From a virus, in the IMG/VR virus record IMGVR_UViG_3300021338_000003, positions 1 through 64,000 of that record: 64,000 nucleotides of DNA; one strand, written 5' to 3'. Under the pieces are notes generated by a model. The model had not been told where the DNA came from and ran no database searches. It saw nothing but the letters and a program-made list of their open reading frames with translations. Shown one piece after another: positions 1-64,000 of the stretch. Numbering within the stretch: position 1 is the first letter of the stretch; the number at the start of each line of letters is the position of its first letter. Both the position numbers and the translations under genes were made by a program.

Positions 1-804
1 GAAAGAAACGCCAGGCTTCTCACCGGTGTGGTTAGTGAAAATCATCGAGACGTTCTTGCGACCAAGAAGACGCTTGATCTTCCGAAGACCTCGGGAGTGA
101 ACACCCGCCGGTCCAGCCATGTTTTCCTTCTCGGGGTCATCGGCAGTCATCTTAGCGATGAGTGCAGCGGCCGAGTCACAGACGATGAGCATCTGGGGAG
201 GACCACCCTCATCCTGGTCCTCCAGCTCGTTGAGGAGGTACACCAGGTAATTGTAGTAATCGTCCCCATTGTCGTGAGCCTCCATAGTGAAAAGCTCATG
301 CTCGGGGTCAACCCTGTTGGCCAGCATATATCCCTTATCCCAACTTTCCTCAGCATCCCATGCATCAACCGGGATACCTGACTCAAGGGTTGCCGCCATG
401 GTCTGGAAGCAGAGGGTAGTCTTACCAGAATGTTCAGGGCCAAAGTACACCACGAGCTTGCCACCGGGAATGCCTCCTCCAGTCACAAGGTCCAGGTAAT
501 GGGACCCGGTGGTCAAGCAATCGCCAACGAGCTTTGGGCGCAGCTTCCGACGCCGGAAACCGAGCTTCTTCCGAGCCTTCTTCATTCCAGCACTTTCACG
601 GTCGATCTTCGCACCTCGACCCTTGTACTGATCACATGCGGGGGTACCCGTACCGACCCCACGTCCGAGGCGACACGAAATACCCGGAGGCAGGCCGCTC
701 TTCTCAAAGAAGGTATCAATGAACGAACACTGACCGCAGAAATGGTCAGCAAGAACCTTGCGACCGTGTGGGGCTTCGGGTATATCGGTTTTCTTGGCAG
801 GCAT
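1..804 (-). CDS. recA: RecA/UvsX-like recombinase, C-terminus beyond window
   Basis: Homologous-recombination ATPase that forms filaments on single-stranded DNA; 268 residues are visible and the frame runs off the left edge. The Walker A motif GPEHSGKTT lies at about residues 122-130, preceded by the RecA-like lead-in TGGGIPGGKLV. A Walker B-type strand ends in IVCDSAAAL near residue 215. The last visible residues (SMIFTNHTGEKPG) match the strand and L2 region that follow in RecA. The N-terminus is unusual: before the core is a Lys/Arg-rich stretch and four cysteines (C23, C26, C44, C57) in the pattern CGQC...C...CDQY, which also occurs in two other proteins of this window. The ATG start encodes MPAKKTD and lies six bases beyond the end of the upstream topoisomerase-like gene. 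Family assignment is firm; RecA versus UvsX subfamily is not resolved. Confidence 0.9.
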   Translation of the reverse strand, partial: MPAKKTDIPEAPHGRKVLADHFCGQCSFIDTFFEKSGLPPGISCRLGRGVGTGTPACDQYKGRGAKIDRESAGMKKARKKLGFRRRKLRPKLVGDCLTTGSHYLDLVTGGGIPGGKLVVYFGPEHSGKTTLCFQTMAATLESGIPVDAWDAEESWDKGYMLANRVDPEHELFTMEAHDNGDDYYNYLVYLLNELEDQDEGGPPQMLIVCDSAAALIAKMTADDPEKENMAGPAGVHSRGLRKIKRLLGRKNVSMIFTNHTGEKPGVSF

Positions 805-809
805 TGTTG

Positions 810-2597
810 CTATACCTCAATATCAGTGATGGGGGTAACGTTCTCGGCCATACAACCAGTACAATTCACTCTGGATCCAAACCAGTTGCGGCTTTCGGAT
901 AGAGTTTCCTTTCCACACTCAGGACAAAGACCCGGAACGACTCGGCTTTGGAACCCAGAAACGACCCCATCCTCCGAGAAATCGAGGCCGATGTCCCCAT
1001 TCACTCGCTCATTCCTGAAATAGGGCTGGGTCTCGATGTCCTTGGGATAGACGAGGGTATAATATGTCTGGGTCCTATGGTCGAATGGTTCCTTAACCCT
1101 AGACCCTTCCTCGATGACCTTCACCAGGGACTTGAGGTTGGACATCAGGGGCTTGATGTCCGCCATTGTGTCAAAATGACCTCGAAACTTAGATGCCACT
1201 ACCATCTCAGCCCAGGAACTGGAGGACAGGATATTAAGAATAAGTTCACCACGCAGAGTGATTTGGCATGTACTGGGTCCAATCTTCTTCAGCAAACCCT
1301 GACTGAACAGACTTGCCATGACCCGACCAAAATTGGATTGGCGGTCCATGGAATACTCCCGGATAGCCGTCCGCAAAAGGTGACCCTCTGACACATTGGG
1401 ACTGGGCACATACCACTTCTGGACCACAGAAGAAGACTCTACAACAAATTCAGACGCCTTGAACCCTCTTTTGGGAAGGACGTTCTTGTCATCTAGGGTT
1501 GGTTTGGACACGAAGAGCATGCTCTTTGACCCCAATGGCCTCCTCTGACCAGGACCATCCCACAACTTCCACTGGATGGTGCTGCCCTTATTTGCAGACT
1601 CCAAAGCGAGGAGGGCCTGTGACCATACCCACTTGTAAATCACACCCTCGTCAGAGGAGGGATGATCAGCAGGAGTCACAGCAGGGTCTACAGGTTGAAT
1701 GAACAGTGGACCCGGACGCTGAGAGACCCCAGCCGTCTTATATCCCGCGGCCTTCAGAACTTTCTTTCCTCCCCGGATGAATTCTGGATCCATACCATCC
1801 TTAGCCCCCAGTACAGCAGTAATCATCCCACTGCTTTCCAATTTCTGTAGAGCTTTGATTATCCTTGAGCCCGGAAGGCCAACCTCAAGGCAAATATCAT
1901 AAACAAGACTGCCCAGGTTGAGCACAGATGGAGTACTACGACCCGTATCCCACTTGGACACAGTGTCTACAGTCAGAAACCCAGATTCGGCCATCCTCTG
2001 GTATCGTCTAGCAATGCCTTCAGACCCAACACATCCAGACTCCAAAACAACGTCCACTGGACCGCTCAATTTGGTCCGGCATATCCACTCGCATGAGACC
2101 ATCCGTCGACTCTGGAACATTGGCACCGCGGCGATGTGGAGAAGCAACAATTCCCCGACCCCAATGTTCACAGAAGTGCCCAAATATTCGGTAAGAGCCC
2201 GGGAGATATGAAGCCTGGAGAGACCTCGGGCTGCCGTCAGAGCAGTATACTGCTCGATGGCCCCCAGGTCAATGGACTGCTTCTTTCGAAGGGCAGAGTC
2301 CAGACCCTTCTTGTCGGTCACCCTGGAGAGGTCCACCCTGGTACATTTGGCGTCGGGGTGGAACGCCTGCACTTGTTTCTGGATGGCCAGAGATAGAGCC
2401 TCGCCTTCGTTGGTCTGGGGGAACCCCAAGTATACCACGTCTGTGTCCAGATTGGCCAACGTGGATACGGTTCCCGGGTGAAGGGATATCCCCTTTGGAC
2501 CCACCTTCATTCGGTGCTCGGGTAGACAAAGCACCGAATCGTGGATACGACCCAGGAATTCAGCCCGGCTAGGGGACTGCACGAAAATAACGGACAT
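810..2597 (-). CDS. Topoisomerase IA-like protein with all catalytic motifs replaced
   Basis: This 595-residue protein follows the type IA topoisomerase layout. The N-terminal TOPRIM block reads FVQSPSRA where active enzymes have VESPAKA. A second block reads LGFPQTNEGEAL where the family has ATDPDREGEAI. Next come an RVDLSRVTD...ID...AARGLSRL stretch like the family's EIT...ID..AQ.ARR block, and a segment ending SGMITAVLG where the catalytic tyrosine segment GLITYMRTDS is expected. The C-terminus has a CPEC...CTGC zinc ribbon (about residues 560-590). The acidic metal-binding residues of TOPRIM (E and both D of DxD) and the catalytic Tyr (now Ala) are gone; only the EGEA glutamate remains. 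I infer a DNA-binding, non-cleaving relative. The start follows a GGGAGAG Shine-Dalgarno site. It lies in a minus-strand replication block between the RecA-like and thioredoxin-like genes. The fold call is by eye. Confidence 0.6.
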   Translation of the reverse strand: MSVIFVQSPSRAEFLGRIHDSVLCLPEHRMKVGPKGISLHPGTVSTLANLDTDVVYLGFPQTNEGEALSLAIQKQVQAFHPDAKCTRVDLSRVTDKKGLDSALRKKQSIDLGAIEQYTALTAARGLSRLHISRALTEYLGTSVNIGVGELLLLHIAAVPMFQSRRMVSCEWICRTKLSGPVDVVLESGCVGSEGIARRYQRMAESGFLTVDTVSKWDTGRSTPSVLNLGSLVYDICLEVGLPGSRIIKALQKLESSGMITAVLGAKDGMDPEFIRGGKKVLKAAGYKTAGVSQRPGPLFIQPVDPAVTPADHPSSDEGVIYKWVWSQALLALESANKGSTIQWKLWDGPGQRRPLGSKSMLFVSKPTLDDKNVLPKRGFKASEFVVESSSVVQKWYVPSPNVSEGHLLRTAIREYSMDRQSNFGRVMASLFSQGLLKKIGPSTCQITLRGELILNILSSSSWAEMVVASKFRGHFDTMADIKPLMSNLKSLVKVIEEGSRVKEPFDHRTQTYYTLVYPKDIETQPYFRNERVNGDIGLDFSEDGVVSGFQSRVVPGLCPECGKETLSESRNWFGSRVNCTGCMAENVTPITDIEV

Positions 2598-2606
2598 TTG
2601 CTCTCC

Positions 2607-2930
2607 CTAGAACAGGCCGAGAGGGCGTAGCCTGTCCCCTAGTGAGTTCAGGTCATCCTGATTTAGCAGGACGTCATGGATGATCTTACCATCCTTGAAG
2701 AAGCGAATCCGTGGGGCCCGAGCGATATCCACCAGGTGGCTTTGAGTCTCATCGATAGGCATCACAAACACTGGTTGTGATCCCTTAATACCATGAAGGT
2801 GCTCGACGAACTTCAGATGCTTTTTGGTTGGCGCTACCATCAGAAGGGCAAACTCCTGATTATCCCTGATAAGAGAGGTATATTGGTGCGCATGGACGTA
2901 GGTGAAACCTTCAGACCCCACGAATTGCAT
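2607..2930 (-). CDS. Thioredoxin-fold protein lacking the CxxC motif
   Basis: A 107-residue protein with the thioredoxin pattern: a strand (FALLMVAP), the helix that normally starts with WCGPC but here reads APTKKHLKFV, then FVMPIDET, and finally the cis-Pro and strand region ARAPRIRFFKDGKII, very like the thioredoxin P-x-h-x-h-F-K-x-G-K block. It has no cysteine at all, so it cannot be a disulfide reductase. Some phages recruit thioredoxin as a structural processivity factor for DNA polymerase (T7), and the position between a topoisomerase-like and a single-strand binding gene suggests a scaffold role; that is inference. The start follows GAGGTAAG. Confidence 0.45.
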   Translation of the reverse strand: MQFVGSEGFTYVHAHQYTSLIRDNQEFALLMVAPTKKHLKFVEHLHGIKGSQPVFVMPIDETQSHLVDIARAPRIRFFKDGKIIHDVLLNQDDLNSLGDRLRPLGLF

Positions 2931-2938
2931 ATCTTACC

Positions 2939-4231
2939 TCACTCCATCGGCCGACGCTTGCGCCGACGCTTGCGAGGTGCCTCTTCGGAATCAGACTTGG
3001 TCGGAGGGCGCTTGCGCCGACGCTTACGCGGAGGCGGGGCCTCGTCCTCGCCATCAGCAGGAGGACGAGACTTGCGGGTACGAGTCCGAGTCTTGCCTCT
3101 GGCGGACTTGCTACCGGTCTTCTTCGAACGACGGCGACGGCGAGGAGCCTCTTCCTCCTCCTCGTCATCTTCGGAGCCCGTGTCCTTCCAAGCGTTATCG
3201 TTCTCATCCTTGCCTTCATACAACTCACGACGGGGGCGACCGTCGTCGTCATAATACCCAGACCGCTCCATGAACCGACGCATGTTGTCAGGGTCAACGT
3301 CAGCAGCCGCCATCTCTTCCAGAGGAAGAAGACCGGCCTCCTCGATCACCTTCATGCCTACCAGCGCCTTGGGGTTCTCACGACGGAGCTTGAAAATCCC
3401 CATGATATTGGTCTTCTTGCCGTTCTTGAGAATGTAGCGGCCGAAAACCTCTTTTATCTCATCTGAAGTGAGAGGGTGATTTGGAGCGTCATTGCACTTC
3501 TGTACGGAATACATGTCGTCGGCACGACGAGCCGTCTTGTCGAGGCTCATGGTGATGTCAAATCCCTGTTTGGGGTCAGCGGGATCGACACGTTCAAACT
3601 TGGCGATCTTATCGATAGCCTTCATAGGAGTGTAGGGCATTCCAGATTTACCCAGAACACCGAAGTCAGAATTACCCTTGACCACATCCCGGCCGCGGAT
3701 CGTCTTGACGTTGCGCTCGAAGCAGAACCACCAGGTACGCTGATTTGGGCGGGACTTGAAATCATCACACATGGGGCAGCAAAGGCGGTCCAGACGGACG
3801 GCCTTACCATTTTCCATAGCCCGAGGACAGAACCGGTCCTTGTTGCGGTCCGTTCCTCTGGGCACCTCGATCCCCTGTCGCTCCAGGGCGACAGCCTTTA
3901 CGACCTCGGAATCATACCAGCCCTGACCGGTCTTGGGGTTCTTCCAATCAACAACCTTCTCACGGAAGAGGTCGAACTTGGGGCAGAGGAAAGGAACACC
4001 AGGCGGAGCCTTCGGGGGCTTGAACTCCCTGCCCTCGGCGATGGCCTTTTCTCGCATTGACCCGAGCTTGTCAGCGTAGTCGCCGGCTCCCTGAACACAC
4101 CAATGGTTGGCGATGTCCTGGACGGGACCCACAAGCCGGAAACGACGATTCCGGTTATCAGGTACGATGAAGTTGACATCCTCGTCCCAGCGGCTGCGTC
4201 GCTCGCTGCCGCGGTCACTGTAATTGCGCAT
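2939..4231 (-). CDS. gp32-like single-stranded DNA-binding protein with basic tail
   Basis: A 430-residue protein resembling phage gp32-type single-strand binding proteins. It has an N-terminal region with a zinc-binding-like set of cysteines (FLCP, RFCP, CCPMC between about residues 80 and 165), then an OB-fold-like stretch (RTWWFCFERNVKTI; the FDITMSLDKTARRADDMYSV region) and a charged C-terminal tail from about residue 345. Such proteins usually end in an acidic tail that recruits partners. Here an acidic run (EDDEEEEE) is followed by about 80 residues rich in Arg/Lys with repeated RKRRRKR blocks. The preferred start is the ATG at 4231; a TTG two codons upstream is also open. The neighbours are replication and recombination genes. 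The function fits well, but the alignment is by eye. Confidence 0.65.
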   Translation of the reverse strand: MRNYSDRGSERRSRWDEDVNFIVPDNRNRRFRLVGPVQDIANHWCVQGAGDYADKLGSMREKAIAEGREFKPPKAPPGVPFLCPKFDLFREKVVDWKNPKTGQGWYDSEVVKAVALERQGIEVPRGTDRNKDRFCPRAMENGKAVRLDRLCCPMCDDFKSRPNQRTWWFCFERNVKTIRGRDVVKGNSDFGVLGKSGMPYTPMKAIDKIAKFERVDPADPKQGFDITMSLDKTARRADDMYSVQKCNDAPNHPLTSDEIKEVFGRYILKNGKKTNIMGIFKLRRENPKALVGMKVIEEAGLLPLEEMAAADVDPDNMRRFMERSGYYDDDGRPRRELYEGKDENDNAWKDTGSEDDEEEEEAPRRRRRSKKTGSKSARGKTRTRTRKSRPPADGEDEAPPPRKRRRKRPPTKSDSEEAPRKRRRKRRPME

Positions 4232-4322
4232 ATTCAAATTTTCCTAATGGTGGCGTCATGGTCGTCATGACGGTTGGTGGGATGGTAACCAAGTGGTGGC
4301 GCCATTTAGGCGATGTGGTGTT

Positions 4323-4343
4323 GTGTTGCAACAATCGCAACAC
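4323..4343 (-). terminator. Weak hairpin after the 4351 gene
   Basis: A 7-bp perfect inverted repeat (GTGTTGC...GCAACAC, 7-nt loop) lies 8 bases beyond the stop codon of the minus-strand gene ending at 4351. There is no clear U-tract, so it may be only a processing or weak termination signal. It falls in the 119-base gap before the single-strand binding gene, which otherwise shows nothing clear. Confidence 0.3.
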
Positions 4344-4350
4344 TCAGAAT

Positions 4351-5016
4351 TTAAGGCACGTCACCCACATAAGAGGGCGCCCACAGAATGTCACAGGTAT
4401 CCGTGCCGTTGGCTTCCAAAAGAACCCCCAGAGAGTAGATACGGGACCCAGTTGCGGAGGGCTCTGTGGTTGTGGCCTTGCCGATTGCATTGGACAGGTA
4501 TACCGGATTACCGACATCCCCAGCCACCGGAGTGGAACTGAACTTCGCCGTCACCTGATGCCCAAAGAAATTGTGGACAGATGCGATATCCCCCGACGAT
4601 GTATCGGCCAGAGCCACTGCTAGGGCATTCTGTCGAGTTCCCACATCATTCGAATCGGCCAAAAGCCAGCCCCCAGCAGGTCCAATGCACAAGATTTCCC
4701 CTGCCGACAGAGATGCTTTGGACTCAATGCGAGGACCACGAAGGGCGGCCCAAAGACCCCTCACCAGGTATCCAATTACGGTCTTGTCAATCTGGGTGAG
4801 GTCTGGTCCGTCGGTAGCAGGGCTGCCCACAGGCTTCGGATTCCAGGCAGCGCCGGCCAGAAATTGATTGCCACTGATGTCTACTGTATTCCAATTGGGA
4901 CTGGACCCTACATCGCCTAGGGATGCCCGAACAACGGACAATCCGGCGGGGTCAGCCAGGTAAGCCTCTTCCACTACCTGAATGATGGCTGCCTTCAAGT
5001 CTGCATACTCGCTCAT
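4351..5016 (-). CDS. Probable virion decoration or capsid-fibre-type protein
   Basis: 221 residues with no enzyme motif. The C-terminal half (about residues 125-221) is Gly/Ala/Thr-rich with short beta-strand patterns such as GNPVYLSNAIGKATTTEPS and SRIYSLGVLLEANGTDTCDI. This is the pattern of small beta-rich domains at the ends of phage head-decoration and fibre proteins, where 'G-x-P-V-Y-L-S' precedes a turn and a 'hGVhL' strand. The N-terminus is helical (MSEYADLKAAIIQVVEEAYL). The stop lies one base upstream in the reading direction from the non-coding gap; the sigma factor gene ends one base before its start region. A structural role is inferred; the exact position in the particle is unknown. 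Confidence 0.4.
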   Translation of the reverse strand: MSEYADLKAAIIQVVEEAYLADPAGLSVVRASLGDVGSSPNWNTVDISGNQFLAGAAWNPKPVGSPATDGPDLTQIDKTVIGYLVRGLWAALRGPRIESKASLSAGEILCIGPAGGWLLADSNDVGTRQNALAVALADTSSGDIASVHNFFGHQVTAKFSSTPVAGDVGNPVYLSNAIGKATTTEPSATGSRIYSLGVLLEANGTDTCDILWAPSYVGDVP

Positions 5017-5017
5017 G

Positions 5018-6310
5018 TTACGACCTCTTCATCTGATCGACCGCAATGAGGGCCATCTGTCGGAGTCTTTCACGGACTATGTCCAGTGGGTACATGTCCT
5101 TACTATCCGGGACAAGGTCAAAGGTACCAAAACAGCAACAGATGACCATTCTTTCTTTGTAGGATAGGGCCGACATGTAGTCACTAGCCTGAGTGGATGA
5201 CTTCCGGGACAACGAGTCCTCTACAGACTCACCTTCGTCTACTACGTTGTCTCGAAGCATGGTGCCAGGGTCGTCTTCGGACAGTGGACTTTCAAGACTG
5301 ACTGGACGATTGATCTGAATGGCCTGCATGACTTCGACCACTTGCTCCTCGGTCATCTTCATTTCTTTGGCGATGGCGGGGATGTCGCCTACAATCCCCT
5401 TGTCGTGGCTCATCTGCTCCATCTTGCGGTACACCTGCCAAAGAGGGGCAGGGATCTTGCACATGTTGGCTTCGGTCTTAAGATGAAGCAGGACCGAAGC
5501 CTGAATCCAGTTGCGAGCCAGTCCCGAAAATGCCTTTTCCCGATTGGGGTCGAAATAATTGGCTGCTCGAACCAAACCAGTGGACCCGTGCTGGAAGTTG
5601 TCGAGTATCTGCTGTTCTGACCTTCCATACTTCCGAGCCATCTGCATCACCAAGCGACGGAAGGAGACCAGAACCTTTGTCCTCATGGCCATAGCAATCT
5701 TCATGTGCCACTGTACCTGCTTGACCACCCCGTAGAAGTGAGTTTGTGTCGCCCCAAACCTTTCCTCCATTGACCTCGCTTTCATTTCCAGTCTTGCTAC
5801 TTCCAGTCTCAACTTCGGTCGAACCCTTTCCCCTATATCCTCAAGTCGTTCAACTTCCAGCCGTTTAGGGATGGCTTGGTCAACATACATGCAGTAGCGC
5901 TTGGTGCTTCGGAGGAATGACTCTCCTAGGATGATATACACTGCATAGACGAAAGGAAGAGATTCCTTGTGTTGAACATAGGGGGATATTGTATCCTTTT
6001 CCTTCATCGCTGAGTGATACATGAAGTCCAAACCCAGCTCAATCAGCAGAACTTCCCGCGGCAGATAATCATCAACTTCATACCCACCCCGCTCTCTGAT
6101 GATGTCCTCCCCGTAGAAGATCGTGACATTTTTGAGAACCTTCGCCGCCATCTTGGTGGTATTCTCAATCATGAAGGCATCGAAGAAGGAAGTATGAGCG
6201 CCTATCAGGTCAGCAACGTCTTCAATCACCTCATAGAACTCATGATACCACCACACCATCTCTCTATGGGGTATCAACGGTGCGTTGTATAGGGTTCCGA
6301 GATTGTACAC
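5018..6310 (-). CDS. Phage-encoded sigma-70-family transcription factor
   Basis: 430 residues. Region 2 is clear at about 215-290: MQMARKYGRSEQQILDNFQ, then HGSTGLVRAANYFDPNREKA and FSGLARNWIQASV, matching the family's 'D..QEG..GL..A...FD...G..FS..A..WI.Q'. Region 3 follows (IPAIAKEMKMTEEQVVEVMQ; PVSLESPLSEDD). A short region 4-like end (SYKERMVICCCFGTFD; VRERLRQMALIAV) replaces the normal helix-turn-helix. The first 200 residues are a long helical extension that I do not recognise. The start is GTG behind a G-rich Shine-Dalgarno site. It presumably redirects host RNA polymerase to a class of phage promoters. The divergent gene at 6359 starts 48 bases away. Confidence 0.85.
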   Translation of the reverse strand: MYNLGTLYNAPLIPHREMVWWYHEFYEVIEDVADLIGAHTSFFDAFMIENTTKMAAKVLKNVTIFYGEDIIRERGGYEVDDYLPREVLLIELGLDFMYHSAMKEKDTISPYVQHKESLPFVYAVYIILGESFLRSTKRYCMYVDQAIPKRLEVERLEDIGERVRPKLRLEVARLEMKARSMEERFGATQTHFYGVVKQVQWHMKIAMAMRTKVLVSFRRLVMQMARKYGRSEQQILDNFQHGSTGLVRAANYFDPNREKAFSGLARNWIQASVLLHLKTEANMCKIPAPLWQVYRKMEQMSHDKGIVGDIPAIAKEMKMTEEQVVEVMQAIQINRPVSLESPLSEDDPGTMLRDNVVDEGESVEDSLSRKSSTQASDYMSALSYKERMVICCCFGTFDLVPDSKDMYPLDIVRERLRQMALIAVDQMKRS

Positions 6311-6358
6311 TAGACCCCCCTAGGTCCTACAGGTTAAAGGAAACACACGGGTAACCGC

Positions 6359-6979
6359 ATGCCTGAAAACATACCGAAGCTGAACCTCGGTCAGATAATA
6401 CGCCTTACACCCAAGCAGATACGCCAAAGGGGCGTCAGGACGTGCTCAGTGAGGGTGTCCAGGGTGTCCGTTGAACTCGATGACTTCGGTGCCTCGAAGG
6501 TTGTCCAATCGCGTTCGCTCTGTATTGACAGAGTACACGTTTCCTCTATTCGATTCTACCATTCGGAAGGAATTCCATCCTCCCTGGTAGCACTTCGAAA
6601 CCTCCGTCGAGAAATCCCAACGGGCCGGGAACTCTACGGAGTACCGGTATGGGTATCCTGTGATTGTGAATGGTTTCTGTATGACTGCGAGGTTGCCCTG
6701 AACCGCTATGGGTGCACAGACATCCGGTTCTCCAACGGTGACTACCCCGTTGTACGAAACAGTGGGATGGTCCCTCGCCTATGCAAGCATCTGATTGCAT
6801 TGGCTCCGCTCGCCGTGGCGGCCAAGGAGAAGAGCAACCGGCCGGTGTCTTCTCCTACGTACCCTGTGCGACCTGGACCATTGCCCAGTCAGCTGCAACG
6901 TCAACTTGAAAGGGCCAAAGACCTTCCGAGTAGGGAAGAACTCGATGAAGCCATGAAGGGTGTCACCGATTTTCTTTGA
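6359..6979 (+). CDS. SWIM-like zinc-finger protein
   Basis: 206 residues. A C-x-C ... C-x-H signature typical of SWIM zinc fingers is visible: VSCDCEWFLYDCEV (about 105-118), then about 30 residues later RLCKHLIAL (about 146-154). SWIM domains bind DNA or protein. The C-terminal 40 residues are Pro-rich then helical (LERAKDLPSREELDEAMK). It is divergent from the sigma factor gene and overlaps the convergent gene ending at 6963 by 17 bases. The specific role is unknown. Confidence 0.5.
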   Translation: MPENIPKLNLGQIIRLTPKQIRQRGVRTCSVRVSRVSVELDDFGASKVVQSRSLCIDRVHVSSIRFYHSEGIPSSLVALRNLRREIPTGRELYGVPVWVSCDCEWFLYDCEVALNRYGCTDIRFSNGDYPVVRNSGMVPRLCKHLIALAPLAVAAKEKSNRPVSSPTYPVRPGPLPSQLQRQLERAKDLPSREELDEAMKGVTDFL

Positions 6980-7250
6980 CGATGTCCCATAGAACCTGGG
7001 TTCTATTGGCCTGCATCTTTCGGATGCCTGCATCGATCAAGGCAACCCGCTTGTAGTCATCATCTGAAAGGACGTGAAGAGACTTGCGCTTCTCCCGACC
7101 GACCAAGGCACCCTCTCGGTGGTGGATGTGGACCGTCGAATCGGGGTCCACATCCAGGGTCTCAACCCACCCGATATAATGGCGGTCAGTGACCTCACAG
7201 TAGAAAAACACCCGAGTCCAATCGGGAGTAACCTCGGCAACATGTGGCAT
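6963..7250 (-). CDS. Hypothetical protein, 95 aa
   Basis: A small soluble protein with an early beta-rich part (DWTRVFFYCEVTDRHYIGWV) and a helical C-terminus (YKRVALIDAGIRKMQANRT). It starts with ATG behind AGAGGTGATTC, divergent from the Fpg gene 37 bases away. Its 3' end overlaps the end of the SWIM-like gene. I do not recognise the family. Confidence 0.6.
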   Translation of the reverse strand: MPHVAEVTPDWTRVFFYCEVTDRHYIGWVETLDVDPDSTVHIHHREGALVGREKRKSLHVLSDDDYKRVALIDAGIRKMQANRTQVLWDIVKENR

Positions 7251-7287
7251 GAATCACCTCTAATGGATGGAGTTTAGTGGAGACTGC

Positions 7288-8115
7288 ATGCCCGAATGGC
7301 CCGAAGTCAAAGTGGTAGTCCACCAGCTCCAAAGACTGGTAGGGTCTGTCACTTCAAGATCCTGGTCCAACTCCAAGTACAACCCAGGCAGAAAACTCGG
7401 CGGGATAGAAGGACTGAAGGTCAAGAGAATCCGGCAGCGGGCCAAGTTCATCGAATTTCACCTTCGGCAAGGTTCGACCCGCAAAGTAGTCATCTTCCAT
7501 CTTGGCATGTCAGGAAAGCTTGGTATCGTTCCTCTGAGTAGCCCAGCTCTACAGGGTGTTCACTGCCACGCGTGGATGGCTTTCGAACACAAAGAGGCCC
7601 TAGTGTTCGTGGATCCCCGAAAGTTCGGGCGGGCCATGGTCATTGAAGACCCCAGCGTATATCGCTTCGAGTTATACAAAAATATAGGCCCCGAAGCGGC
7701 GGCTATTGACTTCAACACCTTTCACAGTCGCGTGTCCCAGAAACCGAAATGGACGGTCAAGAAGGCTTTGCTTGACCAAAGCCTGGTTTCAGGATACGGC
7801 AATATATATGCGAATGAAATCTTGCATTATGCCCAGGTTCATCCCCACTCAAGGATAGAGCTTGTTCCCCGAGAGCGATGGTTGGCAATCCACGGAGCAA
7901 CCCCACGTCTGTTTGACCATGCCTTCCGATGCGGAGGTTCTAGTCCCCAAAGCTTCCGAGGGCCAAATGGCGAGTCGGGGACCTTCCAAAACCACCACAG
8001 GATATACGGAAGGGAGGGAAAACCTTGTAACAGGTGTGGCAGGCCCATAATGAAAGGGTACCTCGATGGGAGGAGCACCTTTTGGTGCCAATGTTCAACA
8101 ATCTTCGATTATTAG
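7288..8115 (+). CDS. mutM: Formamidopyrimidine-DNA glycosylase (Fpg/Nei family)
   Basis: A base-excision-repair glycosylase and AP lyase that removes oxidised bases; 275 residues, the usual Fpg length. The start is fixed by chemistry: the family needs Pro directly after the initiator Met, and this ATG gives M-PEWPEV (Pro2, Glu3) behind GTGGAG. Other family features are IRQRAKFIEFHL (conserved Lys loop), HLGMSG, VDPRKFGRA, QSLVSGYGNIYANEIL (helix-two-turn-helix) and a C-terminal zinc finger YGREGKPCNRCG...FWCQC. The last cysteine pair is C-x-C instead of the usual C-x2-C. An open ATG 7 codons upstream would remove the N-terminal proline and is rejected. Its presence suggests the phage protects or edits its own DNA. 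Confidence 0.93.
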   Translation: MPEWPEVKVVVHQLQRLVGSVTSRSWSNSKYNPGRKLGGIEGLKVKRIRQRAKFIEFHLRQGSTRKVVIFHLGMSGKLGIVPLSSPALQGVHCHAWMAFEHKEALVFVDPRKFGRAMVIEDPSVYRFELYKNIGPEAAAIDFNTFHSRVSQKPKWTVKKALLDQSLVSGYGNIYANEILHYAQVHPHSRIELVPRERWLAIHGATPRLFDHAFRCGGSSPQSFRGPNGESGTFQNHHRIYGREGKPCNRCGRPIMKGYLDGRSTFWCQCSTIFDY

Positions 8116-8123
8116 GAGAGGCC

Positions 8124-8375
8124 ATGCGTATGGTGGTTTTCTATTTGCTTCTGACTGGCTGTGTTTCCGAAGACACGGCTGTGTCTTATGCTCGGCGAGC
8201 CCACCCCGAGTGCTCCGGTCATGACGCCCTGTCACACCGATGGGCGGAAACCAGCCAGACCGAGGTGTCTATGGTCTGTGGGCCACCTGACCAGCCGGTG
8301 CGCCGTTCCATCACCGTCAAATGTGTGCATGGATTCGGCATTTTCGCCGATACCACCTGTCACGAAAACAACTGA
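8124..8375 (+). CDS. Small secreted lipoprotein, possible outer spanin
   Basis: 83 residues. The N-terminus MRMVVFYLLLTGCVSED is a short lipoprotein signal peptide with lipobox LTGC, so the mature protein would begin at Cys12 and be anchored in a membrane. Four further cysteines lie in the mature part. It has a strong Shine-Dalgarno site (TAGGAGAG) 3 bases before ATG and follows the Fpg gene by 8 bases. A phage lipoprotein of this size could be an outer-membrane spanin or an exclusion lipoprotein, but no spanin partner is adjacent. Confidence 0.65.
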   Translation: MRMVVFYLLLTGCVSEDTAVSYARRAHPECSGHDALSHRWAETSQTEVSMVCGPPDQPVRRSITVKCVHGFGIFADTTCHENN

Positions 8376-8387
8376 GGGAGGTCCCAC

Positions 8388-9254
8388 GTGGCCAAGGTTA
8401 CGCTCAAATCTGCTGCCTATCTCAGGGGTGAGAAGGTGGTGTCCATCTTGGCCGTGTCCGAAGGCCAAATCCAATCCTCGCTCTTCTTCCGGCTGGGTAT
8501 GAAGTGCATGGAGAGAAAGAACGAGGATGGGGATGTTAGGGAGATTTGGTACTATGACCACCCCACCAACATCATGGCCATCCGCAATCTCAAGATGTCT
8601 TGGAAGGCCCAGGGAGTTGACCTCACTCTAGACTTGACCGATGCACTTGGTAATTCCATGGTTGACCTTTTGCATCCACGGGCGGTGAGATTCTATTCCA
8701 AGGAATTTCATCAAAAGATGGGTACTGACCCCATCTGGCAGGCACCCACTGCCGTGGACAAAATGGCAATGGGCCTCATAGCCAAGAAGCATCCACATCT
8801 GGCATCGGCTGCCGTCCTCATCCTCATTGAGGATTATGACCCCGAAAAGAAGGCAGAGCAAATCGCTCGAACAGGAAAGAAGAGCGAGGTTTGGGGATTC
8901 TGCCAGAAGATGAGCAAGACCGAGAAATCTCACACTGGGTTTGATTTCAAGATCACTCTTTGTCACGAGATTTGGCAACGGTTCGATCATGCCCACAAGC
9001 GCTATATGCTGGACCATGAGTTGATGCACTGTGGCCGAACCGAAAAGGGCAGGTGGGTATTGCTGGACCATGACGTTCAGCTCTTCAGCCAAGAGGTAGA
9101 AGAGTACAGCAACGTCATCCCTGCCCTCAATAGAGAAGTTAGCGCTCTATTGTTCAAGAAGAAGAGTGCCGACGCCGAGGGTGATACCAAGAGCGCTGAT
9201 AAGAAGGTACGGAGGCGCAAGAAGAAGCGCAAGCCCAAACCTGAATCCGACTGA
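8388..9254 (+). CDS. Phage metallopeptidase-domain protein (HELMH)
   Basis: 288 residues with GTG start behind GGGAGGT. A zincin motif sits in YMLDHELMHCGRTEKGRWVL (HExxH at about 209-213) followed by LDHDVQLFSQEVEEY. This is the arrangement I associate with the putative phage metallopeptidase domain found in many phages, where a later His/Asp helps bind zinc. The C-terminus is a Lys/Arg tail (KKVRRRKKKRKPKP), suggesting nucleic-acid or surface binding. The substrate is unknown. A short gene and a second, membrane-anchored metalloprotease follow. Confidence 0.6.
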   Translation: MAKVTLKSAAYLRGEKVVSILAVSEGQIQSSLFFRLGMKCMERKNEDGDVREIWYYDHPTNIMAIRNLKMSWKAQGVDLTLDLTDALGNSMVDLLHPRAVRFYSKEFHQKMGTDPIWQAPTAVDKMAMGLIAKKHPHLASAAVLILIEDYDPEKKAEQIARTGKKSEVWGFCQKMSKTEKSHTGFDFKITLCHEIWQRFDHAHKRYMLDHELMHCGRTEKGRWVLLDHDVQLFSQEVEEYSNVIPALNREVSALLFKKKSADAEGDTKSADKKVRRRKKKRKPKPESD

Positions 9255-9271
9255 TGCGGTAGGATTCGGAC

Positions 9272-9463
9272 ATGGCAAACAATCCTGCACTACAGGATAA
9301 GATAGAGTGGGCCCCAGACGATTGGGACTACCACTATGTGCCGTTGACTGATACCCACATCTTCGTTCATGACCTCACCGGACATTCGGTCATCATAAAC
9401 GGAGACTTCGATATAGACGAGATGAAAGAATACCTCAAGGAGTGGTCAAATGCACATTCTTGA
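9272..9463 (+). CDS. Hypothetical protein, 63 aa
   Basis: A small acidic, aromatic-rich protein (DKIEWAPDDWDYHYV) with no recognised family. It lies between the two metalloprotease genes and overlaps the start of the next gene by 14 bases, so the three are probably co-translated. Confidence 0.55.
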   Translation: MANNPALQDKIEWAPDDWDYHYVPLTDTHIFVHDLTGHSVIINGDFDIDEMKEYLKEWSNAHS

Positions 9464-10112
9464 CTGGAGTTGGGGCCCGGACAACAAGCTCGGTCTCGGA
9501 GCAGCCCTGGGTATCGGGATGTTCGTGGGGTCGGTGGTCCTCATCATTTTGAATGAAACCACCGACATCTTCAGAAAGCCCAAACCGCCAGCCTTTCAAG
9601 GTGATTGGATTCCCGACCATCAGAACGCTTGTCATGACTACAAGGAACTCGGACTATTGCAAGAGGCCAAAATCCTCTTCGAGGAGGACCTTTCCTGGCC
9701 GATATGGCCTGACCTCGACGTAGTCACCTGTGACTACGTTCACGGGCCATCTCCTACTGGCACCATCACCTTCAGGTCCTGCAATTCTCTCCGCAGGACC
9801 CGAGATGGGGACGTTATCCCTTGCCCCATGGAGGGGCTCAAAAGGGTCCCTGGAGCTACGTACACCAATGTGGATGCCAACGGCATGGTCCGGTCCATTG
9901 ATGTGTACACCAACTTCAACGAAATCAGTATGTGCAGCCCCGCCCACGAATATGGGCATGCCAGGGGTCTACGAAAGAAGAGGGATGAGGAAGTCCCAGG
10001 CATGTACGTGATCAGCGGACACACCGAGAAGCCTGGTCACCTGATGGGCACACCATGTGGGTTCGGAACCAAGTGGCTGGACCGTGGCCCCGACGGTGAC
10101 TGGCCCTACTAG
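9450..10112 (+). CDS. Membrane-anchored metzincin-like protease
   Basis: 220 residues. One N-terminal transmembrane helix (about 14-35, LGLGAALGIGMFVGSVVLII) is followed by a cysteine-containing domain. The catalytic signature is HEYGHARGL (about 167-175), then after a 20-residue insertion SGHTEKPGHLMG, giving HExxHxxG plus a later His and a Met as in metzincins such as matrixins. With the helix in, tail out, it would work in the periplasm or outside. Shine-Dalgarno AGGAGTGG lies 4 bases before ATG. The stop overlaps by 4 bases the end of the convergent gene. The substrate is unknown; surface-protein processing or host envelope attack are possible. Confidence 0.6.
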   Translation: MHILDWSWGPDNKLGLGAALGIGMFVGSVVLIILNETTDIFRKPKPPAFQGDWIPDHQNACHDYKELGLLQEAKILFEEDLSWPIWPDLDVVTCDYVHGPSPTGTITFRSCNSLRRTRDGDVIPCPMEGLKRVPGATYTNVDANGMVRSIDVYTNFNEISMCSPAHEYGHARGLRKKRDEEVPGMYVISGHTEKPGHLMGTPCGFGTKWLDRGPDGDWPY

Positions 10113-10534
10113 AGAAACTCGTGGTCTATGGCCCTATCCAGTTCGACCCCGCGGACAAAATCGTTCCATGGGTCCGTGGCTTCGACGAAATCGCAACGTC
10201 GATTGCCATCATGGGTCAGAGCACAATCCACTACCCGCCAAACGGGCACATTATCTGTGCCCCTTTTCATAACCCAACCAGTAGCAATCGGAAAATATTG
10301 CTGGTCTGTGAAAAGGTCTCCAGCATCAGCATGCATGAATTGAGAAGCATCGCCGGCCAGGAACCCACGGTCAGCATACAGAACCCACCGGATAACCTCA
10401 CACTCTCGAAGCATATCAGGTAGGCTGGGGTTTATCCATACCTCAATCTCAGGAGGAACATAGTTGTGAGCCCGAGTCGCACGCCAAGTGGGTCTGCACT
10501 TCCGAATAATGGGCTCTGGGTAAGAATGTTTCAC
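10109..10534 (-). CDS. Hypothetical protein, 141 aa
   Basis: The start is taken as the GTG at 10534, which overlaps the stop of the upstream gene in a GTGA junction and gives V/M-KHSYPEP; a longer frame would overlap that gene by 78 bases. It has an aromatic-rich N-terminus and a segment RWVLYADRGFLAGDASQF. No family is recognised. It is the third gene in a three-gene minus-strand string (11611 to 10109). Confidence 0.55.
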   Translation of the reverse strand: MKHSYPEPIIRKCRPTWRATRAHNYVPPEIEVWINPSLPDMLRECEVIRWVLYADRGFLAGDASQFMHADAGDLFTDQQYFPIATGWVMKRGTDNVPVWRVVDCALTHDGNRRCDFVEATDPWNDFVRGVELDRAIDHEFL

Positions 10535-11064
10535 TTCAGCGCCCCCTGCACGTCTTCCAGGGTCAGGATTGCATTGTCCGGCCCCATGGACTTGAGCTTG
10601 GACTCCCATAGGTCCCGGAGCGTTTTTGGGTCTACATCAACAGCCAGACTGGCTGCCTCCTCGGTGGAGTAGGCACCCAATACCCACGCGTGGTCACAGG
10701 CAACGAGAAAGTGACCGTTCAGCGGGTGAATGGTTACGTCTGGAACGTAACCCTCATCTTCATCCTCGATGCCCGGTGTTGTAGCGGACTTGACCACTTT
10801 GTGATAGAGGGCAGCCACCAAAGTCTCCGTCATCTCTGCGATCGGAGTCATGGGCCTGTTTGTGTTCTGGTATTGAAGGACGTACCGGACCCCCGCCTCT
10901 TCACTAACAGTACGGACCAGCCAGAACACCGATTCAACTTCGTCATTCCACCCACATACCAACACCTGGTCATCAGGACCAGGGGCGTCGACATACACGG
11001 TTATGTCATTCCAAGGGGTTTTGACGAGCCGATCCAGAAGTTCGTCTTGCAATTGCTTGTTCAT
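10531..11064 (-). CDS. Hypothetical protein, 177 aa
   Basis: A soluble, acidic protein with alternating beta and helix (PWNDITVYVDAPG; VFWLVRTVSEEAG; AEMTETLVAALYHKVV). No motif is recognised. It is coupled to its neighbours: the stop overlaps the next start in GTGA, and the gap to the upstream gene is 7 bases. Confidence 0.6.
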   Translation of the reverse strand: MNKQLQDELLDRLVKTPWNDITVYVDAPGPDDQVLVCGWNDEVESVFWLVRTVSEEAGVRYVLQYQNTNRPMTPIAEMTETLVAALYHKVVKSATTPGIEDEDEGYVPDVTIHPLNGHFLVACDHAWVLGAYSTEEAASLAVDVDPKTLRDLWESKLKSMGPDNAILTLEDVQGALK

Positions 11065-11071
11065 TTGTACC

Positions 11072-11611
11072 TCAGTGCATCGGCCCGCTGTTGACCATGA
11101 CGAACCAGTCAGGTTTCTGGATTACCCCGGTTTCAACCAACCACGACAGGTGGTCAGCCAGTGGCACCCCTGTGGCCTTGGCTTGAAGCCGGTACAACTC
11201 CATTTGGTCGAAGGGGACCATGACGAACTCCCCTCTATGGACCATGGCTACCATCTTAGCCAGAGACATACAATCATCCTCGGTGAAAGTTGCCTCAATA
11301 TGAACCTTCACCAACCGGGACCATTCATCCCGGAGGTCCACGGGCGGGGTCCACCAAGAATGGAGAATCCACCTCAGGGCGATACCATACCCCTCCCAGG
11401 TAGAGAGGTCCATGACCAAGGTGTCAGCCGGTGTTTTGTACGAATAGTCCTCACCGAGCGGGAAGTAGAGAGGATCCTCAGTGACAGCCCTATCCCAAGG
11501 GAGGTGCACAATACCACGAGTAGGGTGCTCTGTACACATGTGAATCACATGTTGACCATGGGAGAACACAAGACCCCGAGGGAGTTCGTATGCCCAATCG
11601 GGAATTCTCAT
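11072..11611 (-). CDS. Hypothetical protein, 179 aa
   Basis: Trp/His-rich soluble protein (GIALRWILHSWWTPPV; EDDCMSLAKMVAMVHRGE). Its ATG overlaps the stop of the SbcC-like gene (ATGA), so it is translated with it. No family is recognised. Confidence 0.6.
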   Translation of the reverse strand: MRIPDWAYELPRGLVFSHGQHVIHMCTEHPTRGIVHLPWDRAVTEDPLYFPLGEDYSYKTPADTLVMDLSTWEGYGIALRWILHSWWTPPVDLRDEWSRLVKVHIEATFTEDDCMSLAKMVAMVHRGEFVMVPFDQMELYRLQAKATGVPLADHLSWLVETGVIQKPDWFVMVNSGPMH

Positions 11612-13677
11612 CTCTTCCTCCTCTTGATTTGGCTGAAGACTTCAGGTCTGCTGACGGTATACTCGCGGTCAAAACCCTCAAACGACTTGATAGCCGGAGT
11701 GTGGGTGATGGCGAAGATGGTCTCGTATTCACTCTTAAGATCGGCCAGGACCTCAACCAGCTCCTCTGGACGGTCGAGACCACCATCGAATTCATCAAGG
11801 AACAGGAGGTTGGTCTTAACCCGCCGAATGTCCCGCTCAGTGAGAAGAAGAGCAATAGACAGCCGCTTTTTCTCACCCTTACTCAACACCCGGACATCAC
11901 TGTTAACACCTTCCACCTTGTCGTGGCACATGAACGCCGTCTTCTTCTCGTTGTCCACTAGGCTGAAAGTATACCGAGGTAGAAGAGTATTGGCATAATG
12001 GTCGAGGTGCTCGGCAATCAATGCCAGAATCTCTCGTACCCGGTCCCGGCGAAGACCTTGTCGACCGAAAGCAGATACCAAGCCCTCGAAGATTTCCAGT
12101 TCTTCGGCTATGGGCTTACCCTTCTCCACCAAGCCTTCAACACGTTCAATGGATTCCTTAATACGGGCTTCCTTCTGGATGTGAGCCCTGACCTTTTCTA
12201 CCTCCTCAGTCAGCACTCGCTCCTTCCGTCTGCATTTCTCCAAGCGGGCCTTCCACTGCTTCAGTTCTACTTGGGTTTTGCGTGGGTCACCCTTGGCCAG
12301 CCCTTGGAGTTTCTTTTCTTGTTCGGCATTCTTCTTGGCCCGCACAATCCGATTGTGGAGAGCAGTGTCCTTCTCATACAGGACATCCTTTTCTCTCTCT
12401 AGTCTCTCTAGAACCCCCGGTGGTCTTGAAGGAAGGGCAGCCTTGGCCTCCCGAACCACCTCACGAAGCCCTCTGGCTTCATCAAAGACCTCAAGGATGT
12501 CTTCCAAGGTCTCAATCTTCTTCTGATATATCCGAGAGCGCTTCGTAAGAATAGCCAGTCTGGATTCGTAATTCCCCTGGTGGATATGGTCCAATCCCTG
12601 TTCGCAAGTGGGGCATGTGTCCTGCCCCTCAAGCCGTTCCATCAAAGAAATCTCTGCTTCAACCTCGGCGAGATTTTTCCGAGTGACCTTGACCCTTGCC
12701 CGGCATTTCTTTTCGTCATGGCTACTAACCTCTGACAATGCTTCTTTCAGGTCAACAACCGCTTTCTCATGGCGTTTTTTGTGGGCATAATAGGAGTCAT
12801 GGATGTCAAGCTTGTCATCGATTTGGTCCATCTTATCCCGAATCTTGGTTTGACGAGCCCGAAGAACCTCAAGGGACTCCTTCTCCTTTCCCTGCGCTAG
12901 AGTCATTTGAATGTTCTGCCTGGTCCTCTGCTCGGCCAAGAGTTTAACCAAATTGACGACCAAACGGTCAGCTTTGTCAACCTTTTTCCTGACGGCATCT
13001 CTGGCGGATTTCTTCCTCTTCAACTCGGAGTAATCGACTGGCTTGAGATTGCGGAGGTCTTCACGAAGAAGCTTCAACCGAACTTCATTTTCTTTGTGTT
13101 CCTCCATCAAACCCCGAATAGCCTTGAGCCTCTTTTGGGCCGCATCGTGATACTCCCCATACTCAAGGTCAAAAGTTTGGGATACGTAATCAGTCCGGCT
13201 GGCATCCGTCCCATCAATGAGAGGGTGAATTGACTCCGACCCCAAAGACACCACAGCCCGGAACTCGGCATAGGACATACCCAAAAGGTCGGATGCCATT
13301 TTCTGGGCCTGCACCGGCTTCTTAACCGGCGTGATGGGCTCCTCTTCTTCCCCCCTCCAGATTCGAATGCCCGTAGGCTCCCCTGGCACCTTTCGGCAGC
13401 ACATAACCACATATGGGACCCACTCGTCGCCCTCCTGGCGCTCAAGCTCCACCATACCCATGAAGTCTTTGCCGACGGTCCTAGAAATGACGTCGTTGTT
13501 CTTCCCGGATTTCTCACTCTGATTGTAGAAAATCAGCGATAGAAGCTCGGGGATGTTGGACTTCCCGGTTCCATTCTTTCCCTGAACCAGGACAAGACCT
13601 CGGTTCTCCAACCGCAGGAACAGCTCCTTCCAAGTGAGCCCATGGCGAACCTTCAAGCTCTTCAGACGAATTTGCAA
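11608..13677 (-). CDS. sbcC: SbcC/Rad50/gp46-type recombination ATPase
   Basis: 689 residues with the full Rad50 plan. Walker A GKNGTGKS is at 33-40. Two long coiled coils flank a zinc hook CPTC (C355, C358). The ABC signature LSKGEKKRLS is near 605, Walker B LLFLDEFDGGLD near 630, and the switch His is in ITHTP. These proteins partner an SbcD/Mre11/gp47 nuclease to process DNA ends; that partner is not visible in the window. The start is TTG behind AAGGA, 3 bases past the upstream stop, and gives MQIRLKSLKV, a typical Rad50 beginning. It is one residue block shorter than E. coli SbcC (about 1050) and close to T4 gp46 (about 560). Confidence 0.92.
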   Translation of the reverse strand: MQIRLKSLKVRHGLTWKELFLRLENRGLVLVQGKNGTGKSNIPELLSLIFYNQSEKSGKNNDVISRTVGKDFMGMVELERQEGDEWVPYVVMCCRKVPGEPTGIRIWRGEEEEPITPVKKPVQAQKMASDLLGMSYAEFRAVVSLGSESIHPLIDGTDASRTDYVSQTFDLEYGEYHDAAQKRLKAIRGLMEEHKENEVRLKLLREDLRNLKPVDYSELKRKKSARDAVRKKVDKADRLVVNLVKLLAEQRTRQNIQMTLAQGKEKESLEVLRARQTKIRDKMDQIDDKLDIHDSYYAHKKRHEKAVVDLKEALSEVSSHDEKKCRARVKVTRKNLAEVEAEISLMERLEGQDTCPTCEQGLDHIHQGNYESRLAILTKRSRIYQKKIETLEDILEVFDEARGLREVVREAKAALPSRPPGVLERLEREKDVLYEKDTALHNRIVRAKKNAEQEKKLQGLAKGDPRKTQVELKQWKARLEKCRRKERVLTEEVEKVRAHIQKEARIKESIERVEGLVEKGKPIAEELEIFEGLVSAFGRQGLRRDRVREILALIAEHLDHYANTLLPRYTFSLVDNEKKTAFMCHDKVEGVNSDVRVLSKGEKKRLSIALLLTERDIRRVKTNLLFLDEFDGGLDRPEELVEVLADLKSEYETIFAITHTPAIKSFEGFDREYTVSRPEVFSQIKRRKR

Positions 13678-13680
13678 GGT

Positions 13681-13932
13681 TCAGTCCTTGTAGTCAGTGG
13701 GCAGCGGGCCATCAGAGGGAAAGTCTTCACCCGGAAAGCTCTCCGGACCGGCAGGCTCCAGAACATCCCTAATAATTTCAGACAGTGTCTCGGCCACTTC
13801 CAGGGGCGGTTCCTGAAGTTCTGCATCGAACGCGACCGAGGGTACAACATCCATCAAGCAACACCCGCCGGCTGAACAACCTCGGGGGTTGCAACAATCG
13901 GTACCTGTCTTCGCACAAGTGAAAGACACCAC
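13681..13932 (-). CDS. Small Cys-rich N-terminus, acidic C-terminus protein
   Basis: 83 residues. The N-terminal 28 residues hold six cysteines (TCAKTGTDCCNPRGCSAGGCC), then an acidic tail (LSEIIRDVLEPAG; PGEDFPSDG). The GTG start shares its G with the TAG stop of the clamp-loader gene; a second GTG follows directly. No family is recognised; a metal site or disulfide cluster is possible. Confidence 0.5.
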   Translation of the reverse strand: MVSFTCAKTGTDCCNPRGCSAGGCCLMDVVPSVAFDAELQEPPLEVAETLSEIIRDVLEPAGPESFPGEDFPSDGPLPTDYKD

Positions 13933-15062
13933 TACTCCCCATGCAGGCGATTGACAGCATAGGAAGCGAAGGACACCAACTCCAAAGTGCTATCCCCCGT
14001 GAAGTCCTTGGCTCGCTGTAGAGTAGCATCCAAAAGCATGCCAGTGTGGCCCACATGCGTCGTGTTGCACCGAACGTTCTTAACCTTCTTGGTCCACCAA
14101 GCATGGGACTTCGGCACCAGGTCGGGTGCGTGCAACGACACTACCCAGTGGGACCAGTGGCGGACTACAAACCCCAAGAAGATGGAGGCTGGGACGTCCA
14201 CTGCATATGCCGCGGCATACGCACCCTCAAGATTGCCCCGGATAATGGCCTCGGTGTACTTCATGGAAGCCTGATAGGGATTCGCCGCCTCGTTGGAATC
14301 CATGATGCCCAACATCATGTTCTCGATGTCATCAGAGGACAAAGAGCCCTTGCTGGTCACCAAAGCCATCACCTTGTCCAGCATGCCAATGGCATTGCGC
14401 GGATGACCATCGGAAATCTCGGCGATGCGAATCAGGACCTTCTTAGGGACCTTAACCCTTTCCCTTTTGCATATGGCATACAACCTTTTGGCCAGGGTCT
14501 CGGCCTCTACTCTGCGGAACGTGAGGTGACCGGCTGAACATCGACCAACAATCGCCTTCTTAAGCTTACCCGGGTCCGTGGTGCAGAAGATCCATATAGT
14601 GTTGGGCGGAGGATTCTCAATGGGAATCAGCAAAGCTTCCTGTCCCTCCTTGATGATGCCCTGGGGCTCGTCAAGAAGAAACACCCTTTTGTGACCTCTC
14701 ATGGGGGCATACTTCGATTTGCGGATCAGACTCCGCATATTATCAAGCTTCCGATGATTTGAGGCATTAACCTCTAGGTGAGAGGGGTGATCCGGGGGGT
14801 CCTGTAGCATCCCAAGGCATGATTCACACTCCCCACAAGGATCGATACCATCAGGGGACTTGCAATTGACTCGCATCGAGATCCAACGAGCCATGGACGT
14901 CTTGCCACACCCTGTTGGACCCTCCAGCAGCCAGGCATGCGGCATCTTATCAACACCCCGCTCCACGATGCCCCGGACCATATCAATGGTCGCCTCATTG
15001 CCTGCGAACTCGCGCAGCTTGCGGGGCCTACTGGTGTGGGTCAGGTTATCCAACTGGGACAT
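13932..15062 (-). CDS. dnaX: DnaX-like AAA+ clamp-loader ATPase
   Basis: 376 residues from an ATG behind AACGGAGGTTGT; upstream in-frame codons are open but lack this signal. It loads the sliding clamp on DNA (candidate clamp at 50533). Features are FAGNEATIDMVRGIVERG, Walker A GPTGCGKTS (about 48-56), a DnaX-type zinc cluster CKS...CGECESC (about 80-95), Walker B VFLLDEPQ, sensor 1 IFCTTDP, the arginine-finger region VGRCSAGHLTF, and sensor 2 ISDGHPRNAIGMLDK. The C-terminal collar region (about 270-376) is divergent. Walker B reads DEP rather than DEAH/DEVH. Confidence 0.9.
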   Translation of the reverse strand: MSQLDNLTHTSRPRKLREFAGNEATIDMVRGIVERGVDKMPHAWLLEGPTGCGKTSMARWISMRVNCKSPDGIDPCGECESCLGMLQDPPDHPSHLEVNASNHRKLDNMRSLIRKSKYAPMRGHKRVFLLDEPQGIIKEGQEALLIPIENPPPNTIWIFCTTDPGKLKKAIVGRCSAGHLTFRRVEAETLAKRLYAICKRERVKVPKKVLIRIAEISDGHPRNAIGMLDKVMALVTSKGSLSSDDIENMMLGIMDSNEAANPYQASMKYTEAIIRGNLEGAYAAAYAVDVPASIFLGFVVRHWSHWVVSLHAPDLVPKSHAWWTKKVKNVRCNTTHVGHTGMLLDATLQRAKDFTGDSTLELVSFASYAVNRLHGE

Positions 15063-15117
15063 ACAACCTCCGTTGACAGCGTTTAAATCGTTGTTATCCG
15101 TTACTGTGAGGTTTTCT

Positions 15118-15987
15118 ATGTCTGAAATGCCCAAGAGGCGTATTCTAGGTCTGGCGTTCATCAGCCCCGCTATGGCTATCGTCATGGCAATGGCGGATCA
15201 CCGCCTGAATGCCATGCTCGTCAATGACGACACCTCCGTGTCTGACGTACGAGAGTTCATCAAGGCCCAGCGTTCCGGAATGAAAAGAGAGAAGACCCTG
15301 GTGGTATCCGGAATCCGGAACCTCAGGAAGCTTGGCCCTAAGCCCCAGCTCGTCCACGTCGTGGTGTGCGATATCCCAGCTATCTTGGGCGAACTCCCCG
15401 AGGTGAAGGTAGGTGACGGTCGTCTGGTGGATGGGAGGTGGAAGCTCGAAAGTCTCACTCCGGCGGAACTTGTCAATCGTATCCGTTGGTCCAAGTATTC
15501 GGTGACTATCCACCCCAAAAAGGTAGCCGCTATCCGGGCATCTCACATCCGAGTTCTGCCTGACCACTCCAAAAAGTTCGACCCTCTGGCCGCTCTCGAC
15601 GAGATTCTGTCCGACCTGAAGGAGGACTTCCGCCCCGATTTCGAGAGCGGTATGTACAAATTCCTTGGTGGTTTCTCAAAGCGCCGGGACTTCACTTCCC
15701 TTCGGGTTAAGGCCGCAGCACGGTTCACAGGACCAGATAGCACTGAAGCGTTGCAGCAATTCAAGAAGAAGTGCTCAACGCTTCAGAAATGGATTGAGGA
15801 CCCAGAAAAGGGTCGGTCGGTTACGGCTGCCTACCAAATTTGCTGCCGCAAACCATCCATCAAGGTAGTGGCCGCGGCAGAAAGGACAAACGCCAGTCTT
15901 GAGGTGCTGACCCGCCTCATCCGGGCAATCCCTCCTAGTAAGAAGGTCGATTTTCCCGGCTACAAGGCAGACCTCAAGAAGGTTTGA
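15118..15987 (+). CDS. Hypothetical protein, possible clamp-loader accessory
   Basis: 289 residues from the ATG behind GTGAGG, divergent from the DnaX-like gene across 55 bases. The N-terminus LGLAFISPAMAIVMAMADHRL starts an alpha/beta domain with TLVVSGIRNLRKLG, LVHVVVCDIPAIL and YSVTIHPKKVAAI. The C-terminal half is helical and basic (SKRRDFTSLRVKAAARF). The layout could fit a delta-type clamp-loader subunit, but I see no decisive motif. The perfect hexamer TTGACA at 15073 lies between the two genes with a poor -10. Confidence 0.5.
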   Translation: MSEMPKRRILGLAFISPAMAIVMAMADHRLNAMLVNDDTSVSDVREFIKAQRSGMKREKTLVVSGIRNLRKLGPKPQLVHVVVCDIPAILGELPEVKVGDGRLVDGRWKLESLTPAELVNRIRWSKYSVTIHPKKVAAIRASHIRVLPDHSKKFDPLAALDEILSDLKEDFRPDFESGMYKFLGGFSKRRDFTSLRVKAAARFTGPDSTEALQQFKKKCSTLQKWIEDPEKGRSVTAAYQICCRKPSIKVVAAAERTNASLEVLTRLIRAIPPSKKVDFPGYKADLKKV

Positions 15988-15990
15988 CCT

Positions 15991-16401
15991 CTATCCCGGG
16001 CGGGCAATCAACCCACTGTCGGGTTGAACCCACCCATGCTTCTCATCGTTCCACTCAAGACTCAGTTCACCCCGTGTGCGAGACTCGACCTTGAGCTTGC
16101 GATTGGTCTTGCTGACGTCTAGAACGTGGACCCGAAGGCGAATACGTCTCCCTTCAAAAACACCCTGAAGAAGTAGAGAGTCTGGTGGCTTTGGAACCCC
16201 CTTCGTCTCTTGCTTGCCATACACAGTGCCCAAGTTGCCTTGCCACCTGGCGATCTTGCCTTCCTCTACCAAAGCCTCAAGATGTTTGAGGGCAGTAGGA
16301 GTAGAACACTCTGCCTTGCGGGCGACAACAGTTGTACCACCAGACTCTTCGAGCACGGCAGATAGAACACGGTTACGAATATCAGGATTGAAAGAAGCCA
16401 T
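15991..16401 (-). CDS. Winged-helix DNA-binding protein
   Basis: 136 residues from ATG behind GTGGAGAA; a GTG 8 codons upstream is also open. A winged helix-turn-helix is visible at about 8-60: RVLSAVLEESGGTTVVARKA, then TALKHLEALVEEGKIARWQG and NLGTVYG. This spacing of helix, recognition helix and wing is typical of small transcription factors. The rest (HVLDVSKTNRKLKVESRTRG) is beta-rich. It is probably a phage regulator; the target is unknown. Convergent with the gene ending at 15987. Confidence 0.55.
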   Translation of the reverse strand: MASFNPDIRNRVLSAVLEESGGTTVVARKAECSTPTALKHLEALVEEGKIARWQGNLGTVYGKQETKGVPKPPDSLLLQGVFEGRRIRLRVHVLDVSKTNRKLKVESRTRGELSLEWNDEKHGWVQPDSGLIARPG

Positions 16402-16429
16402 TTCTCCACTCTCTTCAGGTCCCACTTCC

Positions 16430-17092
16430 TTACTCCTCCACGTCCAGCTCGGTAGTCAATGACCCACCGCTCCCCAGACCAGCCCAATCCATACCCAGAA
16501 TGTCCGGGCACTCATGGTCGCAAAGCTCATGAACAAGCTTTGCAAGGTCCTCCAGGGGGCCATGGAAGTTGAACTTGTAGAAGTTTCCCTTGGTACAATC
16601 GGGAGCGACTGCGGAAGCTCCAGGTTCGACCTCAATCTCAAGGGGTTCTTCTCCACCTGGGACACGGAAGGATGCGAAGTACACGTTCCTCCCAGCCTCT
16701 TGGCGGCGAATGTGGCGTCGAGCTTCATCGATGGCCTTCACCACCCCCTCGTCATCGAGGCTGGCCAGGACCCACACCTTGGACCCCATATACATATACT
16801 TCGACGCATCCACAGAAAGGTCGTCGGTGACAATCCACGACTTGGGCGGTTCTGCCTCCTCCAAAGCAGCCCTCTTCATATCCCGGGCACGTTGCACCAG
16901 GGCCTTGATCCTGTCGGAGGACACCCTGTAGAATCCATCACACACCTTCTCGGCGTCGCGCCCGGCCAGGCGATAGAGCCTGGCCAAAGTGGACCCAGGA
17001 AACGTAGCCCTCGGAGCCTCACTATGATTCGAACAATACTCTAGAAAGAAGTCATCAGTCCAGGTACTCATGTCAGTGGAATCGAAATTCAT
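16430..17092 (-). CDS. Hypothetical protein, 220 aa
   Basis: An acidic alpha/beta protein; motifs such as FRVPGGEEPLEIEVEPG and YKFNFHGPLEDLAKLVHEL do not match a family I know. The ATG overlaps the stop of the DUF2786-like gene (ATGA) behind GGGAGGTG, so the two are coupled under the promoter at 17856-17884. Confidence 0.6.
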   Translation of the reverse strand: MNFDSTDMSTWTDDFFLEYCSNHSEAPRATFPGSTLARLYRLAGRDAEKVCDGFYRVSSDRIKALVQRARDMKRAALEEAEPPKSWIVTDDLSVDASKYMYMGSKVWVLASLDDEGVVKAIDEARRHIRRQEAGRNVYFASFRVPGGEEPLEIEVEPGASAVAPDCTKGNFYKFNFHGPLEDLAKLVHELCDHECPDILGMDWAGLGSGGSLTTELDVEE

Positions 17093-17832
17093 CGCACACC
17101 TCCCTCGATTCTCTTCGTTTCCTTGATTTCGTCCTTCTTGGGCCCCTCCACACCCTTGTGGAGCTTGATATCCAGACCGGCCTTGTAGCCATCCCGGTTG
17201 AAGTCACTCTTGGACCCACCCTTGTACTTTCCGATCTTGGGGCAACGAGCCAACATGAACTCGTCGGACTTCTGGGCCCGAGACAGCACCAACGCAGTGC
17301 CCTGGGGGTCCTCGGCCTTGCCGGCGTCACGAATCTCTTGAAGCTTGACCGACAGGCCCCACACCGCAGACTCACGGTAGGACTGACAGTCACCATAGAG
17401 GTTGCGAAGGCCACGAGCAGTCCGCTCCTTCTTCCACTTCTTGAGGGCCTGCTGGATCTGACGTTCGCAGATATCGTAGAGGTAGTGCAGAATTTCAATA
17501 TCGGTCTTGTGACCAAAGAGCCGGGCGACGGCCTTGTTGGAGCCCTTGCCGGGGGTCTTGACCTTCATACGGAGGGCCTTGACGTTGCAGTGGTTGGCCA
17601 GAGCCCACACCAGCTTCATACGCCAAGTGACGCGACCAACATCCAGGCGGTCCTCAACGAGAGGGTCGGCTTCGAGGCTCACATCATTGATCTCCGACAT
17701 GGAGATGGCATGCTCCCGCATCATCTTGGCGGCGAGCTTGGCGGCGAGTTCCCCCTCGGGGGTACCAGCCTGGTCGTCGGCCAGGGCCATCATCTTCTTG
17801 AGCTTCTTCACGATCGGATTGATGTTAGTCAT
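17089..17832 (-). CDS. DUF2786-family protein
   Basis: 247 residues. The N-terminus (VKKLKKMMALADDQAGTPEG; LAAKLAAKMMREHAI, about 6-43) fits the DUF2786 pattern 'I..LL.LA...G...EAE.A...A..LM..HGI'. The second part (WRMKLVWALANHCNV; GHKTDIEILHYLYD) looks like the domain that often follows it. The function is unknown. ATG lies 7 bases after AAGGAGG. The gene has a consensus promoter ending about 18 bases before its start, so its mRNA leader is very short. Confidence 0.75.
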   Translation of the reverse strand: MTNINPIVKKLKKMMALADDQAGTPEGELAAKLAAKMMREHAISMSEINDVSLEADPLVEDRLDVGRVTWRMKLVWALANHCNVKALRMKVKTPGKGSNKAVARLFGHKTDIEILHYLYDICERQIQQALKKWKKERTARGLRNLYGDCQSYRESAVWGLSVKLQEIRDAGKAEDPQGTALVLSRAQKSDEFMLARCPKIGKYKGGSKSDFNRDGYKAGLDIKLHKGVEGPKKDEIKETKRIEGGVR

Positions 17833-17844
17833 CAGGTTGCCTCC

Positions 17845-17873
17845 TTGACACAAGTATTATAACACGGCATGAT
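17845..17873 (+). promoter_or_regulatory. Possible rightward promoter, overlapping the leftward one
   Basis: On the plus strand, TTGACA (17845-17850) is followed after 17 bases by CATGAT (17868-17873), 4 of 6 for a -10. It would serve the holin-like gene at 17910. It overlaps the much stronger leftward promoter face to face, so the two could not be occupied together. Confidence 0.35.
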
Positions 17874-17884
17874 ATACCTGTCAA
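17856..17884 (-). promoter_or_regulatory. Exact-consensus sigma-70 promoter
   Basis: On the minus strand: TTGACA (17884-17879), 17-base spacer, TATAAT (17861-17856), with TG one base before the -10 (extended -10). Both hexamers match the bacterial housekeeping consensus at 6 of 6. It drives the DUF2786-like gene and its downstream neighbours, and is the strongest promoter I found in the window. Confidence 0.9.
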
Positions 17885-17909
17885 GCAGGTCCTTCTGGGA
17901 GGATCCCAA

Positions 17910-18224
17910 ATGGAATTCGATTTGTATAGTGTTCTTGTTGCTGCCCTTACCTGGGTACTCACTCTTGGCGCCGGAAAGGTTATAGACCTTTCCAAGTACC
18001 CTCGTATGCGTCATATCCTACCCCTTGTGGCTATGGTCCTGGCTACTGGTCTTCAGTCTGCATTGGCTGTATGGCAGGGTGCCGATGCTTTCAGCGCCGA
18101 GGTGTTGTTGACGGGTCTATCCACTGGGGCTGTGGCTATCGCGAGTCATAGTCAAGGCCGGGAGATCTTGAAGCTCATCGCCGAGCTTGGGAAGCCTCTT
18201 CCTGAAGAGAATCCGACCGAGTGA
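17910..18224 (+). CDS. Holin-like membrane protein
   Basis: 104 residues behind GGGAGGATCCC. Two or three membrane segments: about 5-22 (YSVLVAALTWVLTLGAG), about 36-54 (ILPLVAMVLATGLQSALAV) and a weaker one at about 65-80 (VLLTGLSTGAVAIASHS). The tail is charged. Size, topology and the 'LTG..TG..A.ASHS' end resemble small phage holins that make membrane holes for lysis. No endolysin is adjacent, so another small membrane protein role cannot be excluded. Confidence 0.45.
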   Translation: MEFDLYSVLVAALTWVLTLGAGKVIDLSKYPRMRHILPLVAMVLATGLQSALAVWQGADAFSAEVLLTGLSTGAVAIASHSQGREILKLIAELGKPLPEENPTE

Positions 18225-18235
18225 TGGTGATTGCG

Positions 18236-18291
18236 ACTTGTGCTTCCTAGGATGCCATGTTAAAATGGTTGTGTACCTAGGAGGCACAAGT
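18236..18291. repeat. 16-bp inverted repeat enclosing a promoter and Shine-Dalgarno site
   Basis: Left arm ACTTGTGCTTCCTAGG (18236-18251) and right arm CCTAGGAGGCACAAGT (18276-18291) pair at 15 of 16 positions; the odd pair would be a G-U in RNA. The left arm includes the -35, the 24-base loop includes the -10, and the right arm includes AGGAGG and the first bases of the GTG start at 18290. Read-through RNA from the holin-like gene should therefore mask translation of 18290, while local transcripts should not. Confidence 0.75.
18238..18266 (+). promoter_or_regulatory. Promoter for the 18290 operon
   Basis: TTGTGC (18238-18243), 17-base spacer, TAAAAT (18261-18266) with an extended -10 (GCCATGT before it). 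The same GYCRTGY context precedes the -10 at 17861, 32373, 41754 and 43863. Predicted transcription begins near 18273, about 17 bases before the GTG. Confidence 0.6.
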
Positions 18292-18598
18292 GAGTGAAGA
18301 CCCCCTCTCCTTCCCCTGGCTGGAGGAGAACATTGGCCGCATCCTCGGTGGTCCCTCTTCAATGCGTGAAGTCAAGGGTCACCCCCTGAACAAGCTGGCA
18401 AAGGCCATCAGGGTCCTCAGCGAGGACCCCGGGACCACCGACTACGACGTGGCTACCGTGCTCTGGGATGTCTACGATGTCGCCCGGAAGTTCGGTCAAC
18501 AGGAGGCCCGCCGGAAGGCCCTCAGCCAGGCGATCACCCAGAACTCAGTGGAGGGTCGACGCCTCCACGATGAATGGTTCAAGGAAGTGACCAAGTGA
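18290..18598 (+). CDS. Hypothetical protein, 102 aa
   Basis: GTG start behind CCTAGGAGG. A helical, charged protein (LNKLAKAIRVLSEDPG; YDVARKFGQQEARRKAL). No family is recognised. It is the first gene of a run to about 21003 joined by 1-4 base overlaps, and its ribosome site sits in the inverted repeat 18236-18291. Confidence 0.6.
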   Translation: MSEDPLSFPWLEENIGRILGGPSSMREVKGHPLNKLAKAIRVLSEDPGTTDYDVATVLWDVYDVARKFGQQEARRKALSQAITQNSVEGRRLHDEWFKEVTK

Positions 18599-19092
18599 AC
18601 GTCACACCAGGGTACAAGACGTCCAATAAGCGTATCGATGACTTCTGGGGCCAGAAGCTCCAGAAGGGGGTCGACCAACTCGTCAAGGCCATCGAGGCCG
18701 GAGCCATCGACGAAGCCAAGATGACCCCCTTTCAGGTGAGGATGGTCATCGGTTGCAAGACCGCCATGGCTTCCAGAGTGATCCGTGTGTACAAAGACAA
18801 GAAGAACGAGAAGCTCAAGAGAATTGTGGTCCCTATTGTTCACCCCAAAGGTCATGTGGTAAGGCCCAACCCGGATGCGGAGCCCAAGCCCAACACAGCA
18901 ACCGAGGATTCTCTTCTCGAAACCGTCATCAACTCCCTAGACAGGCTTGAACTTGCCAAGGGCAAGGGGGTCTACGCCAAGGAGATCTCCGGGGATACCG
19001 GGTACCCTCACGGCGAGGTGCTGGAGGCCCTGGTCATGGCCCATAACATCGGATGCGTGGTCAAGAAGGGACCAAGCTGGAGGCTCGGATGA
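18595..19092 (+). CDS. Hypothetical protein, 165 aa, possible winged-helix end
   Basis: The GTG start overlaps the preceding stop (GTGA). The middle is Lys-rich (VYKDKKNEKLKRIVV). The last 50 residues (YAKEISGDTGYPHGEVLEAL; AHNIGCVVKKGPSWRLG) read like a small winged helix, with a recognition helix then a 'hhhxxGxxWRL' wing. DNA binding is possible but unproven. Confidence 0.55.
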   Translation: MNVTPGYKTSNKRIDDFWGQKLQKGVDQLVKAIEAGAIDEAKMTPFQVRMVIGCKTAMASRVIRVYKDKKNEKLKRIVVPIVHPKGHVVRPNPDAEPKPNTATEDSLLETVINSLDRLELAKGKGVYAKEISGDTGYPHGEVLEALVMAHNIGCVVKKGPSWRLG

Positions 19093-19319
19093 AAATCCAC
19101 AAAATGTCGTTGCTGTTCGAAGACATCCCGGAGGATGTGCGGGCTGATATGACCAGCGTGGTTGAGGACATCGTTCTGAGGGGCAAAATCCCACACCCCT
19201 ATCCGGAGTGGATGGCGGAATGGTTGAAGATTGGAGAGTTCAGCGACAAGCAACACTTGATGGTCATCTCTACAGTGCTACCGGCTAGGGTGTTGATCTC
19301 TATTGTTCGAGAATCTTGA
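19089..19319 (+). CDS. Hypothetical protein, 76 aa
   Basis: The ATG overlaps the preceding stop (ATGA) and gives MKIHKMSLLF. Mixed acidic and hydrophobic composition; it ends directly before the GIY-YIG gene. No family is recognised. Confidence 0.55.
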   Translation: MKIHKMSLLFEDIPEDVRADMTSVVEDIVLRGKIPHPYPEWMAEWLKIGEFSDKQHLMVISTVLPARVLISIVRES

Positions 19320-19658
19320 ATGGGTGATAAGCCCTGGTTCCTCTATATGGTCCAATCCGAAAAGACGGGGTACGTGTATGTCGGAGTAACTGTTCTCATG
19401 GCAAGGAGACTCCGGCAACACAACGGGGAAATCAAGGGAGGGGCCAGGGCTCTCCGGGGGCAACGTCCGGTCAGGTTGTTGTGGTGCGCCGAGGTGGAAG
19501 GAGGCAAGATTCCTGCACTTCGGTGTGAATACTGGCTGAAGAGGCATTCGAAGAAGTGGAAGCTTGAGTTTGCTCGGCTCGGTTCAGAGGAATCCACGGC
19601 CAGACTCCCGGAGAAGCTCCCTTATGGGTTCATTGTGATCAAGAAGGAGGAGCCATGA
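19320..19658 (+). CDS. GIY-YIG domain nuclease-like protein
   Basis: 112 residues. LYMVQSEKTGYVYVGVT (about 8-24) corresponds to the GIY...YIG strands; RRLRQHNGEIKGGARAL carries the conserved Arg and the His-Asn of UPF0213/SLX1-type domains; CEYWLKRHSKKWK supplies the catalytic Glu and Lys. It resembles the short stand-alone GIY-YIG proteins more than intron-homing enzymes. Likely a DNA-cleaving or repair enzyme. It begins on the base after the preceding stop. Confidence 0.75.
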   Translation: MGDKPWFLYMVQSEKTGYVYVGVTVLMARRLRQHNGEIKGGARALRGQRPVRLLWCAEVEGGKIPALRCEYWLKRHSKKWKLEFARLGSEESTARLPEKLPYGFIVIKKEEP

Positions 19659-20320
19659 CTACGGTATGGCGAGAAAGATGGGAACGCGCAGTATATGAGG
19701 GCACTGAATCATATATCTTCAATCACGGATATACCATTACCCGGGCAGCCCACGGTCTCATTTGGTCAGTCGGGTACCCATGTGCCTTGATGATGGACGA
19801 CATCAGTGACGTTATGGTAATAACCATGTCCCTATTCACTTCCCTACTTGAGGGACCAACTCTCAACGACCCCGACCCAAATCTCCAACTCAGAAGGGAC
19901 CCAGACGAACCAGAAAAGATGTATGCCAAACACTTCGGGAAGGTGTATATCAAGGTCAATACTGACTGGTATGATGTCGACACCATGAAGCTTGATGTCG
20001 GGGCCAGCAAAGGCATTGAGGCTGGCCTTGACCTTCGAAAGAGGCAGGCAGAAGCCATGAAGGTCGAGATTCAAGCAGAATTGGCAAAATCCCTGTTCGA
20101 GGCCGAAGGCGGAGAACTGTCCCTCCTTGACGGGGACGATGGGGAAGATGAGGAAGAACCCGACGATGAGTTGAAGGTCTCTATCTCCAACGTCTTGACA
20201 TGGGACGACATCACATCTGATAGCAGGCTGTACCCGTGGAGGGGGTTTGCCGAGAAAAACAACTTTCCTCCTGCACTAATGGAGGCTATTTTGCAAAAGG
20301 AAAGAAGGAGAAAGTCATGA
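19655..20320 (+). CDS. Hypothetical protein, 221 aa
   Basis: The ATG overlaps the GIY-YIG stop (ATGA) behind AAGGAGGAG. The protein has a hydrophobic patch (GLIWSVGYPCALMMDD), a helical middle, an acidic segment (DGDDGEDEEEPDDE, about 158-171) and a basic last turn (KERRRKS). No family is recognised. Confidence 0.6.
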   Translation: MTTVWRERWERAVYEGTESYIFNHGYTITRAAHGLIWSVGYPCALMMDDISDVMVITMSLFTSLLEGPTLNDPDPNLQLRRDPDEPEKMYAKHFGKVYIKVNTDWYDVDTMKLDVGASKGIEAGLDLRKRQAEAMKVEIQAELAKSLFEAEGGELSLLDGDDGEDEEEPDDELKVSISNVLTWDDITSDSRLYPWRGFAEKNNFPPALMEAILQKERRRKS

Positions 20321-21003
20321 GTAGACAGCCCCTGAGGATCGCCTTTGCTGGAGCCTCCGGCACCGGCAAGACCACCCTGGCCAAGTACGTGTATGAGGTC
20401 ATGGCTCCTGACATGAAGTTCAACCCTATCGGGTCTCGAAGTGTCTCGAAAATGATGGGGTTCAACTCTCCATATGACGTAGATATGGCTTCCCTGCTGG
20501 TGTACAACCAAACCCTGAACAGGACCCGGGACGCCAACAAAGCAGCCCGGAAGAGTATGGAGGGGTGTACGCTTGGTGACACCACCATGAGGGCCAAGTT
20601 CCAGCAAGTGCTCATGCTAGAGAAGGTTGCTTGGGAAGAAAACCATCCATTCATGGTTACGGATCGAACCACTCTGGACGTCGCGGCATATATCGCCATG
20701 CACTGTCCCAACGAGTTGCATACTGGCATCCTTGATGTGGCCGTCAAACATATGGCCCTCTATGACATCATTTTCTATTGCCCTATGGAACCATTCATTC
20801 GTTTGGATGATGGCGTTCGTGTGACTACCCTTGGATACCACAAGGCATACGACTTCTTCATTCATGGTGGGCTCAAGAAGTGTACTGACGGAGAGTCTCA
20901 CACGGAACTCATCGCCCTTCAGACGCCCGACCTGGACAAAAGAAAGGAAATCGTCCACAAGACTGTTACCAGATGGGTCGAGTGGCTCAAGAGCAAGAAT
21001 TAG
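20317..21003 (+). CDS. P-loop nucleotide kinase-like protein (AAA_28/NadR type)
   Basis: 228 residues from the ATG that overlaps the preceding stop (ATGA). Walker A AGASGTGKTT (about 10-19) follows a short strand (RIAFA). A DRTTLDVAAYIA segment (about 120) matches the 'DRg..D..aY' lid or acceptor motif of NadR/thymidylate-kinase-like P-loop kinases. YDIIFYCPMEPFIRLDDGVR is the following strand and Arg region. A phosphotransferase acting on a nucleotide, nucleoside or small molecule is likely; the substrate is unknown. Confidence 0.6.
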   Translation: MSRQPLRIAFAGASGTGKTTLAKYVYEVMAPDMKFNPIGSRSVSKMMGFNSPYDVDMASLLVYNQTLNRTRDANKAARKSMEGCTLGDTTMRAKFQQVLMLEKVAWEENHPFMVTDRTTLDVAAYIAMHCPNELHTGILDVAVKHMALYDIIFYCPMEPFIRLDDGVRVTTLGYHKAYDFFIHGGLKKCTDGESHTELIALQTPDLDKRKEIVHKTVTRWVEWLKSKN

Positions 21004-21015
21004 GAGAGATAGAAC

Positions 21016-21249
21016 ATGGGACTACGAGCACAACGGAAGAAGATGGCCAAGAAGTTCCGAGTAGGAGATATAGTCACATGGGGAAACGGAAGTGTCAATG
21101 CCAAGGTCGATGAAGTGTCCAGTGCGGGCTTGTATGTCAACACTGTCATGTCAGATGGCAGGCCCGCACCCAGGTATTTCGTCCCCTTTGTTCCCGACAC
21201 CGACATGGAGCCTCTTCGATTAGTAGAGAGACCAAAAGGAAAGGGCTGA
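21016..21249 (+). CDS. Small SH3-like basic protein, 77 aa
   Basis: Basic N-terminus (GLRAQRKKMAKK), then FRVGDIVTWGNGSVNAKVDE, a pattern of small SH3-like barrels ('h.hGD.V.W....G.V'). Behind TAGGAGAG. An internal ATG at MAKKF is also possible as start. Role unknown. Confidence 0.5.
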   Translation: MGLRAQRKKMAKKFRVGDIVTWGNGSVNAKVDEVSSAGLYVNTVMSDGRPAPRYFVPFVPDTDMEPLRLVERPKGKG

Positions 21250-21287
21250 TATTATAAAACGGCGGCACCACAAGAGAGGTGACCCCC

Positions 21288-22535
21288 ATGGCTACTGATA
21301 TCGCCATTTCCTTTGATACGACTGGTTCTATGAACTCCATCATGCAGCAAGTACGCCGCCAGGTGGAGGACACAGTCAATGAACTCTTCGAGTCCGTACC
21401 GGACCTTCGGGTATCCATTATCGCCCACGGCGACTACTGCGATGCCATGTCGTCCTATCTGTCCAAGCACATTGAGTTGACCTCGGATCAGAAGAAGATC
21501 GTGTCCTTTGTCAAGAGCACCGGTTCCACCTGCGGGTATTCCGCCGAGGAAGCATACGAGCATGTCCTCTGGCTGGCTCGGTCACTCAATTGGCGGGCCG
21601 ACGCCACCAAGGCCCTAGTCATGATCGGAGACGCTCACTGTCACCCGGAGAGCAGGTGGGGTACAAAGGAATGTGGCCAAGTCATCAACCCTCGTCGCCT
21701 TGACTGGAAGAACGAGGCCAAACTCCTGCATAACAACTTCGGTGTCAAGGTGTTCTCGGTTCATGCACTCGCCCGTTATCGCAGGGGGTCGGCCTTCTTT
21801 TGGAGGGGAATGGCCGAAGCCACCTCTGGGAAGTATCTGACCCTCGATGACTTCCCCGAGATCGTCGCCACCCTCAAGCTCCTCACATACACTCAGACCG
21901 ACAAGGCTCCCGACCTGGTCAACCAATACGTCGAGTCCCTGGTGACCACCAAGAAGATGACCTCTGGCCTGGCTGACACCGTCGCCGAATTGACCGGGAT
22001 GGAGCGTCCAACGGTCACCAAGATGAGCCTCGGTGGAGGGGGTGGGTCGACACGGTCCACCAGCACCCGCACCCGGAGGGTGGCCACCACCGTTTCGGAA
22101 GCCGACCTCGAAGCATACGGGGATGTATCCTTGGAGCCGGTTCCTCCCGGGCGGTTCCAAATCCTCGAAGTGGAAAAGGACACTGACATCCAGAAGATGG
22201 TGGTAGCCAACGTCGGCGAAGGGTCGTTCCAGAAGGGGTCTGGATACTACGAATTCGGACGCGGTGGACCGAAGGGCAAGGGCAAGTCAGTCAAGGTTCA
22301 GTCCTACAAGAATGTGGTTCTTGTAGACAAGACCAGTGGTGACCTCTGGACGGGAGATGCAGCCCGAAAGCTCATTGGGCTGCCCAAGGACAAGGACTAT
22401 ACCCTGTCCCCCTCCAAGGCGGGTGATTTCCTAGACCAGTACTTCGTGTTCATTCAGAGCACATCGTATAATCGCAAGCTTCTAGCCAACACCCTCTTCC
22501 TCTATGAGGTTGCAGAGTTCGCTGAAGCGGCCTGA
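21288..22535 (+). CDS. von Willebrand factor A domain protein
   Basis: 415 residues from ATG behind GAGAGGTGACC; a GTG three codons upstream is open. The N-terminal vWA domain (about 1-210) begins DIAISFDTTGSMNSI with a MIDAS-type DxTxS, continues with RVSIIAHGDYCD (second metal Thr/Asp region) and ATKALVMIGDAHCHPE. A Gly/Ser/Thr linker (GGGGGSTRSTSTRTRR) leads to a C-terminal domain ending TSYNRKLLANTLFLYE. vWA proteins bind partners through a metal ion and often pair with MoxR-type ATPases; none is visible here. The preceding region has an AT-rich element (TATTATAA) but no good -35. Confidence 0.75.
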   Translation: MATDIAISFDTTGSMNSIMQQVRRQVEDTVNELFESVPDLRVSIIAHGDYCDAMSSYLSKHIELTSDQKKIVSFVKSTGSTCGYSAEEAYEHVLWLARSLNWRADATKALVMIGDAHCHPESRWGTKECGQVINPRRLDWKNEAKLLHNNFGVKVFSVHALARYRRGSAFFWRGMAEATSGKYLTLDDFPEIVATLKLLTYTQTDKAPDLVNQYVESLVTTKKMTSGLADTVAELTGMERPTVTKMSLGGGGGSTRSTSTRTRRVATTVSEADLEAYGDVSLEPVPPGRFQILEVEKDTDIQKMVVANVGEGSFQKGSGYYEFGRGGPKGKGKSVKVQSYKNVVLVDKTSGDLWTGDAARKLIGLPKDKDYTLSPSKAGDFLDQYFVFIQSTSYNRKLLANTLFLYEVAEFAEAA

Positions 22536-22546
22536 TCAGGTGGGCA

Positions 22547-22582
22547 GATTGCTCTTGAAACCCCACCGGGGAAGGAGCAATC
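22547..22582 (+). promoter_or_regulatory. Hairpin covering the Shine-Dalgarno site of the 22583 gene
   Basis: GATTGCTC (22547-22554) pairs perfectly with GAGCAATC (22575-22582), which directly precedes the ATG and contains part of AAGGAG. The loop holds a CCCC-acc-GGGG hairpin. Translation of the structural gene may thus depend on upstream translation or unfolding. Confidence 0.5.
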
Positions 22583-22882
22583 ATGGCCTTCACTATCCAG
22601 GCTGCGGAGCAGACTGACCTGAATCTCACCACCACTCCCCAGAGGCTGGAATATTCCTCTGGGAACCCGCTGGTAGGTCAGGAATTCGTTCATATCAGCA
22701 GCGCCTCCGTGGATTCCGCCATCGTCGTGTACGTTGACCTTCGACGTGGGTCCACCCCTACCTCCGCTGGCACTGATAAGGCCCCCCTAAGCCAGCTCCC
22801 TCATTACTTTGTATGTGAGGGAGTCACCGAAATATGGCTTTCGGCTTCTGCGGCCACTACTGTCTGCGTCACCGTGAAGTGA
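22583..22882 (+). CDS. Small beta-rich virion-like protein, 99 aa
   Basis: Composition and strand spacing (TIQAAEQTDLNLTTTPQRLE; FVHISSASVDSAIVVYVDLR; TEIWLSASAATTVCVTVK) suggest a compact beta-sandwich, as in head-decoration or fibre-tip proteins. It precedes the giant fibre gene by 7 bases. No catalytic motif. Confidence 0.45.
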   Translation: MAFTIQAAEQTDLNLTTTPQRLEYSSGNPLVGQEFVHISSASVDSAIVVYVDLRRGSTPTSAGTDKAPLSQLPHYFVCEGVTEIWLSASAATTVCVTVK

Positions 22883-22889
22883 CCTGACA

Positions 22890-25800
22890 ATGACTACCCG
22901 ACGCAAAAACAGCCTAACAAAGATGTTCGGGTGGATGAAGAACAGCCCTCTCATCCGCAAGGTTGTAGCCTTTGCCCTATCTCGAAAGAGGGGTGGTCCC
23001 TCAGCCGCCCTGGCAGTCGAGCATCAGGGTGGTCAGGACCTAGATGACCGTTATGGTCCTCTACCCGTAGATTCCGATAACTATATTCTCGACCCCTATA
23101 CCGGTGAAAGACTTCAGGTTGAAAACGGTTGGGAAGATACCGATACGGTTGGGGACCACGAACCGTATTTGGGTGCCATCGGTCGTAGTGATGGTTCTAT
23201 TCGGATCGGAAGCGGCGCACCTGCCTCCCAAAGGCGACAAGGTCTAGACCAACTAGACTTCACTAATTATTTGCAGGTCACCCTTTCAGAAGACGCTCAC
23301 AGCTTCATTGCGCAAGCCACGATGACTGGGTCTCCGACGCTAGAAAACCCGGTCTTCGGGATCGATGCATCCGATTACCGGTGGGGTATTCAGGTAGTCG
23401 GGCCGAACGAGATTAGTAACCGCATTTTCGATAACACCGTGGTACGTGCTACTGCCACCATCACGGGTGCCAGCGCATTCGCATCTGGTGTGACGTTCAC
23501 CGCTGGAGGTGGTGCCGACTCTGATGGTGATGTATCCCTAGCCGCGTGGGATGACACGGGCACGGAAGTTAACACCCCAGATACCGACAACTTCGCCGGT
23601 ACCGTCACCAGCCTGGCGGGTGAGTACACTATTGGCCGTGGCCGCGGAGGCGGTGATTTCGTCAATGGGACCATCAATGTATGGGGTGGCTTCGACGGTG
23701 ACCATTATGATTCTGCGACGCTTTCAACAATGGAGGCATCCATTCGTGCCGGGATGGATGTAGATACCCTAGCCGGGACGTATGGCGGGGCTTGGTCGGA
23801 TGGTATAACACCGGGCGCTTACTCCCGCATCGCAACCGAGAAACTTTTCAGTCTATCAGGGGCTGGGTCGAAGCCAGTGGTTGCTCGCCCGGGCACATCA
23901 GGAGAAACATACACCCAGCCACAGGATATCGATGGTCTAATCGGTGATTGGGATTGCTTGCGCGGTGCTACCTATACCGGTACCACCCTGACGGGTTGCT
24001 ATGATTATGGTCCAAATGAGTGGGACCTGACTCACGGTAGCACCGTAGGCCAACGTACTGTCGAGATGCTGGGTCGCAACGTATTCCTTCCAGGTACCGG
24101 TGGAGGGACTTACCTGGAGCGTGCGATCACTACAACCATCGAAGACTTCACCGTTACGTGCTCGATCCCGATCAGGTCGTACAGCTCGACGGGCCGTTCG
24201 TATTTCAGCATGAACGTAGCGGCCATCGCCACGTGGGGACTTCAGATCCAGCAGGGGCCGTCTGTTGGTACAATGGCCATCCTTGACGATTCTGGTACTA
24301 CGGTTGCAACCATACCTCATGGTGCCCGTACCTCGGGCAACGGTGATGCTGCTCATGCGATCCTGGTGTTTCGACGTACAGCTGGTGGGGATGTTGTTGT
24401 CGACTGCTGGTATGACCAGGACGCGGGAGGCGGGTTGGTACGGTCCACACAGGTGGTAGCCTCCGATACCTTCTCTGCGTCGATTGACGTTACTGGAGTG
24501 GCAGTCGGCGGAAGGTATGGAACAAGCGTAGGGTCGTGGAACAGCTTTTCAGGCGTGCACCGTGTTACTATGCACGACAGCGCCATATCTGACGATGACA
24601 TGATTGCCGTGGTCAAGGGTCACGCTGCCCGACTGGGTTGGGACACCGATTTGATTAAGCCTCTGGTTCTACCGGCCAAGGCTGCGCGTTACGTCGGCGG
24701 GAAGACGCTCGAAGATAGCGTAGGCGAGCTTCCGAAGGACGCAGACGGTTACTATCTTACGCGGAATGGGTTGTCCTACCTCACGGTAGACGATGGGTTC
24801 GACATTGGCGATGTCGTCGGTGAACCCAAGCTCTACGGTCTACTCACTGCACAGGTGATAGGAAACCCGGCCACCCAGCGCCGCTCGGGCTTCGACAACA
24901 ATGACGACCTCAACTACGCGCTCGTGACTCTCGATACGAGCGACATCTCCTTCCTCGTCTCGGCCAACCGTGCAACGAACACCTATGACGCCATCTTCGA
25001 TTCAACAACGGCTGACCCGCGAGTCCAGTTATCGACTGGTCCAGGAGGCATCGCCACACTGCGGATGCGCACCACCGACGGAGGCGTCACCGAATTTGCT
25101 GATACAGCAGGAATTGTCCCGCCTGGGCAGAACTTCTTCGGCGGTACCTTGGATGGTAGCACGGGAGACATGCTGTCGAAGGTGTGGGATAGCTCCGGTG
25201 CCCCATTGGGCACAGGGTCTCACACCGGAACGGTAGCTGTCGACATTTCCGGTCCCCTCTACTTGGGTCGGCAATTCAACAACGCATATGCCTGGGATAG
25301 CGGCATCTTCTGGGCCATGGGTTGGGACGGGACGGTCATGTCCGAAGCTGACCTTGACGCCATCGTAGCGGCAATGCAGGCCGGTGCGGACATCGATGAC
25401 ATCAGGACCACCTACGGTGTCACGTTGGCCACGGACGGTATCGTCTGCGGTGCCTACGACCCCGATAACCCTACGGTCCTCTTCACCGAAGCTGGTGCAG
25501 GCGAGTCTGTCCGACTCCACAACACGGCTCCGGCACTCCCCGCAGTCGCCGCCCGCTACATCGGAGGGAAGACTCTGAATGACTCCATCGGGGAGCTGTT
25601 CAAGGATGATGACGGCTACTACCAGTCGCGCCTCACCGGCGAATACCTGACTTTGGACGATGGATTCGGGTCAGGGGATGCGATTGGTCCGGAGTACATG
25701 TATGGCCTGAAGACCGCCGTAGTAGAGAACAACGGCACACCAATCGCACGTGGTGGGTTGCGCCGGAACGGGTTTACATTCGATAGCTCTGGCAGTCAGT

Positions 25801-27338
25801 ACATCGGATTCAACCTCACCTCCGAAGAGGCTCACAGCTTCCTCGTCTACCTGGAAGGCGATCCGTCTGTGACGAGCCCCAGCACCCAGTTCGTGTTTGG
25901 CTTTGATGCCACGGCTCCTCTCGGGGCAGGCTGGCAAGGCTTGCTGTCGAACTTGGAACCCAACCTTCGGACTTACAACGCTGCGACCACCGAGGATGTA
26001 GCCGCACGTGTACTGATTTCACAACCGGTCACTGCCAATGACCTCCAGTGGATCGGCGGCTTCCACGACGGCACCGACACCGAGCTATCGTGCTGGGATG
26101 ATGTCGGTGCACAGCTGGGGGTCACTGGCACAAGTACCCGCTCTGTGCCCGTCACGCTTACGGCGCAGCCCTACTTCCTCGGCGGTCGGCCTGGCGGTGG
26201 TGTGCCTCTCCAGTACGCCGAAGTGCTGGAAGTCTACGGATGGGACGGTGGTGCAGGGAAGACTTTCTCGGAGCTGCAGGCAGTCATCGACGCATCCATT
26301 GCAGGCGGAGAACCCTCCGCCAATGCACCGGGTGCAGACCTGGCCTCCGACGGCATCATCTGCGGTGCCTACGACCCGCTGGACACGACCATCCTCTTCA
26401 CCGAATCCGGGGCAGGGGAGTCGGTGCGTGCTCACGTCACTGCACCCGTGGTACCGGCTCTCGTCGCACGCTACAACGGAGGTAAGACTCTCACGGATGC
26501 AACAGGTGAGCTGCCCAAGGACGAGAACGACTACTATAAGTCGCGCCTTACCAACGAGTACCTCTCTGTCGATACGGGATTCGCCGACACAGACGTTGTG
26601 GGTGAGCCGAAGGTGTACGGTCTTCTGACTGCCACGGTACATGGCGCGCCTGCAACTGCGCGACGTTCGGGCTTCGATGCCTGCACCGACGCAGACTACA
26701 TCGAGATCCTCCTGTCTGACTCTGACTACGGGAGTGCGCTGGCGCTGACTCGACAGACATCCACCCCGGCTGTACCGCAGGGATTCCTCTTCGGGGCAGG
26801 TACTGACCCTCGATGGGGAATGCTGTACACCTCGGGTGATTACCGAACCCAGACGGTCAACAGTGGTGTACTGCAGACCGACATAGCCGGAGCACTGTCC
26901 ACCACGGCGGCTGATCGGTTCATCGCTGCCACTGTAGACAACGCGAGCGGAACTCTTACGCAGACGGCACACGCATGGGATGAGACAGGAACGCCACTGG
27001 CAGGCTCTCCGGATCAGGACACTAGCGGTGCCCACGGCGGGGACCTTTCCGGAGTCTATTACCTTGGTCGGACCAAGAGCACCGGGTATGCCTACACCAG
27101 TGGAACAGTCCGAATTGCTCTCGGATGGGATGGAGCGACTTTGTCCGATGCGCAGCTGCAGTCTGTCGTAGATGACATCCTGGCTGGAGAGGATATCGAC
27201 ACTGTAGCCAGCAACGCTGCTGTGATGCCTGCCCTGGCGACAGACGGACTCGTTTGTGGAGTCTATGACCCCTACGATACCGCCCTACTCTACACTTTGG
27301 GAGCCTCAGGTGCTGACGTTACCCTGACAACTCCGTAA
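22890..27338 (+). CDS. Giant modular fibre or adsorption protein, 1482 aa
   Basis: A long secreted-surface-type protein: low Lys, rich in Gly, Asp, Thr and Ala. At least three tandem modules of about 290-300 residues begin at residues 598, 887 and 1191 with ARYxGGKTLxDxxGEL and end with ATDGIVCGAYDP...FTEAGAGESV. Each holds a beta-rich, lectin/LamG-like core ('W.DG...S...L..I...M..G.D'). A related but more diverged module occupies about 40-330, and a further LamG-like unit about 350-590 is shared with the next gene (HAILVFRRTAGGDVVVDCWY). Probable role: tail fibre or surface adhesin binding host glycans. The last two modules look richer in G/C at third positions than the first part, which may mean separate acquisition. 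Confidence 0.7.
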   Translation: MTTRRKNSLTKMFGWMKNSPLIRKVVAFALSRKRGGPSAALAVEHQGGQDLDDRYGPLPVDSDNYILDPYTGERLQVENGWEDTDTVGDHEPYLGAIGRSDGSIRIGSGAPASQRRQGLDQLDFTNYLQVTLSEDAHSFIAQATMTGSPTLENPVFGIDASDYRWGIQVVGPNEISNRIFDNTVVRATATITGASAFASGVTFTAGGGADSDGDVSLAAWDDTGTEVNTPDTDNFAGTVTSLAGEYTIGRGRGGGDFVNGTINVWGGFDGDHYDSATLSTMEASIRAGMDVDTLAGTYGGAWSDGITPGAYSRIATEKLFSLSGAGSKPVVARPGTSGETYTQPQDIDGLIGDWDCLRGATYTGTTLTGCYDYGPNEWDLTHGSTVGQRTVEMLGRNVFLPGTGGGTYLERAITTTIEDFTVTCSIPIRSYSSTGRSYFSMNVAAIATWGLQIQQGPSVGTMAILDDSGTTVATIPHGARTSGNGDAAHAILVFRRTAGGDVVVDCWYDQDAGGGLVRSTQVVASDTFSASIDVTGVAVGGRYGTSVGSWNSFSGVHRVTMHDSAISDDDMIAVVKGHAARLGWDTDLIKPLVLPAKAARYVGGKTLEDSVGELPKDADGYYLTRNGLSYLTVDDGFDIGDVVGEPKLYGLLTAQVIGNPATQRRSGFDNNDDLNYALVTLDTSDISFLVSANRATNTYDAIFDSTTADPRVQLSTGPGGIATLRMRTTDGGVTEFADTAGIVPPGQNFFGGTLDGSTGDMLSKVWDSSGAPLGTGSHTGTVAVDISGPLYLGRQFNNAYAWDSGIFWAMGWDGTVMSEADLDAIVAAMQAGADIDDIRTTYGVTLATDGIVCGAYDPDNPTVLFTEAGAGESVRLHNTAPALPAVAARYIGGKTLNDSIGELFKDDDGYYQSRLTGEYLTLDDGFGSGDAIGPEYMYGLKTAVVENNGTPIARGGLRRNGFTFDSSGSQYIGFNLTSEEAHSFLVYLEGDPSVTSPSTQFVFGFDATAPLGAGWQGLLSNLEPNLRTYNAATTEDVAARVLISQPVTANDLQWIGGFHDGTDTELSCWDDVGAQLGVTGTSTRSVPVTLTAQPYFLGGRPGGGVPLQYAEVLEVYGWDGGAGKTFSELQAVIDASIAGGEPSANAPGADLASDGIICGAYDPLDTTILFTESGAGESVRAHVTAPVVPALVARYNGGKTLTDATGELPKDENDYYKSRLTNEYLSVDTGFADTDVVGEPKVYGLLTATVHGAPATARRSGFDACTDADYIEILLSDSDYGSALALTRQTSTPAVPQGFLFGAGTDPRWGMLYTSGDYRTQTVNSGVLQTDIAGALSTTAADRFIAATVDNASGTLTQTAHAWDETGTPLAGSPDQDTSGAHGGDLSGVYYLGRTKSTGYAYTSGTVRIALGWDGATLSDAQLQSVVDDILAGEDIDTVASNAAVMPALATDGLVCGVYDPYDTALLYTLGASGADVTLTTP

Positions 27339-27374
27339 GGTCGCAGCTTCTTCGTAAGAACTCGGAGAAGCAAA

Positions 27375-30300
27375 GTGCCAGTAGACAGACCATCCTGGAC
27401 CGAGAACTTTGTTGAGGCTCTCCTGAGGTATGGCCTCAAAAAGCGCTACGTTAATACGGTTGTACCCGCAGCACCAAATATCTCTTCAATCACGGTAACC
27501 CCCATGGGCCCCGTCCGAGTAGGAGATGTCCTTACAGCTGTAGTCAATCTCACTTGGACCCCCACCGGGTCCCTAACATACCAATGGCGGGTGGGCGGCG
27601 TTGACCAGCCCGGAGAAACCAACCCTACGTATACTACGACGGCTGCCGGTGACGTCACAGTATACGTGGTGGCCACCAATACCGAGGGATCCGACAATCT
27701 CGAAAGTGACACAGTGCGGGTCAACTCTGAGGTGACCATCGCCATGATGGGGGATGTCAACTCGGTTGGTGGCCACTCGGATACCTCCAGTGATGCTGGG
27801 CTATTGGGTGCATGGTATGAATACCGAAATTCCGGAGGCGCCACTACCATACCCACTACTGGATTTGGTCCCGCCCTAGGAGTCACGCAGAGCTTGGCTT
27901 CGGCCAGCCAATTCGTCCAGCTGGCTGACCACTCTGTATCCGGGGCTACCCTATCCGATTGGGCCTCAACCCACGAGGCAACTTGGTACGCTGTCATCGA
28001 TGCCATGACATCGGGTGACACCCCCACCGATGTAATAATCACCCACGGCGAGGAGGATGCTAAGACTCTTTCTGATGCCGATGCATATGAAGCCAACCTC
28101 CTGGCGCTCATATCCCGGATTCGGGCATTGTATGGTATAGCAGTACGCATCCACCTTTGCTCTCTGCGATCCCTGCCCCTCGGTACATACCCCTATTGGG
28201 CCACAGTACAAGCCGCCCAGGCTGCCGTGGTTGCTGCTGACCCCTTAGTGTTTGCCATCAATCCAGCCGGATTCCCTAAGGTAGACCCTGTTTCGTATAC
28301 TGGAGAGGGCCAGCGAGACCTTGGGCAGGCATATGCTACCTCAATAGTCGATGAGGGAGGAGCCATTACTATTCTCCCCCGTTTTGTGGGTGGAACCATC
28401 GATCCTTCCTCTCCCCTTGAGGGGCAAACTCTCACCGCCACTATGAGGTGGGCCGGTACGTATCCACAGTCCTATGCCTCCCAATGGTCCGATGATGGGG
28501 TAGAACTCTCGGGAGAAACTTCTGAAACCCTAGTGGCAGCCCCAGAGGGCACCGTAGAACTCAACCAGGATGCCACCAATAGCGTCGGAACCGTATCCGG
28601 AAACGTGTCTACCACTGTCGGGGCCGTGGCCTCTTTGGGTAGTGCCATTAAGAGAAAAGCTCTGGGAGACGACTATATTATCACTGCCGGTCAAGTCACT
28701 ACGGTCAGTGACACCGTTGCTTTTGTCCTATTCGAGCTTGATGATTTTTCAGGGTCTGATGGAACCATCATCGACTTTGGTATTGATGGAAGCACCGGAT
28801 CACCCTTCCGGCTGTCTATCACCGGAGAATCCAGTCTCCAACTCGAATACAGAACCAACTCTGGACTGCAAACTCTGGCCCTTGCTACTTCCGTTGATAC
28901 CTTCTATGACGGCGCCCAACACCTGGTATGGATTCGAATTCAAGACGGCACTCCGGGAACCGTTCGAATGGGCATCGCCGCTACTGGTGGGGATGAAGCC
29001 ACTGATTCCCGGCCCGAAGGTATCACTTCCGGGCTGACCAGCGCCGCAGCCGCTTTGTTTGCTGACATTACCACTCCAGCCCGAGAAATGGCCGGAGCTG
29101 TGTCAGCAGTGGTTATTGATGGCTGGATCACAGACACCCGAGTTGATTCCCTACACACCTCCATCGCTGGGGTCAGTGGTTCTCTATCTTGGGTCGTATT
29201 CCTGTCCGAACTGGATTCTCATATGACCGCCGAGGGGTCTACGTACATTTGGTCTCCTATTGCGGATATTGGTGACATCACTGTTGCTGGTGATGTCACT
29301 GATAACTCTGGGACCTTCAGTCACACCCTGGTGTCCGGTATCAATAATACGGCCGGATGGCCTTATGCCGAAGGATTCAGTCAGTCCACGTTGTCACTGA
29401 GCGGAGGAACTCACATCCAAGGGTCCTCTACATATGCAGTGTCTGATACCATGACCCTCCTATGGTACGGAAATGTTCAAAGCCTTGGTATTTTGGACGG
29501 GTTTCTAGCCGGAGCGGTCCCGGACTCCGGCGAATTTGGTGTGGCCATACGGTATACCGACAGCGCGACCATCCAGGCTATTTGGAGAGATGGTGGGGAC
29601 AATCTTGTCACCCAAGACCATACTGTGGAAAATATATCGACAGCCGATCGAGATTTGCACTTTGTGGCTGCCAATCCATCGTGGGGCGTACGGGTTGGTA
29701 TGGCCCATATGACTGCCCAGAGTTATTATTCTGAGAATTCTACAACTGTTGCTGCTGGCACTTCCCCTCACGGTCCAGGCTTCGGTTCTCCACATACCTC
29801 TACCTCGCAGACAAACCCCACCCTGCGAGGGGTTACATATGAAAACGCTTGGGCGCTGCAAATCAACCGAGACCTCACTGATGACGAGTGGGAAAGGGCT
29901 CGTAGAGGTGATTGGTTCTGGGCCTACGGAGATGCTTCCGTAGCGTGGATTGTTGTTCCGACTACAGACCTGGAAATCGGAGAGACCATCAGTGATTCAA
30001 AGGTAGACCAATCTGAACTCACAATGGTTGTTGATGGACATCAAAGTACCCTTTCTGGACAAATATCAGGGGATGATGTTATACCTCCTACCCCCACTGC
30101 CCCAGTCATTCTAGATATAAGCATAGACTGGACAGACGCTGATGCTGATACAGACCCCAACGTCGGGGACACTTTCTTCCCTATATTTTCGACCACTGGT
30201 GACCCAACTCCTGTTCTGTCGTACGAATGGTTCCTGGGCGCCGTGTCCCAAGGCACGACAACCTCCCTCGTGGTTGGGTCTGATGGAAGCTTGACTGTTG

Positions 30301-31139
30301 ATATAGAGGCTACAAACAGCGAGGGTACTGATAGCGATACATCAGCAGCCGTTATAGTGTTGGCCAGTGCATCCGGCCTGGCTCCAGACGAAGTATCAGG
30401 ACTATACTTGTGGGAGGATGGATTTGACTCAGCCACCTACAATGGGTCTAATGAGCTTACTGGTATTACGGACAAAGGCCCAAATGGTATTGATATCACG
30501 CCTGACTCCGGTACTGGTCCGACCCCTACCTCATATGAAGTGGATGGGGTCCCAACTGATCTTCCAGGGCCCTTCACGGTTGCGCTTCCTACTAACCATC
30601 CCGAAAGCGCTACCGGACTCGCCAAGGTATTCACCGATATTACCGTTATGGCTATTGTACCAACCATAACATCGCAAACAAATGGTACTGCGATGTTTAG
30701 TATGTATGGCGATGACGGCGGCGGTGCCAACTATCAACTTGTTCTAGGCCAGGGTCCAACCCCTGATGATATTCAAGCGTTTATGCAAGGAGGGTCTATT
30801 GAAATACCGGTTGACTGGTCAACCGGTAACAATGGGTCTCATGCCATCGTGTTCTTTCGCAGGCAGGCAGGGGTTGACCTCTATCTTGACAGCTGGTATG
30901 ACAACCTGTCAGGTGGAGGAATAACAAAACCCGCACAGGTTACATACGGGTCAGACCCGACTACCGGTACCATGACTATTGACAGTGTAGCGTTCGGGGG
31001 TAGAGGGTCCATTACACAAGTGTGGGTAGGAAACCCCATACATATGGTTGCCGTATGGGACGAGTATGTCAGTGATGGAGACATTGTATCCCTGGCCCAA
31101 TGGGCAGGATCCCGACTTGGATTCACCGGAATATCGTAG
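27375..31139 (+). CDS. Giant fibre protein with Ig-like, SGNH-like and LamG-like domains
   Basis: 1254 residues, GTG start behind CGGAGAAG. Domains by eye: Ig-like about 35-115 (LTYQWRVGGVDQPGETNPTY); an SGNH/sialate-O-acetylesterase-like domain about 118-330; Ig-like about 335-410 (YASQWSDDGVELSGET); LamG-like units about 420-860; a third Ig-like about 890-985 (LSYEWFLGAVSQGTTTSLVV); a final LamG-like domain 985-1254 homologous to one in the preceding gene (HAIVFFRRQAGVDLYLDSWY). In the SGNH domain the GQSN nucleophile block reads GDVNS and the D-x-x-H block reads DPVSY (S307), so Ser and His of the triad are lost. It probably binds rather than deacetylates surface sugar. Confidence 0.65.
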   Translation: MPVDRPSWTENFVEALLRYGLKKRYVNTVVPAAPNISSITVTPMGPVRVGDVLTAVVNLTWTPTGSLTYQWRVGGVDQPGETNPTYTTTAAGDVTVYVVATNTEGSDNLESDTVRVNSEVTIAMMGDVNSVGGHSDTSSDAGLLGAWYEYRNSGGATTIPTTGFGPALGVTQSLASASQFVQLADHSVSGATLSDWASTHEATWYAVIDAMTSGDTPTDVIITHGEEDAKTLSDADAYEANLLALISRIRALYGIAVRIHLCSLRSLPLGTYPYWATVQAAQAAVVAADPLVFAINPAGFPKVDPVSYTGEGQRDLGQAYATSIVDEGGAITILPRFVGGTIDPSSPLEGQTLTATMRWAGTYPQSYASQWSDDGVELSGETSETLVAAPEGTVELNQDATNSVGTVSGNVSTTVGAVASLGSAIKRKALGDDYIITAGQVTTVSDTVAFVLFELDDFSGSDGTIIDFGIDGSTGSPFRLSITGESSLQLEYRTNSGLQTLALATSVDTFYDGAQHLVWIRIQDGTPGTVRMGIAATGGDEATDSRPEGITSGLTSAAAALFADITTPAREMAGAVSAVVIDGWITDTRVDSLHTSIAGVSGSLSWVVFLSELDSHMTAEGSTYIWSPIADIGDITVAGDVTDNSGTFSHTLVSGINNTAGWPYAEGFSQSTLSLSGGTHIQGSSTYAVSDTMTLLWYGNVQSLGILDGFLAGAVPDSGEFGVAIRYTDSATIQAIWRDGGDNLVTQDHTVENISTADRDLHFVAANPSWGVRVGMAHMTAQSYYSENSTTVAAGTSPHGPGFGSPHTSTSQTNPTLRGVTYENAWALQINRDLTDDEWERARRGDWFWAYGDASVAWIVVPTTDLEIGETISDSKVDQSELTMVVDGHQSTLSGQISGDDVIPPTPTAPVILDISIDWTDADADTDPNVGDTFFPIFSTTGDPTPVLSYEWFLGAVSQGTTTSLVVGSDGSLTVDIEATNSEGTDSDTSAAVIVLASASGLAPDEVSGLYLWEDGFDSATYNGSNELTGITDKGPNGIDITPDSGTGPTPTSYEVDGVPTDLPGPFTVALPTNHPESATGLAKVFTDITVMAIVPTITSQTNGTAMFSMYGDDGGGANYQLVLGQGPTPDDIQAFMQGGSIEIPVDWSTGNNGSHAIVFFRRQAGVDLYLDSWYDNLSGGGITKPAQVTYGSDPTTGTMTIDSVAFGGRGSITQVWVGNPIHMVAVWDEYVSDGDIVSLAQWAGSRLGFTGIS

Positions 31140-31148
31140 GAGAGACCG

Positions 31149-31556
31149 ATGACATACGCTATTTTTCTATCTTTGTCCTGGGCAAACCCCAGTATTGAGC
31201 AAGTCCAGAAGGAAAACCTCACTCTCAGGGCAGCCATTGAAGACTACCAGAAGTCCAACGAAGCTCTAGAAGAAGCCGTCGAAGCTCTTCAATCTCAAAA
31301 TAAGGAGCTTCGGCTATCTATTCGAGAATTTGAAACAGCCACTCGAAGTTTCGAGGACACTTTGAAAGCCAAAGAGGAACTCATCATCCTCCATAAGAGC
31401 CGTGCTGATGCGGCTGAAAAATGGGCCGAGCGAAGTGAGGAACTCCGAAGGAAAGAGATCAATTCTCCCGACCTCGGCAAGGCTGAACGGTTGATTTGGG
31501 CTGGTGCAGTGGTAATCACTACTGGGTATGCTCTGATTCAAAAACAAGGAGGATAG
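31149..31556 (+). CDS. Coiled-coil protein with terminal membrane segments, spanin-like
   Basis: 135 residues behind TAGGAGAG. N-terminal hydrophobic start (MTYAIFLSLSWANP, signal-like), a heptad-rich coiled coil at about 17-100, and a C-terminal membrane helix (LIWAGAVVITTGYALI, about 114-129). It is paired with a second coiled-coil membrane protein one base downstream. The pairing suggests lysis (spanin) or envelope function, but topology is not that of a classical i-spanin. Confidence 0.45.
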   Translation: MTYAIFLSLSWANPSIEQVQKENLTLRAAIEDYQKSNEALEEAVEALQSQNKELRLSIREFETATRSFEDTLKAKEELIILHKSRADAAEKWAERSEELRRKEINSPDLGKAERLIWAGAVVITTGYALIQKQGG

Positions 31557-31557
31557 C

Positions 31558-31908
31558 GTGGAAATCGAATTCAATTCCCTGTGGGGTATCATATTAGCTG
31601 TTGTTGCGGTTGCCATAGGGGTTGTGGGGTCCAACCTCAAAAAGTGGAAGTCCAACAGAGATGCTCACAGGGCCCTGGAGGAGTACAACAAAGCCCGTGA
31701 AGATATTGAGAATAGTGTCTCAATAGTTAGCGAAAGAGCCAAAAGGTCCGAGAAAACAGCCCAAGAAGCACTTGGAAGGGCCCGGAAGGGTGTCGAAATA
31801 GCTGATGCCATAGGACCGAAGGCCGACAGACTACTCCAGGAGGCCCGAGAAGCTCGCTTGCGGGCTGAAAAACATCTAGATAGCCTTGACGACAAGAAGG
31901 ACGTCTGA
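31558..31908 (+). CDS. N-terminally anchored coiled-coil protein, inner-spanin-like
   Basis: 116 residues; GTG start behind AGGAGGATAGC. One N-terminal transmembrane helix (GIILAVVAVAIGVVGS, about 10-25) followed by a long charged coiled coil (about 28-112). This is the i-spanin plan: membrane anchor inside, coil across the periplasm. No lipoprotein partner is embedded or adjacent; the lipoprotein at 8124 is a distant candidate. Confidence 0.5.
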   Translation: MEIEFNSLWGIILAVVAVAIGVVGSNLKKWKSNRDAHRALEEYNKAREDIENSVSIVSERAKRSEKTAQEALGRARKGVEIADAIGPKADRLLQEAREARLRAEKHLDSLDDKKDV

Positions 31909-31909
31909 C

Positions 31910-32104
31910 ATGCCCTCTAACCTTGTCAAGACCGAAAGAGACGAACGACTATGGGAAAAGGCCAAAGACCAAGCCAAGGAGGCCGGAAAAGCCGAGGATT
32001 GGGCCTATGTCAATGGTATCTTTCAGCGCATGAAGCATCGAGATGGGGGCGGAGAGCGTACCTCTGCTATTCGAGAAATCATTCTTCGCTCTCTCGAACA
32101 ATAG
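31910..32104 (+). CDS. Small conserved-type phage protein, 64 aa
   Basis: Starts MPSNLVKTERDERLWEKAK and continues AEDWAYVNGIFQRMKH. I have seen this pattern ('LVKT..DE.LWE.AK......DWAY...IYQ.MK') in many phage genomes as an uncharacterised small protein, often near structural genes. Helical, charged. Starts one base past the preceding stop. Confidence 0.6.
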   Translation: MPSNLVKTERDERLWEKAKDQAKEAGKAEDWAYVNGIFQRMKHRDGGGERTSAIREIILRSLEQ

Positions 32105-32116
32105 GGAAGGATCGTC

Positions 32117-32341
32117 ATGGACGACAAGGAGACCAATACTTCAGGATTGACAAAAATTGTCCTATCTCTCCTTCCCTATGATGGTACCATAATTATCATG
32201 TTCAAATCAGGGGACATAGAGAAGATCCCCGTCGGACTTTTCCCTGAGGAAATGCAGGAAAGATTCTGGGAAATGATTCTGGATGTTTCCCAGGAGTCCT
32301 GGGAAACATACGAGAAATTCGGGGAAGTAGCCGAATCTTAA
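32117..32341 (+). CDS. Hypothetical protein, 74 aa
   Basis: Acidic protein with a hydrophobic strand pair (KIVLSLLPYDGTIIIMFKSG) and a Trp-rich helical tail (RFWEMILDVSQESWETYEKF). It is the last gene before the promoter at 32350. No family recognised. Confidence 0.55.
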   Translation: MDDKETNTSGLTKIVLSLLPYDGTIIIMFKSGDIEKIPVGLFPEEMQERFWEMILDVSQESWETYEKFGEVAES

Positions 32342-32349
32342 CCGAATAC

Positions 32350-32378
32350 TTGCGTACCCCTTCAGGCCATGCTACATT
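32350..32378 (+). promoter_or_regulatory. Promoter for a short monocistronic unit
   Basis: TTGCGT (32350-32355), 17-base spacer, TACATT (32373-32378), with an extended -10 (GCCATGC). Transcription would start near 32385. The spacer holds CCTTCAGGCC (32359-32368), which pairs over 10 positions (one G-U) with GGCCTGGAGG (32394-32403), the Shine-Dalgarno region of the 40-codon gene at 32409. Confidence 0.6.
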
Positions 32379-32408
32379 GTATATAGGCACACCGGCCTGG
32401 AGGTTCAA

Positions 32409-32531
32409 ATGACCAAGTTCATCGCAATTTTCGCAGGTCGTAGCATCGTCCTGCCTGCTGTCGACTTCGAAACCGCCTGCGTCTACGCCACGCGCATTTT
32501 TGGACCCACGGTCCATGTTTGCGCTGTCTAG
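32409..32531 (+). CDS. Small protein, 40 aa, in its own transcription unit
   Basis: ATG 5 bases after GGAGG, 40 codons, stop TAG. The product starts MTKFIAIFAGRSIVLPAVDF and ends HVCAV; moderately hydrophobic with two cysteines. A dedicated promoter lies upstream, a hairpin (32540-32564) directly after the stop, and a terminator at 32582-32620, so the RNA would be about 235 bases. It could be a small regulatory protein, or the RNA itself could be the product. Confidence 0.6.
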   Translation: MTKFIAIFAGRSIVLPAVDFETACVYATRIFGPTVHVCAV

Positions 32532-32539
32532 AGGCGGCT

Positions 32540-32564
32540 CCGACTGGTGATTAAACCAAGTCGG
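32540..32564 (+). other. RNA hairpin after the 40-codon gene
   Basis: CCGACTGGT pairs with ACC-a-AGTCGG across a 6-base loop with a one-base bulge, 8 bases after the stop codon. It has no U-tract and is followed by the stronger terminator at 32582. It may protect the 3' end or be part of a structured small RNA. Confidence 0.4.
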
Positions 32565-32581
32565 CTTCAACACACAACACA

Positions 32582-32620
32582 GAAACCCTCGTCAGATTGC
32601 CTCCGACGGGGGTTTCTTTG
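32582..32620 (+). terminator. Rho-independent-type terminator
   Basis: GAAACCCTCGTC (32582-32593) pairs with GACGGGGGTTTC (32605-32616) over 12 bp with one G-U, then TTTGTAT. It ends the unit started at 32350 and lies just before the small gene at 32636. Confidence 0.8.
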
Positions 32621-32635
32621 TATCCGGAGGGCCAT

Positions 32636-32899
32636 ATGGGCCGTACTTCGTTGTCACAATATAGCGCGTTGGAACTTCTGGAAGAGCTGCAGAAGAGAGG
32701 ATACTTGGTTGCCCATGATGTCCACAAAGTCAAACAGCGTGTTCGGGTGACAGACCGCTTCAGACACCTCATGAGAAAGCACCTGGGTCCAACCGTCCTA
32801 GAAGAAGAGATGACGTCCAGGTCGAGGTCGAATTTTGAGCGATTCCTATTCCCGACAGGTATATTGACATGTCAAAACGATCGCGAAGGTGGCTTCTAG
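32636..32899 (+). CDS. Hypothetical protein, 87 aa
   Basis: ATG behind CCGGAGGGCCAT, giving MGRTSLSQYSALELLEELQK. Helical and basic (HKVKQRVRVTDRFRHLMRKH). The last 25 codons overlap the first TTGACATGTCAA palindrome, so the true end of function may be earlier. No family recognised. Confidence 0.5.
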   Translation: MGRTSLSQYSALELLEELQKRGYLVAHDVHKVKQRVRVTDRFRHLMRKHLGPTVLEEEMTSRSRSNFERFLFPTGILTCQNDREGGF

Positions 32900-32951
32900 G
32901 TTGATTGTGCCATTCAATAATGCAACACATTGTTGCATTTTGACATGTCAA
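32864..32951. repeat. Two copies of the perfect palindrome TTGACATGTCAA
   Basis: Copies at 32864-32875 and 32940-32951, 76 bases apart, with a one-mismatch copy (TTGCCATGTCAA) at 33166-33177. A 12-bp perfect palindrome repeated in a non-coding gap is typical of an operator for a dimeric DNA-binding protein. The winged-helix protein at 15991 is one candidate reader. Confidence 0.55.
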
Positions 32952-33222
32952 TGGCACTCTGAGACCAGTCAATAGGGGATAGAAAACCCCTAAGCGGTAG
33001 GGTCAGAACTTCCCAAAACGTCTCAGAAGACCCAGAAATGCACTGGATACGGCCCAAAGCCCTTCGTGTATGACCGCGAGCTTTTTGTAGGCCCCAGAAA
33101 ACGTCCAGGCCATACATGAAGGGGCTTCTCAAAATGCTCTTTCTGACACTGATCGTTCCCAGATATTGCCATGTCAATTCTCCGAACACACTGAGCCATA
33201 AGGCATGCATGGACCAACCTTT

Positions 33223-33247
33223 GGGGAGGGGGGTTTGGGGGGTGGGG
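33223..33247 (+). other. Strong G-quadruplex motif
   Basis: Four G-runs of 4, 6, 6 and 4 with loops of 1, 3 and 1 bases. Loops this short favour a very stable parallel quadruplex in single-stranded DNA or RNA. Directly after it, C-runs (CCCACCCCACCCCC, ending about 33267) could instead pair with it as a GC hairpin. Confidence 0.75.
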
Positions 33248-33296
33248 CGGTTCCCACCCCACCCCCGATCCCAAGATCGATCTCCCCTGGTGGAAA

Positions 33297-33323
33297 GGTG
33301 GGGAATAGACTGAGTTCCCCACC
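33297..33323. repeat. 9-bp inverted repeat
   Basis: GGTGGGGAA and TTCCCCACC are perfect complements around a 9-base loop. No T-run follows, so it is not a standard terminator. It lies 50 bases after the G-quadruplex motif. Confidence 0.5.
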
Positions 33324-33420
33324 ACTGGAAAGGTGAGGAAGGTGGAAGCACGAGGTTGCGGAGCAACCGAGTGACCCACAACCCATCCCGCCAGGGATGG
33401 GGCCAAAGAGAATGACCGTT

Positions 33421-33453
33421 GCCAAATCGATGGAGTTCCGCCAAATCGATGGA
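33421..33453. repeat. Direct repeats GCCAAATCGATGGA, iteron-like
   Basis: Perfect 14-base copies at 33421 and 33440 (19 bases apart). The core GCCAAAT recurs at 33471 and near 33545. Short spaced repeats next to a G-rich element resemble initiator-binding iterons, though two full copies are few. Confidence 0.45.
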
Positions 33454-33548
33454 ACTCTCGTGGAGGACCGGCCAAATTTCGGGTGCAGGCAGATTGTGAT
33501 TAGCCCCATGTCGTCGTAGGGGCTGTCAATCTGCCCCCGGTTAGCCAA

Positions 33549-34373
33549 ATGTTTGACTGTCTCCTCCAAAAACGTGTTATGGTCCATATCATCCCGGCGG
33601 TTCTGATGTTGGGAGCAATTTCCTTTCTGCCCGAGAAAGGAATAGTCCACGGTCCATGCACTACCCTTCCCATTTGGGTACGTCAGGTTTGGGCATTCAC
33701 CGGGTTTTTGACCTGGATATCGTATGGGGAAATAGCCTATCAGGCATGGACCCTTCATGACCATCCCTCCACTTCCTGGCTACCCCGCTGGCTTTTGCCG
33801 GGGGTTACCCTTTTTGTGGGTACTTGTGGTCTGGGTCACCTTCTAGCTTCCGTGGGCCTTCAGTTTTGGGCCCGTTGGGACCTCGTCGCATTCTGGCAGG
33901 GTATTACTGCCGCCATATCGGTCCCTGTTGCTCTCGCTATTGCCCTTGGTTCCAACTCCCTGAAGCACGAGGCCATGATCGCCTCGTGGGGTCTGCATGA
34001 AACTCTTGTGAACCTGGGCCGATCTTTTGTCTACCGGGTTCGCCCAGATAACACCATCGTTTTTTCTATTGGCGACGGGTGGAAGCTTCCTGCGTTTCGT
34101 AAGTTTGCCCCCAACGGGTTTCTTGAAGACCCAGAACTCATGCACCTTTCAAAATGGATTGATGAAGGTTCTATTCTCCGAGACACCAACATTGATCAAG
34201 TTCGAAAGACAAAAAAGCAACATGAGTGGGTATCCCGCTCATATGGCTATACCTGGTTGAATACCGCCCGACCCCTCCCGGGCGGTGACATCGTTATCGA
34301 AGTCCAAAACGCGTCCAAAGTGGCGTCGGAGGAACGATATCGGATTATGGATGAAGTATTGGGAGAGGAGTAG
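33549..34373 (+). CDS. Ethylene-receptor-like membrane domain plus PAS-like domain
   Basis: Up to 274 residues; the start is uncertain (ATGs at 33549, 33579 and 33606, none with a clear Shine-Dalgarno). Four membrane segments: about 11-27, 46-68 (VWAFTGFLTWISYGEIAYQ), 79-104 (LLPGVTLFVGTCGLGHLLAS) and 113-134 (LVAFWQGITAAISVPVALAI). The last three resemble the ethylene-sensor domain of ETR1-type receptors, including the C-x3-H copper-ligand pair (C93, H97; CGATH in ETR1), although the Asp of the first helix is replaced. A soluble domain at about 150-265 (RSFVYRVRPDNTIVFSIGDG; WLNTARPLPGGDIVIEVQNA) looks like a PAS domain. No kinase domain follows. Unusual for a phage; homology is by eye. Confidence 0.5.
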   Translation: MFDCLLQKRVMVHIIPAVLMLGAISFLPEKGIVHGPCTTLPIWVRQVWAFTGFLTWISYGEIAYQAWTLHDHPSTSWLPRWLLPGVTLFVGTCGLGHLLASVGLQFWARWDLVAFWQGITAAISVPVALAIALGSNSLKHEAMIASWGLHETLVNLGRSFVYRVRPDNTIVFSIGDGWKLPAFRKFAPNGFLEDPELMHLSKWIDEGSILRDTNIDQVRKTKKQHEWVSRSYGYTWLNTARPLPGGDIVIEVQNASKVASEERYRIMDEVLGEE

Positions 34374-34376
34374 CCC

Positions 34377-35117
34377 ATGAGCTTGGACAAAACACCTGAC
34401 CTTCCGCCTCTACGGGAACCGAGGAGGGAAGAACTCTCGGACTCGGAGCGGATCGACCAAACCATTCGCGTGCTCAGTGCTGTACGCGGCGAATTGAAAA
34501 GTGTGTCTGTGCAGGTGGCTTCCCTCAATGGGCACATAGCCACCGAGATATCAGCTCTTACTACTTCTATTACGACGTTGAGTAGTCGCATCCGAACCTT
34601 GGAATCACACCGTCAAGACGAAGAAAGAGACAACGAAATACACCAAGCCAAAAGGGAAGCCAAAAGGGAGGGTAGGGATGAGGGGTATATCCAGGCAGCC
34701 CAAGACATTGCTGCCCGTCTCGGCATCAATACCGAGGATGTCTTGGCTATGCGTCAGTCAGATACCTTGGTCCCCAGGGCCCGGGACCATGGACCATCTA
34801 TCCCTACTAACCCTGGAACCGCAACCCCACTATCCGAGAAAAAACCGCACTGGGTCATCCAGGCTGTTGGGACCTTTTTCTCCAATACTATCAGCCTAGC
34901 TGGCACCGAGGGCGGGAAACGTCTGATTGTAGGGGCCGTCGCTTTGGGCCTCGGTCAAGACGCTATTATTACTCTTGGGAAAATCATAGAGAAAATAGAC
35001 CCAACGCCAGCCCAAGTGGTATCGGTTGAAGTTGGCAACCCAGATACAGATGCGGACGCCGACGTTGACATAACCGAAAGTGACGCCGATACAGATGCCG
35101 ATGGGGGACCACGGTGA
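34377..35117 (+). CDS. Coiled-coil protein with acidic tail, 246 aa
   Basis: ATG behind GGAGAGGAG. Helical coiled coil about 20-110 with a highly charged stretch (HQAKREAKREGRDEGY), a possible membrane or hydrophobic segment (about 180-200, RLIVGAVALGLGQDAII) and an Asp/Thr repeat tail (NPDTDADADVDITESDADTD). No family recognised. It lies between the sensor-like and ADP-ribosyltransferase-like genes. Confidence 0.5.
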   Translation: MSLDKTPDLPPLREPRREELSDSERIDQTIRVLSAVRGELKSVSVQVASLNGHIATEISALTTSITTLSSRIRTLESHRQDEERDNEIHQAKREAKREGRDEGYIQAAQDIAARLGINTEDVLAMRQSDTLVPRARDHGPSIPTNPGTATPLSEKKPHWVIQAVGTFFSNTISLAGTEGGKRLIVGAVALGLGQDAIITLGKIIEKIDPTPAQVVSVEVGNPDTDADADVDITESDADTDADGGPR

Positions 35118-36286
35118 ACATACTGCGCAAGACGATTCTGGCCAGGTTTGATAGCATACTGCTATACCATGGAACCGACGCCTATAACGTTGAATCCATT
35201 CTCCGTCAAGGCTTGAAACCCCGTGGGTCAGTGGGCAACCTGGGTTGGGACAAGAATACCCTCGTCGACGTGAGAAACAATTCTGTGTTTCTCACAGCTG
35301 ACATCGAAAAGGCCGCTCGATATTCTTTTGGTGAAGAGAAAGACCAGGTACCAGCCATCCTTGAAATTCGCATTTCTGGACGCCATGCCCAAAAACTCAA
35401 GTATGATCCTCTTGACCGTAATGATGCTGCATGGGAAATAGACGATGAGGGCGGAACTGATTTTGAAGCCCTCGTTATACTAGAAGACATTGCTAGTGAT
35501 GCCATACGTAACATCACTGGTCACAAACCCCACTTTTCGGTTAGGGGACTACCTCAATTCCATGAGGTAGAGGATTTGGATGGGGTTAATGTCTACAAGG
35601 TCCTACCTCAAGCCATCCTGAAGGTGCTAGACTCGAACTGGATTACTAGGAAGGATGTGGTTCGGGCTATACAGGATGCACTTAAGAAGTGGGGTAGGGC
35701 CAACAAGAGAACCCCTGGGCAGTACCAGTCAATCAGTATTCACCCATACCTAGACGTGCGAAGAGACGGCACTATCAAAATGTCCAAAGACTGGATGGAA
35801 ACCCGAGAACAATTGTTCTATCAAAAGGGGTTACCCCCAAGTACTATCAAAGGTGTGTGGTTTAGGGAGATTGACTTTCGATCATCTGGTATTAATCAGA
35901 TGAAGGTCGATGAAAAGTCATTCGGGGTCAGACGCCTACCATACGAGGTGGTCGAGGACCATCAGACATCCATAGAAATCACCAACAAAATCATCAGAAA
36001 AGAATATTACACAGTCGACATGCTATATCGGAATTCGGAAGATTTTTTGGTAGTATCCGACCACCTGGAGAATATGGGCCTCGAAAGATGGGAAGAAGTA
36101 GACCATCTTCAGACTCTGACCCGGGAAGAAATCGAGGAGGATTTTGAATCCTTGATAGACACTCTTGCTGAAAGTGCAATCTATATACAGGATGACCTCC
36201 ATAACAGTCACGGAAATGACCCTGCTATTCATGAAGATTTGTGGATTCTCGTAAACCCTAGGGATGCCATGGAGCTTGTGTCATGA
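35114..36286 (+). CDS. ADP-ribosyltransferase-fold protein
   Basis: 390 residues; the GTG start overlaps the preceding stop (GTGA). The first 120 residues show the ART pattern: SILLYHGTDAYNVESILRQG (His19 of the HG(T/S) strand), SVFLTADIEKAARYSFG (the 'VYLT....A..YA' block), and an acidic segment near TDFEALVILED that could supply the catalytic Glu. T4-type phages use ARTs to modify host RNA polymerase; a similar host-takeover role is inference. The C-terminal 250 residues are unrecognised, with HPYLDVRRDGTIKMSKDWME and an acidic helical end. KptA-type RNA phosphotransferases share this fold and cannot be excluded. Confidence 0.55.
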   Translation: MNILRKTILARFDSILLYHGTDAYNVESILRQGLKPRGSVGNLGWDKNTLVDVRNNSVFLTADIEKAARYSFGEEKDQVPAILEIRISGRHAQKLKYDPLDRNDAAWEIDDEGGTDFEALVILEDIASDAIRNITGHKPHFSVRGLPQFHEVEDLDGVNVYKVLPQAILKVLDSNWITRKDVVRAIQDALKKWGRANKRTPGQYQSISIHPYLDVRRDGTIKMSKDWMETREQLFYQKGLPPSTIKGVWFREIDFRSSGINQMKVDEKSFGVRRLPYEVVEDHQTSIEITNKIIRKEYYTVDMLYRNSEDFLVVSDHLENMGLERWEEVDHLQTLTREEIEEDFESLIDTLAESAIYIQDDLHNSHGNDPAIHEDLWILVNPRDAMELVS

Positions 36287-36819
36287 AATCCAAGTATAAC
36301 CTCGCCGTTCCCAAGTTAGCCAAAGCTTGGGGAATTGTTGAGAAAATGGGAAAGTCCGAAAACCCCGAGGTACTTGGGTTTCATGAAGAGCTTATCAAGG
36401 CCCTCGATACGTCCAAGTGGACAGACGCCGAAGACCAGATGCTCGCGAAGGTGACCGAGAGGGCCAATTATCTGCGGCACGTGTTGGACATGCACTTCGC
36501 CAAGGACACGGCACAGGGGAAATGGAACCCTGATGTTCCATCAACAGGACACTGTGCTGTTGCGGCCATAATCGGACACTGGATGTTCAGGTGGCGGGTT
36601 GGCAGTAGTATAGTCAATCAGGCCAGTCACTGGTACAACATGGCCCACGGTCTCACTATTGATATCACCGGTGACCAATTCGGAAAGCCTGAAGTCCAAG
36701 TGTCCCGAAGCATCTTGTATCCGCACAAGCACCGTGTTCGCGCTATCAGTGAGGCCAATGAAGAGACCATCAGGCGCGCCAACTTGCTAGCCCAACGAGC
36801 CGGATTGGTATATTCATGA
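36283..36819 (+). CDS. YunG-like Cys-His-Asp protein
   Basis: 178 residues; the ATG overlaps the preceding stop (ATGA). The core pattern STGHCAVAAII (C91), ASHWYNMAHG (H116) and LTIDITGDQFG (D127) matches a family I associate with YunG-like proteins, in which Cys, His and Asp line up as in transglutaminase/papain-type folds. It could be a cysteine peptidase or amidase, or a binding protein of that fold. Its place in an operon with an ART-like gene suggests an accessory effector role. Confidence 0.5.
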   Translation: MKSKYNLAVPKLAKAWGIVEKMGKSENPEVLGFHEELIKALDTSKWTDAEDQMLAKVTERANYLRHVLDMHFAKDTAQGKWNPDVPSTGHCAVAAIIGHWMFRWRVGSSIVNQASHWYNMAHGLTIDITGDQFGKPEVQVSRSILYPHKHRVRAISEANEETIRRANLLAQRAGLVYS

Positions 36820-37076
36820 ACACCATTGACGCACATAAGTATAGCGGCCATCATGGCCAGGACCTTCTAGCCAGCGAGAAGGCTGGATGCTTTCACTGCG
36901 AAAGGATATTTCCGGTGGGTGATATACAGCAATGGACCGACAGCAAAAAGACGGCCCTCTGCCCTCATTGTGGTATCGATGCTGTGCTCCCGGACATCCG
37001 GGTAGACATTAGCCCCGAGTTCCTTGCCAAAATGAATGACGATTGGTTCAAGAAGAAGGCTGACGTCCATAAGTGA
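36816..37076 (+). CDS. Zinc-ribbon 'cytoplasmic protein' family, 86 aa
   Basis: ATG overlaps the preceding stop (ATGA). KAGCFHCERIFPVGDIQQWT followed by TALCPHCGIDAVLPD gives two C-x2-C pairs 24 residues apart, a zinc ribbon. The same signature (GCFYC..IF...W.D....CP.CGID.V) occurs in uncharacterised bacterial cytoplasmic proteins. Possibly acquired from a bacterium. Last gene of the 33549-37076 operon. Confidence 0.65.
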   Translation: MNTIDAHKYSGHHGQDLLASEKAGCFHCERIFPVGDIQQWTDSKKTALCPHCGIDAVLPDIRVDISPEFLAKMNDDWFKKKADVHK

Positions 37077-37091
37077 CTGAAAGGGTGTAAG

Positions 37092-37139
37092 GTTGGGTGT
37101 CCGGAGGGTAGCGAGTCACCCCCTCTGGCTTACCCCAAC
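37092..37139 (+). promoter_or_regulatory. Structured RNA leader before the 37155 gene
   Basis: Outer stem GTTGGG/CCCAAC and inner stem CCGGAGGG/CCCTCTGG (one G-U) enclose about 12 unpaired bases. No U-tract follows, and the ribosome site AGAGAG comes 5 bases later, so a leader or attenuator is more likely than a terminator. Confidence 0.4.
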
Positions 37140-37154
37140 AAAGAGAGATACCCA

Positions 37155-37664
37155 ATGAAGTCCAGCACCCCCACCACCAAGGCTTTCTCGGGCCAGGAAG
37201 TGGAGCTGACCCTCAACCACGGCGAGGGCACCATGCGGCCCCGCAAGGTCAACGTGACCGCTGCTGATGCCCTCGGCATCGCCTATGAGTGGTCGTTCCG
37301 CGGGTCGCCCCGTGAGGACTTTGCCCCCTGGAGCGCTGTCCATATGATTTCGCTCAAGCATGGTCCGAGCAAGGAGTTTCCGCCCAAGTCCTGGGCCAAG
37401 ACCTTCAAGAAGTCCAAGCCCGCTGGTGCCACTGGTATGGTTGTGGTTGGCAAGAACTGCGAAGTCATGATCCGTGACCTCGGCACGGATGATACCGAGA
37501 AGGTCACCACCATCAAGGGCTACGTGCAGACCATTGACGACCAGGCTGCCATGATCGTCCACAACCGGTTCGGTCAGGTATACCAGTCGACGATCCCCCT
37601 CACTCACGTGGTGAACATCGAATACCGTGAGAAGAAGGATACGAAGCCGCCCGGCGTCGCCTGA
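37155..37664 (+). CDS. Hypothetical protein with Sm-like beta pattern, 169 aa
   Basis: The C-terminal half (GMVVVGKNCEVMIRDLGTDD; GYVQTIDDQAAMIVHNRFGQ; STIPLTHVVNIEYRE) has the strand order of Sm/Hfq-like RNA-binding folds, but this is a weak visual match. The N-terminus holds RGSPREDFAPWSAVHMISLK. Codon use is more G/C-rich than in the upstream operon, which suggests high expression. A terminator follows at 37697. Confidence 0.5.
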   Translation: MKSSTPTTKAFSGQEVELTLNHGEGTMRPRKVNVTAADALGIAYEWSFRGSPREDFAPWSAVHMISLKHGPSKEFPPKSWAKTFKKSKPAGATGMVVVGKNCEVMIRDLGTDDTEKVTTIKGYVQTIDDQAAMIVHNRFGQVYQSTIPLTHVVNIEYREKKDTKPPGVA

Positions 37665-37696
37665 TCTGAATTCTCACGTGAATTCTCACGACCACT

Positions 37697-37729
37697 TAGG
37701 CCACCCTAGGGAAATCCTTGGGTGGCCTA
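37697..37729 (+). terminator. Terminator after the 37155 gene
   Basis: Perfect 10-bp stem TAGGCCACCC/GGGTGGCCTA around a 13-base loop, followed by TCTGTATAC. Ends the 37155 transcript before the promoter at 37747. Confidence 0.8.
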
Positions 37730-37746
37730 TCTGTATACGAAATACT

Positions 37747-37776
37747 TGCACATCTGAGATATAATGTGTTATATTC
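37747..37776 (+). promoter_or_regulatory. Promoter for the histone-H1-like gene
   Basis: TTGCAC (37747-37752), 18-base spacer, TATATT (37771-37776) with extended TGT. The spacer also contains TATAAT (37761-37766) but without a suitable -35. The leader is about 45 bases and begins with GTGGTCGTGAGA (37783-37794), exact complement of 37684-37695. Confidence 0.6.
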
Positions 37777-37824
37777 CTAGTGTGGTCGTGAGAGACCAGG
37801 GAATTCAACAACAGGAGAGATACC

Positions 37825-38649
37825 ATGTTCGGTGGTGATGATTCGTGGGATGAGGACGATTGGGGCGAGTGGAGCGAGGACGGGGATTCGTCCGGGGCTG
37901 CTTCCGATGACAAGCCGGCTGAGGAGGAGGCCCCCAAGCCTGCTGCTGCCAAGCCGGCAGCCAAGAAGAAGCGGCCCGCCAAGGCCAAGGCGGTTGACAA
38001 GCCCGCTGCGGCCAAGAAGAAGCGGCCCGCCAAGGCCAAGGCGGTTGACAAGCCCGCTGCGGCCAAGAAGGCAGCTGCGGCGAAGAAGGCAGCTGCGGCG
38101 AAGAAGCCAGCCGCTGCCAAGAAGCCTGCGGCCAAGAAGGGTCCGCTGGTTCCGCTGACCTTCTTCAAGGCCGGTGACAACCTCGTTCTCCAGAAGAACG
38201 ACCCCCAGACTGGCGAGGCGCAGAACTTCAACAAGGCGCACTTCAAGAAGGGTGCCCTCAAGGGTCTGATGACGTACGACTTCAAGTCGGTGGGCTATAC
38301 TACGCCCTACGCCCAGATCAAGGAGCTTCGGGCCGCCCTGAAGGAAGCTGGCTACAAGCTCGTTCGTGGCAAGGCTCCAGCTGCTGCGAAGCCGGCCGCT
38401 TCCAAGAAGCCGGCCGCTTCCAAGAAGCCGGCCGCTTCCAAGAAGCCCGCGGCTGCGAAGCCGGCTGCAGCCAAGAAGCCGGCCGTCAAGCTGGCCAACC
38501 GGAAGGCGTACAACACCCTCGTGTCCTCCATCCGGGACAGCCTGGTGATGGTCGGTGCTCGCTTCAGCGAGGACGACGCCCGCAACGCCCTGGACTACTT
38601 CCTGTCGCGCCCCGAGGCGTCCGTCAGAGATGCCTGGGACAAGCGGTGA
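37825..38649 (+). CDS. Histone-H1-like Lys/Ala repeat protein
   Basis: 274 residues behind ACAGGAGAGAT. An acidic N-terminus (FGGDDSWDEDDWGEWSEDG) leads to Lys/Ala/Pro repeats (about 37-108), including a 17-residue unit AAKKKRPAKAKAVDKPA twice. A folded region follows (about 109-180, PLTFFKAGDNLVLQKND), then ASKKPA-type repeats (about 185-220) and a final helical domain (about 222-274, YNTLVSSIRDSLVMVGARFS). Tails of this kind occur in linker histones and bacterial H1-like proteins and bind DNA. It probably condenses or coats phage or host DNA. Own promoter and double terminator suggest strong, isolated expression. Confidence 0.65.
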   Translation: MFGGDDSWDEDDWGEWSEDGDSSGAASDDKPAEEEAPKPAAAKPAAKKKRPAKAKAVDKPAAAKKKRPAKAKAVDKPAAAKKAAAAKKAAAAKKPAAAKKPAAKKGPLVPLTFFKAGDNLVLQKNDPQTGEAQNFNKAHFKKGALKGLMTYDFKSVGYTTPYAQIKELRAALKEAGYKLVRGKAPAAAKPAASKKPAASKKPAASKKPAAAKPAAAKKPAVKLANRKAYNTLVSSIRDSLVMVGARFSEDDARNALDYFLSRPEASVRDAWDKR

Positions 38650-38657
38650 GAGCCCTT

Positions 38658-38703
38658 GTTCTCAAACCATTCCATTATCCCCCTGATGGAATGGTTTGAG
38701 AAC
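38658..38703. terminator. 18-bp perfect hairpin after the H1-like gene
   Basis: GTTCTCAAACCATTCCAT pairs perfectly with ATGGAATGGTTTGAGAAC around a 10-base loop. No U-tract on the plus strand. It may act in both directions between convergent transcription units or protect the mRNA end. Confidence 0.6.
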
Positions 38704-38709
38704 ATCAGT

Positions 38710-38747
38710 GATGAACCCCCTACAACTTCCAGAGTAGGGGGTTCATC
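38710..38747. terminator. Second terminator after the H1-like gene
   Basis: Perfect 14-bp stem GATGAACCCCCTAC/GTAGGGGGTTCATC with a 10-base loop, then TGTATT on the plus strand. The convergent minus-strand gene ends at 38790, so it may also stop leftward transcription. Confidence 0.8.
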
Positions 38748-38789
38748 TGTATTAGGAGTAGCCGTGGGCCAAGACCGTACTGGGAACCT

Positions 38790-39722
38790 CTAGACGTCCC
38801 GACACTTGATTTTGAGTTGAGCCTCCATCCGTATGCTGCCGCCTTTGGACAGACGGATGTTTCGAGACTCCTCCCACGACTTGCGAACGCTCCTAGCCGC
38901 CTCAGACGGGGGCGTATTGCATTCTAGAACCCTTCTCATCTGGGCTACCAGGTCCTCCCAGTCGTCACCCCATGGCTCATCCTCGATACGCTTGACTGGC
39001 GGAGCATCGAGGGTGGTCACCTTTCCATTCCTAGGGAACTTCTTTCCGGTTTCAGTTCGGAACACCATCTCCGATGTACCACGAGGGTGGGTTTGACCTC
39101 TGACCCGTATATCTCTTCCGGCCGCTTTGAACCCAACGCTCCCGGAGAACATGATTTCTGGGCCCTTAGAAAGGTCAAGAGGGTCCTCGTATTGGGTTAG
39201 GAAGCGGCCGTGGGGTCCGTCGAGTATTTCGACGGGGGCGACAGTCCATGAGCCCTCCCCGGGGCCCTCCGAGACCCAGGTCAGGAGCAGGCCCTCGTGC
39301 TCACCATTTCTGACCAGTATTGGAGTGGTTTGGGAATGGGTAGCCAGGGCAAATTCCTGGGCCAGGACCCCACCCACTCTGATGGTCCTGTTTTGGACTT
39401 TCTGTACTTGGTCAGACATATCCTTGAAATGCTCACAGGATATTGACTCGGCACTTCGATGATTGTCCATGCCATCAATAAGGCCCAAGTCCGAGCATGG
39501 TTTGGACTTCCTGTAGCGACTGAACTTTGTCCAAAATTGGCATTCGCCACAAGTGGCATGGGTCAAGGGGGTGTACTTATCACAGAGGTAGTCAGGGGGT
39601 GTTCCGATGACCTTCTTACCATCTATTTTGACCCTTTTGGATACCTTGCACGTACGACCCCGCACCTTGTGTTGCCACAAAAAACAGGTGGCACAACTTG
39701 GGGGTGGTTGACTGTTTGCCAT
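38790..39722 (-). CDS. Protein with two N-terminal four-cysteine clusters
   Basis: 310 residues. Cluster 1 spans SCATCFLW to LCDKY (about 9-47) and cluster 2 spans CGECQFW to CEHF (about 57-98), each C-x2-C-x-[FL]-W...C...C-x2-[FY]. The same pattern is in the RecA-like protein and in the gene at 52198. The middle is beta-rich (GLLLTWVSEGPGEGSWTVAP), the C-terminus helical and basic. Probably metal-binding; function unknown. Three genes run leftward from 41711. Confidence 0.55.
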   Translation of the reverse strand: MANSQPPPSCATCFLWQHKVRGRTCKVSKRVKIDGKKVIGTPPDYLCDKYTPLTHATCGECQFWTKFSRYRKSKPCSDLGLIDGMDNHRSAESISCEHFKDMSDQVQKVQNRTIRVGGVLAQEFALATHSQTTPILVRNGEHEGLLLTWVSEGPGEGSWTVAPVEILDGPHGRFLTQYEDPLDLSKGPEIMFSGSVGFKAAGRDIRVRGQTHPRGTSEMVFRTETGKKFPRNGKVTTLDAPPVKRIEDEPWGDDWEDLVAQMRRVLECNTPPSEAARSVRKSWEESRNIRLSKGGSIRMEAQLKIKCRDV

Positions 39723-39731
39723 TCGCCCCTG

Positions 39732-40067
39732 TTACTCCTCTGGATCGCCCTCTGGTATGTTGAGGGGCTCGGTTATGAGGTACTCGTCGTAGTCCTCTTC
39801 ATCTTCGTACTCGACCTCATATTCCTCATTGTCTTCAGTGATAGTGGTCATGTACTCGTATACCTCGGGGCTCACGATGCATCGAGTCCAATATGTCCAA
39901 ATTCCGGCCACACCCTCATCCAATTCTGGATCCAGGTAGACGGCTATATTCCCAGTGAATTGAGAGATGGTAGCAATGTTGTGTGCCATGTCCTCAGAAG
40001 GTATGCGGCACACAACAGGGAAGTGGTCGATGAACTCGGGAATTTCCCTCTCTTCATCGGTGCTCAT
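39732..40067 (-). CDS. Acidic hypothetical protein, 111 aa
   Basis: ATG behind GGGAGAG. N-terminal folded part (FIDHFPVVCRIPSEDMAH; TGNIAVYLDPELDE) and an acidic C-terminal tail (EDNEEYEVEYEDEEDYDEY). No family recognised. Lies between the ligase and the cysteine-cluster gene. Confidence 0.6.
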   Translation of the reverse strand: MSTDEEREIPEFIDHFPVVCRIPSEDMAHNIATISQFTGNIAVYLDPELDEGVAGIWTYWTRCIVSPEVYEYMTTITEDNEEYEVEYEDEEDYDEYLITEPLNIPEGDPEE

Positions 40068-40097
40068 TTTCTCTCCCTGTCTACAAAAAAGCTGTCG

Positions 40098-41711
40098 CTA
40101 CTTGTCAGACTTCAAACGACGCCTAACAAAGCTTGCGTGCCGGGTCTTGATGCCGGGGGTATCTTCCTGGCGTTCGATTTCAATGGTAGTACCCAGGAGG
40201 GAATCCCGGATCTCCCAGAACTTCTCTCGTTGGGCATCACTGTAGCCTCCACCCACCTGGATTTCAACTCCGTTGTCAAGACGACATTTCAAACCACCCA
40301 GGATATGCTCATATTTGGTCCCTGGGTTCCCGGGGTAGAACCCAACCACCTCAACGTCCACCGTTTCAAACGGCTTAATACGGTGATATCCACTGCGCTT
40401 TCTATTGCGTTCTCCGGCGGCATAAGAGGCGTCGACATCCTTGATGACGATCCCCTCATATCCCTTGTTGCGGGCAACGCCATACAGATGCATGATCTTT
40501 TTGAACCGGTCCTTGGACCCTACCCGACGGGCAGGGGACAATACCAGACTAGGGGCGATATCAGAGGATCCGTCCAGAAGTTCTTCGATCACCGACCTCC
40601 GGTCACCGAAAGCCACATCAGCGACCCCATCTTCAAAGCATTGGAGGTCCCAGATGAAGTCAAACACCATCAGTTGAAGCGGTCTATCTTCCATATCCTG
40701 GGTGGTTTGGGCGGATACGGCGTCCGAGTACTTAGTCGACCCCTTGGCTACGGCTTCGCAGTCCAGAACCCCCATGGTATACCCACCGGCATTCAGAAGG
40801 GCAGCAGCTTCTCTAACCAGATACTGAAGATGGTCCAGTGGCAGGCCCTTTCGGGAATACACTCGACCCAGACCCTGAGTAGAGTCCGTCACCTGCACCA
40901 AGGTGCGCAGACCATCATACTTGGTCTCGATGATGAGCCTCGGGGGGAGTTCGCTCAGAACTCGCTCCAGGTTGATATCCCTCTTGACCGTAGAACACAA
41001 GCTGACGTTGAAGCTTGGAAGGAGGTCCTTCCATACTTTGCGGACATTTCCTTCCTTGAAACCAATCTTGAGGTCTCGCTGTAGGATACGGAACGCCCAT
41101 TTCCTATACTTGACGGTCATCTTTTCGAGGAGCGTCGTGAGCCGGTCCAAATCCCTCTGGTTGGCGGCTGGCTTCTCATTAAGGGCCCGGAGATGGGCTA
41201 CAAACTTGGTCCACGCCTTAAGTGTGTTGGCCTTACTGCCGGATGTTGACCAGTCAATAGTGAACTTAGAGCCTACCCCATACGCCAGGTGCCAATCATA
41301 GGCCAGAACGAAACAATCTTGCAAAATGGGGTTGTCCTTATGGCCCTCGAACACCTCCAACTTCGGCTTAATTTTGGTTCCGATGCCTTCCACCCTTTCG
41401 AGAGCATTGATGGCAGCAGGCAGGAAATGCCGAAGAGCCCGGGGATCGTAGGGGTCAAGCCCCTTGAGGACCTCTTGCTGGGCATGTTCTTTGCGGATCC
41501 TCTTGAGGTCATCAGCCTCCACTTCGGATATCACGTTCTCTCGAAGGTGCTTCAAGACGATGGCCTCTCGGGATACAGGTGGGAATCCTCCATCTTTTCC
41601 CTGTAGAGCGTGACTGAAAACAACATCGATTTCCGCGGCCTTCATCCTATACTTGAGGCCCTTAGTGACGGCGTCATGGGCCTTGGACCGGACCTTGCTG
41701 AGGGTGTTCAT
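40098..41711 (-). CDS. ATP-dependent DNA ligase
   Basis: 537 residues from the ATG behind GGAGATCTCA; an ATG 4 codons upstream is open. It seals nicks using ATP. Motif I ETKYDGLR (Lys at about 264) is the adenylation site. Other visible motifs are RVYSRKG (motif Ia/III region), GVLDCEAVA (motif III), LMVFDFIWDL (IIIa), YEGIVIKD (IV) and HRIKPF (V). An OB-fold C-terminus ends in a basic run. The N-terminal 240 residues are the helical DNA-binding domain of T4/eukaryotic-type ligases (AFRILQRDLKIGFKEG). Works with the FEN-type nuclease and Fpg in DNA repair and lagging-strand joining. Confidence 0.93.
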   Translation of the reverse strand: MNTLSKVRSKAHDAVTKGLKYRMKAAEIDVVFSHALQGKDGGFPPVSREAIVLKHLRENVISEVEADDLKRIRKEHAQQEVLKGLDPYDPRALRHFLPAAINALERVEGIGTKIKPKLEVFEGHKDNPILQDCFVLAYDWHLAYGVGSKFTIDWSTSGSKANTLKAWTKFVAHLRALNEKPAANQRDLDRLTTLLEKMTVKYRKWAFRILQRDLKIGFKEGNVRKVWKDLLPSFNVSLCSTVKRDINLERVLSELPPRLIIETKYDGLRTLVQVTDSTQGLGRVYSRKGLPLDHLQYLVREAAALLNAGGYTMGVLDCEAVAKGSTKYSDAVSAQTTQDMEDRPLQLMVFDFIWDLQCFEDGVADVAFGDRRSVIEELLDGSSDIAPSLVLSPARRVGSKDRFKKIMHLYGVARNKGYEGIVIKDVDASYAAGERNRKRSGYHRIKPFETVDVEVVGFYPGNPGTKYEHILGGLKCRLDNGVEIQVGGGYSDAQREKFWEIRDSLLGTTIEIERQEDTPGIKTRHASFVRRRLKSDK

Positions 41712-41730
41712 TGAGATCTCCATAGAATGG

Positions 41731-41759
41731 TTGCCTTTTTACGGCTGCCGTGTTATAAT
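41731..41759 (+). promoter_or_regulatory. Promoter for the 41777 operon
   Basis: TTGCCT (41731-41736), 17-base spacer, TATAAT (41754-41759) with extended TGT (GCCGTGT). TGCCTTTT (41732-41739) can pair with AGGAGGCA (41765-41772), the Shine-Dalgarno region, using two G-U pairs. Transcription would start at about 41766, within the Shine-Dalgarno itself, so the leader is very short or start sites vary. Confidence 0.75.
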
Positions 41760-41776
41760 GGGTTAGGAGGCATCAA

Positions 41777-42145
41777 ATGGCGAAATACATCTTCGTAACG
41801 ACCAATTGTGACGAGTGTGGGAGCATTTTCTCATCCATCTGCAAGGCGGGGGACTACAGCGGAAAGTGCATGGACTGCCAGGAAAAGGCCGAGGCCCCTG
41901 TGGTCAACCCTGAGCACGTTGCGGCTGACTTGGACCAAATCGAAGTTCGGTCTACCGGCGCAGCCAACCGCAAGCCGCGTCCTTTCTTCTGTGACCGTGT
42001 CTGTCTGCATGAATTCGACCTCTCCTTCGTTCAGCATCACGTAGGACTGGATATCAAGGTGTGTGAGTGCGGATGGCATAGAGACTGGACCAACGAAGTT
42101 CACACCAGGCCCTACACCACCCCACAGAAGCCCTGGAGGCGATGA
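41777..42145 (+). CDS. Cysteine-rich zinc-ribbon-like protein, 122 aa
   Basis: ATG after TTAGGAGGCATCAA. CDECGSIFSSICKAGDYSGK...CMDC (about 10-34) forms a zinc-ribbon-like set; more Cys/His pairs follow (FFCDRVCLHEF, VCECGWH). Role unknown. It starts a plus-strand run. Confidence 0.55.
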   Translation: MAKYIFVTTNCDECGSIFSSICKAGDYSGKCMDCQEKAEAPVVNPEHVAADLDQIEVRSTGAANRKPRPFFCDRVCLHEFDLSFVQHHVGLDIKVCECGWHRDWTNEVHTRPYTTPQKPWRR

Positions 42146-42732
42146 TGGTACCTATCGATTATGCCTCGTGGTGGGCTGGTTTGCCTTCGGGCCAAGTTTT
42201 CACACCTTGGCGGCAATACATGATCGAGTGTGTGTCCGGAACCCGGAAAATGGAGCCATTCATGGCCTGTCTTTCTCATCCATTAACCACCGAACCCATT
42301 TCCAAGGATCCATTCATCAACGAGCATGAGCTTGCTCACTTCATCCTATGTCCCGATGACAAGGTGTTGGACCCCTTGTGGGGTATCGAGTTTGATGGTC
42401 CCTTCGAAGAGGAATTCAGGGACCTTGACAAGGCACGTTTTGAGGTGCGAGTCCTGTTCATCCAGGAAGTCATTCTCAATTACACTCACCACCGGGAGCA
42501 CTATCTGCAGTGGGTCAAATCCCCGGTCGGTCGAGAGGTGATGCTTAATAACAAGTGTCACCCCTGGATTGGGTCGGTTCAGATGGCAATGACATACTGC
42601 TATATCAGCCCCCTATCGACCGCCCAGGTTCGGCACGAGGTGGACCACATGGTCGCTGCCGACTGGACCATCGGAAAGGTGTGGTCGGAGCTGGAACGAA
42701 AGAAAGAGCTTGTCAGACAGCTTCTGCTGTGA
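42142..42732 (+). CDS. HELAH zincin-like phage protein, 196 aa
   Basis: The ATG overlaps the preceding stop (ATGA). The central block INEHELAHFILCPDDKVLDP (HExxH at about 61-65), then LWGIEFDGPFEEEFRDLDKA, with helices on both sides (VRVLFIQEVILNYTHHREHY). HExxH could bind zinc and make it a protease, but the third ligand is not obvious; a regulatory or binding protein of the same shape is possible. Confidence 0.45.
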   Translation: MMVPIDYASWWAGLPSGQVFTPWRQYMIECVSGTRKMEPFMACLSHPLTTEPISKDPFINEHELAHFILCPDDKVLDPLWGIEFDGPFEEEFRDLDKARFEVRVLFIQEVILNYTHHREHYLQWVKSPVGREVMLNNKCHPWIGSVQMAMTYCYISPLSTAQVRHEVDHMVAADWTIGKVWSELERKKELVRQLLL

Positions 42733-42783
42733 TAAACCGTAGTCGCCAAAGTAGAACGGGGCATATGCCCCAAAGGAGAGCCA

Positions 42784-43770
42784 ATGGCCGCCAAGAAGTC
42801 CCGCAAGCCCAAGTCCCGCAAGCCCGAGCCCGAGGTCGAGGAAGACGACGATTGGGCAGACGACGACTGGGGTGATGACGAGGAAGAGTCCGACGATGAG
42901 GGGTCTGACGACGATTGGGAGGATGAGGAGCCCGAGGACGATGATGAAGACTGGGGCGATGACGAGGAGTCTGACGACGAGGACGACGAGGAGTGGGAAG
43001 ACGAGGAGTCTGACGACGAGGACGACGAGGAATGGGAAGAGGAAGAGTCCGAAGATGAGGACGACGATTGGGACGACGAAGAGTCCGAAGATGAGGACGA
43101 CGATGACTCGGACGAGGATGACTCCGAGTGGGATGATGAGGACGAAGACGACGACTCGGACGACGATGATGACTCTGACTCTGATGATGACTGGGACGAC
43201 GATGACTCGGACGACGATGATTCGGACGACGATGACTCGGACGACGATTGGGACGACGATGATTGGGACGACGAGTCCGAGGACGAGTCGGACGATGAAG
43301 AGTCGGATGACGAGGACGATGAAGAGTCGGATGACGAGGACGATGAAGAGTCGGATGACGAGGACGATGAAGAGTCGGATGACGAGGACGATGAAGAGTC
43401 GGATGACGAGGACGATGAATCCTCCTCCCTTGCTATGACTCCCCTCGAAGACGGCTCCCTGGGCATCGTAGGCAACGACTTCCCCAAGGGCATCACCAAA
43501 AACCTCCTCAAGGAGCTTGGGTTCACCTGGAATCGCAACAAGAAAATCCCAGGTATCGGTCAGCGTGGTGTCTGGACCCTCGACAAGAAGGCTACCAAGA
43601 AGGTCACCAAGGCTCTCATGAAGCACAATGTGTCCATCACCATGCTCGATGGTGATGAGGGCAAGTTTGCGGCCATGCAGGCCCGTCTCGCCACCCTCCG
43701 CAAGACGTACGATGCCATGGGTCTTGCCTTGCAGGAGTTTGAGGCTCTCCTGAACGCAGCAAAGGCGTAG
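42784..43770 (+). CDS. Extremely acidic Asp/Glu/Ser repeat protein
   Basis: 328 residues after AAAGGAGAGCCA. A short basic start (AAKKSRKPKSRKPEPE) is followed by about 200 residues almost wholly D, E, S and W (about 19-218), ending with five copies of an 8-residue unit DDEDDEES encoded by a 24-base tandem repeat (about 43290-43430). The last 110 residues form a folded domain (LLKELGFTWNRNKKIPGIGQ; LDKKATKKVTKALMKHN; helical end). The acidic run mimics DNA charge and could chaperone basic proteins such as the H1-like product or the basic SSB tail, or inhibit DNA-binding proteins. A strong terminator follows. Confidence 0.65.
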   Translation: MAAKKSRKPKSRKPEPEVEEDDDWADDDWGDDEEESDDEGSDDDWEDEEPEDDDEDWGDDEESDDEDDEEWEDEESDDEDDEEWEEEESEDEDDDWDDEESEDEDDDDSDEDDSEWDDEDEDDDSDDDDDSDSDDDWDDDDSDDDDSDDDDSDDDWDDDDWDDESEDESDDEESDDEDDEESDDEDDEESDDEDDEESDDEDDEESDDEDDESSSLAMTPLEDGSLGIVGNDFPKGITKNLLKELGFTWNRNKKIPGIGQRGVWTLDKKATKKVTKALMKHNVSITMLDGDEGKFAAMQARLATLRKTYDAMGLALQEFEALLNAAKA

Positions 43771-43791
43771 GACTACCTTCTCCCTACCCAC

Positions 43792-43824
43792 GAGGCCCCG
43801 GTAGCGCTTCCCTACCGGGGCCTC
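43792..43824 (+). terminator. Terminator after the acidic protein gene
   Basis: Perfect 13-bp stem GAGGCCCCGGTAG/CTACCGGGGCCTC with a 7-base loop, followed by CCTGTATTT. Confidence 0.9.
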
Positions 43825-43839
43825 CCTGTATTTGGGATA

Positions 43840-43868
43840 TTGCCTTCCTTTGTATGTCGTGCTAAAAT
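43840..43868 (+). promoter_or_regulatory. Promoter for the 43891 operon
   Basis: TTGCCT (43840-43845), 17-base spacer, TAAAAT (43863-43868), extended TGC (GTCGTGC). Leader about 15-20 bases before the ATG at 43891. Same design as the promoter at 41731. Confidence 0.7.
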
Positions 43869-43890
43869 ACAATCAGACAGGAGAGAACAT

Positions 43891-44400
43891 ATGTGGGTCG
43901 ATGAAGCACGACGACAACTTTCTGACCACGTACCAGCGTATATGTGGGAGGGTGAAGAGGAAGACTCTTGGCCTGAGCTTCAGGCTGAGGTCCATGGCAC
44001 CTTGTATGATGGTAGCGACGTTTTGTGGCGTGTCGATGACAGCCATATCAGCCTGGAGATCGACAGCCTCCAGCTGAAGTGCGCACATGAAGGCGACTAC
44101 GCAGTGTGTGCTGCAGCATTAATAGAGGCTATGTATGCTTTCAATACCAAGCACAACAAGCTGGCCTCTATCCGAAGTGCCAATAGGAGGGTGTCCGGGA
44201 ACAGAAAGCCTTACCCTTCCATGGGTAACCACGCAGTACATCCGGGTCATGACGCGATCGACTGCGAGGAGCGCATCACAGTCAACGCCCACCCTATGGG
44301 CACAAGCCACAATGGGTATGCGTGTGGTGCTACGGGTGGGCACTGCCTCCCGGGAACCGACAAGTGCCCCCTGACGCTCGGAGGAAAGAATGTCTCGTAG
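43891..44400 (+). CDS. Hypothetical protein, 169 aa
   Basis: ATG after CAGGAGAGAACAT. N-terminus acidic and aromatic (VPAYMWEGEEEDSWPELQ); C-terminal part rich in Gly, His and Cys (HPMGTSHNGYACGATGGHC), possibly metal-binding. First gene of the operon to at least 45657. Confidence 0.55.
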   Translation: MWVDEARRQLSDHVPAYMWEGEEEDSWPELQAEVHGTLYDGSDVLWRVDDSHISLEIDSLQLKCAHEGDYAVCAAALIEAMYAFNTKHNKLASIRSANRRVSGNRKPYPSMGNHAVHPGHDAIDCEERITVNAHPMGTSHNGYACGATGGHCLPGTDKCPLTLGGKNVS

Positions 44401-44737
44401 TCAAAGGGTCGATCAACTGCGGTTTCTCATCGAAGATGCATTTGATGAATCCATCCGACATGATTCATCCTACACCAACGCTGTCAACGCCCTTGAGCGG
44501 CTGTGTTCTATGGCCAAAGGAGATACACCCGACCCACCTGTAACCCAGGAGGGTTGGATTTCTACCCCTAGGGGTGCTTGGATGGAACACCTCAAAAAGA
44601 CCGGGGTATATGACCCGAAGGTGTTCAAAAATTGCATTGAGGACGCGTCTCGACTTAAGGGGCATCCTTCGCGTGCCATATCCCATCTGATTGAGGCAAT
44701 CAAAATTCTGGGTGAAGCCACGTTCGAGGTGGAGTGA
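44390..44737 (+). CDS. Hypothetical protein, 115 aa
   Basis: ATG overlaps the preceding gene by 11 bases, behind CGGAGGAAAGA. Helical soluble protein (RVDQLRFLIEDAFDE; AISHLIEAIKILGEATFEV). No family recognised. Confidence 0.55.
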   Translation: MSRSQRVDQLRFLIEDAFDESIRHDSSYTNAVNALERLCSMAKGDTPDPPVTQEGWISTPRGAWMEHLKKTGVYDPKVFKNCIEDASRLKGHPSRAISHLIEAIKILGEATFEVE

Positions 44738-44919
44738 TGGTTGAACTGACCGATCGAGAGAAGAGGAAGTGGTCAAAGGACCTTATTCATGATGACGGGG
44801 TGTTCATGTCCCTTCTACGTTCAGCGCTGAAGGGATCTGCCGTCGCCATGATTCAAATCCGCAACGATCGTGAAGCCCGCCGGGCACTTGGGCTATTGGA
44901 GTATGAAGATGCTACCTAG
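44737..44919 (+). CDS. Hypothetical protein, 60 aa
   Basis: Start ATG shares a base with the preceding stop (TGATG). Charged helical protein (VELTDREKRKWSKDLIHDDG; FMSLLRSALKG). No family recognised. Confidence 0.5.
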   Translation: MVELTDREKRKWSKDLIHDDGVFMSLLRSALKGSAVAMIQIRNDREARRALGLLEYEDAT

Positions 44920-45148
44920 GGAAAACTCGAAGTGGGTGCACACCGAGTCTGGAGGTGTGTATGAGGTTATCGGGTTGGCTGTAGTCAAGTCCAGAGCCAA
45001 ATCCATCGACGGACGCTATACAGTCGTGTACAAGGATTCATCCGGTCAAATGTACACGAGGTCCCTGCCCAACTGGAGTGCCCGAATGGTTCCGTTGGAT
45101 AGCCCGACTGGCGCCGCTGCTGTCGCCACGGCAAAGAGGGTAGGATGA
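44909..45148 (+). CDS. Hypothetical protein, DUF1653-like pattern, 79 aa
   Basis: The likely start is the ATG giving MLPRENSKW; an ATG two codons upstream is also open, both overlapping the preceding gene. WVHTESGGVYEVIGLAVVKS and YTVVYKDSSGQMYTRSLPNW resemble the small beta-barrel pattern 'Y.H..GG.YEVI......vvY....G....R'. Function unknown. Confidence 0.5.
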   Translation: MLPRENSKWVHTESGGVYEVIGLAVVKSRAKSIDGRYTVVYKDSSGQMYTRSLPNWSARMVPLDSPTGAAAVATAKRVG

Positions 45149-45657
45149 AGGTGATGTTTGATACTCACCCTATCCAGTGTACTGTCAAGTTCGCACGCCC
45201 CGAAGCCGGTCAGGGCATTGGACGGATGATTTTCAGGTATCCTCGCGTTGGCCGTTTGGTCGCTTCGGTGGCTTTCATCGACGAGAGACATGGATATATC
45301 GATACCAAAAGGATGACCGCCCGTCAGGCTCGACTATTGTGGAAGAAGGCTGTCACTCCCTATCGTCGGAAGTGGGGTAACGTGTTCTTCTCTCGGGTCA
45401 AGCTTGGTATACCTTTGGCCGACCGGGTGTCTGACATCGAAGCCATTGATGAGTTCCTAGTCCAGGAAGGGGTGTACAAAAGGATGCCCGACGACCGCCT
45501 CGAAGACCTTCGATTCAATGGGTCCAGCACTCTCAACTTTTTCTCAGGGTATGCCAACTTGGCCAAACAGGCTCTGGACCGGGGTGTTGAGCAGGGAGTC
45601 GTGTCCAGTGAAGATGCCTACATGTTTATGAATCGAGTTCATTTGGCCATCAGGTAG
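45145..45657 (+). CDS. Hypothetical protein, 170 aa
   Basis: ATG overlaps the preceding stop (ATGA). Basic protein with RMTARQARLLWKKAVTPYRR and a helical end (YANLAKQALDRGVEQG). No family recognised. Confidence 0.6.
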   Translation: MKVMFDTHPIQCTVKFARPEAGQGIGRMIFRYPRVGRLVASVAFIDERHGYIDTKRMTARQARLLWKKAVTPYRRKWGNVFFSRVKLGIPLADRVSDIEAIDEFLVQEGVYKRMPDDRLEDLRFNGSSTLNFFSGYANLAKQALDRGVEQGVVSSEDAYMFMNRVHLAIR

Positions 45658-45683
45658 CCTCTAAACCACGGTTTGGAGGTAAT

Positions 45684-45947
45684 ATGGTTCACGATGTAGA
45701 AATGGACTTTGATGGGGTTATCAACGACCCCAACATTTTCCCCGGCCATGGAAGGATGCTGGGCCATTTCTCCTTCCATGATGTTGAGAACAAGGCGTTG
45801 AAGGAGCATTATGCTCACTTTGCTTATTTGGCCATCCATGTTATAACCTCATGCCCTGCGGTTCTAGAGCGACAGGTGGAGGCCACGGTGGCACTACGTA
45901 AGCTTCTTGAGGCCCGGGACGCTTTCGAGCGGGCTGTGGCGTGGTAG
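45684..45947 (+). CDS. Acb2-like small helical protein, candidate anti-CBASS sponge
   Basis: 87 residues behind TTTGGAGGTAAT. After a short acidic start, the core FSFHDVENKALKEHYAHFAY...ITSCPAVLERQVEATVALRKL...ARDAFERAVA matches the layout of Acb2-family proteins: F-x-[YH]-H, a helix with H/R-x2-h, then 'CP...ER..A...L..A...A..A'. Acb2 proteins bind cyclic oligonucleotide signals of CBASS-type defence and block it. The match is by eye to a short helical protein, so chance similarity is possible. It precedes the SF2 helicase gene, which starts inside its last codons. Confidence 0.45.
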   Translation: MVHDVEMDFDGVINDPNIFPGHGRMLGHFSFHDVENKALKEHYAHFAYLAIHVITSCPAVLERQVEATVALRKLLEARDAFERAVAW

Positions 45948-47572
45948 CCAAGAAGAAAAAGAAGCCCCAGACTGCCATCCTCAACGAGCGGCTGTGGGTG
46001 CCTGCCGGGCATGTTGACAGGTCAATAACCTCCGAATTTACGTACACCTTCAAGAGGAAGGAAGACGTGCGAGTGGAGGATGACTCTGGATATTTCTCGC
46101 ACTACGAGTACCGGTTCTTCGATGAAGTGCATGAAATGTTCGTCCGTGAGGGCCGCATGTTCGGCTTCCATCGGGGTAACATTGAACGACTGAAGAAATT
46201 CTTCGGGCACCTGAAGTGGAAGGATGAGAGGACCTCCATTCCTATGGGGGCGGCCCTGGCTCATAAGGAAGGTATCTCCTACCGCCATGACCAAGAGAAG
46301 TGCATCCAGAGCATGCTCAAGACCGACGGCGGGGGCCTTCAAATCGCCCCTACCGGATGGGGGAAGACGTTCTTTGGTATCTCAATGGCCATCGAGACCG
46401 GACAGCGTACCCTAGTCCTAGCCAGCCGAACCAACTGGTTGGATGATTGGATGAAGGACCTCCGCAAGCATACCAACATGGAGGAGCTTGAAGAGGAGTA
46501 TGGCGGGCCAGTCTGCGGCATCATCAAGAACAGCGTCAGAGAAGAAGACCTCTTTCCTTGCATCAACTTCTGCACCTTCAGCGCATTCTACACCCATATT
46601 GCCGAGCACCAGAGAGAAAGACTCAAGAATTCTTTCGGGATGGTCATTGCAGATGAGGCGTCCCAGCTGCCAGCAAAGGAGGTGTCTGCCGCATTCACGG
46701 CATTCAACCCGAAGTGGCGGGTTGCCCTGACTGCCGATGAGAAAAGGGCTGACCGTCTCCATAAGCTCACGTACGATATCGTCGGCCCCATTATTTCTCG
46801 TGGCAAGAGAAGGGATAACCTGACTGGAAAGGTGATTCGTGAGAACTCGGGGATTACCCTGAATGCCGCCCGCTTCTATGGCAACTGGCTGGGTACCCTC
46901 CAGTCTAAGATCAGCAAGAACAAGCAATTCTCGGAGCTTGTGATTCGTAGGGCCATTGAAGATGTGGCTGCTGGGTACAAGGTGATGATTATCACCAAGA
47001 CCAAAGCCCAGGTGGCATACATCAGCCAGAGGCTAGCCACCGAGGAATATCCAGTCAGGCAGAGAAACAAGAAGACTGGGAAGACAAGGACCGTGTACCG
47101 CGAAATACAGGTGGCGGTCCTACAGGGTGGGAAGAGCAAAAGGGACAATTACAAAAACGACGAGGTCAAAAAGCAGGCCCGGGCCGGCGAAGTTGATGTC
47201 TTGGTGTGCACTCCTATCGTCGAACTCAATACCGACATCGACAGGATGGACTGCCTGCATGACATGATGCCTGTCGGAAACGAGCAGGCCATCCGCCAAA
47301 GATGGGGTCGTGTCGGCCGCGAGCACCCCGACAAGAAAACCCCTCGTATCCGGATTTGGGATTTCAAGGCCGGACCTGACCATCACCCCGCGGCCAAGTT
47401 CCTCGTCAAGGCTTGGGCCCTTAAGGAAGAGTGGGCCTTGCGCCATGGATATCAGATATCCGACTATACCCCCAGGGGGTCCCTGGAGCGTCTGGATGCC
47501 AGGATCCGGAGTAAGGAGGGGTCGGATAAGAGGGTCGAACAGAGCTTTATTAGGCGCAAGAAGGACTACTAG
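45941..47572 (+). CDS. SF2 DNA/RNA helicase (UvsW/XPB-like)
   Basis: 543 residues, GTG start overlapping the preceding stop. Motifs in order: I APTGWGKTFF (Lys at about 142), Ia LVLASRTNW, II VIADEAS (DEAS in place of DEAH), III ALTADEKR, IV VMIITKTKAQVAYISQR, V VDVLVCTPIVELNTDIDR, VI RQRWGRVGRE. This order fits UvsW/RAD25-type helicases that remodel recombination and replication forks. The N-terminus is very basic (MVAKKKKKPQ) and the C-terminus Arg/Lys-rich. Next to the primosome genes. Confidence 0.88.
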   Translation: MVAKKKKKPQTAILNERLWVPAGHVDRSITSEFTYTFKRKEDVRVEDDSGYFSHYEYRFFDEVHEMFVREGRMFGFHRGNIERLKKFFGHLKWKDERTSIPMGAALAHKEGISYRHDQEKCIQSMLKTDGGGLQIAPTGWGKTFFGISMAIETGQRTLVLASRTNWLDDWMKDLRKHTNMEELEEEYGGPVCGIIKNSVREEDLFPCINFCTFSAFYTHIAEHQRERLKNSFGMVIADEASQLPAKEVSAAFTAFNPKWRVALTADEKRADRLHKLTYDIVGPIISRGKRRDNLTGKVIRENSGITLNAARFYGNWLGTLQSKISKNKQFSELVIRRAIEDVAAGYKVMIITKTKAQVAYISQRLATEEYPVRQRNKKTGKTRTVYREIQVAVLQGGKSKRDNYKNDEVKKQARAGEVDVLVCTPIVELNTDIDRMDCLHDMMPVGNEQAIRQRWGRVGREHPDKKTPRIRIWDFKAGPDHHPAAKFLVKAWALKEEWALRHGYQISDYTPRGSLERLDARIRSKEGSDKRVEQSFIRRKKDY

Positions 47573-48210
47573 TGAAAAAGATCCACCGGGGATGGAAATT
47601 CAACAAAGCCACGACCCAGGAGAAGCTCTTGGCTCTGGCCGGAGTCCCTCCCGAGAATTGGAAGCCTATCAGTGGTGACGTGGTCTTCTCGAATATGTCA
47701 TACTCTCACTACCGTGGGAGTTCTACCATCACTGACAAAGAGCAGCAGGAGTGGTTCAACCTTCTGATGGACCCGGATGAATTGCTCAAGGGGCGGCTTG
47801 TGCTGATTGGGTGCCCAGGTCACGACACCCATGCTCTACATGTTGCAGTTGACATGGTCCGGCCCATCATGGACCAGGCTGCTGAATCGGGAGTAGCCAC
47901 CAAAAAGGTCAGGTTCACCGACCTGTCCCAGGTTCCAGATTTTGACACGTCAATGCCTGATGGTACCCGTGGTTCTCGTTGGTGGTGGGAGGGGAAGGAA
48001 ACCGCGGTTCATGTAATCCACAACATCACCGAGGAATGCACCCCTGGAAGGCTCCAAAAGTGCCGTGACGTCATTAGGGCTTTTCACCTGTCCACAAGGA
48101 TTGTGGTAATTGCTGGAGCTGACCCTATTGAGTTTGCCCTTGACGTTCTTCGAGTGAAGCCTGAGGTCTGTTTGTATATGGACCGGATTTCTGTGAAGGT
48201 GAGCCGTTGA
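47572..48210 (+). CDS. Possible degenerate helicase loader, 212 aa
   Basis: GTG start overlaps the TAG of the helicase gene (TAGTG), and its end overlaps the DnaB-like gene start, the usual place for a DnaC/gp59-type loader. LVLIGCPGHDTHALHVAVDM sits where a DnaC-type AAA+ protein has 'LYL.GP.GTGKTHLA.A'; VHVIHNITEECTPGRLQKCR and STRIVVIAGADPIEFA resemble the Walker B and sensor strands ('LLiiDD...', 'rp.IitsN'). If so, the Walker A Lys and Thr are lost. No other family fits; the assignment leans on position. Confidence 0.35.
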   Translation: MKKIHRGWKFNKATTQEKLLALAGVPPENWKPISGDVVFSNMSYSHYRGSSTITDKEQQEWFNLLMDPDELLKGRLVLIGCPGHDTHALHVAVDMVRPIMDQAAESGVATKKVRFTDLSQVPDFDTSMPDGTRGSRWWWEGKETAVHVIHNITEECTPGRLQKCRDVIRAFHLSTRIVVIAGADPIEFALDVLRVKPEVCLYMDRISVKVSR

Positions 48211-49595
48211 GCAACTCAATGCCCTTGTACAACCCGAAGCTTGAACAGCGGGTTCTCGTTACTATTACCGATAGCCACGATCGGGCGCGTAACCACTTGA
48301 TGTCTCAGCTTCGGACTTCGTGGTTTGGATATGAGCCTGCTCTGGAGGTATACGAGCATGTTGCCAGGATGATGAGGGAAGGGGCGGAAATCCCTACTGC
48401 TCGAACTCTGGCTATGGACTCCGGCCTGACGGATAGGGCTCGCTCCTTCCTTCAGAAGGGTCAGGGGAGGGGGTCAAAGCATCCAGCAAGGATGTCCAAG
48501 AAGGCTGATCTCGAAAGGTCCCTCAAATACCTCTCCAAGTACAGAAAGCAGCGCATTTGCCACCACATTGGGAACCTTGTCGGTGATGAGCTGGAGAAGG
48601 AGAACCCAGACCACGAAGACCTCTTCGAAGATGTTGAGAAACTCATTCTCCAAGCCCGCAGAGGCCAGGGTCAGTCCATAGTCCACATCGGCCAGGGTGA
48701 CAACTTCAACGATGACTTTGAGGACCTTCTGTCCGACGAGTCAATCGATCTCATCCCTACCGGATGGAAGCCGTTTGACGCCGAGACGGGCGGATTTGGT
48801 CGCACAGACCTCGTGTTCCTGGCAGCCAATTATGGTGGCGGCAAGACCACTGTAGCCCTAGACATGGCCAAGAATGTCTACAAGGAAGGGTATTCGGTAT
48901 GCGTGGTCTCCCTGGAGATGCCCCGCCGTCAGGTGTGGGCTCGTGTCTGGTCCAATGAGACCAAGATTGAATTCTCAAAATTCCGTCTGCACAACCTCAG
49001 CGGTGACGACAAGAAGAGAATCCGCCATGCCCGCAAGAAGTGGATGGAGTATGGAAAAGCAAATGGGGTGCGATTCTCGGTTTGGAACCCCGGGGCCCTG
49101 ACACCAACCCAAATGATCAATGAGTTGAAGGCATATGGTTTCGACCTCATTATCGTTGACTACATCAATCTCTTTGAAATGCCTTCCGGGAAGGATGAGC
49201 GAATCGCCCTAGGTGAGATGGCCCGGACCCTGAAGCTTGGTGCCGGTGAAAACTTCCTCAACTGCCCTATCGTGGTCCTTGCTCAGCTCAATGACGAAAA
49301 TCGCATCAAATACAGCCGGGCCATGGCCGAGCACGCTGACTATATTTTGTGGTGGCGCCGGGATGATGAGGAGAAGATCACCCACTATTTTGATGTCCAC
49401 CAGGACAAGGCCCGTAACGCCCGCCAGTATTCTATGAAGTTCAGGGAAGATTTCTCCACCATGTCCGTTGAGGCGCTCCACGAGATCAAGCCTGAGACCC
49501 AGGATACTCCCAAGGAAGCGGACGAAGATCCCAAGAAGAAGCCCAAGAAGCGTAACAGACCACGCGGGGCCATGGATGGGTTGACCCTGTTGTGA
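48207..49595 (+). CDS. dnaB: DnaB-like replicative helicase
   Basis: 462 residues; TTG start overlapping the preceding stop, or ATG at 48219. RecA-like core with GWKPFDAETGGFGRTDLVFL, Walker A AANYGGGKTT (about 207-216), SVCVVSLEMPRRQVWAR (motif 1a), LIIVDYINLFEMP (Walker B), CPIVVLAQLND (sensor), and KITHYFDVHQDKARNARQ (arginine finger region). The N-terminal collar region (1-160) is divergent and the last 45 residues are a Lys/Pro tail. It unwinds DNA ahead of the fork. No primase is recognised nearby. Confidence 0.9.
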   Translation: MSNSMPLYNPKLEQRVLVTITDSHDRARNHLMSQLRTSWFGYEPALEVYEHVARMMREGAEIPTARTLAMDSGLTDRARSFLQKGQGRGSKHPARMSKKADLERSLKYLSKYRKQRICHHIGNLVGDELEKENPDHEDLFEDVEKLILQARRGQGQSIVHIGQGDNFNDDFEDLLSDESIDLIPTGWKPFDAETGGFGRTDLVFLAANYGGGKTTVALDMAKNVYKEGYSVCVVSLEMPRRQVWARVWSNETKIEFSKFRLHNLSGDDKKRIRHARKKWMEYGKANGVRFSVWNPGALTPTQMINELKAYGFDLIIVDYINLFEMPSGKDERIALGEMARTLKLGAGENFLNCPIVVLAQLNDENRIKYSRAMAEHADYILWWRRDDEEKITHYFDVHQDKARNARQYSMKFREDFSTMSVEALHEIKPETQDTPKEADEDPKKKPKKRNRPRGAMDGLTLL

Positions 49596-49601
49596 GGAAA
49601 T

Positions 49602-50543
49602 ATGCGTTCTCTTTTCGGCGAATCCAACGAACCAATGTTGGCCACCTCGATGGTGGGTCCACTGCTCAAGACGAAGTGTGTTCTGGTGGTGGATGTATCC
49701 AACATCGCCCACAGATGCTGGCACTCCCCAGGCTACAAGAACATGTCGCACAATGGTCAACAGACTGGCCACGTGTACGGTTTCTTTCGTACCATCGACT
49801 CCTTCGTCAACGCCTCAAAGATTCGGCCAGTATCCATCGTCTACTGCACAGACGGCCACGCAGCCGCAAGGTATGAAAGGTATCCTGAGTACAAAGGCAA
49901 TCGAGACAAGAAGTATGACCTCGTTCCAGAGGTTGTAGAGGTTGCTCACCTCATGCCTGGGTACACTGTGCATCGAGATGACTGGGAGGCCGATGACTGT
50001 GCCGGGTCTTTTGTGCGTGCTCTTCGGGCCCGGGAGGCCAAGGAAGGAGTTAGACCAGCCAAGGTCATGCTTGTCACTGGCGACAAGGATTTTGAGCAAT
50101 TGCTCGATTTTGAAGATGTCTATATTTGGACGTCCTCGAAATCCAACCCCTATGGTCCATCCGGAATCAAAGAAGCTCAGGACCCGCGACACATCCCGAT
50201 GATGAAGGCCATACATGGAGACACGTCGGATAACATCTTTGGAATTCCCTACTTCAAGAAGAAGGTCACAGCTGCGATCCTCCCCAAGATGGAGGACCCT
50301 CTATCTGTTGATGAGTTCGTGGCCCTAGCCAAGCAGGAATGCTCCAGTAGGGTGTACGAAAAGGTCCTGAATTACAGGAGAAAGGTCGAGGACAATATTT
50401 TCCTAACTCGCATCAGGACTGAACTCCGATTGAAGATACGCAAAAATCGGGCTTCGGAAAGTAAACTCCGAGGTCTACTACAAGACAAGTACGGATGCAG
50501 CAAGCTGGACCACAGCATGAGGAGGCTATTCGGTGGGCCGTAA
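49602..50543 (+). CDS. FEN-type 5'-3' exonuclease / RNase H
   Basis: 313 residues behind GTGAGGAAAT. It removes RNA primers and flaps. Signature blocks: VLVVDVSNIAHRCWHS, RYERYPEYKGNRDKKYD (arch Lys/Arg), WEADDCAGSFVRAL, VMLVTGDKDFEQLLD and IHGDTSDNIFGIP (H3TH and metal Asp). Compared with T4 RNase H and the PolA 5' domain the acidic residues are all present. The C-terminus is basic. Its end overlaps the clamp gene by 11 bases; clamp, nuclease and ligase probably cooperate on the lagging strand. Confidence 0.9.
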   Translation: MRSLFGESNEPMLATSMVGPLLKTKCVLVVDVSNIAHRCWHSPGYKNMSHNGQQTGHVYGFFRTIDSFVNASKIRPVSIVYCTDGHAAARYERYPEYKGNRDKKYDLVPEVVEVAHLMPGYTVHRDDWEADDCAGSFVRALRAREAKEGVRPAKVMLVTGDKDFEQLLDFEDVYIWTSSKSNPYGPSGIKEAQDPRHIPMMKAIHGDTSDNIFGIPYFKKKVTAAILPKMEDPLSVDEFVALAKQECSSRVYEKVLNYRRKVEDNIFLTRIRTELRLKIRKNRASESKLRGLLQDKYGCSKLDHSMRRLFGGP

Positions 50544-51729
50544 TCTCAAGCGAAAGAAGAAAAACGTCTCCGAGCCACTGAGCCAGTGCCGGTTCAAGGT
50601 GGCCACCCAGGCTTTCCTTCATGGTCTGGGTCGAGTGTCCAGCATGCTGGCCATCAATGACGTTAAGGCCGAGCACCAACGGGTTCTCGTCACCGCCAAG
50701 GAAGAGGGGTACATACTCATCGAGTCTGGGTCCTCGGGGTCCTACTGCAAGGTCAAGGTCACGGCGGAGGTGGTTCAGCCTGGCTACTTCTGCACCCAGA
50801 TGCAGATCCCTCAACTTCGGTATGGCGGCCCGACCGTCATGTTCTCTACCGACACCGAGGCCAGGAGGGTCAAGTATTCCTCTCGGATCCGTGGAGACTT
50901 CGTATGCTCCACCAACCCAGACTCCATTGTCAGGAATCGCCCCAAGGACAAGCCAGAGAACTCCATGTGGGTGCCAGTCAAGAAGTTCTCGGAGGTATAT
51001 CAGACGGCATATTTCAACGCTGATGTGGCTGAAGACAACCCAGACGTGCTGGTGCGGTATGACATTGAGCCCAAGGCCAAGAAGGGTGACGGCCCGTCCC
51101 ACATCCTTCGTTTGACCGTCCATGACCTTCACCGTGCTGCCTTCTCCCATGATGGCATCTCGGTCAAGGGCAAGTCCGGCACTGGCACCTTCCTGGCTTC
51201 CTCGATGTGGAAGTTCCTCCGCGGAGCCTCCCAAGAGGAGGTGTCCATGATGATCGGGGCCACAGACGACTCCATATGGCTTCACACCGACGTCTGTACT
51301 TCGGTATCACCTAGGGTACATGGTAATGTCCGCAATGTGTCCGAGTGGTCCAATGCCTTCGAGGATGACGAATCTGATTTCGGGTTTGCTATTGACACTG
51401 CAAACCTTGTGGAGGCTGTTCGTGATGTGGCCTCTATTCATGATGGAGATGCCGAGTCCGAATACCGGTTGAGTATGATGGTCAACAAGAATGGCCGCAA
51501 GCTCAAGTTGGTCATGGAATCGAACATTGGGAAGGCCGAGCAGGAGATTCCGATCCATTCCGGGCAGGCAGGAACGGTGGATGTAGATTCGGCCTTCCTC
51601 CTCAATTCTCTGGGCCTCTTCAAAGAGAATTGCCCCTCCTTCTTCACAGTGTGGGAGAACGCACTACGGATGAAGGTTATGGGAGATCACGAGTCCACCC
51701 ATTTCATGAGCACTCTGGTGCGCCGATGA
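50533..51729 (+). CDS. dnaN: Sliding clamp, DnaN-like
   Basis: 398 residues, GTG start after GGAGGCTATTC. The N-terminus is basic (GRNLKRKKKNVSE). The rest has the three-domain clamp pattern: FLHGLGRVSSMLAINDVKAE...LVTAKEEGYILIESGSSGSY...EVVQPGYF, then a middle domain, then a third ending ESTHFMSTLVRR, similar to the 'hhMPhRL' end of bacterial beta clamps. Length is near bacterial beta (about 366). It would be loaded by the DnaX-like protein (13932-15062) and tether polymerase. Confidence 0.75.
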   Translation: MGRNLKRKKKNVSEPLSQCRFKVATQAFLHGLGRVSSMLAINDVKAEHQRVLVTAKEEGYILIESGSSGSYCKVKVTAEVVQPGYFCTQMQIPQLRYGGPTVMFSTDTEARRVKYSSRIRGDFVCSTNPDSIVRNRPKDKPENSMWVPVKKFSEVYQTAYFNADVAEDNPDVLVRYDIEPKAKKGDGPSHILRLTVHDLHRAAFSHDGISVKGKSGTGTFLASSMWKFLRGASQEEVSMMIGATDDSIWLHTDVCTSVSPRVHGNVRNVSEWSNAFEDDESDFGFAIDTANLVEAVRDVASIHDGDAESEYRLSMMVNKNGRKLKLVMESNIGKAEQEIPIHSGQAGTVDVDSAFLLNSLGLFKENCPSFFTVWENALRMKVMGDHESTHFMSTLVRR

Positions 51730-52205
51730 CTACTGATTTCACAAAAACCGGACCCCGAGAATTCAGGGTATATGTCCTGAAGTCGTCGAAGGCCCCTAGG
51801 AGAGAACCAGAGGAATATGGGGCACTCAAGAAGTCTTTGTATAGGGATGGTCGGGTGACCCTATATGTGTGGCTACATGATGGTAAGCCGATCATGTACT
51901 CCCTGGAAGTAAGCCGGGAGCCCACGGCTTCTGTGGATGGCCCTATTTCGGCCGCCATTTTTTTCAGGAAGCACTCCAAGGAGTACAAACGTCGCAAGAT
52001 GTCTGTCATGTTCAGGGATGAATACGTACGGCTGTTGCGGTTTGGGAAGAGCAATTTTGATTATGTGTTCTGTTGTTCCAAGCCCCGGTCCAATCTTCGA
52101 CTGGGCGATAGACGCTTTTCTACCATTGCCAACATTCATCCTATGGAAAAGGAAGTCACTCGTGTCAATGTGACCATACCCAAGAAGGAGCCAAACGATG
52201 GCTAG
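51726..52205 (+). CDS. Hypothetical protein, 159 aa
   Basis: ATG overlaps the clamp stop (ATGA). Basic beta-rich protein (REFRVYVLKSSKAPRREPEE; GRVTLYVWLHDGKPIMYSLE). No family recognised. Possibly a clamp-coupled accessory protein by position. Confidence 0.55.
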   Translation: MTTDFTKTGPREFRVYVLKSSKAPRREPEEYGALKKSLYRDGRVTLYVWLHDGKPIMYSLEVSREPTASVDGPISAAIFFRKHSKEYKRRKMSVMFRDEYVRLLRFGKSNFDYVFCCSKPRSNLRLGDRRFSTIANIHPMEKEVTRVNVTIPKKEPNDG

Positions 52206-52998
52206 CAAGAAGCCGGAGGTATACCGGGATGAAGAGGGTAACCTTATGCGTCCAGAGGAGGTTGCGGGTACGGCCATATGCGGTCGGTGTATATTCTATT
52301 CTGCCCTTCACCCGGCAACCATGGGACCATGCAAGGATACGTTCTCAGTCACCCGCACAACCAGGGCGTGCGTGGACTTTGAAATCGATGTTGACCCGTC
52401 ATACTACCGTCGTATTTCTGCTGTGAAGAAATACAATCTTTTGGCAGGACCTTACCTGGAGCAGCTGGGGGACTTGATCGAAGAGGTTCAAAGCCTGGCC
52501 GGGCGAGTATTCTCTAGGGCCCAAACCAGAGCCGGCAATAAGAGGACCATGGCCCCAGTGTTGGAAGTCCTCAGGAAACACAAGGATACCTCTGCGCTCA
52601 TCCCATTTTTGGAGGAGGTGCAGAGGTACAGGGACCGCGTATCCGAAATTCAAAGTATGGCCATCAATTGGGCTGGGGAGATCGGGGTCATCAGAGAGAA
52701 GGCCGAATCTTACATGTATTCCAAGTTCTCAGAAACCCGTACCGTCAAGCCAGAAGCCATCAGGAAGGCCACTATCTCTTCCGTCCTAGCGGAGCTGCAG
52801 GAAGCCCATGACCGGGTGGATGTTCTCCTCAAACAATGTGATGCTGCCCTGCGCAATTTCTCTGCCCAGCATAACGCTCTCATTGAGATTCAGGTTTCTG
52901 CCCGCACACCGGTAGCAATCCCTAAGGTAGCCTTGTCCGAGTTGAAGGCTGATGATAGTCCCATCCTCCGGGGCAAGAGCAGGAATAGAAACCGGTGA
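52198..52998 (+). CDS. Four-cysteine cluster plus coiled-coil protein, 266 aa
   Basis: ATG behind AAGAAGGAG, overlapping the preceding gene by 8 bases. The N-terminal cluster CGRCIFYSALHPATMGPCKD...RACVDFEID (C-x2-C-x13-C-x12-C-x2-F, about 26-58) matches the clusters in the RecA-like protein and in the 38790 gene. A long helical part (about 80-235) follows, with coiled-coil character, ending basic (GKSRNRNR). The function is unknown; a metal or Fe-S site is plausible. Confidence 0.55.
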   Translation: MASKKPEVYRDEEGNLMRPEEVAGTAICGRCIFYSALHPATMGPCKDTFSVTRTTRACVDFEIDVDPSYYRRISAVKKYNLLAGPYLEQLGDLIEEVQSLAGRVFSRAQTRAGNKRTMAPVLEVLRKHKDTSALIPFLEEVQRYRDRVSEIQSMAINWAGEIGVIREKAESYMYSKFSETRTVKPEAIRKATISSVLAELQEAHDRVDVLLKQCDAALRNFSAQHNALIEIQVSARTPVAIPKVALSELKADDSPILRGKSRNRNR

Positions 52999-53453
52999 AT
53001 AGGCGCCCTACCATAGACGAACGGTCTTGTCCCGATTGCGGGCAAGCCGTAGACTGGGGAGAAGAAGGAAAAAGTCCGTCTAAACCAACTCTTTGCATGA
53101 GTTGCAATTGGGAAGGACCATTCTATAATACGATACCTCGTCCCCCTAACCCGAAAGATGGCAAGAGGGTGGATGACCTGTATTCTGCGTTCAAGGAAGT
53201 CCTTGAATTCGAAGTGGCATCAGAGAAAGCGTTTGGGAAATTTCAAAACTTCATGGTGTCAAATCCCAATGCCGACAATGATGAAACGTCCCAGAAGATA
53301 TTCAGGGAGTACATAGACAAGGTGGGCCAGATCAAATTCCTCATTAACATCTTGAGTCTGTCCAGTGTGGACCCGGAAGTAGCCAAGCACATCGTCGGTA
53401 ATGAGGTAAACAGGCTATTTCCGAACCTTCCAATGAGGATCGCCAGGCAATGA
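52995..53453 (+). CDS. Zinc-ribbon protein, 152 aa
   Basis: GTG start overlaps the preceding stop (GTGA). CPDCGQAVDW...LCMSCNW (about 12-39) is a four-cysteine ribbon; the rest is helical (VDDLYSAFKEVLEFEVASEK). Unknown function. Confidence 0.55.
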   Translation: MNRRPTIDERSCPDCGQAVDWGEEGKSPSKPTLCMSCNWEGPFYNTIPRPPNPKDGKRVDDLYSAFKEVLEFEVASEKAFGKFQNFMVSNPNADNDETSQKIFREYIDKVGQIKFLINILSLSSVDPEVAKHIVGNEVNRLFPNLPMRIARQ

Positions 53454-53809
53454 AGATCCGCACGTTCTTTCTTCTGCTGAAGAATAGGGCCCCTATCTTC
53501 TCATCCAACGAGGGGAGGAGGTCGGTCCTGGTATGGACTTCCAGGGCCAAGGCTCGGGCCTATCAAAACGCCCGTACGAATGAAGGTGAAGATACATTCG
53601 ATATTGAGGAGTGGAAGCCTCTTTTCCTGGTCAAAACCCTCGAATCGTACAAGAGTGTGCTAGAAAAGGGAGGGGTCGAATGGGTAATGGTGGACCATCC
53701 GGGGAGGTCGGCGAAAAAGGTTCTGCACCTGAGATTGGAGGACGTGTTGGGCCTGGAAAGCAACCGTCCCTTCAGGGCGATCCGGGACAAAAGCACCCAG
53801 GGGTCGTAG
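53450..53809 (+). CDS. Hypothetical basic protein, 119 aa
   Basis: ATG overlaps the preceding stop (ATGA). RRSVLVWTSRAKARAYQNAR and VLEKGGVEWVMVDHPGRSAK are its clearest segments. The frame of the next gene can extend upstream through its last 130 bases. Confidence 0.55.
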   Translation: MKIRTFFLLLKNRAPIFSSNEGRRSVLVWTSRAKARAYQNARTNEGEDTFDIEEWKPLFLVKTLESYKSVLEKGGVEWVMVDHPGRSAKKVLHLRLEDVLGLESNRPFRAIRDKSTQGS

Positions 53810-53883
53810 CCCTCTCTCACCCTGGTCTGGAACAGCTGGTGGGTGGTGCTGTATTCCAGTTAGGCTCTGGACCCCAGAGGGGC

Positions 53884-54243
53884 ATGGCTGTGTCCGCTGC
53901 CCTGCGAGACATCACCCCCAAAGTTCAAGGCATCCTTCCTGAGTATTTGTATGACTCTAATCTGGATTTTGTCGAAGAGCCTACGGTGAACACCGAGTGT
54001 GACTTGGAGTCGTATATTCTCATTCGAGCCCAGGCTCTCGTGGTTGACCTTGACTACTCTCCGGCAGGAGCCGAATGCTTGATAGCCAAGGCCCACAAGA
54101 TTCCAGTGATTGGGCTCAGTGAGCGTAGAACGTTCTTGCCATCCACTCGAATCAACACCGATTACCTGATTTGGCCACGGCTAGAATCCGTGCAGCTCAT
54201 TGTAGAAGCCTTGAGGAGCCAGGTATGGCCAACGTCAAGATAG
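53884..54243 (+). CDS. Nucleoside 2-deoxyribosyltransferase-like protein
   Basis: Minimal gene from the ATG behind AGAGGGGC (119 residues); the frame is open back to about 53611 but the upstream part is Gly/Pro-rich and overlaps the preceding gene. The segment ALVVDLDYSPAGAECLIAKA...KIPVIGLS fits the 'h-h-h-D-h-S-x-x-G-x-E-h-x-x-A...K-P-V-I-x-L' block of Ndt-type enzymes, with the Glu as nucleophile; the rest (DYLIWPRLESVQLIVEAL) matches their last helix. It would move or hydrolyse deoxyribosyl groups in nucleotide pools. Its end overlaps the methyltransferase gene. Confidence 0.45.
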   Translation: MAVSAALRDITPKVQGILPEYLYDSNLDFVEEPTVNTECDLESYILIRAQALVVDLDYSPAGAECLIAKAHKIPVIGLSERRTFLPSTRINTDYLIWPRLESVQLIVEALRSQVWPTSR

Positions 54244-54806
54244 AGAAATACGACGACTACCCGACACCACTTCCTGACGCCCGGTATCTGACCTCTCTTC
54301 TTCCGATCGAACCGGGCTCAACCATACTTGAGCCCCATGCCAACAAAGGCAACTTCCTCCGAGCCATCAAGCTTGAGACTCGGGGCATGGGCTGCAAGTA
54401 TTTTGCCAATGAATATCAGGCGAAGTACATTCCTACGCTTCGGAGGGTTATCCGGCCCAAAAGAGTACGACATGGGGATTTCTTTGACATCAAACCTCGG
54501 AGCGATGGTAGGTTTCGGTTTGATTGGGCCATTGGCAATCCTCCATTCACCGGAAATTCTGGGATTCTCCATACAGAGCATGCCCTGAAGCTCGCTCGAA
54601 ACGTAGCATTCTTTCTTCCGCTGCGCTACCTCTCGTCGGGTCAGAGATTCCAGTTTTGGAATGAATCACCCATTCGTCGTTTTTGGAGTGTTGCAGAGAG
54701 GCCGGTATTTGTTGGTTCCTCTGGTGGTCGTACGGATTATGCTTTCTACCACTGGCAGCACGGATACGAAGAAGAGCCTACGTTCGGGGTGATTTCGCTC
54801 TTGTGA
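54225..54806 (+). CDS. N6-adenine-type DNA methyltransferase
   Basis: 193 residues from an ATG behind GAGGAGCCAGGT inside the preceding gene's end. YDDYPTPLPDARYLTSLLP is the entry strand; motif I is ILEPHANKGNFLRAI; RVRHGDFFDI is the next acidic strand; WAIGNPPFTGN holds motif IV (NPPF), the catalytic tetrapeptide of amino-methyltransferases. Short for a stand-alone enzyme; no target-recognition domain is obvious. It probably protects phage DNA from host nucleases. Confidence 0.75.
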   Translation: MANVKIEKYDDYPTPLPDARYLTSLLPIEPGSTILEPHANKGNFLRAIKLETRGMGCKYFANEYQAKYIPTLRRVIRPKRVRHGDFFDIKPRSDGRFRFDWAIGNPPFTGNSGILHTEHALKLARNVAFFLPLRYLSSGQRFQFWNESPIRRFWSVAERPVFVGSSGGRTDYAFYHWQHGYEEEPTFGVISLL

Positions 54807-54815
54807 GGGGTCAGC

Positions 54816-57767
54816 ATGTTTGAAGACGATCCAAAGCGTAATCTCATTGAGGATGCGCGTGTGTGGATCTCGGGGGTCGAGGTAACCTCCCGCTTGACCT
54901 CGGCTGTCACCATCACCAAGGTAGGAAGGGGTAGCCATAACACTGTTCAGTTCACCCTATCGAACGCTTCGGATGGGTTCGTCCTTAATGAGAGGAACCT
55001 TGATTCCAGCTTGCCTCTGAATGAGCGGTTCTATACTGGTGGCAGTCCAGCCGAGCATGGTGAGAGCATCAAGCTCGCAATGTTCCAGTACAAGAACGAT
55101 GAAACCAGAAATCCAATTGATGAGCAGACCGGAGAGCGACGGTGGCCCCTATCGGTCAACTCGACCATTCTCCACTCCCTGGACACCATCTTTGTGGCGG
55201 AACGTTGGCCCTATAGTCAACAAACCCTCTACTATCCAGCGTTCAAAGGATATGTCGAAACCAAAACCATCTCGGAAAACTTCGTCAATGGACAGTCCAA
55301 CATTACGGTCACTGGCTTTGACATCCGGGCTTTGATATCTCGGATGCGGCTTCAGATGAATTACGTCATCACCAACGCGTTGGCTCCGGTGTCTTTCAAT
55401 TCTGGAGCCACGTCCAATGCTGATACTCTGAATGCCTTCGACCCAGTGGTTCAGGAGGGTATATTCTCGGACCTTCAGAATCCGAGCCAATGGACCACTC
55501 CTGTCGCTGGTCTGTCCCTCAAGGATACCATCGAGTTCTTGGTGACTGGAACCATCACCGAGACCGAAGAGATCCAAATTCCTGGGTATTCTAGCGAAAT
55601 TCGGGACAAAATTCTCTCTACTTCTCGGGAGGAAGTGGCCCGCAGGGGTGTGGGCCGAATGAAGACTGGTATTGTTGTTTCCTATCCCAATGGGGGCGGG
55701 GAGAGTGCCAACGATGTGAGGATTTTGGAGGAATGGCACCGCCTGTGCCTATTCGGGGTACCCGATCAGGGGGACGATCTCGAAGTATCCGACGAGGCTC
55801 AAGATGCGGTGTCGGCTGACCTTCCCGACGAGGATGCCGACACTTTGAATCTCACCCTAGGCCAGCGCCTGTTGTTCTCCACCTCAAGCCGGCCCTGGAC
55901 CCCAGAAGAGACCGAGCGTCACGGCCAAGGAAGCACCTGGGATGGCCCTACAGCCCCTCATGCTATGTCTCTCCATTTCCTATTGCCTTCTACTGGCGGA
56001 GGCATGAATGGGGTCACATCCTTCACGGTGGACCAGGGTTCTGATGAAAGACGTTGGCAGAGCCGGATGTCTATTATAGAGGATTATCTCGACAACCTGG
56101 ACTACCACATCGCGGTGACTGGCGCCGGGGATATGGTCATCGAATTTCCAATGTATGACTTCCAGCCGGACAGGTTTGGTGAATTCGAGGAGGCATTTCG
56201 AGTTCGGCACGATGGGGAAGGAAAGTCCATCACCTTTGATGATGACCGACCCAACGTCCCAGCCTGCATGATCATGACTGCAGGGTACAACCCAGATGTA
56301 GAGAGGATAGGGCAACTTGAGGACGCGGCCGTGGAAGAGGAATTCACCTCGGTGTTGCGAGTCGTCCTCCTGGCCCCTGTCGTGGCGTCCCGTATTGGGA
56401 TGAATATCGAGCGAACGTCCCTGCCGTTTGCATTGGATGACGTTTGCCGTCTCCGTCAATTCGCCGTCTTGCGATTCCAAAGGAAGCTTGCTGAGGCCAA
56501 CAACCTTGCGGTTGACTTGGTTTATCGACCACTCCTGTTCCCAAATCGGCCGCTCCACGAAAGCAAGCGGGACCGGATGGGGTGGATATCCCAGGTGACG
56601 TCCACCGTCCCCCCCTCTCGTATGCACATGGGACACGCCACCATTGGTGCTGTCCTGAAGTACGTCCGAAAGCCGGTTACCTTGGCCAACGGTGACATCG
56701 AATACCGTCTCATCACGGGCTCGAAGACGCTTCCTCTCTCGTACACCGGAGAGGGTCCGGCCATGAACTCGTCCCGGGGTATTCTTATTTCGGACACGAG
56801 CCCTACGGACTTGGACATCACTGCCGACCCGTGTGATGGGTCCACCCGCGGTGCCCCTGCGGTTGACTACTTGTCCTTGGACAATGCCATCGGCTTGGTA
56901 TTTGATGAGAATGCCGCCCAATCTTGCTCTAAGAGTGCCGATGACTTGGCAGCCGACGTTCGGTCTCTGTGGGAGCGTCTCCAGCAGCTGGCGTTGGACG
57001 AGTTGCGCCTGAGGCTGGAGCTTACGTGTACGTTCCGTGACCCAGTGGTGGACACGAACGAGCCGTTTGACCCTGACCTTCACTCCATATATCCTGCCCG
57101 GGCTTTTGACCTTGTGGTGTACCGGTGGGACTTCTCGGCTGGTACCCAGGAGGATTACGAAGCTGTTGGGGCCCTAGGAAAGTCCATCGGTCTACAATGG
57201 GGAGGAGATGCTCCTACTTTCGAGTCGGCTCCCACTATTGCCGATGTGCAGGAAAAGATCTTCGAGCGAGTGAACTTCCACCTATCCAACACCAGCACCC
57301 GGTTCAAGGACGGAGGGTCTGGTACTCCCTACATATATGGCGGAGCGTTCAACAAGCAAGACCCATCCCCTAAGTCCATTGGGGTTGATTGCTCCGGTCT
57401 GATCGTTGACTGCTATGTGTACGCTGGTCTGATGAGCCGGGATACCCGCCCAAACTCAAGCCAGCTTGCTGGTATCTTTCCCTCGACCGACAACCCCAGA
57501 CCCGGGGACATCCTGTTTGTAGGCAAGGGGCGAATCACCCATTGCGTGCTTATTGGTGAAGCTGGGTATCCCTCAGTGGTTGGTGCTTCGGGTGGAACCA
57601 AGGACACAACCACCCTCAAGAAGGCAAGTGACAAGAATGCTCGGGTGAAGACTTTCAGCAATTACGTTCCGGGAATTCGCCCCGAGTCTGAAGTCCAGGG
57701 TTTTGCCACACCCTTCGACAACCTCGTGTCCAGTATTCCCTTCCTAAACCACTTCAGTCTCCCGTGA
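54816..57767 (+). CDS. Baseplate hub protein with C-terminal NlpC/P60 peptidase
   Basis: 983 residues. The first part (about 1-620) is a beta-rich hub-type region: WISGVEVTSRLTSAVTITKV with YYPAFKGYVETKTISEN and VTGFDIRALISRMRL. The C-terminal 130 residues are an NlpC/P60 domain: PYIYGGAF, IGVDCSGLIVDCYVYAG (Cys859), PGDILFVGKGRITHCVLIGE (His909). Such domains cut peptidoglycan cross-links, so the tail tip would open the cell wall at injection. An acidic linker (EDADTLNLTLGQ) is near 340. It heads a structural run to 62998. Confidence 0.75.
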   Translation: MFEDDPKRNLIEDARVWISGVEVTSRLTSAVTITKVGRGSHNTVQFTLSNASDGFVLNERNLDSSLPLNERFYTGGSPAEHGESIKLAMFQYKNDETRNPIDEQTGERRWPLSVNSTILHSLDTIFVAERWPYSQQTLYYPAFKGYVETKTISENFVNGQSNITVTGFDIRALISRMRLQMNYVITNALAPVSFNSGATSNADTLNAFDPVVQEGIFSDLQNPSQWTTPVAGLSLKDTIEFLVTGTITETEEIQIPGYSSEIRDKILSTSREEVARRGVGRMKTGIVVSYPNGGGESANDVRILEEWHRLCLFGVPDQGDDLEVSDEAQDAVSADLPDEDADTLNLTLGQRLLFSTSSRPWTPEETERHGQGSTWDGPTAPHAMSLHFLLPSTGGGMNGVTSFTVDQGSDERRWQSRMSIIEDYLDNLDYHIAVTGAGDMVIEFPMYDFQPDRFGEFEEAFRVRHDGEGKSITFDDDRPNVPACMIMTAGYNPDVERIGQLEDAAVEEEFTSVLRVVLLAPVVASRIGMNIERTSLPFALDDVCRLRQFAVLRFQRKLAEANNLAVDLVYRPLLFPNRPLHESKRDRMGWISQVTSTVPPSRMHMGHATIGAVLKYVRKPVTLANGDIEYRLITGSKTLPLSYTGEGPAMNSSRGILISDTSPTDLDITADPCDGSTRGAPAVDYLSLDNAIGLVFDENAAQSCSKSADDLAADVRSLWERLQQLALDELRLRLELTCTFRDPVVDTNEPFDPDLHSIYPARAFDLVVYRWDFSAGTQEDYEAVGALGKSIGLQWGGDAPTFESAPTIADVQEKIFERVNFHLSNTSTRFKDGGSGTPYIYGGAFNKQDPSPKSIGVDCSGLIVDCYVYAGLMSRDTRPNSSQLAGIFPSTDNPRPGDILFVGKGRITHCVLIGEAGYPSVVGASGGTKDTTTLKKASDKNARVKTFSNYVPGIRPESEVQGFATPFDNLVSSIPFLNHFSLP

Positions 57768-59107
57768 GTCCAATGATCACTGCAGCCACTGGTCCGGCCC
57801 CGGATTCGCAGAATATCGCCCTGAAGACCAAAGAGGAATTCCTGAAGAGTAGGAATCCTAGAGGCAAGTTTCATGACCCCAAGTCCTATGACCAAGGATT
57901 AGAGGAACTCAATCGCGACTATAAGCGACGAGGTATTGGGGAAATCTCATATGGCCATGACCAACTTTTGGTGGAGGAAACATCCGATGGTCTGTTTCTC
58001 AACCACCGGCAACGTGGACCAGTGGCCTACCTGTATGACACCATCCTATACCACATCCATGGCTTCAACCCAGGCCGATTGGCTGACCGATATTGGTCCG
58101 AGGAGTGGACCTCAAGCGATAACGACTGGGTGAATTTTGCTTTCTCCCGGTCTGTGAAGGTCAAATATCTGGCTGAGGTGGTTGAGGCAAAAAGTAGTCA
58201 AGGCCGACGTATGAGGAGGAAATATCCTCGTGTTCTGCAACGCCTGAAGAGAAAGAAGCAAGAATTTGAGCTTCGCCAGGGTGCCGAAGACCAACCGTTA
58301 GGTATGAATCTTGCCATCCTCAACGGTAAGGGGGAGGTAGTGGCCGTGGCTCAGAATGAATGGGGTGCCACTCTGGTCATTGTGGCCCGAGAATACCGAG
58401 GTATGGGCCTCGGCCAGTATATCACCGAGAAGTGGTATGAGATGAACCCTCAGAACGAGTCTGGCGGATTCACTCCTCAAGGGTACAACAACGCCATCCG
58501 AGTGTGGGAGAAGGCCGTCCGTGACCTCTTGGCGCGGGGCTGGTATTCCCAACTGGTTAGAGATGGGTCCTTGACCCAAGAGAAAGCGCAGGATATCATC
58601 TCCGGGCTGTCTGACTCCAAGGTTCAACGGTCTAACATACCGGAGCCTAGTCAAGAGGAGGTTGCGAAGGCCAAGCCTCTAATCCTTGTGGATGACAACA
58701 TCTCCTTCGTATTGTATGACGCTAGGGTATACGAAGGGTCGGTCGATGACGTTTATGACGGAAAGTACGTATATGGCTACGGATTTCTGCGTGATTCCGG
58801 CGACAAAACCTTCATCTTCTCCTTGGACTATGACCGACCATATGCCAGGTTGGCCACGGCCATTATCATGCAGATGGCCAGAGACGAAGGTGAGGATCTC
58901 TATGACGGAGAAGGATACCACGACCTCGTAGAATTTGATCTCCTACCTGGGGGATCTTGGGAACGAGATGGTGACCTGGTAAGGTTGAAGGAAGACCTTC
59001 TGGACCTTGAGGGGGCGGCCATTATTGAAAGAAACATTCGGAACGCCAACGACAAGTATGGGATGTACCGTACGTCTCTCCTAGAAACGGCAAACAGTAA
59101 GTGGTGA
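57764..59107 (+). CDS. GNAT-like acetyltransferase-fold protein in baseplate block
   Basis: 447 residues, GTG overlapping the hub stop (GTGA) or ATG at 57773. The centre (about 180-250) reads LAILNGKGEVVAVAQNEWGA, LVIVAREYRGMGLGQYITEK, which has the GNAT motif A '(Q/R)-x-x-G-x-G/A' as RGMGLG, with YNNAIRVWE near the acetyl-CoA helix. The first 170 residues (GPVAYLYDTILYHIHGF...) and the last 190 (YVYGYGFLRDSGDKTFIFSL) are unrecognised. Enzymes embedded in tail genes are sometimes injected; what it would modify is unknown. Confidence 0.5.
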   Translation: MSPMITAATGPAPDSQNIALKTKEEFLKSRNPRGKFHDPKSYDQGLEELNRDYKRRGIGEISYGHDQLLVEETSDGLFLNHRQRGPVAYLYDTILYHIHGFNPGRLADRYWSEEWTSSDNDWVNFAFSRSVKVKYLAEVVEAKSSQGRRMRRKYPRVLQRLKRKKQEFELRQGAEDQPLGMNLAILNGKGEVVAVAQNEWGATLVIVAREYRGMGLGQYITEKWYEMNPQNESGGFTPQGYNNAIRVWEKAVRDLLARGWYSQLVRDGSLTQEKAQDIISGLSDSKVQRSNIPEPSQEEVAKAKPLILVDDNISFVLYDARVYEGSVDDVYDGKYVYGYGFLRDSGDKTFIFSLDYDRPYARLATAIIMQMARDEGEDLYDGEGYHDLVEFDLLPGGSWERDGDLVRLKEDLLDLEGAAIIERNIRNANDKYGMYRTSLLETANSKW

Positions 59108-59110
59108 CCG

Positions 59111-60178
59111 ATGGATGACTGGCGCAAAATAGCCCGAGAGGCCACGTCCAAGCCTGCCGATGAAAGGGAAGGTCTCAACCGCCCCACCGAGGCTGTGGTT
59201 GAATCTGTCTCCACCGAAACTGAGACCATTCAGGCTTCCGACTTCGGTGGCGGTGGAAAATGTATAGTCACACACCCGTTCATGGGTGTGCGATCTTGGA
59301 TTCGAGCCCTGCCCGAGCGAGGCGCCTCGGTAGTCTTGTCCCGGCGCGGAGATTCTGCGGTTTCCGAAACCGCATATTACCGGTCCCTGGATCCTGCCCG
59401 CCGGGTGGCCAAATATAGGGCCGGTGTTGGCTACTATCGTGCTATTGACCAGGGCGAATTCGATATGTCGTCCTATGGGTTGGCCCAGGTGTACGGGTCC
59501 CGGGGCGGGTCTTTGGACCTCCGTGGAGGCATCACTAGGGGGTGGTTCAATAACGAGTCCCTTGAGGTTGGATTCAAGGCTCCACTTCACGTTCGTCAGC
59601 TCCACGACCATCGATATGCCAGCCTGGCGGGAGAAGAGAGGTTTGGTGCCGTGTGGAGGCCGACCGGACTTCAGAATGATACCCGGGGATGGCAGGAAAT
59701 CGATGGGTCCTTTGCCCGGGAATATACCCGTGTTCTATCTTTCCAGGGTATTCCTGGTGTCTTGGTAGACTACCGTGAGGGACATGTCTTTGAGGATGAT
59801 GGGTCCCGGGCCAACACTCCATCAGCTCAGCCTGCCCGACGCCGGGCGATATACTACGATTCTCAAGGGGACAACAACCTGGAGTTGATGGACGAATCTG
59901 GCAACACCTGGGAGTTTCTCTCTTCCAATGCCAAACTTGGCAAGCAAATAGACATCCCAGAGGGATCCCACCGCATCAAGGTAGGAGTTAACATCGCCAT
60001 GCAGGCGGACAAGGATATTACTGCCACAGGCCAAAACCTCATCGTGCGGACAAGGAACATCATTCACCTGGAGTCCGAAGTGGCCATCAAGCTCGTGTCC
60101 AAGGGGATGATCACCCTGAGCGCGGCGATAGTCGAAATAAACAAGAGAGTCATCAACTCTACACCCTCGCCCTTCTGA
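59111..60178 (+). CDS. Baseplate spike protein (gpV/VgrG-like)
   Basis: 355 residues. An OB-type N-terminal part (CIVTHPFMGVRSWIRALPER GASVVLSRRGD, split here) precedes a C-terminal beta-helix: NNLELMDESGNTWEFLSS, SHRIKVGVNIAMQADKDIT, NLIVRTRNIIHLESEVAI, KLVSKGMITLSAAIVEINKR. This repeating strand pattern is typical of the triple-helix needle at the tip of contractile tails. It punctures the outer membrane. Start 3 bases after the preceding stop. Confidence 0.75.
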   Translation: MDDWRKIAREATSKPADEREGLNRPTEAVVESVSTETETIQASDFGGGGKCIVTHPFMGVRSWIRALPERGASVVLSRRGDSAVSETAYYRSLDPARRVAKYRAGVGYYRAIDQGEFDMSSYGLAQVYGSRGGSLDLRGGITRGWFNNESLEVGFKAPLHVRQLHDHRYASLAGEERFGAVWRPTGLQNDTRGWQEIDGSFAREYTRVLSFQGIPGVLVDYREGHVFEDDGSRANTPSAQPARRRAIYYDSQGDNNLELMDESGNTWEFLSSNAKLGKQIDIPEGSHRIKVGVNIAMQADKDITATGQNLIVRTRNIIHLESEVAIKLVSKGMITLSAAIVEINKRVINSTPSPF

Positions 60179-60191
60179 AAGGAGGTACCTC

Positions 60192-61004
60192 TTGGCTACC
60201 GACCTCGAAGAGTCTGAATTTGAGCTTCCTGTTGCTGTTATACCGGTCCCGTCGCCGTTTCCCTGCAACATTGAGGCACCGGAACTCAAGTTCCTGAACG
60301 GAATTAGCATCAAGCCGTTTCTGGCCCCAGGAACCCCGTTCACGGACTGCAACCTTATCGAGAAGTTGATGGCCCAGCTTCAGGCCGCTCTGGCTGCCAT
60401 CTCTCCGTTGTTCCTCATTTCGGACGTTCTATTAGCCATTCTCCAGTGTATCCAGGCCATCCCTGATGCCATCACCAGCCTATCGCCTCAACCGCTGCTG
60501 GAGTGTTTGGAGAATCTCATTGCCGTTGTAGTGGCTCTTCTGTGTGCGGTCTATCCTCCGTTCGCATTCCCGACCATGATTCTCTCCTGGTTCGAATTTC
60601 TCATTCGCCTCATGGGGTGCGTGATTGATGAGCTGACGGCCCTTTGTGATGGCATTCGTCGTTTGACCAACCTGGAAGAGCTTCTCAAGATTCGAGCCCA
60701 GCCCGAATTGGAGGACATTTTGCTGGCAGCGGAATACAACCTGGAGTGCCAGCAGAGCAACGTCTATACTCTGTTTGAGGTGGTCATCGCCATCATCGAA
60801 ACCATCAATTCTTTCATTCAGCTTGCCAACACTGTGGCAGGCGAGGACCTCATCCCAGAAATCCCAATCCCTGTCTTCTCGCAGGATACTCCCTGTGAGG
60901 AAGTTTTGGAGATTGTCCAAAACATCAAGGACGTTCTCGTGGCTGGTGCCGGTGCCATCAAGATTCTGGATTGTGACGCTCCTCTTGGCCTTGGGGCATC
61001 GTGA
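60192..61004 (+). CDS. Hydrophobic Cys-containing baseplate-block protein, 270 aa
   Basis: TTG start 6 bases after AAAGGAGG. Long hydrophobic helices (LMAQLQAALAAISPLFLISD; LENLIAVVVALLCAVYPPFA; YTLFEVVIAIIETINSFIQL) with about ten cysteines and acidic patches. Not a clear membrane protein; it resembles helical structural proteins of phage tails. Position between spike and 61004 gene supports a virion role. Confidence 0.5.
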   Translation: MATDLEESEFELPVAVIPVPSPFPCNIEAPELKFLNGISIKPFLAPGTPFTDCNLIEKLMAQLQAALAAISPLFLISDVLLAILQCIQAIPDAITSLSPQPLLECLENLIAVVVALLCAVYPPFAFPTMILSWFEFLIRLMGCVIDELTALCDGIRRLTNLEELLKIRAQPELEDILLAAEYNLECQQSNVYTLFEVVIAIIETINSFIQLANTVAGEDLIPEIPIPVFSQDTPCEEVLEIVQNIKDVLVAGAGAIKILDCDAPLGLGAS

Positions 61005-61375
61005 TGAGTGATTTCTTTCAATGGCACGACGATGGCTCTCTATCCCTAGATGTCGAATGTCTGGAGCCCGATGGGTCCAAGGTGTGGCGCCGGGTTCGCA
61101 TTGACCAGGAGCGTTTGGCCTCTGTAATCTCGGATAGTCCCCAGGGCACGAGATTTTTGATGAACCGGGTGATTCGGAAAGTCACCCCTGCTTTCAAGAA
61201 CCTCAACCCCAAGTCGGTGTCTAAGTTCTTGCAAGCCCCTGACATGCTTCAGAAGGCGATGGAGAATCCGACCACAGATTCGGATCAGCTCCTGCCTCCC
61301 CAGATTCTTGAACTGGAGAGCAAGTATCTTCCAGCCCAAGAAATCAAGGCCCACTACTTCGCACTCAAGGTATGA
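61004..61375 (+). CDS. Hypothetical virion-block protein, 123 aa
   Basis: ATG shares a base with the preceding stop (TGATG); a GTG one codon upstream is open. LSLDVECLEPDGSKVWRRVR and ALNPKSVSKFLQAP-type segments; no family recognised. Probably a small baseplate protein. Confidence 0.5.
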   Translation: MSDFFQWHDDGSLSLDVECLEPDGSKVWRRVRIDQERLASVISDSPQGTRFLMNRVIRKVTPAFKNLNPKSVSKFLQAPDMLQKAMENPTTDSDQLLPPQILELESKYLPAQEIKAHYFALKV

Positions 61376-61378
61376 CTA

Positions 61379-62998
61379 ATGGCCGGTATCAGGTATCGCG
61401 CGTGTGAGTTCGATGCAGACCTCGGTGCTGCGGTTCAGGACTACCAGTCGTATGTCATTTCGAGGCACGAGACAGTCCGGTCAAACATTTCGACCGTTCT
61501 CAACACCGTGGCCAATAACTTCCGGGATCTCGATGATCTGGAGGATGTACTTCTAGCCGCTCTAGGTAACTTTGGCATCACATCCAGGGCTGCCCTGCGT
61601 CAACGTTATGGCATGTATGAACTCCCCCAAACCCAAGAGGAGAGGGAACTCTGGTTGCTGGAACAGGTGAATACGGTTGTGGTGGATGGCCAATATTTGA
61701 TGAAGGACCCGGGAGGCATTGACCTCACGTCCTATACCACGTTGCATTCCTACGTAGGCGACGCCATCTCTTCCCTGATTTCCTCCGGTCGCCCTTTTCA
61801 CATCCATGCCAAGTACCAGGGCGTTACGTATACCGACGTCAACCTCAACAAGGTGGCTGAAGACCTCGGCATATCGGTATCTGAGTTCGATTCTATCCTG
61901 TTTGCCTGGAATGGGAACGTGAACTCGGGTCTTCGTAATCTCATCATTGAAAAAGGCATTCCGGGTGCTGCCCTATATGGAGTCATGTCTGGCCAAAGTC
62001 GGAATGGGGTTGAGGTGGTGGTTATTCCTCGTGTTGACCTTATTCAGAAGCTCCGGTCCATGGGCCTGTCGGATTCTGGTGTATACAAGCTCTTCAGCCG
62101 TGGTGTGTCCAAGGTGACCATCGATTCTCAGGAAATCCGAGAGGGGGACAGTGAGGACACATTGCCTGGGGCCTTCCTGTCCACTCCCTATCCAGGAGAG
62201 ACAGCCCGAGCCCTGACCGCCGAGATTCGGATGTATCCTGGTGTTGGGGGCCGGCTCAATTCGGGGGTAGAGGTGTATTTGGCCCCTATCTTGGTGTTGG
62301 CTCGGGCCATTGATTTGAGTCAGACCTTTGCCAGTCAGGATGTTATGGCCCGCACTTCGACCAAGATAGGGGCCGACGCCCAAGTGGGTCAGGCAGCACT
62401 AGCGGCCCAGGAAGTTCAATTCACTCAGATGACTCAGACATTTGGGGCTTTTCAGCAGAGCGCTGACTTCTTCATCGAGCAGGCGGCCCTAGCTGAAGAG
62501 ACAGCCGCGTTTTTTGGTGTCGGTGCTGATTGTGGCCGCAATTCGGGTACTGGCGGGTTTGGTGACTTTGATTTTTGGGGTACGGTCTTGTCCGACCTCC
62601 AAAGTCAAAGCATCGACAACCTCGTGAAGGAATGGAAAGATGTGGCTACCAACATCAACTTCGGCGGTGACCTCATAAACGACCTCTCTTTCAACATGGT
62701 GTCTTTGTCCTGTGAGGCTGTCTCGCTGAATTGCCAGGGACAGAATAACCTCGAAGACCTTGGCGCCGAAGGCGGACCATACGATACCGATGGCGGCACC
62801 AACATGGCTCTCGAAGATGTGTCGGACGTGCTCAAGAGCACAGAGCGCATGCTGGAGGCGTTCCAGCAAATAGGGCCCAACCTCTCGTTGGCTTCCATTG
62901 GCTTGGGTCAGCTAGAGAGCTTGACTACCGAGCCATGTGAGAGTCCCGCCAACATCTCCTTCCTTCAGTCCATCCGAGGCAACGGGACTCTGGGATGA
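61379..62998 (+). CDS. Virion structural protein, 539 aa, baseplate block
   Basis: Helical N-terminus (AVQDYQSYVISRHETVRSNI), an alpha/beta middle (LIQKLRSMGLSDSGVYKLFS) and a helical, Gln/Ala-rich region (QAALAAQEVQFTQMTQTF) with Cys residues at the end. No catalytic motif. Last gene of the 54816-62998 run. Confidence 0.5.
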   Translation: MAGIRYRACEFDADLGAAVQDYQSYVISRHETVRSNISTVLNTVANNFRDLDDLEDVLLAALGNFGITSRAALRQRYGMYELPQTQEERELWLLEQVNTVVVDGQYLMKDPGGIDLTSYTTLHSYVGDAISSLISSGRPFHIHAKYQGVTYTDVNLNKVAEDLGISVSEFDSILFAWNGNVNSGLRNLIIEKGIPGAALYGVMSGQSRNGVEVVVIPRVDLIQKLRSMGLSDSGVYKLFSRGVSKVTIDSQEIREGDSEDTLPGAFLSTPYPGETARALTAEIRMYPGVGGRLNSGVEVYLAPILVLARAIDLSQTFASQDVMARTSTKIGADAQVGQAALAAQEVQFTQMTQTFGAFQQSADFFIEQAALAEETAAFFGVGADCGRNSGTGGFGDFDFWGTVLSDLQSQSIDNLVKEWKDVATNINFGGDLINDLSFNMVSLSCEAVSLNCQGQNNLEDLGAEGGPYDTDGGTNMALEDVSDVLKSTERMLEAFQQIGPNLSLASIGLGQLESLTTEPCESPANISFLQSIRGNGTLG

Positions 62999-63014
62999 TT
63001 TCGAAGGTAGAAGT

Positions 63015-63043
63015 TTGACGATTGGACTCGGGAGTGATAGGAT
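63015..63043 (+). promoter_or_regulatory. Promoter for the 63064 gene
   Basis: TTGACG (63015-63020, 5 of 6), 17-base spacer, TAGGAT (63038-63043, 4 of 6) with TG one base before it. Transcription would start near 63050. No terminator is visible between 62998 and here. Confidence 0.55.
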
Positions 63044-63063
63044 CCCTTCATCAGGGAACACTT

Positions 63064-64000
63064 ATGACCAAAAGCATCGAAAAAGTAATCAAAGCGGCCA
63101 CTCAATCCCAGATTGTCGAGGCCATTGAAGAATGGCTTCACTGGCCCGAGACCGCCCATGGTGTTGACGTACAGTGGCTTAACCGTTTCTTCACTGGGTT
63201 CTGCCGTGACGTTGCCTACATCGATGGTGTCCGGAAGCATGCCCAGCTCAACAGGGCCGTCAGTCCTGAGGCATGGGATGAAGTCCTAGAGGTTGTTCAG
63301 GACTACACTCTGGCGACCTTTGTGAAGGACTCCTATGTCAAACAGAGAGGCGGAGGTCAGCATCACAGGGATTTTGAGATTCTTATCCAAGGGAGGCGTC
63401 CCTTCAAGGTCCCATCGACCCTCGACAAAAATCAACGCGGAAATCTGTACAGGTATCTCTATGACTTCCTCAAGACCAACCAAGAAATCAAATCCGTCAG
63501 GTCTGGAGTCACCTTCTTCATCCTCACTACCGATACCGCCGCTGACCTTAATAACATAACCAAGAGATGGGTCAAGAAGAATGTTGGCAAGGTCTATAAG
63601 CTTGACAACCTCTTGTACATGTTCGGTTCAGGACCGGGGTTCTTCTCTGCTCATGCCTCTCAAAATACGATAGTGCCAATCCTGATAGAGCGGTTCGGTG
63701 ACCACATCGAGGAGATTGACGGCGGAGGTGGATATATTGAAGGTTACCGCACCAGCAACAGGGAGTTCTATAACCGAGTCAAGCAATGGTACAAGGACTC
63801 CAGGGTTTGGGGTCTGCCCACCAGCGCAAAATGGAGTACCTTCTCCGGCTGGCCACAAGAGGAAATGAGATTGTGGTGGAAAGGGTTGGATGACTCTGAT
63901 GCAAAGGAGATTGAACACCATATCATCGAAGCCATACCCTTCAACGTCATCCCTTCTGCGAGTGGTAAGGCAATCATCGTTGAGAATTGTGGCGACTGGG
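63064..64000 (+). CDS. Hypothetical protein, C-terminus beyond window
   Basis: At least 312 residues, reading off the right edge. Helical start (MTKSIEKVIKAATQSQIVEA), then VQWLNRFFTGFCRDVAYIDG, a beta strand set (TFFILTTDTAADLNNITKRW) and a Trp-rich end (VWGLPTSAKWSTFSGWPQEE). No family recognised. Own promoter; weak ribosome site (CAGGGAAC). Confidence 0.5.
   Translation, partial: MTKSIEKVIKAATQSQIVEAIEEWLHWPETAHGVDVQWLNRFFTGFCRDVAYIDGVRKHAQLNRAVSPEAWDEVLEVVQDYTLATFVKDSYVKQRGGGQHHRDFEILIQGRRPFKVPSTLDKNQRGNLYRYLYDFLKTNQEIKSVRSGVTFFILTTDTAADLNNITKRWVKKNVGKVYKLDNLLYMFGSGPGFFSAHASQNTIVPILIERFGDHIEEIDGGGGYIEGYRTSNREFYNRVKQWYKDSRVWGLPTSAKWSTFSGWPQEEMRLWWKGLDDSDAKEIEHHIIEAIPFNVIPSASGKAIIVENCGDW

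Follow-up and report, generated by a model that had tools for sequence, protein, structure and literature searches.

A putative type IA pseudo-topoisomerase encoded beside the RecA-like gene of a large tailed phage

The DNA analysed here (the window) is a stretch of 64,000 nucleotides corresponding to positions 1 to 64,000 of the virus record IMGVR_UViG_3300021338_000003. Near its start, an open reading frame on the minus strand (positions 810–2597) encodes a protein of 595 aa, P0001, which profile alignment, fold match and a residue table identify as a putative catalytically inactive homolog of type IA topoisomerases. The codon use of this frame is coding-like (0.098; none of the five other frames exceeds −0.04), and upstream of it lies an AGGGAG-like stretch. 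The N-terminal segment of P0001 (residues 1–107; 2277–2597, minus strand) is a TOPRIM domain, assigned by matching a single-sequence model to the TOPRIM domain of TopA, while the C-terminal segment carries just one CX2C...CX2C zinc ribbon, of the C4 type (Cys558, Cys561, Cys579 and Cys582; 852–926, minus strand), which hhalign aligns to a TopA ribbon. A preliminary description of the window had pointed to the motif blocks VQSPSRA, FPQTNEGEA and GMITAVLG in this protein; they had been read correctly, and they align with VESPAKA, TDxDREGEA and GYITYMRT of TopA. A frameshift was considered as the source of the motif loss and rejected, as EGEA and GMIT are in frame on both sides.

As the preliminary description had it, a RecA/UvsX-like recombinase gene adjoins the gene for P0001 (1–804, minus strand; PF00154, 3e-18; phrog_97, 3.2e-30). 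The window holds its N-terminal 268 aa, and the gene, 462 aa in total, runs on over the point where the two contig ends join; its product matches the RecA of phage PaBG at 99.1% in a profile comparison. The two ends of the 250,817-base record share a repeat of 136 bases (135 identical). This repeat, together with the RecA-like protein reading through the junction, indicates a closed and probably complete genome. Just upstream of the P0001 gene lies a 107-aa gene (2607–2930, minus strand), whose counterpart at the same place in a related contig, G001, is 132 aa long (BLASTP, E 1e-5 for the single pair). It is followed by a 432-aa gene (2939–4237, minus strand), the G001 ortholog of which (L202:15169-16509) occupies the same place with 28.5% identity (E 1e-52). 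This gene had been labelled SSB, a label that profile comparison leaves unconfirmed: the 432-aa protein and its G001 ortholog match the 'putative SSB' of PaBG with a probability of 5.8 (score 27.9; the highest of 40 shuffles reaches 21.9). A sigma-factor-like gene (5018–6310, minus strand; PF04542, 5.8e-7; phrog_351), also with an ortholog in G001, bounds the conserved cluster on its far side. In both phages the genes run in the order sigma, small gene, 'SSB', small gene, pseudo-topoisomerase, RecA, while PaBG has the sigma factor, 'putative SSB' and RecA in the same order with no pseudo-topoisomerase between them. The genes of the cluster suggest a role in recombination and replication.

Other genes of the window and the record are noted as follows. 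The G001 sigma-factor-like gene has a second relative, encoded at L006:12336-13316 (30% identity over 120 aa). On the plus strand of the window lie a gene for an Fpg/MutM-like DNA glycosylase (7267–8115; PF01149, 2.2e-19; PF06831, 1.6e-15) and one for a PhageMetallopep family protein (8388–9254; PF18894, 2.5e-20), the latter conserved in G001 and in a third contig, G051.

The genome contains T4-like replication genes for a clamp loader, an SbcC-like protein and a DnaB-like helicase, which, with its terminase and capsid protein, are the marks of a large tailed phage. Judged by terminase and helicase, the named phages closest to it are jumbo phages of the PaBG, NCTB and Sauron kinds, with approximately 25–31% identity. 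G001, an IMG/VR contig of 176,803 bases, was found by scanning IMG/VR with a DnaB alignment; the helicases are 40%, the capsid proteins 55% and the GyrB-like proteins 51% identical. Of 278 ORFs with a length of 90 aa or more, 68 match G001 at E 1e-4 or better (the stretches overlap, so some ORFs are counted twice), and the proteins in common are mostly 21–56% identical. The gene for the terminase large subunit (L010:132-2507; record 197132-199507) holds an intein-like insert of approximately 200 aa, running from CVAPDTLVLT to near FISHN before CNPKIF, and the G001 terminase has no such insert at that place. Conversely, a portal-region protein of G001 (L204:11673-14225) carries a different intein-like insert (CVVGSTLILT...GLVIHN) that is absent from the counterpart in this phage.

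To relate P0001 to TopA we used a profile of bacterial TopA loci collected with a seven-sequence alignment (79 of 80 loci used, 76 left after the hhalign filter). The profile–profile alignment, which the preliminary description had proposed as a check, matches P0001 to TopA over 529 columns (hhalign probability 94.9%, E 4.6e-8, score 71.1), with residues 2–582 collinear with TopA from VESPAKA through the zinc ribbon. The best of 200 shuffled versions of P0001 scores 33.6 (probability at most 8.4%), and among the 127 ORFs of the genome that reach 200 aa, some from overlapping stretches, P0001 ranks first with the runner-up at 34.3. HMMER with the TopA profile gives E 1.3e-6 for P0001 as a single sequence and 0.0028 among 2083 ORFs. 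General searches miss this protein: Pfam, PHROGs and NCBIfam return nothing useful (best E 0.011, 0.091 and 0.16, respectively), P0001 stays below the curated cut-off of PF01131 Topoisom_bac (35.1 bits) and is unlisted in the Pfam search, phmmer against PDB chains gives unrelated rows, tblastn in 50,697 phage records gives no match at E up to 10, and an exact-pattern scan of IMG/VR gives none. The type IA topoisomerase fold and the active-site loss that had been proposed for P0001 are nevertheless supported, and a syntenic G001 ortholog whose site is disrupted in another way adds strong weight to both.

Structure prediction adds to this picture. Folded alone by AlphaFold, with no relatives supplied, P0001 is modelled with some confidence only over approximately residues 1–105 (block means of 62–85 over residues 1–100), and nearly all block means of the rest are below 50. 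Residues 1–107 of this single-sequence model superimpose on Mycobacterium tuberculosis TopoI with a Z of 12.4 and an rmsd of 2.4 (102 aligned, 24% identity); in the fold ranking of the TOPRIM domain M. tuberculosis TopoI comes first and E. coli TopoI next, with primases and RNase M5 lower, at approximately 10. When modelled with 32 TopA rows, the whole of P0001 adopts the TopA arrangement (pLDDT 64.7, pTM 0.57) and matches 1cy0 with a Z of 23.5 (477 aligned, rmsd 4.4), and every one of its top 46 fold matches is a type IA enzyme or reverse gyrase; the full-length match is not independent evidence, because the model was built on the TopA alignment. The TOPRIM and gate domains, whose absence would have spoken against the assignment, are both present in this TopA-guided model.

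We examined the active site in an alignment of P0001 and its G001 ortholog with E. coli TopA and 79 bacterial TopA proteins. The catalytic residues replaced in P0001 are each present in all 79 of the latter. Specifically, Q7 (2577–2579, minus strand) stands in the place of E. coli TopA E9, P60-Q61-T62-N63-E64 (2406–2420, minus strand) in the place of D111-L112-D113-R114-E115, A261 (1815–1817, minus strand) in the place of the nucleophile Y319, and L263 (1809–1811, minus strand) in the place of R321; in addition, K13 is replaced by R11, and H365, the histidine of HEAIRP, by P297. E115 (as E64), G116, E117 and R136 are kept, so that one of the four TOPRIM acidic residues E9, D111, D113 and E115 survives, and P0001 keeps 33 of 110 nearly invariant TopA columns. 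The preliminary description had the nucleophilic tyrosine and the metal ligands lost; the first part holds, with A261 in its place, and the second goes too far, as E115 is retained. The scaffold and zinc ribbon are retained as it had stated, with the zinc part reduced to one C4 ribbon.

According to a passage in the review PMC9960139, DNA cleavage by type IA and IIA enzymes uses a tyrosine located in the CAP/WHD domain, and metal ions are held by the acidic E-DxD residues of TOPRIM. With these E-DxD residues and the tyrosine replaced, P0001 would, judged by its sequence, be unable to use that chemistry. P0001 is therefore, as predicted from its residues, a pseudoenzyme of the type IA family, and we consider it very probable that it is a full-length TopA-type pseudo-topoisomerase, with TOPRIM, gate domains and zinc ribbon, that cannot make a covalent DNA break. 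Many of the TopA columns lost in P0001 or its ortholog touch DNA in TopA, and with so many invariant columns lost, binding of single-stranded DNA (ssDNA) by these proteins may be altered.

The G001 ortholog is a 578-aa ORF (L202:13064-14800) located between the 132-aa gene and RecA, a place that matches that of P0001. It is closer to TopA than P0001 is: hhalign against the TopA profile gives 98.8% (E 5.9e-17), the HMMER TopA profile ranks it best of 2083 ORFs (2.1e-12), and PF01131 matches it with E 1.9e-5 and 24.3 bits, below the 35.1-bit cut-off. BLASTP also links P0001 to the ortholog directly, through short stretches (E 5e-5 and 5e-4, single-pair values) that include the zinc-ribbon region. 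In the ortholog, D18, E85, T87 and R89 are found at E9, D111, D113 and E115, F279 at Y319 and E281 at R321, and there is a gap at H365; 29 of the 110 nearly invariant columns are kept, 14 of them in both proteins. The two proteins have fold, position and active-site loss in common, while the details of the site mostly differ, a pattern that fits an ancestor already inactive and a protein kept for another purpose. A disabled copy at the same place in a distant relative suggests a new job without DNA cutting.

We scanned 11 genomes, namely this phage, G001–G006, PaBG, NCTB, BcepSauron and GR11A, of which GR11A was covered to 75,500 of 194,800, G006 to 131,000 of 133,922 and Sauron to 260,500 of 262,653. 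Among 404 ORFs of 420–900 aa from these genomes, hhalign finds only P0001 and the G001 ortholog, and the third-best ORF has a score of 38.4, aligning over 54 zinc-region columns. Presence in two of the 11 scanned genomes, with the ortholog also disabled, argues for a retained pseudoenzyme. Searched with A3, an alignment that includes P0001, 12 records of named phages and 50 from IMG/VR gave short zinc-ribbon-sized matches only, a weak negative because the same search missed the G001 ortholog. Scans with the 'SSB', the available part of RecA and the terminase as queries returned no relative, a capsid scan of IMG/VR returned G001 alone, and a portal-region scan returned G001 and G051, a 52-kb fragment. 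G051 contains capsid-region genes, with no 'SSB' match and no pseudo-topoisomerase homolog save a lone zinc-ribbon ORF; because the 'SSB' match is missing, the fragment is uninformative on the presence of a pseudo-topoisomerase. The lone ORF (L318:1495-1752; 85 aa) resembles a single topoisomerase-type zinc ribbon (HMMER 3e-8) and adjoins the metallopeptidase gene. Two genomes, both from a rare clade, are thus known to carry the pseudo-topoisomerase.

The other topoisomerase subunits found in the phage are of type II: a GyrB-like protein at L004:14245-16143 and a GyrA-like protein at L007:8-1918, with type II genes in G001 too. A second, active type IA copy, which the preliminary description had proposed looking for, was not found in the genome by PF01131 (which matched 14 of 14 control genomes), by the TopA profile over ORFs or by A3, which recovered P0001 itself only. 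PF01028 likewise finds no type IB enzyme in this genome, and the PaBG enzyme used as query matches PaBG itself and neither this phage nor G001. That enzyme (L106:39324-41012), like those of Lu11 and others, is annotated 'DNA topoisomerase I', and we take its residue pattern to be of type IB, not IA; it was dropped as a possible homolog of P0001, resembling neither P0001 nor the TopA profile.

The preliminary description had suggested that the protein became a recombination or DNA-bridging factor, and the gene order in two phages makes such a role plausible. The type IA core is built for holding ssDNA and a RecA gene adjoins, so a non-cutting version would most simply be an ssDNA-gripping accessory. 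In such a mechanism, P0001 would grip ssDNA in the groove that TopA uses for the G-strand, would serve the adjoining RecA/UvsX-like recombinase as accessory or mediator, and would help RecA onto ssDNA, or stabilise it there, during recombination-dependent replication. That P0001 is an accessory of the phage RecA falls a little short of an even call, and so does the joint claim of a pseudo-topoisomerase with a RecA-linked role. Loading of RecA onto protein-coated ssDNA is a more doubtful proposal. Equally tentative, and drawn by analogy, is the idea of a new class of mediator, in which a type IA topoisomerase lost its chemistry in the ancestor of the clade and now acts as a non-cutting clamp handing ssDNA to the phage RecA. 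The UvsY profile (PF11056) has no match in this genome or in G001, with T4 as control at 6.3e-54 and the negative weak for G001, whose contig is possibly incomplete. The likeness to RecR and the missing UvsY would support a RecA role as an analogy and a gap, not as proof; against it, adjacent genes need not interact, the neighbouring 'SSB' keeps an unconfirmed label, and PaBG, with the same kind of RecA, appears from its sequence to have no P0001-type protein.

The main rival is host takeover, in which P0001 would alter host supercoiling or transcription, either as a decoy or dominant-negative version of host TopA or by docking its zinc ribbon on host RNA polymerase. In favour of this, RNA polymerase is a binding partner of TopA, solved RNAP–TopoI complexes are among the fold matches of P0001, and a sigma-factor-like gene lies nearby. 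However, E. coli TopA contacts RNAP through its C-terminal zinc domains, whereas P0001 has one zinc ribbon only, and in two phages the gene sits in a replication/recombination cluster; we regard host takeover as unlikely. Partnership with the phage type II topoisomerase or helicases, with P0001 steering them to crossings or junctions as a dissolvase-like scaffold, is improbable: both phages do have type II genes, but the GyrB- and GyrA-like genes are approximately 100 kb away, outside the cluster, and the sequence gives no hint of contact. P0001 could still cleave DNA or RNA if its nucleophile had moved elsewhere and its metal site had been rebuilt, with the retained E64 and 13 tyrosines to draw on, and migrated residues are known from some pseudoenzymes, according to a passage in PMC10211241; yet the orthologs are broken differently, with arginine at E115 in G001, and no common catalytic set is visible, which makes such cleavage highly improbable. 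Least credible is a decaying gene without function: the strong divergence of P0001, even for its cluster, would favour it, but intact ORFs of 595 and 578 aa stand at the same position in two diverged phages, packed tightly between genes and with coding-like codon use.

The RecA accessory reading, and the pseudo-topoisomerase itself, can be set against known systems. Like bacterial TopA, P0001 has TOPRIM, gate domains and a C4 zinc ribbon, collinear over residues 2–582; unlike it, P0001 has replaced the tyrosine nucleophile, the catalytic arginine, the histidine of HEAIRP and most of the acidic ligands. The type IA enzymes of Microcystis phage MaAM05, Yersinia phage GN1, Dolichospermum phage Dfl-JY45 and Cobetia phage Carin-5 belong to the same fold family and are also phage-borne, but the 13-sequence alignment in which they are included shows no variation at E9, D111, D113, Y319 and H365, all five of which P0001 lacks. 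The type IB enzymes of PaBG-like phages, annotated 'DNA topoisomerase I' in these distantly related jumbo phages, are proteins unrelated to P0001. Type IA topoisomerases occur in all cells, as stated in a passage of PMC7140829, and are studied as enzymes; our search of the open-licence literature found no report of a natural, catalytically dead one. A naturally retained, full-length, non-cutting type IA protein would separate DNA gripping and gate opening from strand passage, and would be a tool for asking what the scaffold does alone. If P0001 does help RecA, recombination mediators would gain a further evolutionary source, in phages where no UvsY can be recognised; P0001 has no sequence relation to T4 UvsY and would fill the slot that UvsY has beside UvsX/RecA. 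An analogy in working, as opposed to descent, would be RecR, described in a passage of PMC12192639 as a protein with TOPRIM and C4 zinc that helps load RecA. RecR is approximately 22 kDa, with HhH, zinc finger and TOPRIM, while P0001 has 595 aa, with TOPRIM first, then gate domains, and the ribbon at the C-terminus; a mediator role would make P0001 a topoisomerase-scale parallel to the use that RecR makes of TOPRIM and a zinc finger.

Follow-up and report, generated by a model that had tools for sequence, protein, structure and literature searches.

Here we describe a family of phage promoters of the host sigma-70 type that are likely to double as translation insulators, each gene being translated from its own promoter only; the promoters themselves are probably early. 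In the mechanism that we propose, an anti-Shine-Dalgarno (anti-SD) arm would sit in the -35/spacer DNA of the promoter, and the short leader would form the complementary arm, within which the SD lies. Transcripts initiated at the promoter would begin downstream of the left arm and leave the SD free, and RNA entering from an upstream promoter would contain both arms, fold and hide the SD, such that a gene whose own promoter is off would stay silent even with transcription still running through it. With the transcription start deduced from the -10, the left arm precedes the start and the right arm covers the SD, and pairing is consequently possible only in RNA entering from upstream. Transcription is presumed to start ∼7 nt past the -10, and the model further presumes that such read-through RNA is made, that ribosomes are blocked by the hairpin inside the cell and that the promoters belong to the early class.

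The window, a stretch of 64,000 nucleotides with a GC content of 54%, represents bases 1-64000 of a 250,817-bp IMG/VR virus record. The remaining sequence of the record was also analysed, and the promoter-family sites come from the whole record. The record is a jumbo myophage-like genome with six tRNAs, in which we recognised genes for a DnaB-like helicase, a topoisomerase II large subunit, a baseplate wedge, a terminase large subunit (TerL) and a gyrase-A-like protein. Queries of IMG/VR with the DUF7168 protein, TerL and topoisomerase identified no close relatives of the phage; TerL is 25-27% identical to that of Erwinia/Dickeya jumbo phages, and DnaB ∼30% identical to that of Burkholderia, Xanthomonas and Vibrio phages. 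Elsewhere in the window, two perfect hairpins (19 and 14 bp) at 38657-38747, between the converging ORFs 37825-38649 (+) and 38790-39722 (-), are probably a two-way terminator, and a 30-nt imperfect inverted repeat with its copies 34 nt apart lies within a 539-codon ORF at 62281-62374.

Family sites were called across the whole record by a weight matrix trained on strong matches, which yielded a single family of 30 copies with the pattern TTGcmn-N9-TGCCATGTTAWAAT, where N9 denotes nine free bases. The family has the features of host sigma-70 extended -10 promoters (TTGnnn, a 17-bp spacer and TGnTATAAT), and its pattern occurs 27 times with up to three mismatches in this phage versus 0-3 times in six other phages. 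At 28 of the 30 promoters, an SD and a start codon follow 16-30 nt past the -10, and the mRNA leader is very short if transcription starts ∼7 nt after the -10. The two promoters that lack an SD or start codon lie at 159599, just upstream of tRNA-Lys (159703) and tRNA-Arg, and at 150266, which may drive a non-coding RNA. Opposite-strand family promoters overlap or abut at 245436 (-)/245446 (+) and at 139638 (-)/139643 (+). At 18 of the 30 promoters (binomial p 8e-10), the 50 nt preceding the -35 include a GATC-containing element, possibly an activator site or methylation mark, with CGATCC/GGATCG ∼22-fold denser upstream of family promoters than genome-wide; examples are found at 17915-17925 in the window and at 245446 and 247170 in the record.

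The site at 17840-17889, on the minus strand, illustrates the arrangement. The preliminary description had identified a consensus promoter here with a -35 region complementary to the ribosome site, and both statements are borne out: TTGACA-17-TATAAT matches the consensus at 12 of 12 positions and carries an extended -10 TG (-10 at 17856-17861), and the left arm CCTGCTTGACA (17889-17879), which contains the -35 TTGACA (17884-17879), forms 10 of 11 pairs with the right arm TGTCAAGGAGG (17850-17840), which contains the SD AGGAGG (17845-17840). The layout reads CCTGC-TTGACA-17-TATAAT-ACTTG-TGTCAAGGAGG-CAACCTG-ATG, with the start ATG at 17832, and the gene driven by this promoter encodes a 247-codon DUF2786/DUF7168 protein (phrog_421; 17089-17832, minus strand). 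The weak facing promoter described earlier is also present on the plus strand, inside the same site and upstream of the ORF at 17910 (TTGACA-17-CATGAT, 17845-17873, 10 of 12 matches); it is a by-product of the palindrome, confined to this single site and outside the general design. Several strong sites, this one and 155964 among them, have a divergent gene upstream, and read-through RNA is therefore not obvious there, which is the weak point of the model at the present site.

The complementarity between arms is specific to each site. Exchanging left arms between sites provides a control that keeps both motif and composition, and across the 28 promoters with an SD the gap-free Watson-Crick helices scored 15.0 for matched arms versus 12.8±0.5 for swapped arms, a difference attained in 0 of 50,000 permutations. 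The same comparison with G.U pairs counted was equalled in 46 of 50,000 permutations, and by duplex energy in 3 of 20,000; a reversed-leader control on the 28 promoters was null. Structure prediction placed the occlusion of the SD in the read-through RNA only. The mean predicted cost of opening the SD over the 28 promoters was 7.44 kcal/mol in that RNA and 3.23 kcal/mol in RNA initiated at the promoter, and the former fell to 4.46 kcal/mol with dinucleotide-shuffled upstream sequence and to 5.31 kcal/mol with a swapped arm (0/20,000 each). The excess was 2.99±0.76 at family promoters versus 0.13±0.16 at 75 gene starts elsewhere in this genome, and a sample of 22 promoters with this motif from other viral contigs gave no excess.

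The pairing had previously been interpreted as a design present throughout the genome and not a single chance repeat, a claim that was to fall if shuffled promoters paired equally often. It survived this comparison, as none of 20,000 shuffled draws reached the observed mean, yet it applies to a subset of one promoter family (about 11-14 of 28 sites) and not to the rest. Strong sites, defined by an SD-opening cost of at least 8 kcal/mol, number 11 of 28; between roughly a third and a half of family promoters carry anti-SD arms, and the remaining promoters work without them. The costliest openings are those at 94979, 18238, 247170, 100042, 88526, 32350 and 17884, with the cost at 100042 due mostly to its own leader, and 10 of the 12 best Watson-Crick helices cover at least four SD bases. 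An upstream ORF is co-directional at 18238, 247170, 88526 and 94979; among family sites as a whole, hairpin strength does not track with the presence of a co-directional neighbour.

Three further places in the window, at 18236, 32359 and 41732 (all plus strand), had been listed as recurrences of the same geometry, of which the first two hold up and the third pairs at chance level. The 18236 site is far stronger than the one at 17840, with 16 pairs including one G.U and an RNA fold z of -8.0. Its left arm ACTTGTGCTTCCTAGG (18236-18251) lies over the -35 TTGTGC and spacer, its -10 is TAAAAT (18261-18266), and its right arm CCTAGGAGGCACAAGT (18276-18291) spans the SD AGGAGG and reaches two bases into the GTG start (18290) of a 102-aa gene without a family match (18290-18598); the -35 begins 14 nt past the stop of the co-directional ORF 17910-18224. 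The 32359 site has its left arm CCTTCAGGCC (32359-32368) in the spacer between -35 TTGCGT (32350) and -10 TACATT (32373), and its right arm GGCCTGGAGG (32394-32403) contains the SD before ATG 32409; opening this SD costs 10.9 versus 5.2 kcal/mol with shuffled upstream sequence, a value to be read with the weak -10 and the short ORF in mind. The arms at 41732, TGCCTTTTTAC (41732-41742) and GTTAGGAGGCA over the SD (41762-41772), are present as described (8 Watson-Crick and 2 G.U pairs), but the opening cost of 4.4 versus 4.8 kcal/mol when shuffled, and a fold z of +0.3, provide no support. The fifth family promoter in the window (43840-43868, plus strand) is armless, with an SD-opening cost of 0.8 kcal/mol.

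Since the TerL and DnaB relatives of this phage are too distant, covariation was analysed in T4-like phages. The early sigma-70 promoters of T4 have a mean SD-opening cost of 5.5 kcal/mol in read-through RNA, compared with 3.5 when shuffled, 3.7 when swapped and 1.6 in their own RNA, an excess of 1.9±0.8 with 8 strong sites out of 24-26; these include, by position, the promoters directly before regB, motB.2, ndd.4, nrdC.8, alt.-3 and 30.8. Five strong sites were found in CC31, including those directly before alc and denV, with perfect 9-11 bp arms that differ in sequence between genes (helix permutation 4/20,000). In the genome-wide test RB69 and VR7 each have one strong site, and RB49, under a loose promoter model, has no site with excess; JS98 has no strong site, where the loose promoter model probably understates it, and most sites of JS98, RB69 and VR7 show no excess. 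T4 late promoters, included as a positive control, did not reach significance when taken together, probably since the hairpin is present at only a few of them. A second class of early promoter in T4, RB69 and JS98, unlike the anti-SD class, has a palindromic spacer with AAGGA in mid-spacer (CCACAAGGATGTGG, ACCAAGGATGGT), as at T4 50972 and 2457 on the minus strand.

Compensatory change between the arms is evident in these phages. For 25 distinct promoters whose spacer contains CTCC, drawn from T4-like phages and IMG/VR contigs, we compared in fixed register the six bases next to CTCC with those before GGAG, and found 113 of 150 possible Watson-Crick pairs versus 58.6±6.3 for swapped arms (maximum 86 in 50,000, i.e. 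0/50,000), with JS98 contributing many of the pairs. The rows of this set are related to one another and the 113 pairs are not independent events; the swap control and the occurrence of up to four pair types per position nevertheless make descent alone an unlikely cause. Both arms have been altered together before denV (CTCCTGTAG/CTACAGGAG in T4 versus CTCCGTTTGT/ACAAACGGAG in CC31) and at regB (CTCCTCTAGTTG/CAACTAGAGGAG in the RB69 type versus CTCCTGTAAGT/ACTTACAGGAG in L262).

Among other genomes, BcepSauron showed no effect, and in PaBG, Alexandra and PhiXhv-12 such promoters are too scarce. Scanning viral contigs for CTCCTTG..TATAAT..CAAGGAG returned 70 stretches versus 43 for a TAATAT control; TAATAT is itself usable as a -10 and hence a poor control, and the scan serves only as a hint. 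With the same imperfect control in mind, 51 of the 75 matches precede an ORF with its start codon, and the 33 distinct places with promoter, SD and ORF have a -35 at the right distance in 26 cases. Pairing at the scan sites continues inward (95/50,000), and other promoters on the same contigs have a small excess (18/5,000).

Counting G.U pairs adds no signal in this phage or in the T4-like set, and for this reason wobble use does not discriminate between pairing at the RNA and at the DNA level; the case for RNA rests on the diversity of the arms and on T4-like covariation. A phage repressor or activator could bind an inverted repeat flanking the -10 as a DNA operator, which would suit the sequences TTGC..CTCCTTGT / ACAAGGAGGCAA shared by the arms at 94979, 247170 and 246000, the palindromic 17884 site with TTGACA on both strands, and the separate GATC-containing element at 18 of 30 promoters. 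We regard this as unlikely: the arms of the strong sites at 18238, 88526, 155964, 83253 and 17884 are wholly different with complementarity kept, and T4-like phages change both arms together. Strong sites use unrelated arms (CTTGTGCTTCCTAGG/CCTAGGAGGCACAAG; ATTGACACCTT/GAGGTGTCAAT; GCCTCCTTGTG/CACAAGGAGGC; CCTGCTTGACA/TGTCAAGGAGG), and given such differences a single protein would not bind all of them. About equally improbable is that the hairpin acts on the read-through RNA in some other way, as an RNase processing site, a pause site or a protective 5′ end. A stem of 9-16 bp over a ∼20-nt loop could be a processing signal, and some hairpins hold GGAG in the stem, a sequence that T4 RegB cuts in SDs (PMC3014915); a processing site, however, would not need the helix to be centred on the SD, where it is found, rather than elsewhere in the leader.

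Chance pairing of pyrimidine-rich spacers opposite purine-rich SDs is a very improbable source of the signal. Shuffled and swapped arms already cost 4.5-5.3 kcal/mol, meaning that part of the cost is generic, and site 41731 fits such an origin, but the observed values exceed even the swap control that keeps composition (0/20,000; 0/50,000), other gene starts are null, and the T4-like arms covary. The swap control refutes this explanation for the whole set, a verdict that does not extend to single weak sites. Least credible of all is that the left arm serves a divergent gene on the opposite strand as its SD. CTCC on one strand is indeed GGAG on the other, and a GTG-initiated reverse frame of 84 codons follows at 94979; at the 11 remaining sites where the excess is 3 kcal/mol or more, no correspondingly placed reverse ORF is longer than 33 codons, and six of these sites have none whatever. 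We therefore reject this reading, which could account for at most one site.

The principle behind our preferred interpretation, promoters that insulate translation, is known for single genes. In T4 e, soc, 49 and I-TevI, the late promoter lies within the DNA for the 5′ strand of an SD-hiding hairpin, and promoter-initiated RNA escapes, as reviewed in PMC3014915; as predicted for the present family, the SD is hidden in longer transcripts and the promoter's own RNA is free. Those cases involve late promoters (TATAAATA) and a few single late genes that are kept off early, whereas here the promoters are of the host sigma-70 type, the left arm is in the -35/spacer, a family of 28 is concerned, and genes that are probably early would be kept off in read-through RNA. 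For B. subtilis sigG, a 20+ bp hairpin has been proposed, as cited in PMC5942855, to block translation of spoIIG read-through RNA, and transcripts of the sigG promoter are unable to form it; this differs in being one cellular gene with a sporulation sigma factor promoter. Cluster K mycobacteriophages carry ESAS/SAS inverted repeats immediately ahead of the SD and start codon in many genes of one phage (PMC3203893), but the ESAS arms share one consensus, departures from which do not support RNA pairing according to the authors (PMC3203893). The arms here, in contrast, differ between sites, share no single conserved sequence of the ESAS kind with SAS GGGATAGGAGCCC, and vary freely with pairing kept.

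The closest likeness is with early promoters of T4, CC31, RB69 and JS98 (Straboviridae), which have similar geometry, a similar effect size at single sites, and covarying arms. Their consensus is a different one (TTTACA..TGnTACTAT) and they belong to another phage lineage, and the likeness looks convergent. The relevant passages of T4 reviews do not mention arms at early promoters, and in the openly accessible literature we found no description of the device for early T4-like promoters or as a feature of a promoter family, although older T4 promoter papers could hold one.

If the interpretation is correct, a dozen bases within a promoter would be a cheap device for making a gene's translation depend on a single start site, tandem genes would be insulated from each other, and a design rule for synthetic operons would follow. 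It also bears on an open point in T4 biology, how the phage ends the synthesis of early proteins although transcription still passes through the early genes. We suggest tentatively, and with less confidence than for the phage described here, that promoter-embedded anti-SD arms may have evolved repeatedly as a general device in large lytic phages: each armed early gene would be translatable from its own early promoter alone, and early shut-off would silence the armed, often host-takeover, genes at once despite middle or late read-through.

Follow-up and report, generated by a model that had tools for sequence, protein, structure and literature searches.

A promoter embedded in a hairpin predicted to mask the Shine-Dalgarno sequence of read-through RNA, and its recurrence within a jumbo-phage promoter class

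Background

In transposase protection of the IS10/IS50 type, RNA arriving from outside the element folds and hides the ribosome-binding site (RBS), and transcripts of the inner promoter stay open. A comparable arrangement has been described for the T4 genes e, soc, 49 and I-TevI, in which the Shine-Dalgarno (SD) sequence or start codon is hidden in upstream-initiated RNA and exposed in transcripts that start from a hairpin-internal promoter (PMC3014915, PMC2988022), with the masked e RNA translated approximately 100-fold less (PMC3014915). The homing endonuclease genes mobE of Aeh1 and segB of T4 have a hairpin over the RBS and an embedded late promoter (PMC2988022). Here we describe a hairpin with an embedded promoter at 18236-18291 of a 64,000-nucleotide window (positions 1 to 64,000) taken from a jumbo-phage record of 250,817 bases (IMGVR_UViG_3300021338_000003).

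Results

The left hairpin arm ACTTGTGCTTCCTAGG (18236-18251, +) and the right arm CCTAGGAGGCACAAGT (18276-18291, +) pair across a 24-nt loop, with complementary bases at 15 of 16 positions and U-G at the other. Since the right arm spans 18276-18291, it takes in the SD AGGAGG (18279-18284) as well as the GT of the GTG start codon (18290-18292) of a 102-aa ORF (18290-18598, +) that is putatively controlled by the hairpin. The left arm includes the -35-like hexamer TTGTGC (18238-18243, +) and would act as an anti-SD in read-through RNA. The first-pass annotation had described arms of 16 bases with fifteen matches and one G-U, the left arm covering the -35, the loop the -10, and the right arm the SD and start codon, and each of these elements was located where it had been placed, although the -35 is weak.

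The predicted fold of RNA 18216-18311 had an energy of -43.6 kcal/mol (z of -6.4) that was equalled by none of 200 shuffles, and RNA 18230-18300 gave a z of -7.8 against dinucleotide shuffles. Structures were predicted for both transcript forms, a check that the first-pass annotation had named, and opening the RBS of the focal gene would cost approximately 25.6 kcal/mol in read-through RNA, as against approximately 5.3 kcal/mol for transcripts starting at the inner promoter. The SD and start codon are thus predicted to be buried in a stable helix when RNA initiates upstream, and the positions of the -35, the -10 and the predicted start indicate that the embedded promoter overlaps the 5' strand of this helix and that its RNA would be free of that strand. 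No known RNA families were found in the window.

Inverted repeats with 16-base arms, 15 matches and a loop of 4-60 nt were absent from 60 dinucleotide shuffles of the window, while the real window contained three, the hairpin at 18236 and others at 32.86 kb and 38.66 kb. The repeat at 38656-38705 is a perfect 16-bp inverted repeat between the convergent genes 37825-38649 (+) and 38790-39722 (-) and is probably a bidirectional terminator. The repeat at 32862-32955 has TTGACATGTCAA-like arms approximately 56-60 nt apart and is not at a clear gene start.

The -35-like hexamer of the embedded promoter matches at three of six positions (class consensus TTGCRC/TTGACA) and is followed at a spacing of 17 nt by the -10, which falls within the loop as part of the class motif TGCCATGTTAAAATGG (18253-18268, +) that includes the extended -10 TGTTAAAAT (18258-18266). 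Transcription is predicted to start at 18273-18275 (+), approximately 7 nt past the -10 and in the loop just 5' of the right arm. By its sequence the promoter is sigma-70-like with an extended -10 and not a T4-type late promoter. The T4-type late promoter motif TATAAATA did not occur in the 250,817-base record, and identity as a T4 late promoter was rejected on this absence and on the TTG at -35 and extended -10 of the class. The TGCCR that precedes the -10, here and at the other class sites, exceeds a normal extended -10.

The 102-aa ORF heads a co-directional run of genes and had no PHROG, Pfam or phage relative. Upstream and co-directional is a 104-aa ORF with hydrophobic stretches (17910-18224, +), a likely source of read-through RNA, whose stop codon sits about 11-12 nt 5' of the left arm; a scan for terminator-like sites between this ORF and the hairpin found none. 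Neither protein had recognisable relatives in viral_contigs, nor did the focal protein among phages. Further along the gene run that follows the focal promoter is a gene for a GIY-YIG domain protein (19320-19658), notable in that T4 homing endonucleases carry this kind of mask.

The record encodes a DnaB-like helicase, a clamp loader and an SbcC-like protein. The only named phages sharing a 447-aa conserved protein were Agrobacterium phage Atu_ph07 and Salicola phage SCTP-2 (31-36% identity), and neither this protein nor the DnaB-like helicase had kin in viral_contigs. As no close relative was found, recurrence inside the genome was used in place of conservation across phages. Matches to the promoter pattern in other viral contigs belonged to unrelated phages, where complements were mostly 3-6 bp, and a related extended-promoter pattern occurred nine times in SCTP-2 and not at all in Atu_ph07 (reversed control, one).

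Across the record the promoter class follows a strict, phage-wide pattern of TTG-N17-TGnTAWAAT, nearly always with TGCCR ahead of the -10. The 15-base focal -10 motif GCCRTGTTAWAATGG was found at 25 places with up to two mismatches as opposed to none for the reversed pattern, TGYTAWAAT had 28 matches compared with one reversed, and the -10 pattern with TTG at -35 and 17-nt spacing had 26 exact matches. Sites 139663, 179052, 150286 and 159619 were excluded from the final set as doubtful promoters or as lacking an SD, and 24 promoters were kept. TG, CC and TGnTAWAAT were near-invariant in these 24 sites, most had TTGCNN or TTGACR at -35, and the spacer was rich in C and T. The start codon lay 16-24 nt past the -10 hexamer at all 24 sites and the SD approximately 8 nt past the -10, which predicts short leaders of about 10-17 nt. 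Class promoters precede mostly small proteins of unassigned function.

The second member of the class in this region is a divergent promoter, TTGACA-17-TGTTATAAT (17839-17890, -), in which CTTGACA forms the arm and its pairing partner, TGTCAAG, overlaps the SD of gene 17092-17832 (-). TTGCCT-17-TGTTATAAT (41731-41777, +) has no significant mask and TTGCCT-17-TGCTAAAAT (43840-43884, +) has none. CCAT/ATGG around the -10 forms a small inverted repeat at many class sites. The promoters at record positions 181421 and 245466 are almost identical from the -35 through the SD and precede different genes, which suggests promoter duplication; because of these near-duplicates the 24 sites are not fully independent.

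If upstream DNA had been selected to hide an SD, each upstream region should match the SD of its own promoter more closely than the SDs elsewhere in the class. The longest complement averaged 5.5 between an upstream region and its own SD and 4.7 when swapped (p = 0.0003, or 0.001 without the focal site), and orientation controls were negative (direct repeat, p = 0.12; reversed, p = 0.77), the effect being specific to antiparallel pairing. The RBS opening energy was 10.1 kcal/mol with the promoter's own upstream region, 7.6 with those of other promoters and 4.0 for inner-promoter transcripts, and own exceeded swapped upstream regions at p < 1e-5 (5e-5 without the focal site). Mean duplex energy differed between own and other upstream regions by only 2 kcal/mol, a modest separation driven by a subset of sites.

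Masking exceeded a z of 2 against shuffled upstream DNA at eight of the 24 sites (94999, 18258, 247190, 155936-, 88546, 246020, 83273 and 17856-), leaving about two thirds of the class without a significant mask. The arms are specific to each site, including GCCTCCTTGTGT (94999), CCTCCTTG (247190), ATTGACACCT (88546) and CTTGACA (17856-), and are perfect over 12 bp at 94999 and 10 bp at 88546. Masks with z above 2.5 were found at 8/24 class promoters versus 8/60 other genes of the window (p = 0.04; Mann-Whitney p = 0.02), a modest contrast as structured starts also occur at some other genes. Co-directional upstream neighbours were not significantly more frequent at masked promoters in the 24-site class (p = 0.17), and the gene upstream of the masked promoter 17856- is divergent. 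What the DNA itself shows is the hairpin, the class of promoters, their fixed distance to the start codon and the locus-specific complementarity; on this reading the hairpin arrangement belongs to a class of promoters in the phage record rather than being a single oddity.

Discussion

We regard it as probable that the focal gene is an expression unit insensitive to read-through and that the same device operates at about eight of the 24 class promoters. Upstream RNA, at least that from the 17910-18224 gene, would carry both arms and fold into a hairpin of approximately 20 bp that hides AGGAGG and the start codon, so that the 102-aa gene would not be translated from it. RNA from the inner promoter would begin in the loop without the left arm and have a leader of approximately 15 nt with its SD exposed. 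Translation would therefore track the gene's own promoter and not transcription of its neighbours. Promoter activity, the transcription start, the block to translation and its timing are predictions in this scheme.

Palindromes at promoters are often operators, and a phage or host repressor bound to both arms across the promoter, with RNA folding incidental, would suit arms that are symmetric about the -10 and overlap the -35. This explanation is improbable, as arm sequence and position vary between promoters while pairing with the promoter's own SD is kept, and all but one of the top duplexes overlap the SD. A shared repressor needs a shared arm sequence and the arms differ by promoter, thus a shared operator is disfavoured and was rejected. 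About equally unlikely is that the hairpin acts on the mRNA of the upstream gene, which it would stabilise at the 3' end, terminate or mark for processing. It does begin a short distance (about 11-12 nt) past the stop codon of the 17910-18224 ORF, as 3' hairpins do, yet such a role would leave unexplained both the embedded promoter and the SD-matching arms of other promoters. A terminator was rejected, as no T-run follows the stem and the scan found no terminator-like site. A 3' element could nevertheless be a second role of the hairpin.

The complementarity might also arise incidentally where a spacer rich in pyrimidines faces an SD rich in purines, together with one chance outlier. The C/T-rich spacers of the class and the mean duplex energy, which weakens by just 2 kcal/mol with the upstream regions of other promoters, would both be expected from this. 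It is already disfavoured and we give it slightly less weight than either of the preceding explanations, because own pairs beat swapped pairs with the focal site removed in both complement length (p = 0.001) and opening energy (5e-5), and because the 12-bp perfect arm at 94999 and the 10-bp arm at 88546 are specific to their loci.

For masking of read-through RNA, the account in the first-pass annotation, with read-through RNA masked and the inner transcript open, has good sequence support, in the difference between the two predicted opening energies and in the recurrence with locus-specific arms. Its likeness to T4 e/soc stood as far as the working principle is concerned; the timing that this likeness implied, with early transcripts masked and late ones open, found no support, as the promoter is sigma-70-like and the T4 late motif is absent from the record. 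T4 uses late promoters and the present class is sigma-70-like, so the timing may be reversed relative to T4. A phage-encoded protein with sigma-70 regions 2 and 3 (5018-6310, -) was observed in the window and might be a reader of the promoter class; since such a sigma factor could also read the class, either early or late timing could apply. Were the class early, the masks would stop translation of later read-through RNA, the reverse of T4. A broader proposal, which we put forward tentatively and judge rather less likely to hold than not, is that the phage-wide class yields nearly leaderless transcripts with built-in, locus-specific masks, each gene being translated only from its own promoter, and that its sigma-70-like nature would confine early genes to early RNA in a reversal of the T4 late logic.

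Masking of read-through RNA has so far been known from a small number of T4 genes and from homing endonucleases. That a distant jumbo phage shows it at several promoters within one class, with site-specific arms that pair with their own SD, suggests repeated evolution of insulation in compact phage genomes. The presence of both masked and unmasked class members in the same genome also provides a simple test set.

Among known systems, the IS10/IS50 type resembles the focal locus in that outside RNA hides the RBS and inner-promoter RNA is open, here as read from sequence, and differs from it as no transposase or IS ends are present. Aeh1 mobE and T4 segB share an RBS hairpin with an embedded promoter, and a GIY-YIG gene (19320-19658) is in the operon here; unlike in those systems, the masked gene is not an endonuclease, and the GIY-YIG gene is approximately 1 kb downstream with an RBS other than the masked one. 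The focal locus also resembles T4 e, soc, 49 and I-TevI, where an SD and/or start codon is in a helix that needs upstream RNA and whose 5' strand is overlapped by the promoter, so that inner RNA lacks that strand. By analogy with T4 e, soc and I-TevI, read-through masking is the best reading of the focal hairpin, although the T4 genes use late promoters, whereas the putative promoters here are of the sigma-70-like form TTG-N17-TGnTAWAAT and precede at least 24 genes, about one third of which are masked.

Follow-up and report, generated by a model that had tools for sequence, protein, structure and literature searches.

The gene at positions 33549-34373 (plus strand) of a giant-phage genome encodes a 274-residue membrane protein, P0001, whose profile matches point to a divergent ETR1_N domain. 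Judged from sequence, its homology to the ETR1_N (ethylene-receptor N-terminal domain) family is highly probable. The best explanation overall, which we favour with a confidence a little short of even, is that P0001 is a kinase-less member of this family that would serve as a membrane sensor tuning lysis or some other late membrane event. The virus record comprises 250,817 bases, and the window, the whole stretch of DNA that was analysed, covers its bases 1-64000. Phage genes in the window include those for a DnaB-like helicase, an exonuclease, a clamp loader, a sigma factor and tail-type proteins, and the protein encoded at 57764-59107 has matches, among deposited phage records, only in Agrobacterium phage Atu_ph07 and Salicola phage SCTP-2. 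The phage also encodes a formamidopyrimidine-DNA glycosylase-like protein (7267-8115; PF01149, E=2e-19, and H2TH).

The P0001 reading frame gives the best codon-usage fit to the phage's other genes (0.138 bit per codon, with the other five frames at -0.06 to -0.52). It starts with an ATG at 33549, before which no clear ribosome-binding site was seen, and contains further in-frame ATGs at 33579 and 33606. Upstream lie about 1.2 kb without a clear gene. This non-coding stretch holds three copies of the palindrome TTGACATGTCAA (32864-32875, 32940-32951 and 33166-33177), and near-copies at 46014 and 47942 bring the total in the window to 5, where 0.16 would be expected; the palindrome is possibly the operator of a phage regulator. 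A strong GC-rich inverted repeat, GGGGGTGGGGCGG/CCACCCCACCCCC, occupies 33238-33266 of the same stretch.

The only Pfam match of P0001 was to ETR1_N (PF25487; residues 47-132, E=5.3e-4), with a score of 20.7 bits (22.9 in another scan) that lies below the curated cut-off of 27 bits. For this reason, and because coiled-coil proteins of the same window gave chance Pfam matches about as strong, the Pfam score is insufficient by itself. Alignment by hhalign of P0001 with 81 ethylene-binding domains scored 33.3, with 200 shuffles reaching at most 23.6, and takes in an HGxC motif that had not been used when the domain was first noticed. A profile of 13 phage members, built without P0001 and without two kinase-bearing sequences (L122 and L128) that may be host sequence, scored P0001 at 34.5 bits (E=4.7e-9), the top of 5,000 shuffles being 16.0. 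A mostly cyanobacterial domain profile scored it at 7.5 bits, not above shuffles, so that the link between P0001 and ETR1_N runs through the phage relatives. Direct searches with P0001 of viral contigs, phage records and the PDB returned nothing, and no P0001-like gene was found in six kin phage records identified via a clade-marker protein.

The ETR1_N-like membrane core spans residues 29-137 (33633-33959, plus strand), as delimited by hhalign (29-130), the phage profile (33-137) and Pfam (47-132); profile A6, of which the P0001 row is itself part, matched the window at 33627-33980. In the alignment, the HGxC motif (His34-Gly35-Pro36-Cys37; 33648-33659, plus strand) precedes helix 1. Alignment and model together place three helices on the same strand: helix 1 at residues 42-70 (33672-33758), with Gly52 (33702-33704) at the position of ETR1 Asp25 and a conserved Tyr59; helix 2 at residues 82-106 (33792-33866), with Cys93 (33825-33827) and His97 (33837-33839); and helix 3 at about residues 110-135 (33876-33953), with an invariant Ser124. 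An aromatic residue stands at His+13. The spacing in P0001, HGxC-x55-CGxxH-x12-W, has one residue more than the HGxC-x54-CGxxH-x12-W of 80 fetched loci.

The earlier note had proposed that a phage encodes a membrane domain with a copper site of the ethylene-receptor type, and the profiles, the motif geometry and the relatives described below all support this. The details on which it relied are present as described: CGLGH (Cys93-x3-His97), the third-helix A-x-S/V stretch (TAAISV) and, at the position of the helix-1 Asp, Gly52. The profile search that it had suggested came out above shuffles with the phage profile and hhalign and under the cut-off in Pfam, and Cys93 and His97 lie on one predicted helix (82-106), so that the outcome it had set as a refutation did not occur. 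Seven residues (Cys37, Tyr59, Phe89, Cys93, Gly94, His97 and Ser124) are invariant in P0001 and the 13 phage relatives, and the same columns stay invariant when eleven bacterial domains are added.

With a single sequence, the predicted structure had a confidence of 43; an alignment of 24 rows lifted this to 67, and the ten-residue blocks of the membrane helices lay at about 66-87. The predicted helices are 42-70, 82-106 and 110-159, the third helix continuing unbroken into the C-terminal part. The model agrees with an ETR1_N domain; it depends on the alignment and so gives no independent support. The soluble C-terminal domain (33960-34370, plus strand) has no family assigned by profile scans and a low-confidence model. 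No kinase was found in P0001 in Pfam, PHROGs or NCBIfam scans, as the earlier note had also held. Its reading of the C-terminal domain as PAS-like is not supported by sequence: Pfam gave no PAS match up to E=10, and a 150-row PAS profile scored 10.7, below the best shuffles (15.9) and far below a control, the PAS protein of another phage contig (L117; 62.9). The strand-strand-helices-strand-strand order of the low-confidence model would fit PAS, and Foldseek against the PDB and viral models gave no usable match for P0001. The idea of a fusion may nevertheless contain a grain of truth, because in L117 the gene for the membrane domain has a true PAS-domain gene (PF00989, E=3e-7) immediately behind it.

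Motif and sequence scans found short, kinase-less ETR1_N proteins on about a dozen phage contigs and in cultured Maribacter phages. Scanning viral contigs for HGxC-x54-CGxxH-x12-W identified real open reading frames in L100, L101, L107 (the same as L003), L111, L112, L113 and L117; 12 of the 19 pattern matches were discarded as chance matches with in-frame stops or as lying in implausible frames. A further scan with an alignment of these members added L126, L127, L129, L130 and L131, as well as the two kinase-bearing cases. In the latter the domain is fused to a histidine-kinase-like part (L122 3962-5086 and L128 3641-4657); both contigs, of 279 kb and 64 kb, are labelled as virus and may be host rather than phage sequence. 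tblastn identified gp065 of Maribacter phages Molly_1 to Molly_5 and Colly_1 as relatives. All ten phage members tested in Pfam exceeded the ETR1_N cut-off (49.1 to 103.8 bits). One jumbo-phage record (L003; IMGVR_UViG_3300045996_002337, 349,660 bases, with terminase matches) encodes at 5953-6372 a stand-alone canonical ethylene-binding domain with Asp, Tyr, Cys and His that scores 121 bits against ETR1_N, and 22 tRNA genes lie within about 5 kb upstream of it. No PHROG holding the phage ETR1_N proteins was found.

The phage versions are stand-alone proteins of 118-289 residues that end after the domain or bear a short unrelated tail; in P0001 and Molly gp065 the C-terminal parts measure about 130-150 residues. 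Among bacteria, the domain was present in 20 of 396 Bacteroidota and 29 of 399 Pseudomonadota genomes, and across these roughly 795 genomes 52 of 53 copies lie in open reading frames of 390-1567 residues. The sole short bacterial copy, a 165-residue protein of Methylobacter psychrophilus (L134, the same as L073) near a contig end, is either truncated or genuinely stand-alone. A tree of 37 rows places the phage members in several positions on long branches, with 7 label changes, 1 of them forced by well-supported branches. The P0001 branch is extreme, at 5.57 changes per column, and its placement is unsure; its identity to host sequences is at most 24%. Taken together, the kinase-less phage ETR1_N proteins look like an undescribed, variable set that includes P0001.

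The surroundings of P0001 contain several candidate membrane-associated proteins, all on the plus strand. The next gene (34377-35117), which starts 3 bases after P0001, encodes in the open-reading-frame list and by profiles a 246-residue coiled-coil protein with a hydrophobic segment; its product is a likely partner of P0001, by analogy with the membrane and coiled-coil genes that are placed in the same way beside the domain in other phages. Upstream, a 135-residue coiled-coil protein with a C-terminal hydrophobic segment (31149-31556) directly follows the gene for a 1254-residue tail-type protein, and a 116-residue protein with one membrane helix and a coiled coil (31558-31908) matches Holin_LLH weakly (PF09682, E=0.0043, below the cut-off). 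We infer that these two genes belong to the neighbourhood set of P0001. By eye, a stretch of the tail-type protein (27375-31139) resembles an SGNH or sialate-esterase-type enzyme, possibly for host polysaccharide. Downstream of P0001 are genes for an ADP-ribosyltransferase-like protein (35114-36286; PARP, PF00644, E=3e-4, below the cut-off) and a YunG-family protein (36283-36819; PF24585, E=1e-12). Among the genes tested in the vicinity of P0001, none was recognised as an endolysin.

In most of the loci read, the domain gene comes after tail genes. One-helix coiled-coil genes adjoin it or lie one gene off in L118, L119, L121, L123, L101/L125, L127, L129, L117 and Molly. In Molly_1, 3 bases separate gp065 (L132 5929-6798; YP_010357114.1, hypothetical protein) from the annotated endolysin gp066 (Amidase_3). 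A GH108 lysozyme gene lies about 1.1 kb downstream of the domain gene in L126 and an N-acetylmuramidase gene about 1.9 kb upstream in L130; weak NlpC/P60 and M15 matches are found nearby in L131 and L101, respectively, and a DUF5675 gene in L127. In the Molly phages, the amidase is the sole lysis gene listed, and proteins with 1-4 membrane helices are described near endolysins (PMC8776804). Counting only endolysins above the Pfam cut-off, 3 of 11 relatives have one nearby (p about 0.05-0.09); with weak matches included the count is 5 of 11 (p about 0.001-0.003), both values assuming a chance rate of 8-10% per gene. A lysis link is thus fairly supported for the phage ETR1_N family. For P0001 itself the link is weak, and its lysis-cassette argument is an analogy with the relatives, because no endolysin was identified among the genes tested near it.

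On this analogy, a sensory or regulatory role of P0001 in lysis or late membrane events is a tentative assignment that we would put below an even chance. P0001 would form a dimer, like ETR1, in the inner membrane of the host and would retain a metal site formed around Cys93 and His97. The state of this site, be it its redox state or the presence of a bound metal or small apolar ligand, would be relayed via the long third helix to the C-terminal domain and to neighbouring phage membrane and coiled-coil proteins, and the relay would tune when lysis or another late membrane event takes place, or whether it does. A bolder and rather doubtful extension is that diverse phages captured the ethylene-receptor sensor domain and, dispensing with the kinase, use it as a membrane switch that responds to metal or gas and times lysis via the membrane proteins encoded nearby; ethylene or copper might then be sensed by members with the full Asp, Cys and His site, and another ligand by those lacking the Asp.

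The same neighbourhoods could be read differently, with the domain re-used as a plain holin, forming pores or membrane lesions, or as an antiholin, with no sensing function and with C-x3-H serving just to keep the helices together. Small membrane proteins of three to four helices beside endolysin genes have the usual place and size of holins, the Molly phages have no other named holin (PMC8776804), and the L121 protein matches a holin family, though faintly (PF07332, E=0.17). However, metal-ligand-type residues are rarely invariant in holins, whereas the members aligned here, although very divergent, all share Cys, Tyr, Cys, Gly, His and Ser. Other holin-like genes adjoin the domain gene in L101, L126 and L127, and P0001 and Molly gp065 carry C-terminal domains of 130-150 residues. 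We consider a plain holin or antiholin unlikely on balance.

The earlier note had suggested that such a protein might let the phage sense or interfere with host signalling, which is possible and not favoured, because the relatives' gene neighbourhoods point to lysis or late membrane functions. In its most specific form, P0001 would be a decoy, forming mixed dimers with host sensor kinases of the same domain, or would otherwise jam host signalling or exclude other phages. The phage forms consist of the sensor part alone, and ETR1-type receptors are established dimers. The low frequency of the domain in bacterial genomes (20 of 396 and 29 of 399 genomes, as above), the distance of P0001 from host sequences and the position of the phage genes after tail genes and often near lysis genes, not in an early or host-takeover region, make this improbable.

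A further reading takes the name of the family at face value: the protein would be a genuine ethylene or copper sensor, by which the phage reads plant, algal or photochemical ethylene, or copper stress, to decide on lysis. It can overlap with the role of membrane sensor and lysis regulator that we prefer. At the seven ethylene-binding positions, which we take to be Asp25, Tyr32, Ile35, Pro36, Ile62, Cys65 and His69 of ETR1, P0001 has four identical residues, Val for Ile62, Gly for Asp and Ala for Pro. Ethylene binding depends on seven conserved residues and occurs in bacterial receptors that have kept them (PMC11819568). In ETR1, Asp25, Cys65 and His69 make up the copper site (PMC12643061), and all three are kept in 9 of the 13 relatives; Asp-bearing relatives include L118 and L121. 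The Asp25 position holds Asp in 80 of 81 members of the bacterial-type set; it is Asn in three phage relatives (L127, L129 and Molly) and Gly in L130 as in P0001, which thus retains Cys93 and His97 with Gly52 in place of the Asp ligand. Ethylene sensing by P0001 is doubtful because it lacks both the Asp ligand and the Pro; with the Asp ligand, ethylene and even copper binding may have been lost, and a Cys/His metal site possibly remains. For P0001, a true ethylene or copper sensor therefore seems improbable as well.

That P0001 is an orphan membrane protein with a chance likeness to ETR1_N is very improbable: its single-sequence Pfam score is under the cut-off and the cyanobacteria-heavy profile ranks it no higher than shuffles, but two profile tests place it far above 200-5,000 shuffles and the motif geometry holds outside the region on which the likeness was first noticed.

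Ethylene-receptor sensor domains are known in plants, some algae and fungi, cyanobacteria and other bacteria, and to our knowledge they always provide the input to a signalling kinase. No paper pairing an ethylene-binding domain with phages was found in the open-access literature; as far as that literature shows, the ETR1_N domain is known and its kinase-less phage form is undescribed. A sensor-only phage family, found in at least some cases next to lysis genes, would put the ethylene-receptor fold to a second use. It would also suggest that, ahead of lysis, phages probe the membrane for a small molecule, a metal or its redox state. The presence of one member in cultured marine phages of a culturable host (Maribacter forsetii) makes this directly testable.

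ETR1_N (PF25487) serves as the sensor domain in ethylene receptors of plants and in ethylene-binding kinases of bacteria, cyanobacteria included, of which SynEtr1 and AzoEtr1 are examples. P0001 shares with it the order of the three helices, an HGxC motif ahead of helix 1, the helix-1 Tyr, the helix-2 C-x3-H, the aromatic residue at His+13 and the helix-3 Ser; it differs in having Gly for Asp, Ala for Pro, one extra residue between motifs and a score below the cut-off. Unlike the ETR1_N kinases, it is phage-encoded, lacks a kinase and has no response-regulator partner in view. AzoEtr1-type receptors combine an ethylene-binding domain, PAS and a histidine kinase (PMC11819568). P0001 likewise places a membrane domain before a soluble one, and L117 has a separate PAS gene after its domain gene, but the soluble domain of P0001 is not PAS by sequence and no kinase follows. 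Several relatives resemble phage holins and lysis-cassette membrane proteins (for example Holin_LLH, PF09682) in neighbourhood, size and helix number; unlike these, they show no holin profile match of note and carry invariant Cys, His, Tyr and Ser residues. The closest parallel in cultured phages is gp065 of Molly_1 and Colly_1. The C-terminal parts of P0001 and Molly gp065 have no detectable likeness, their pairwise E-value is only 0.014, and Molly gp065, unlike P0001, lies directly beside an endolysin gene. Gp065 nevertheless matches ETR1_N (60.9 bits) and shares with P0001 the helix-2 motif (CGIGH, compared with CGLGH), a change at the Asp position (to Asn), a large extra C-terminal part and a place after the tail genes.
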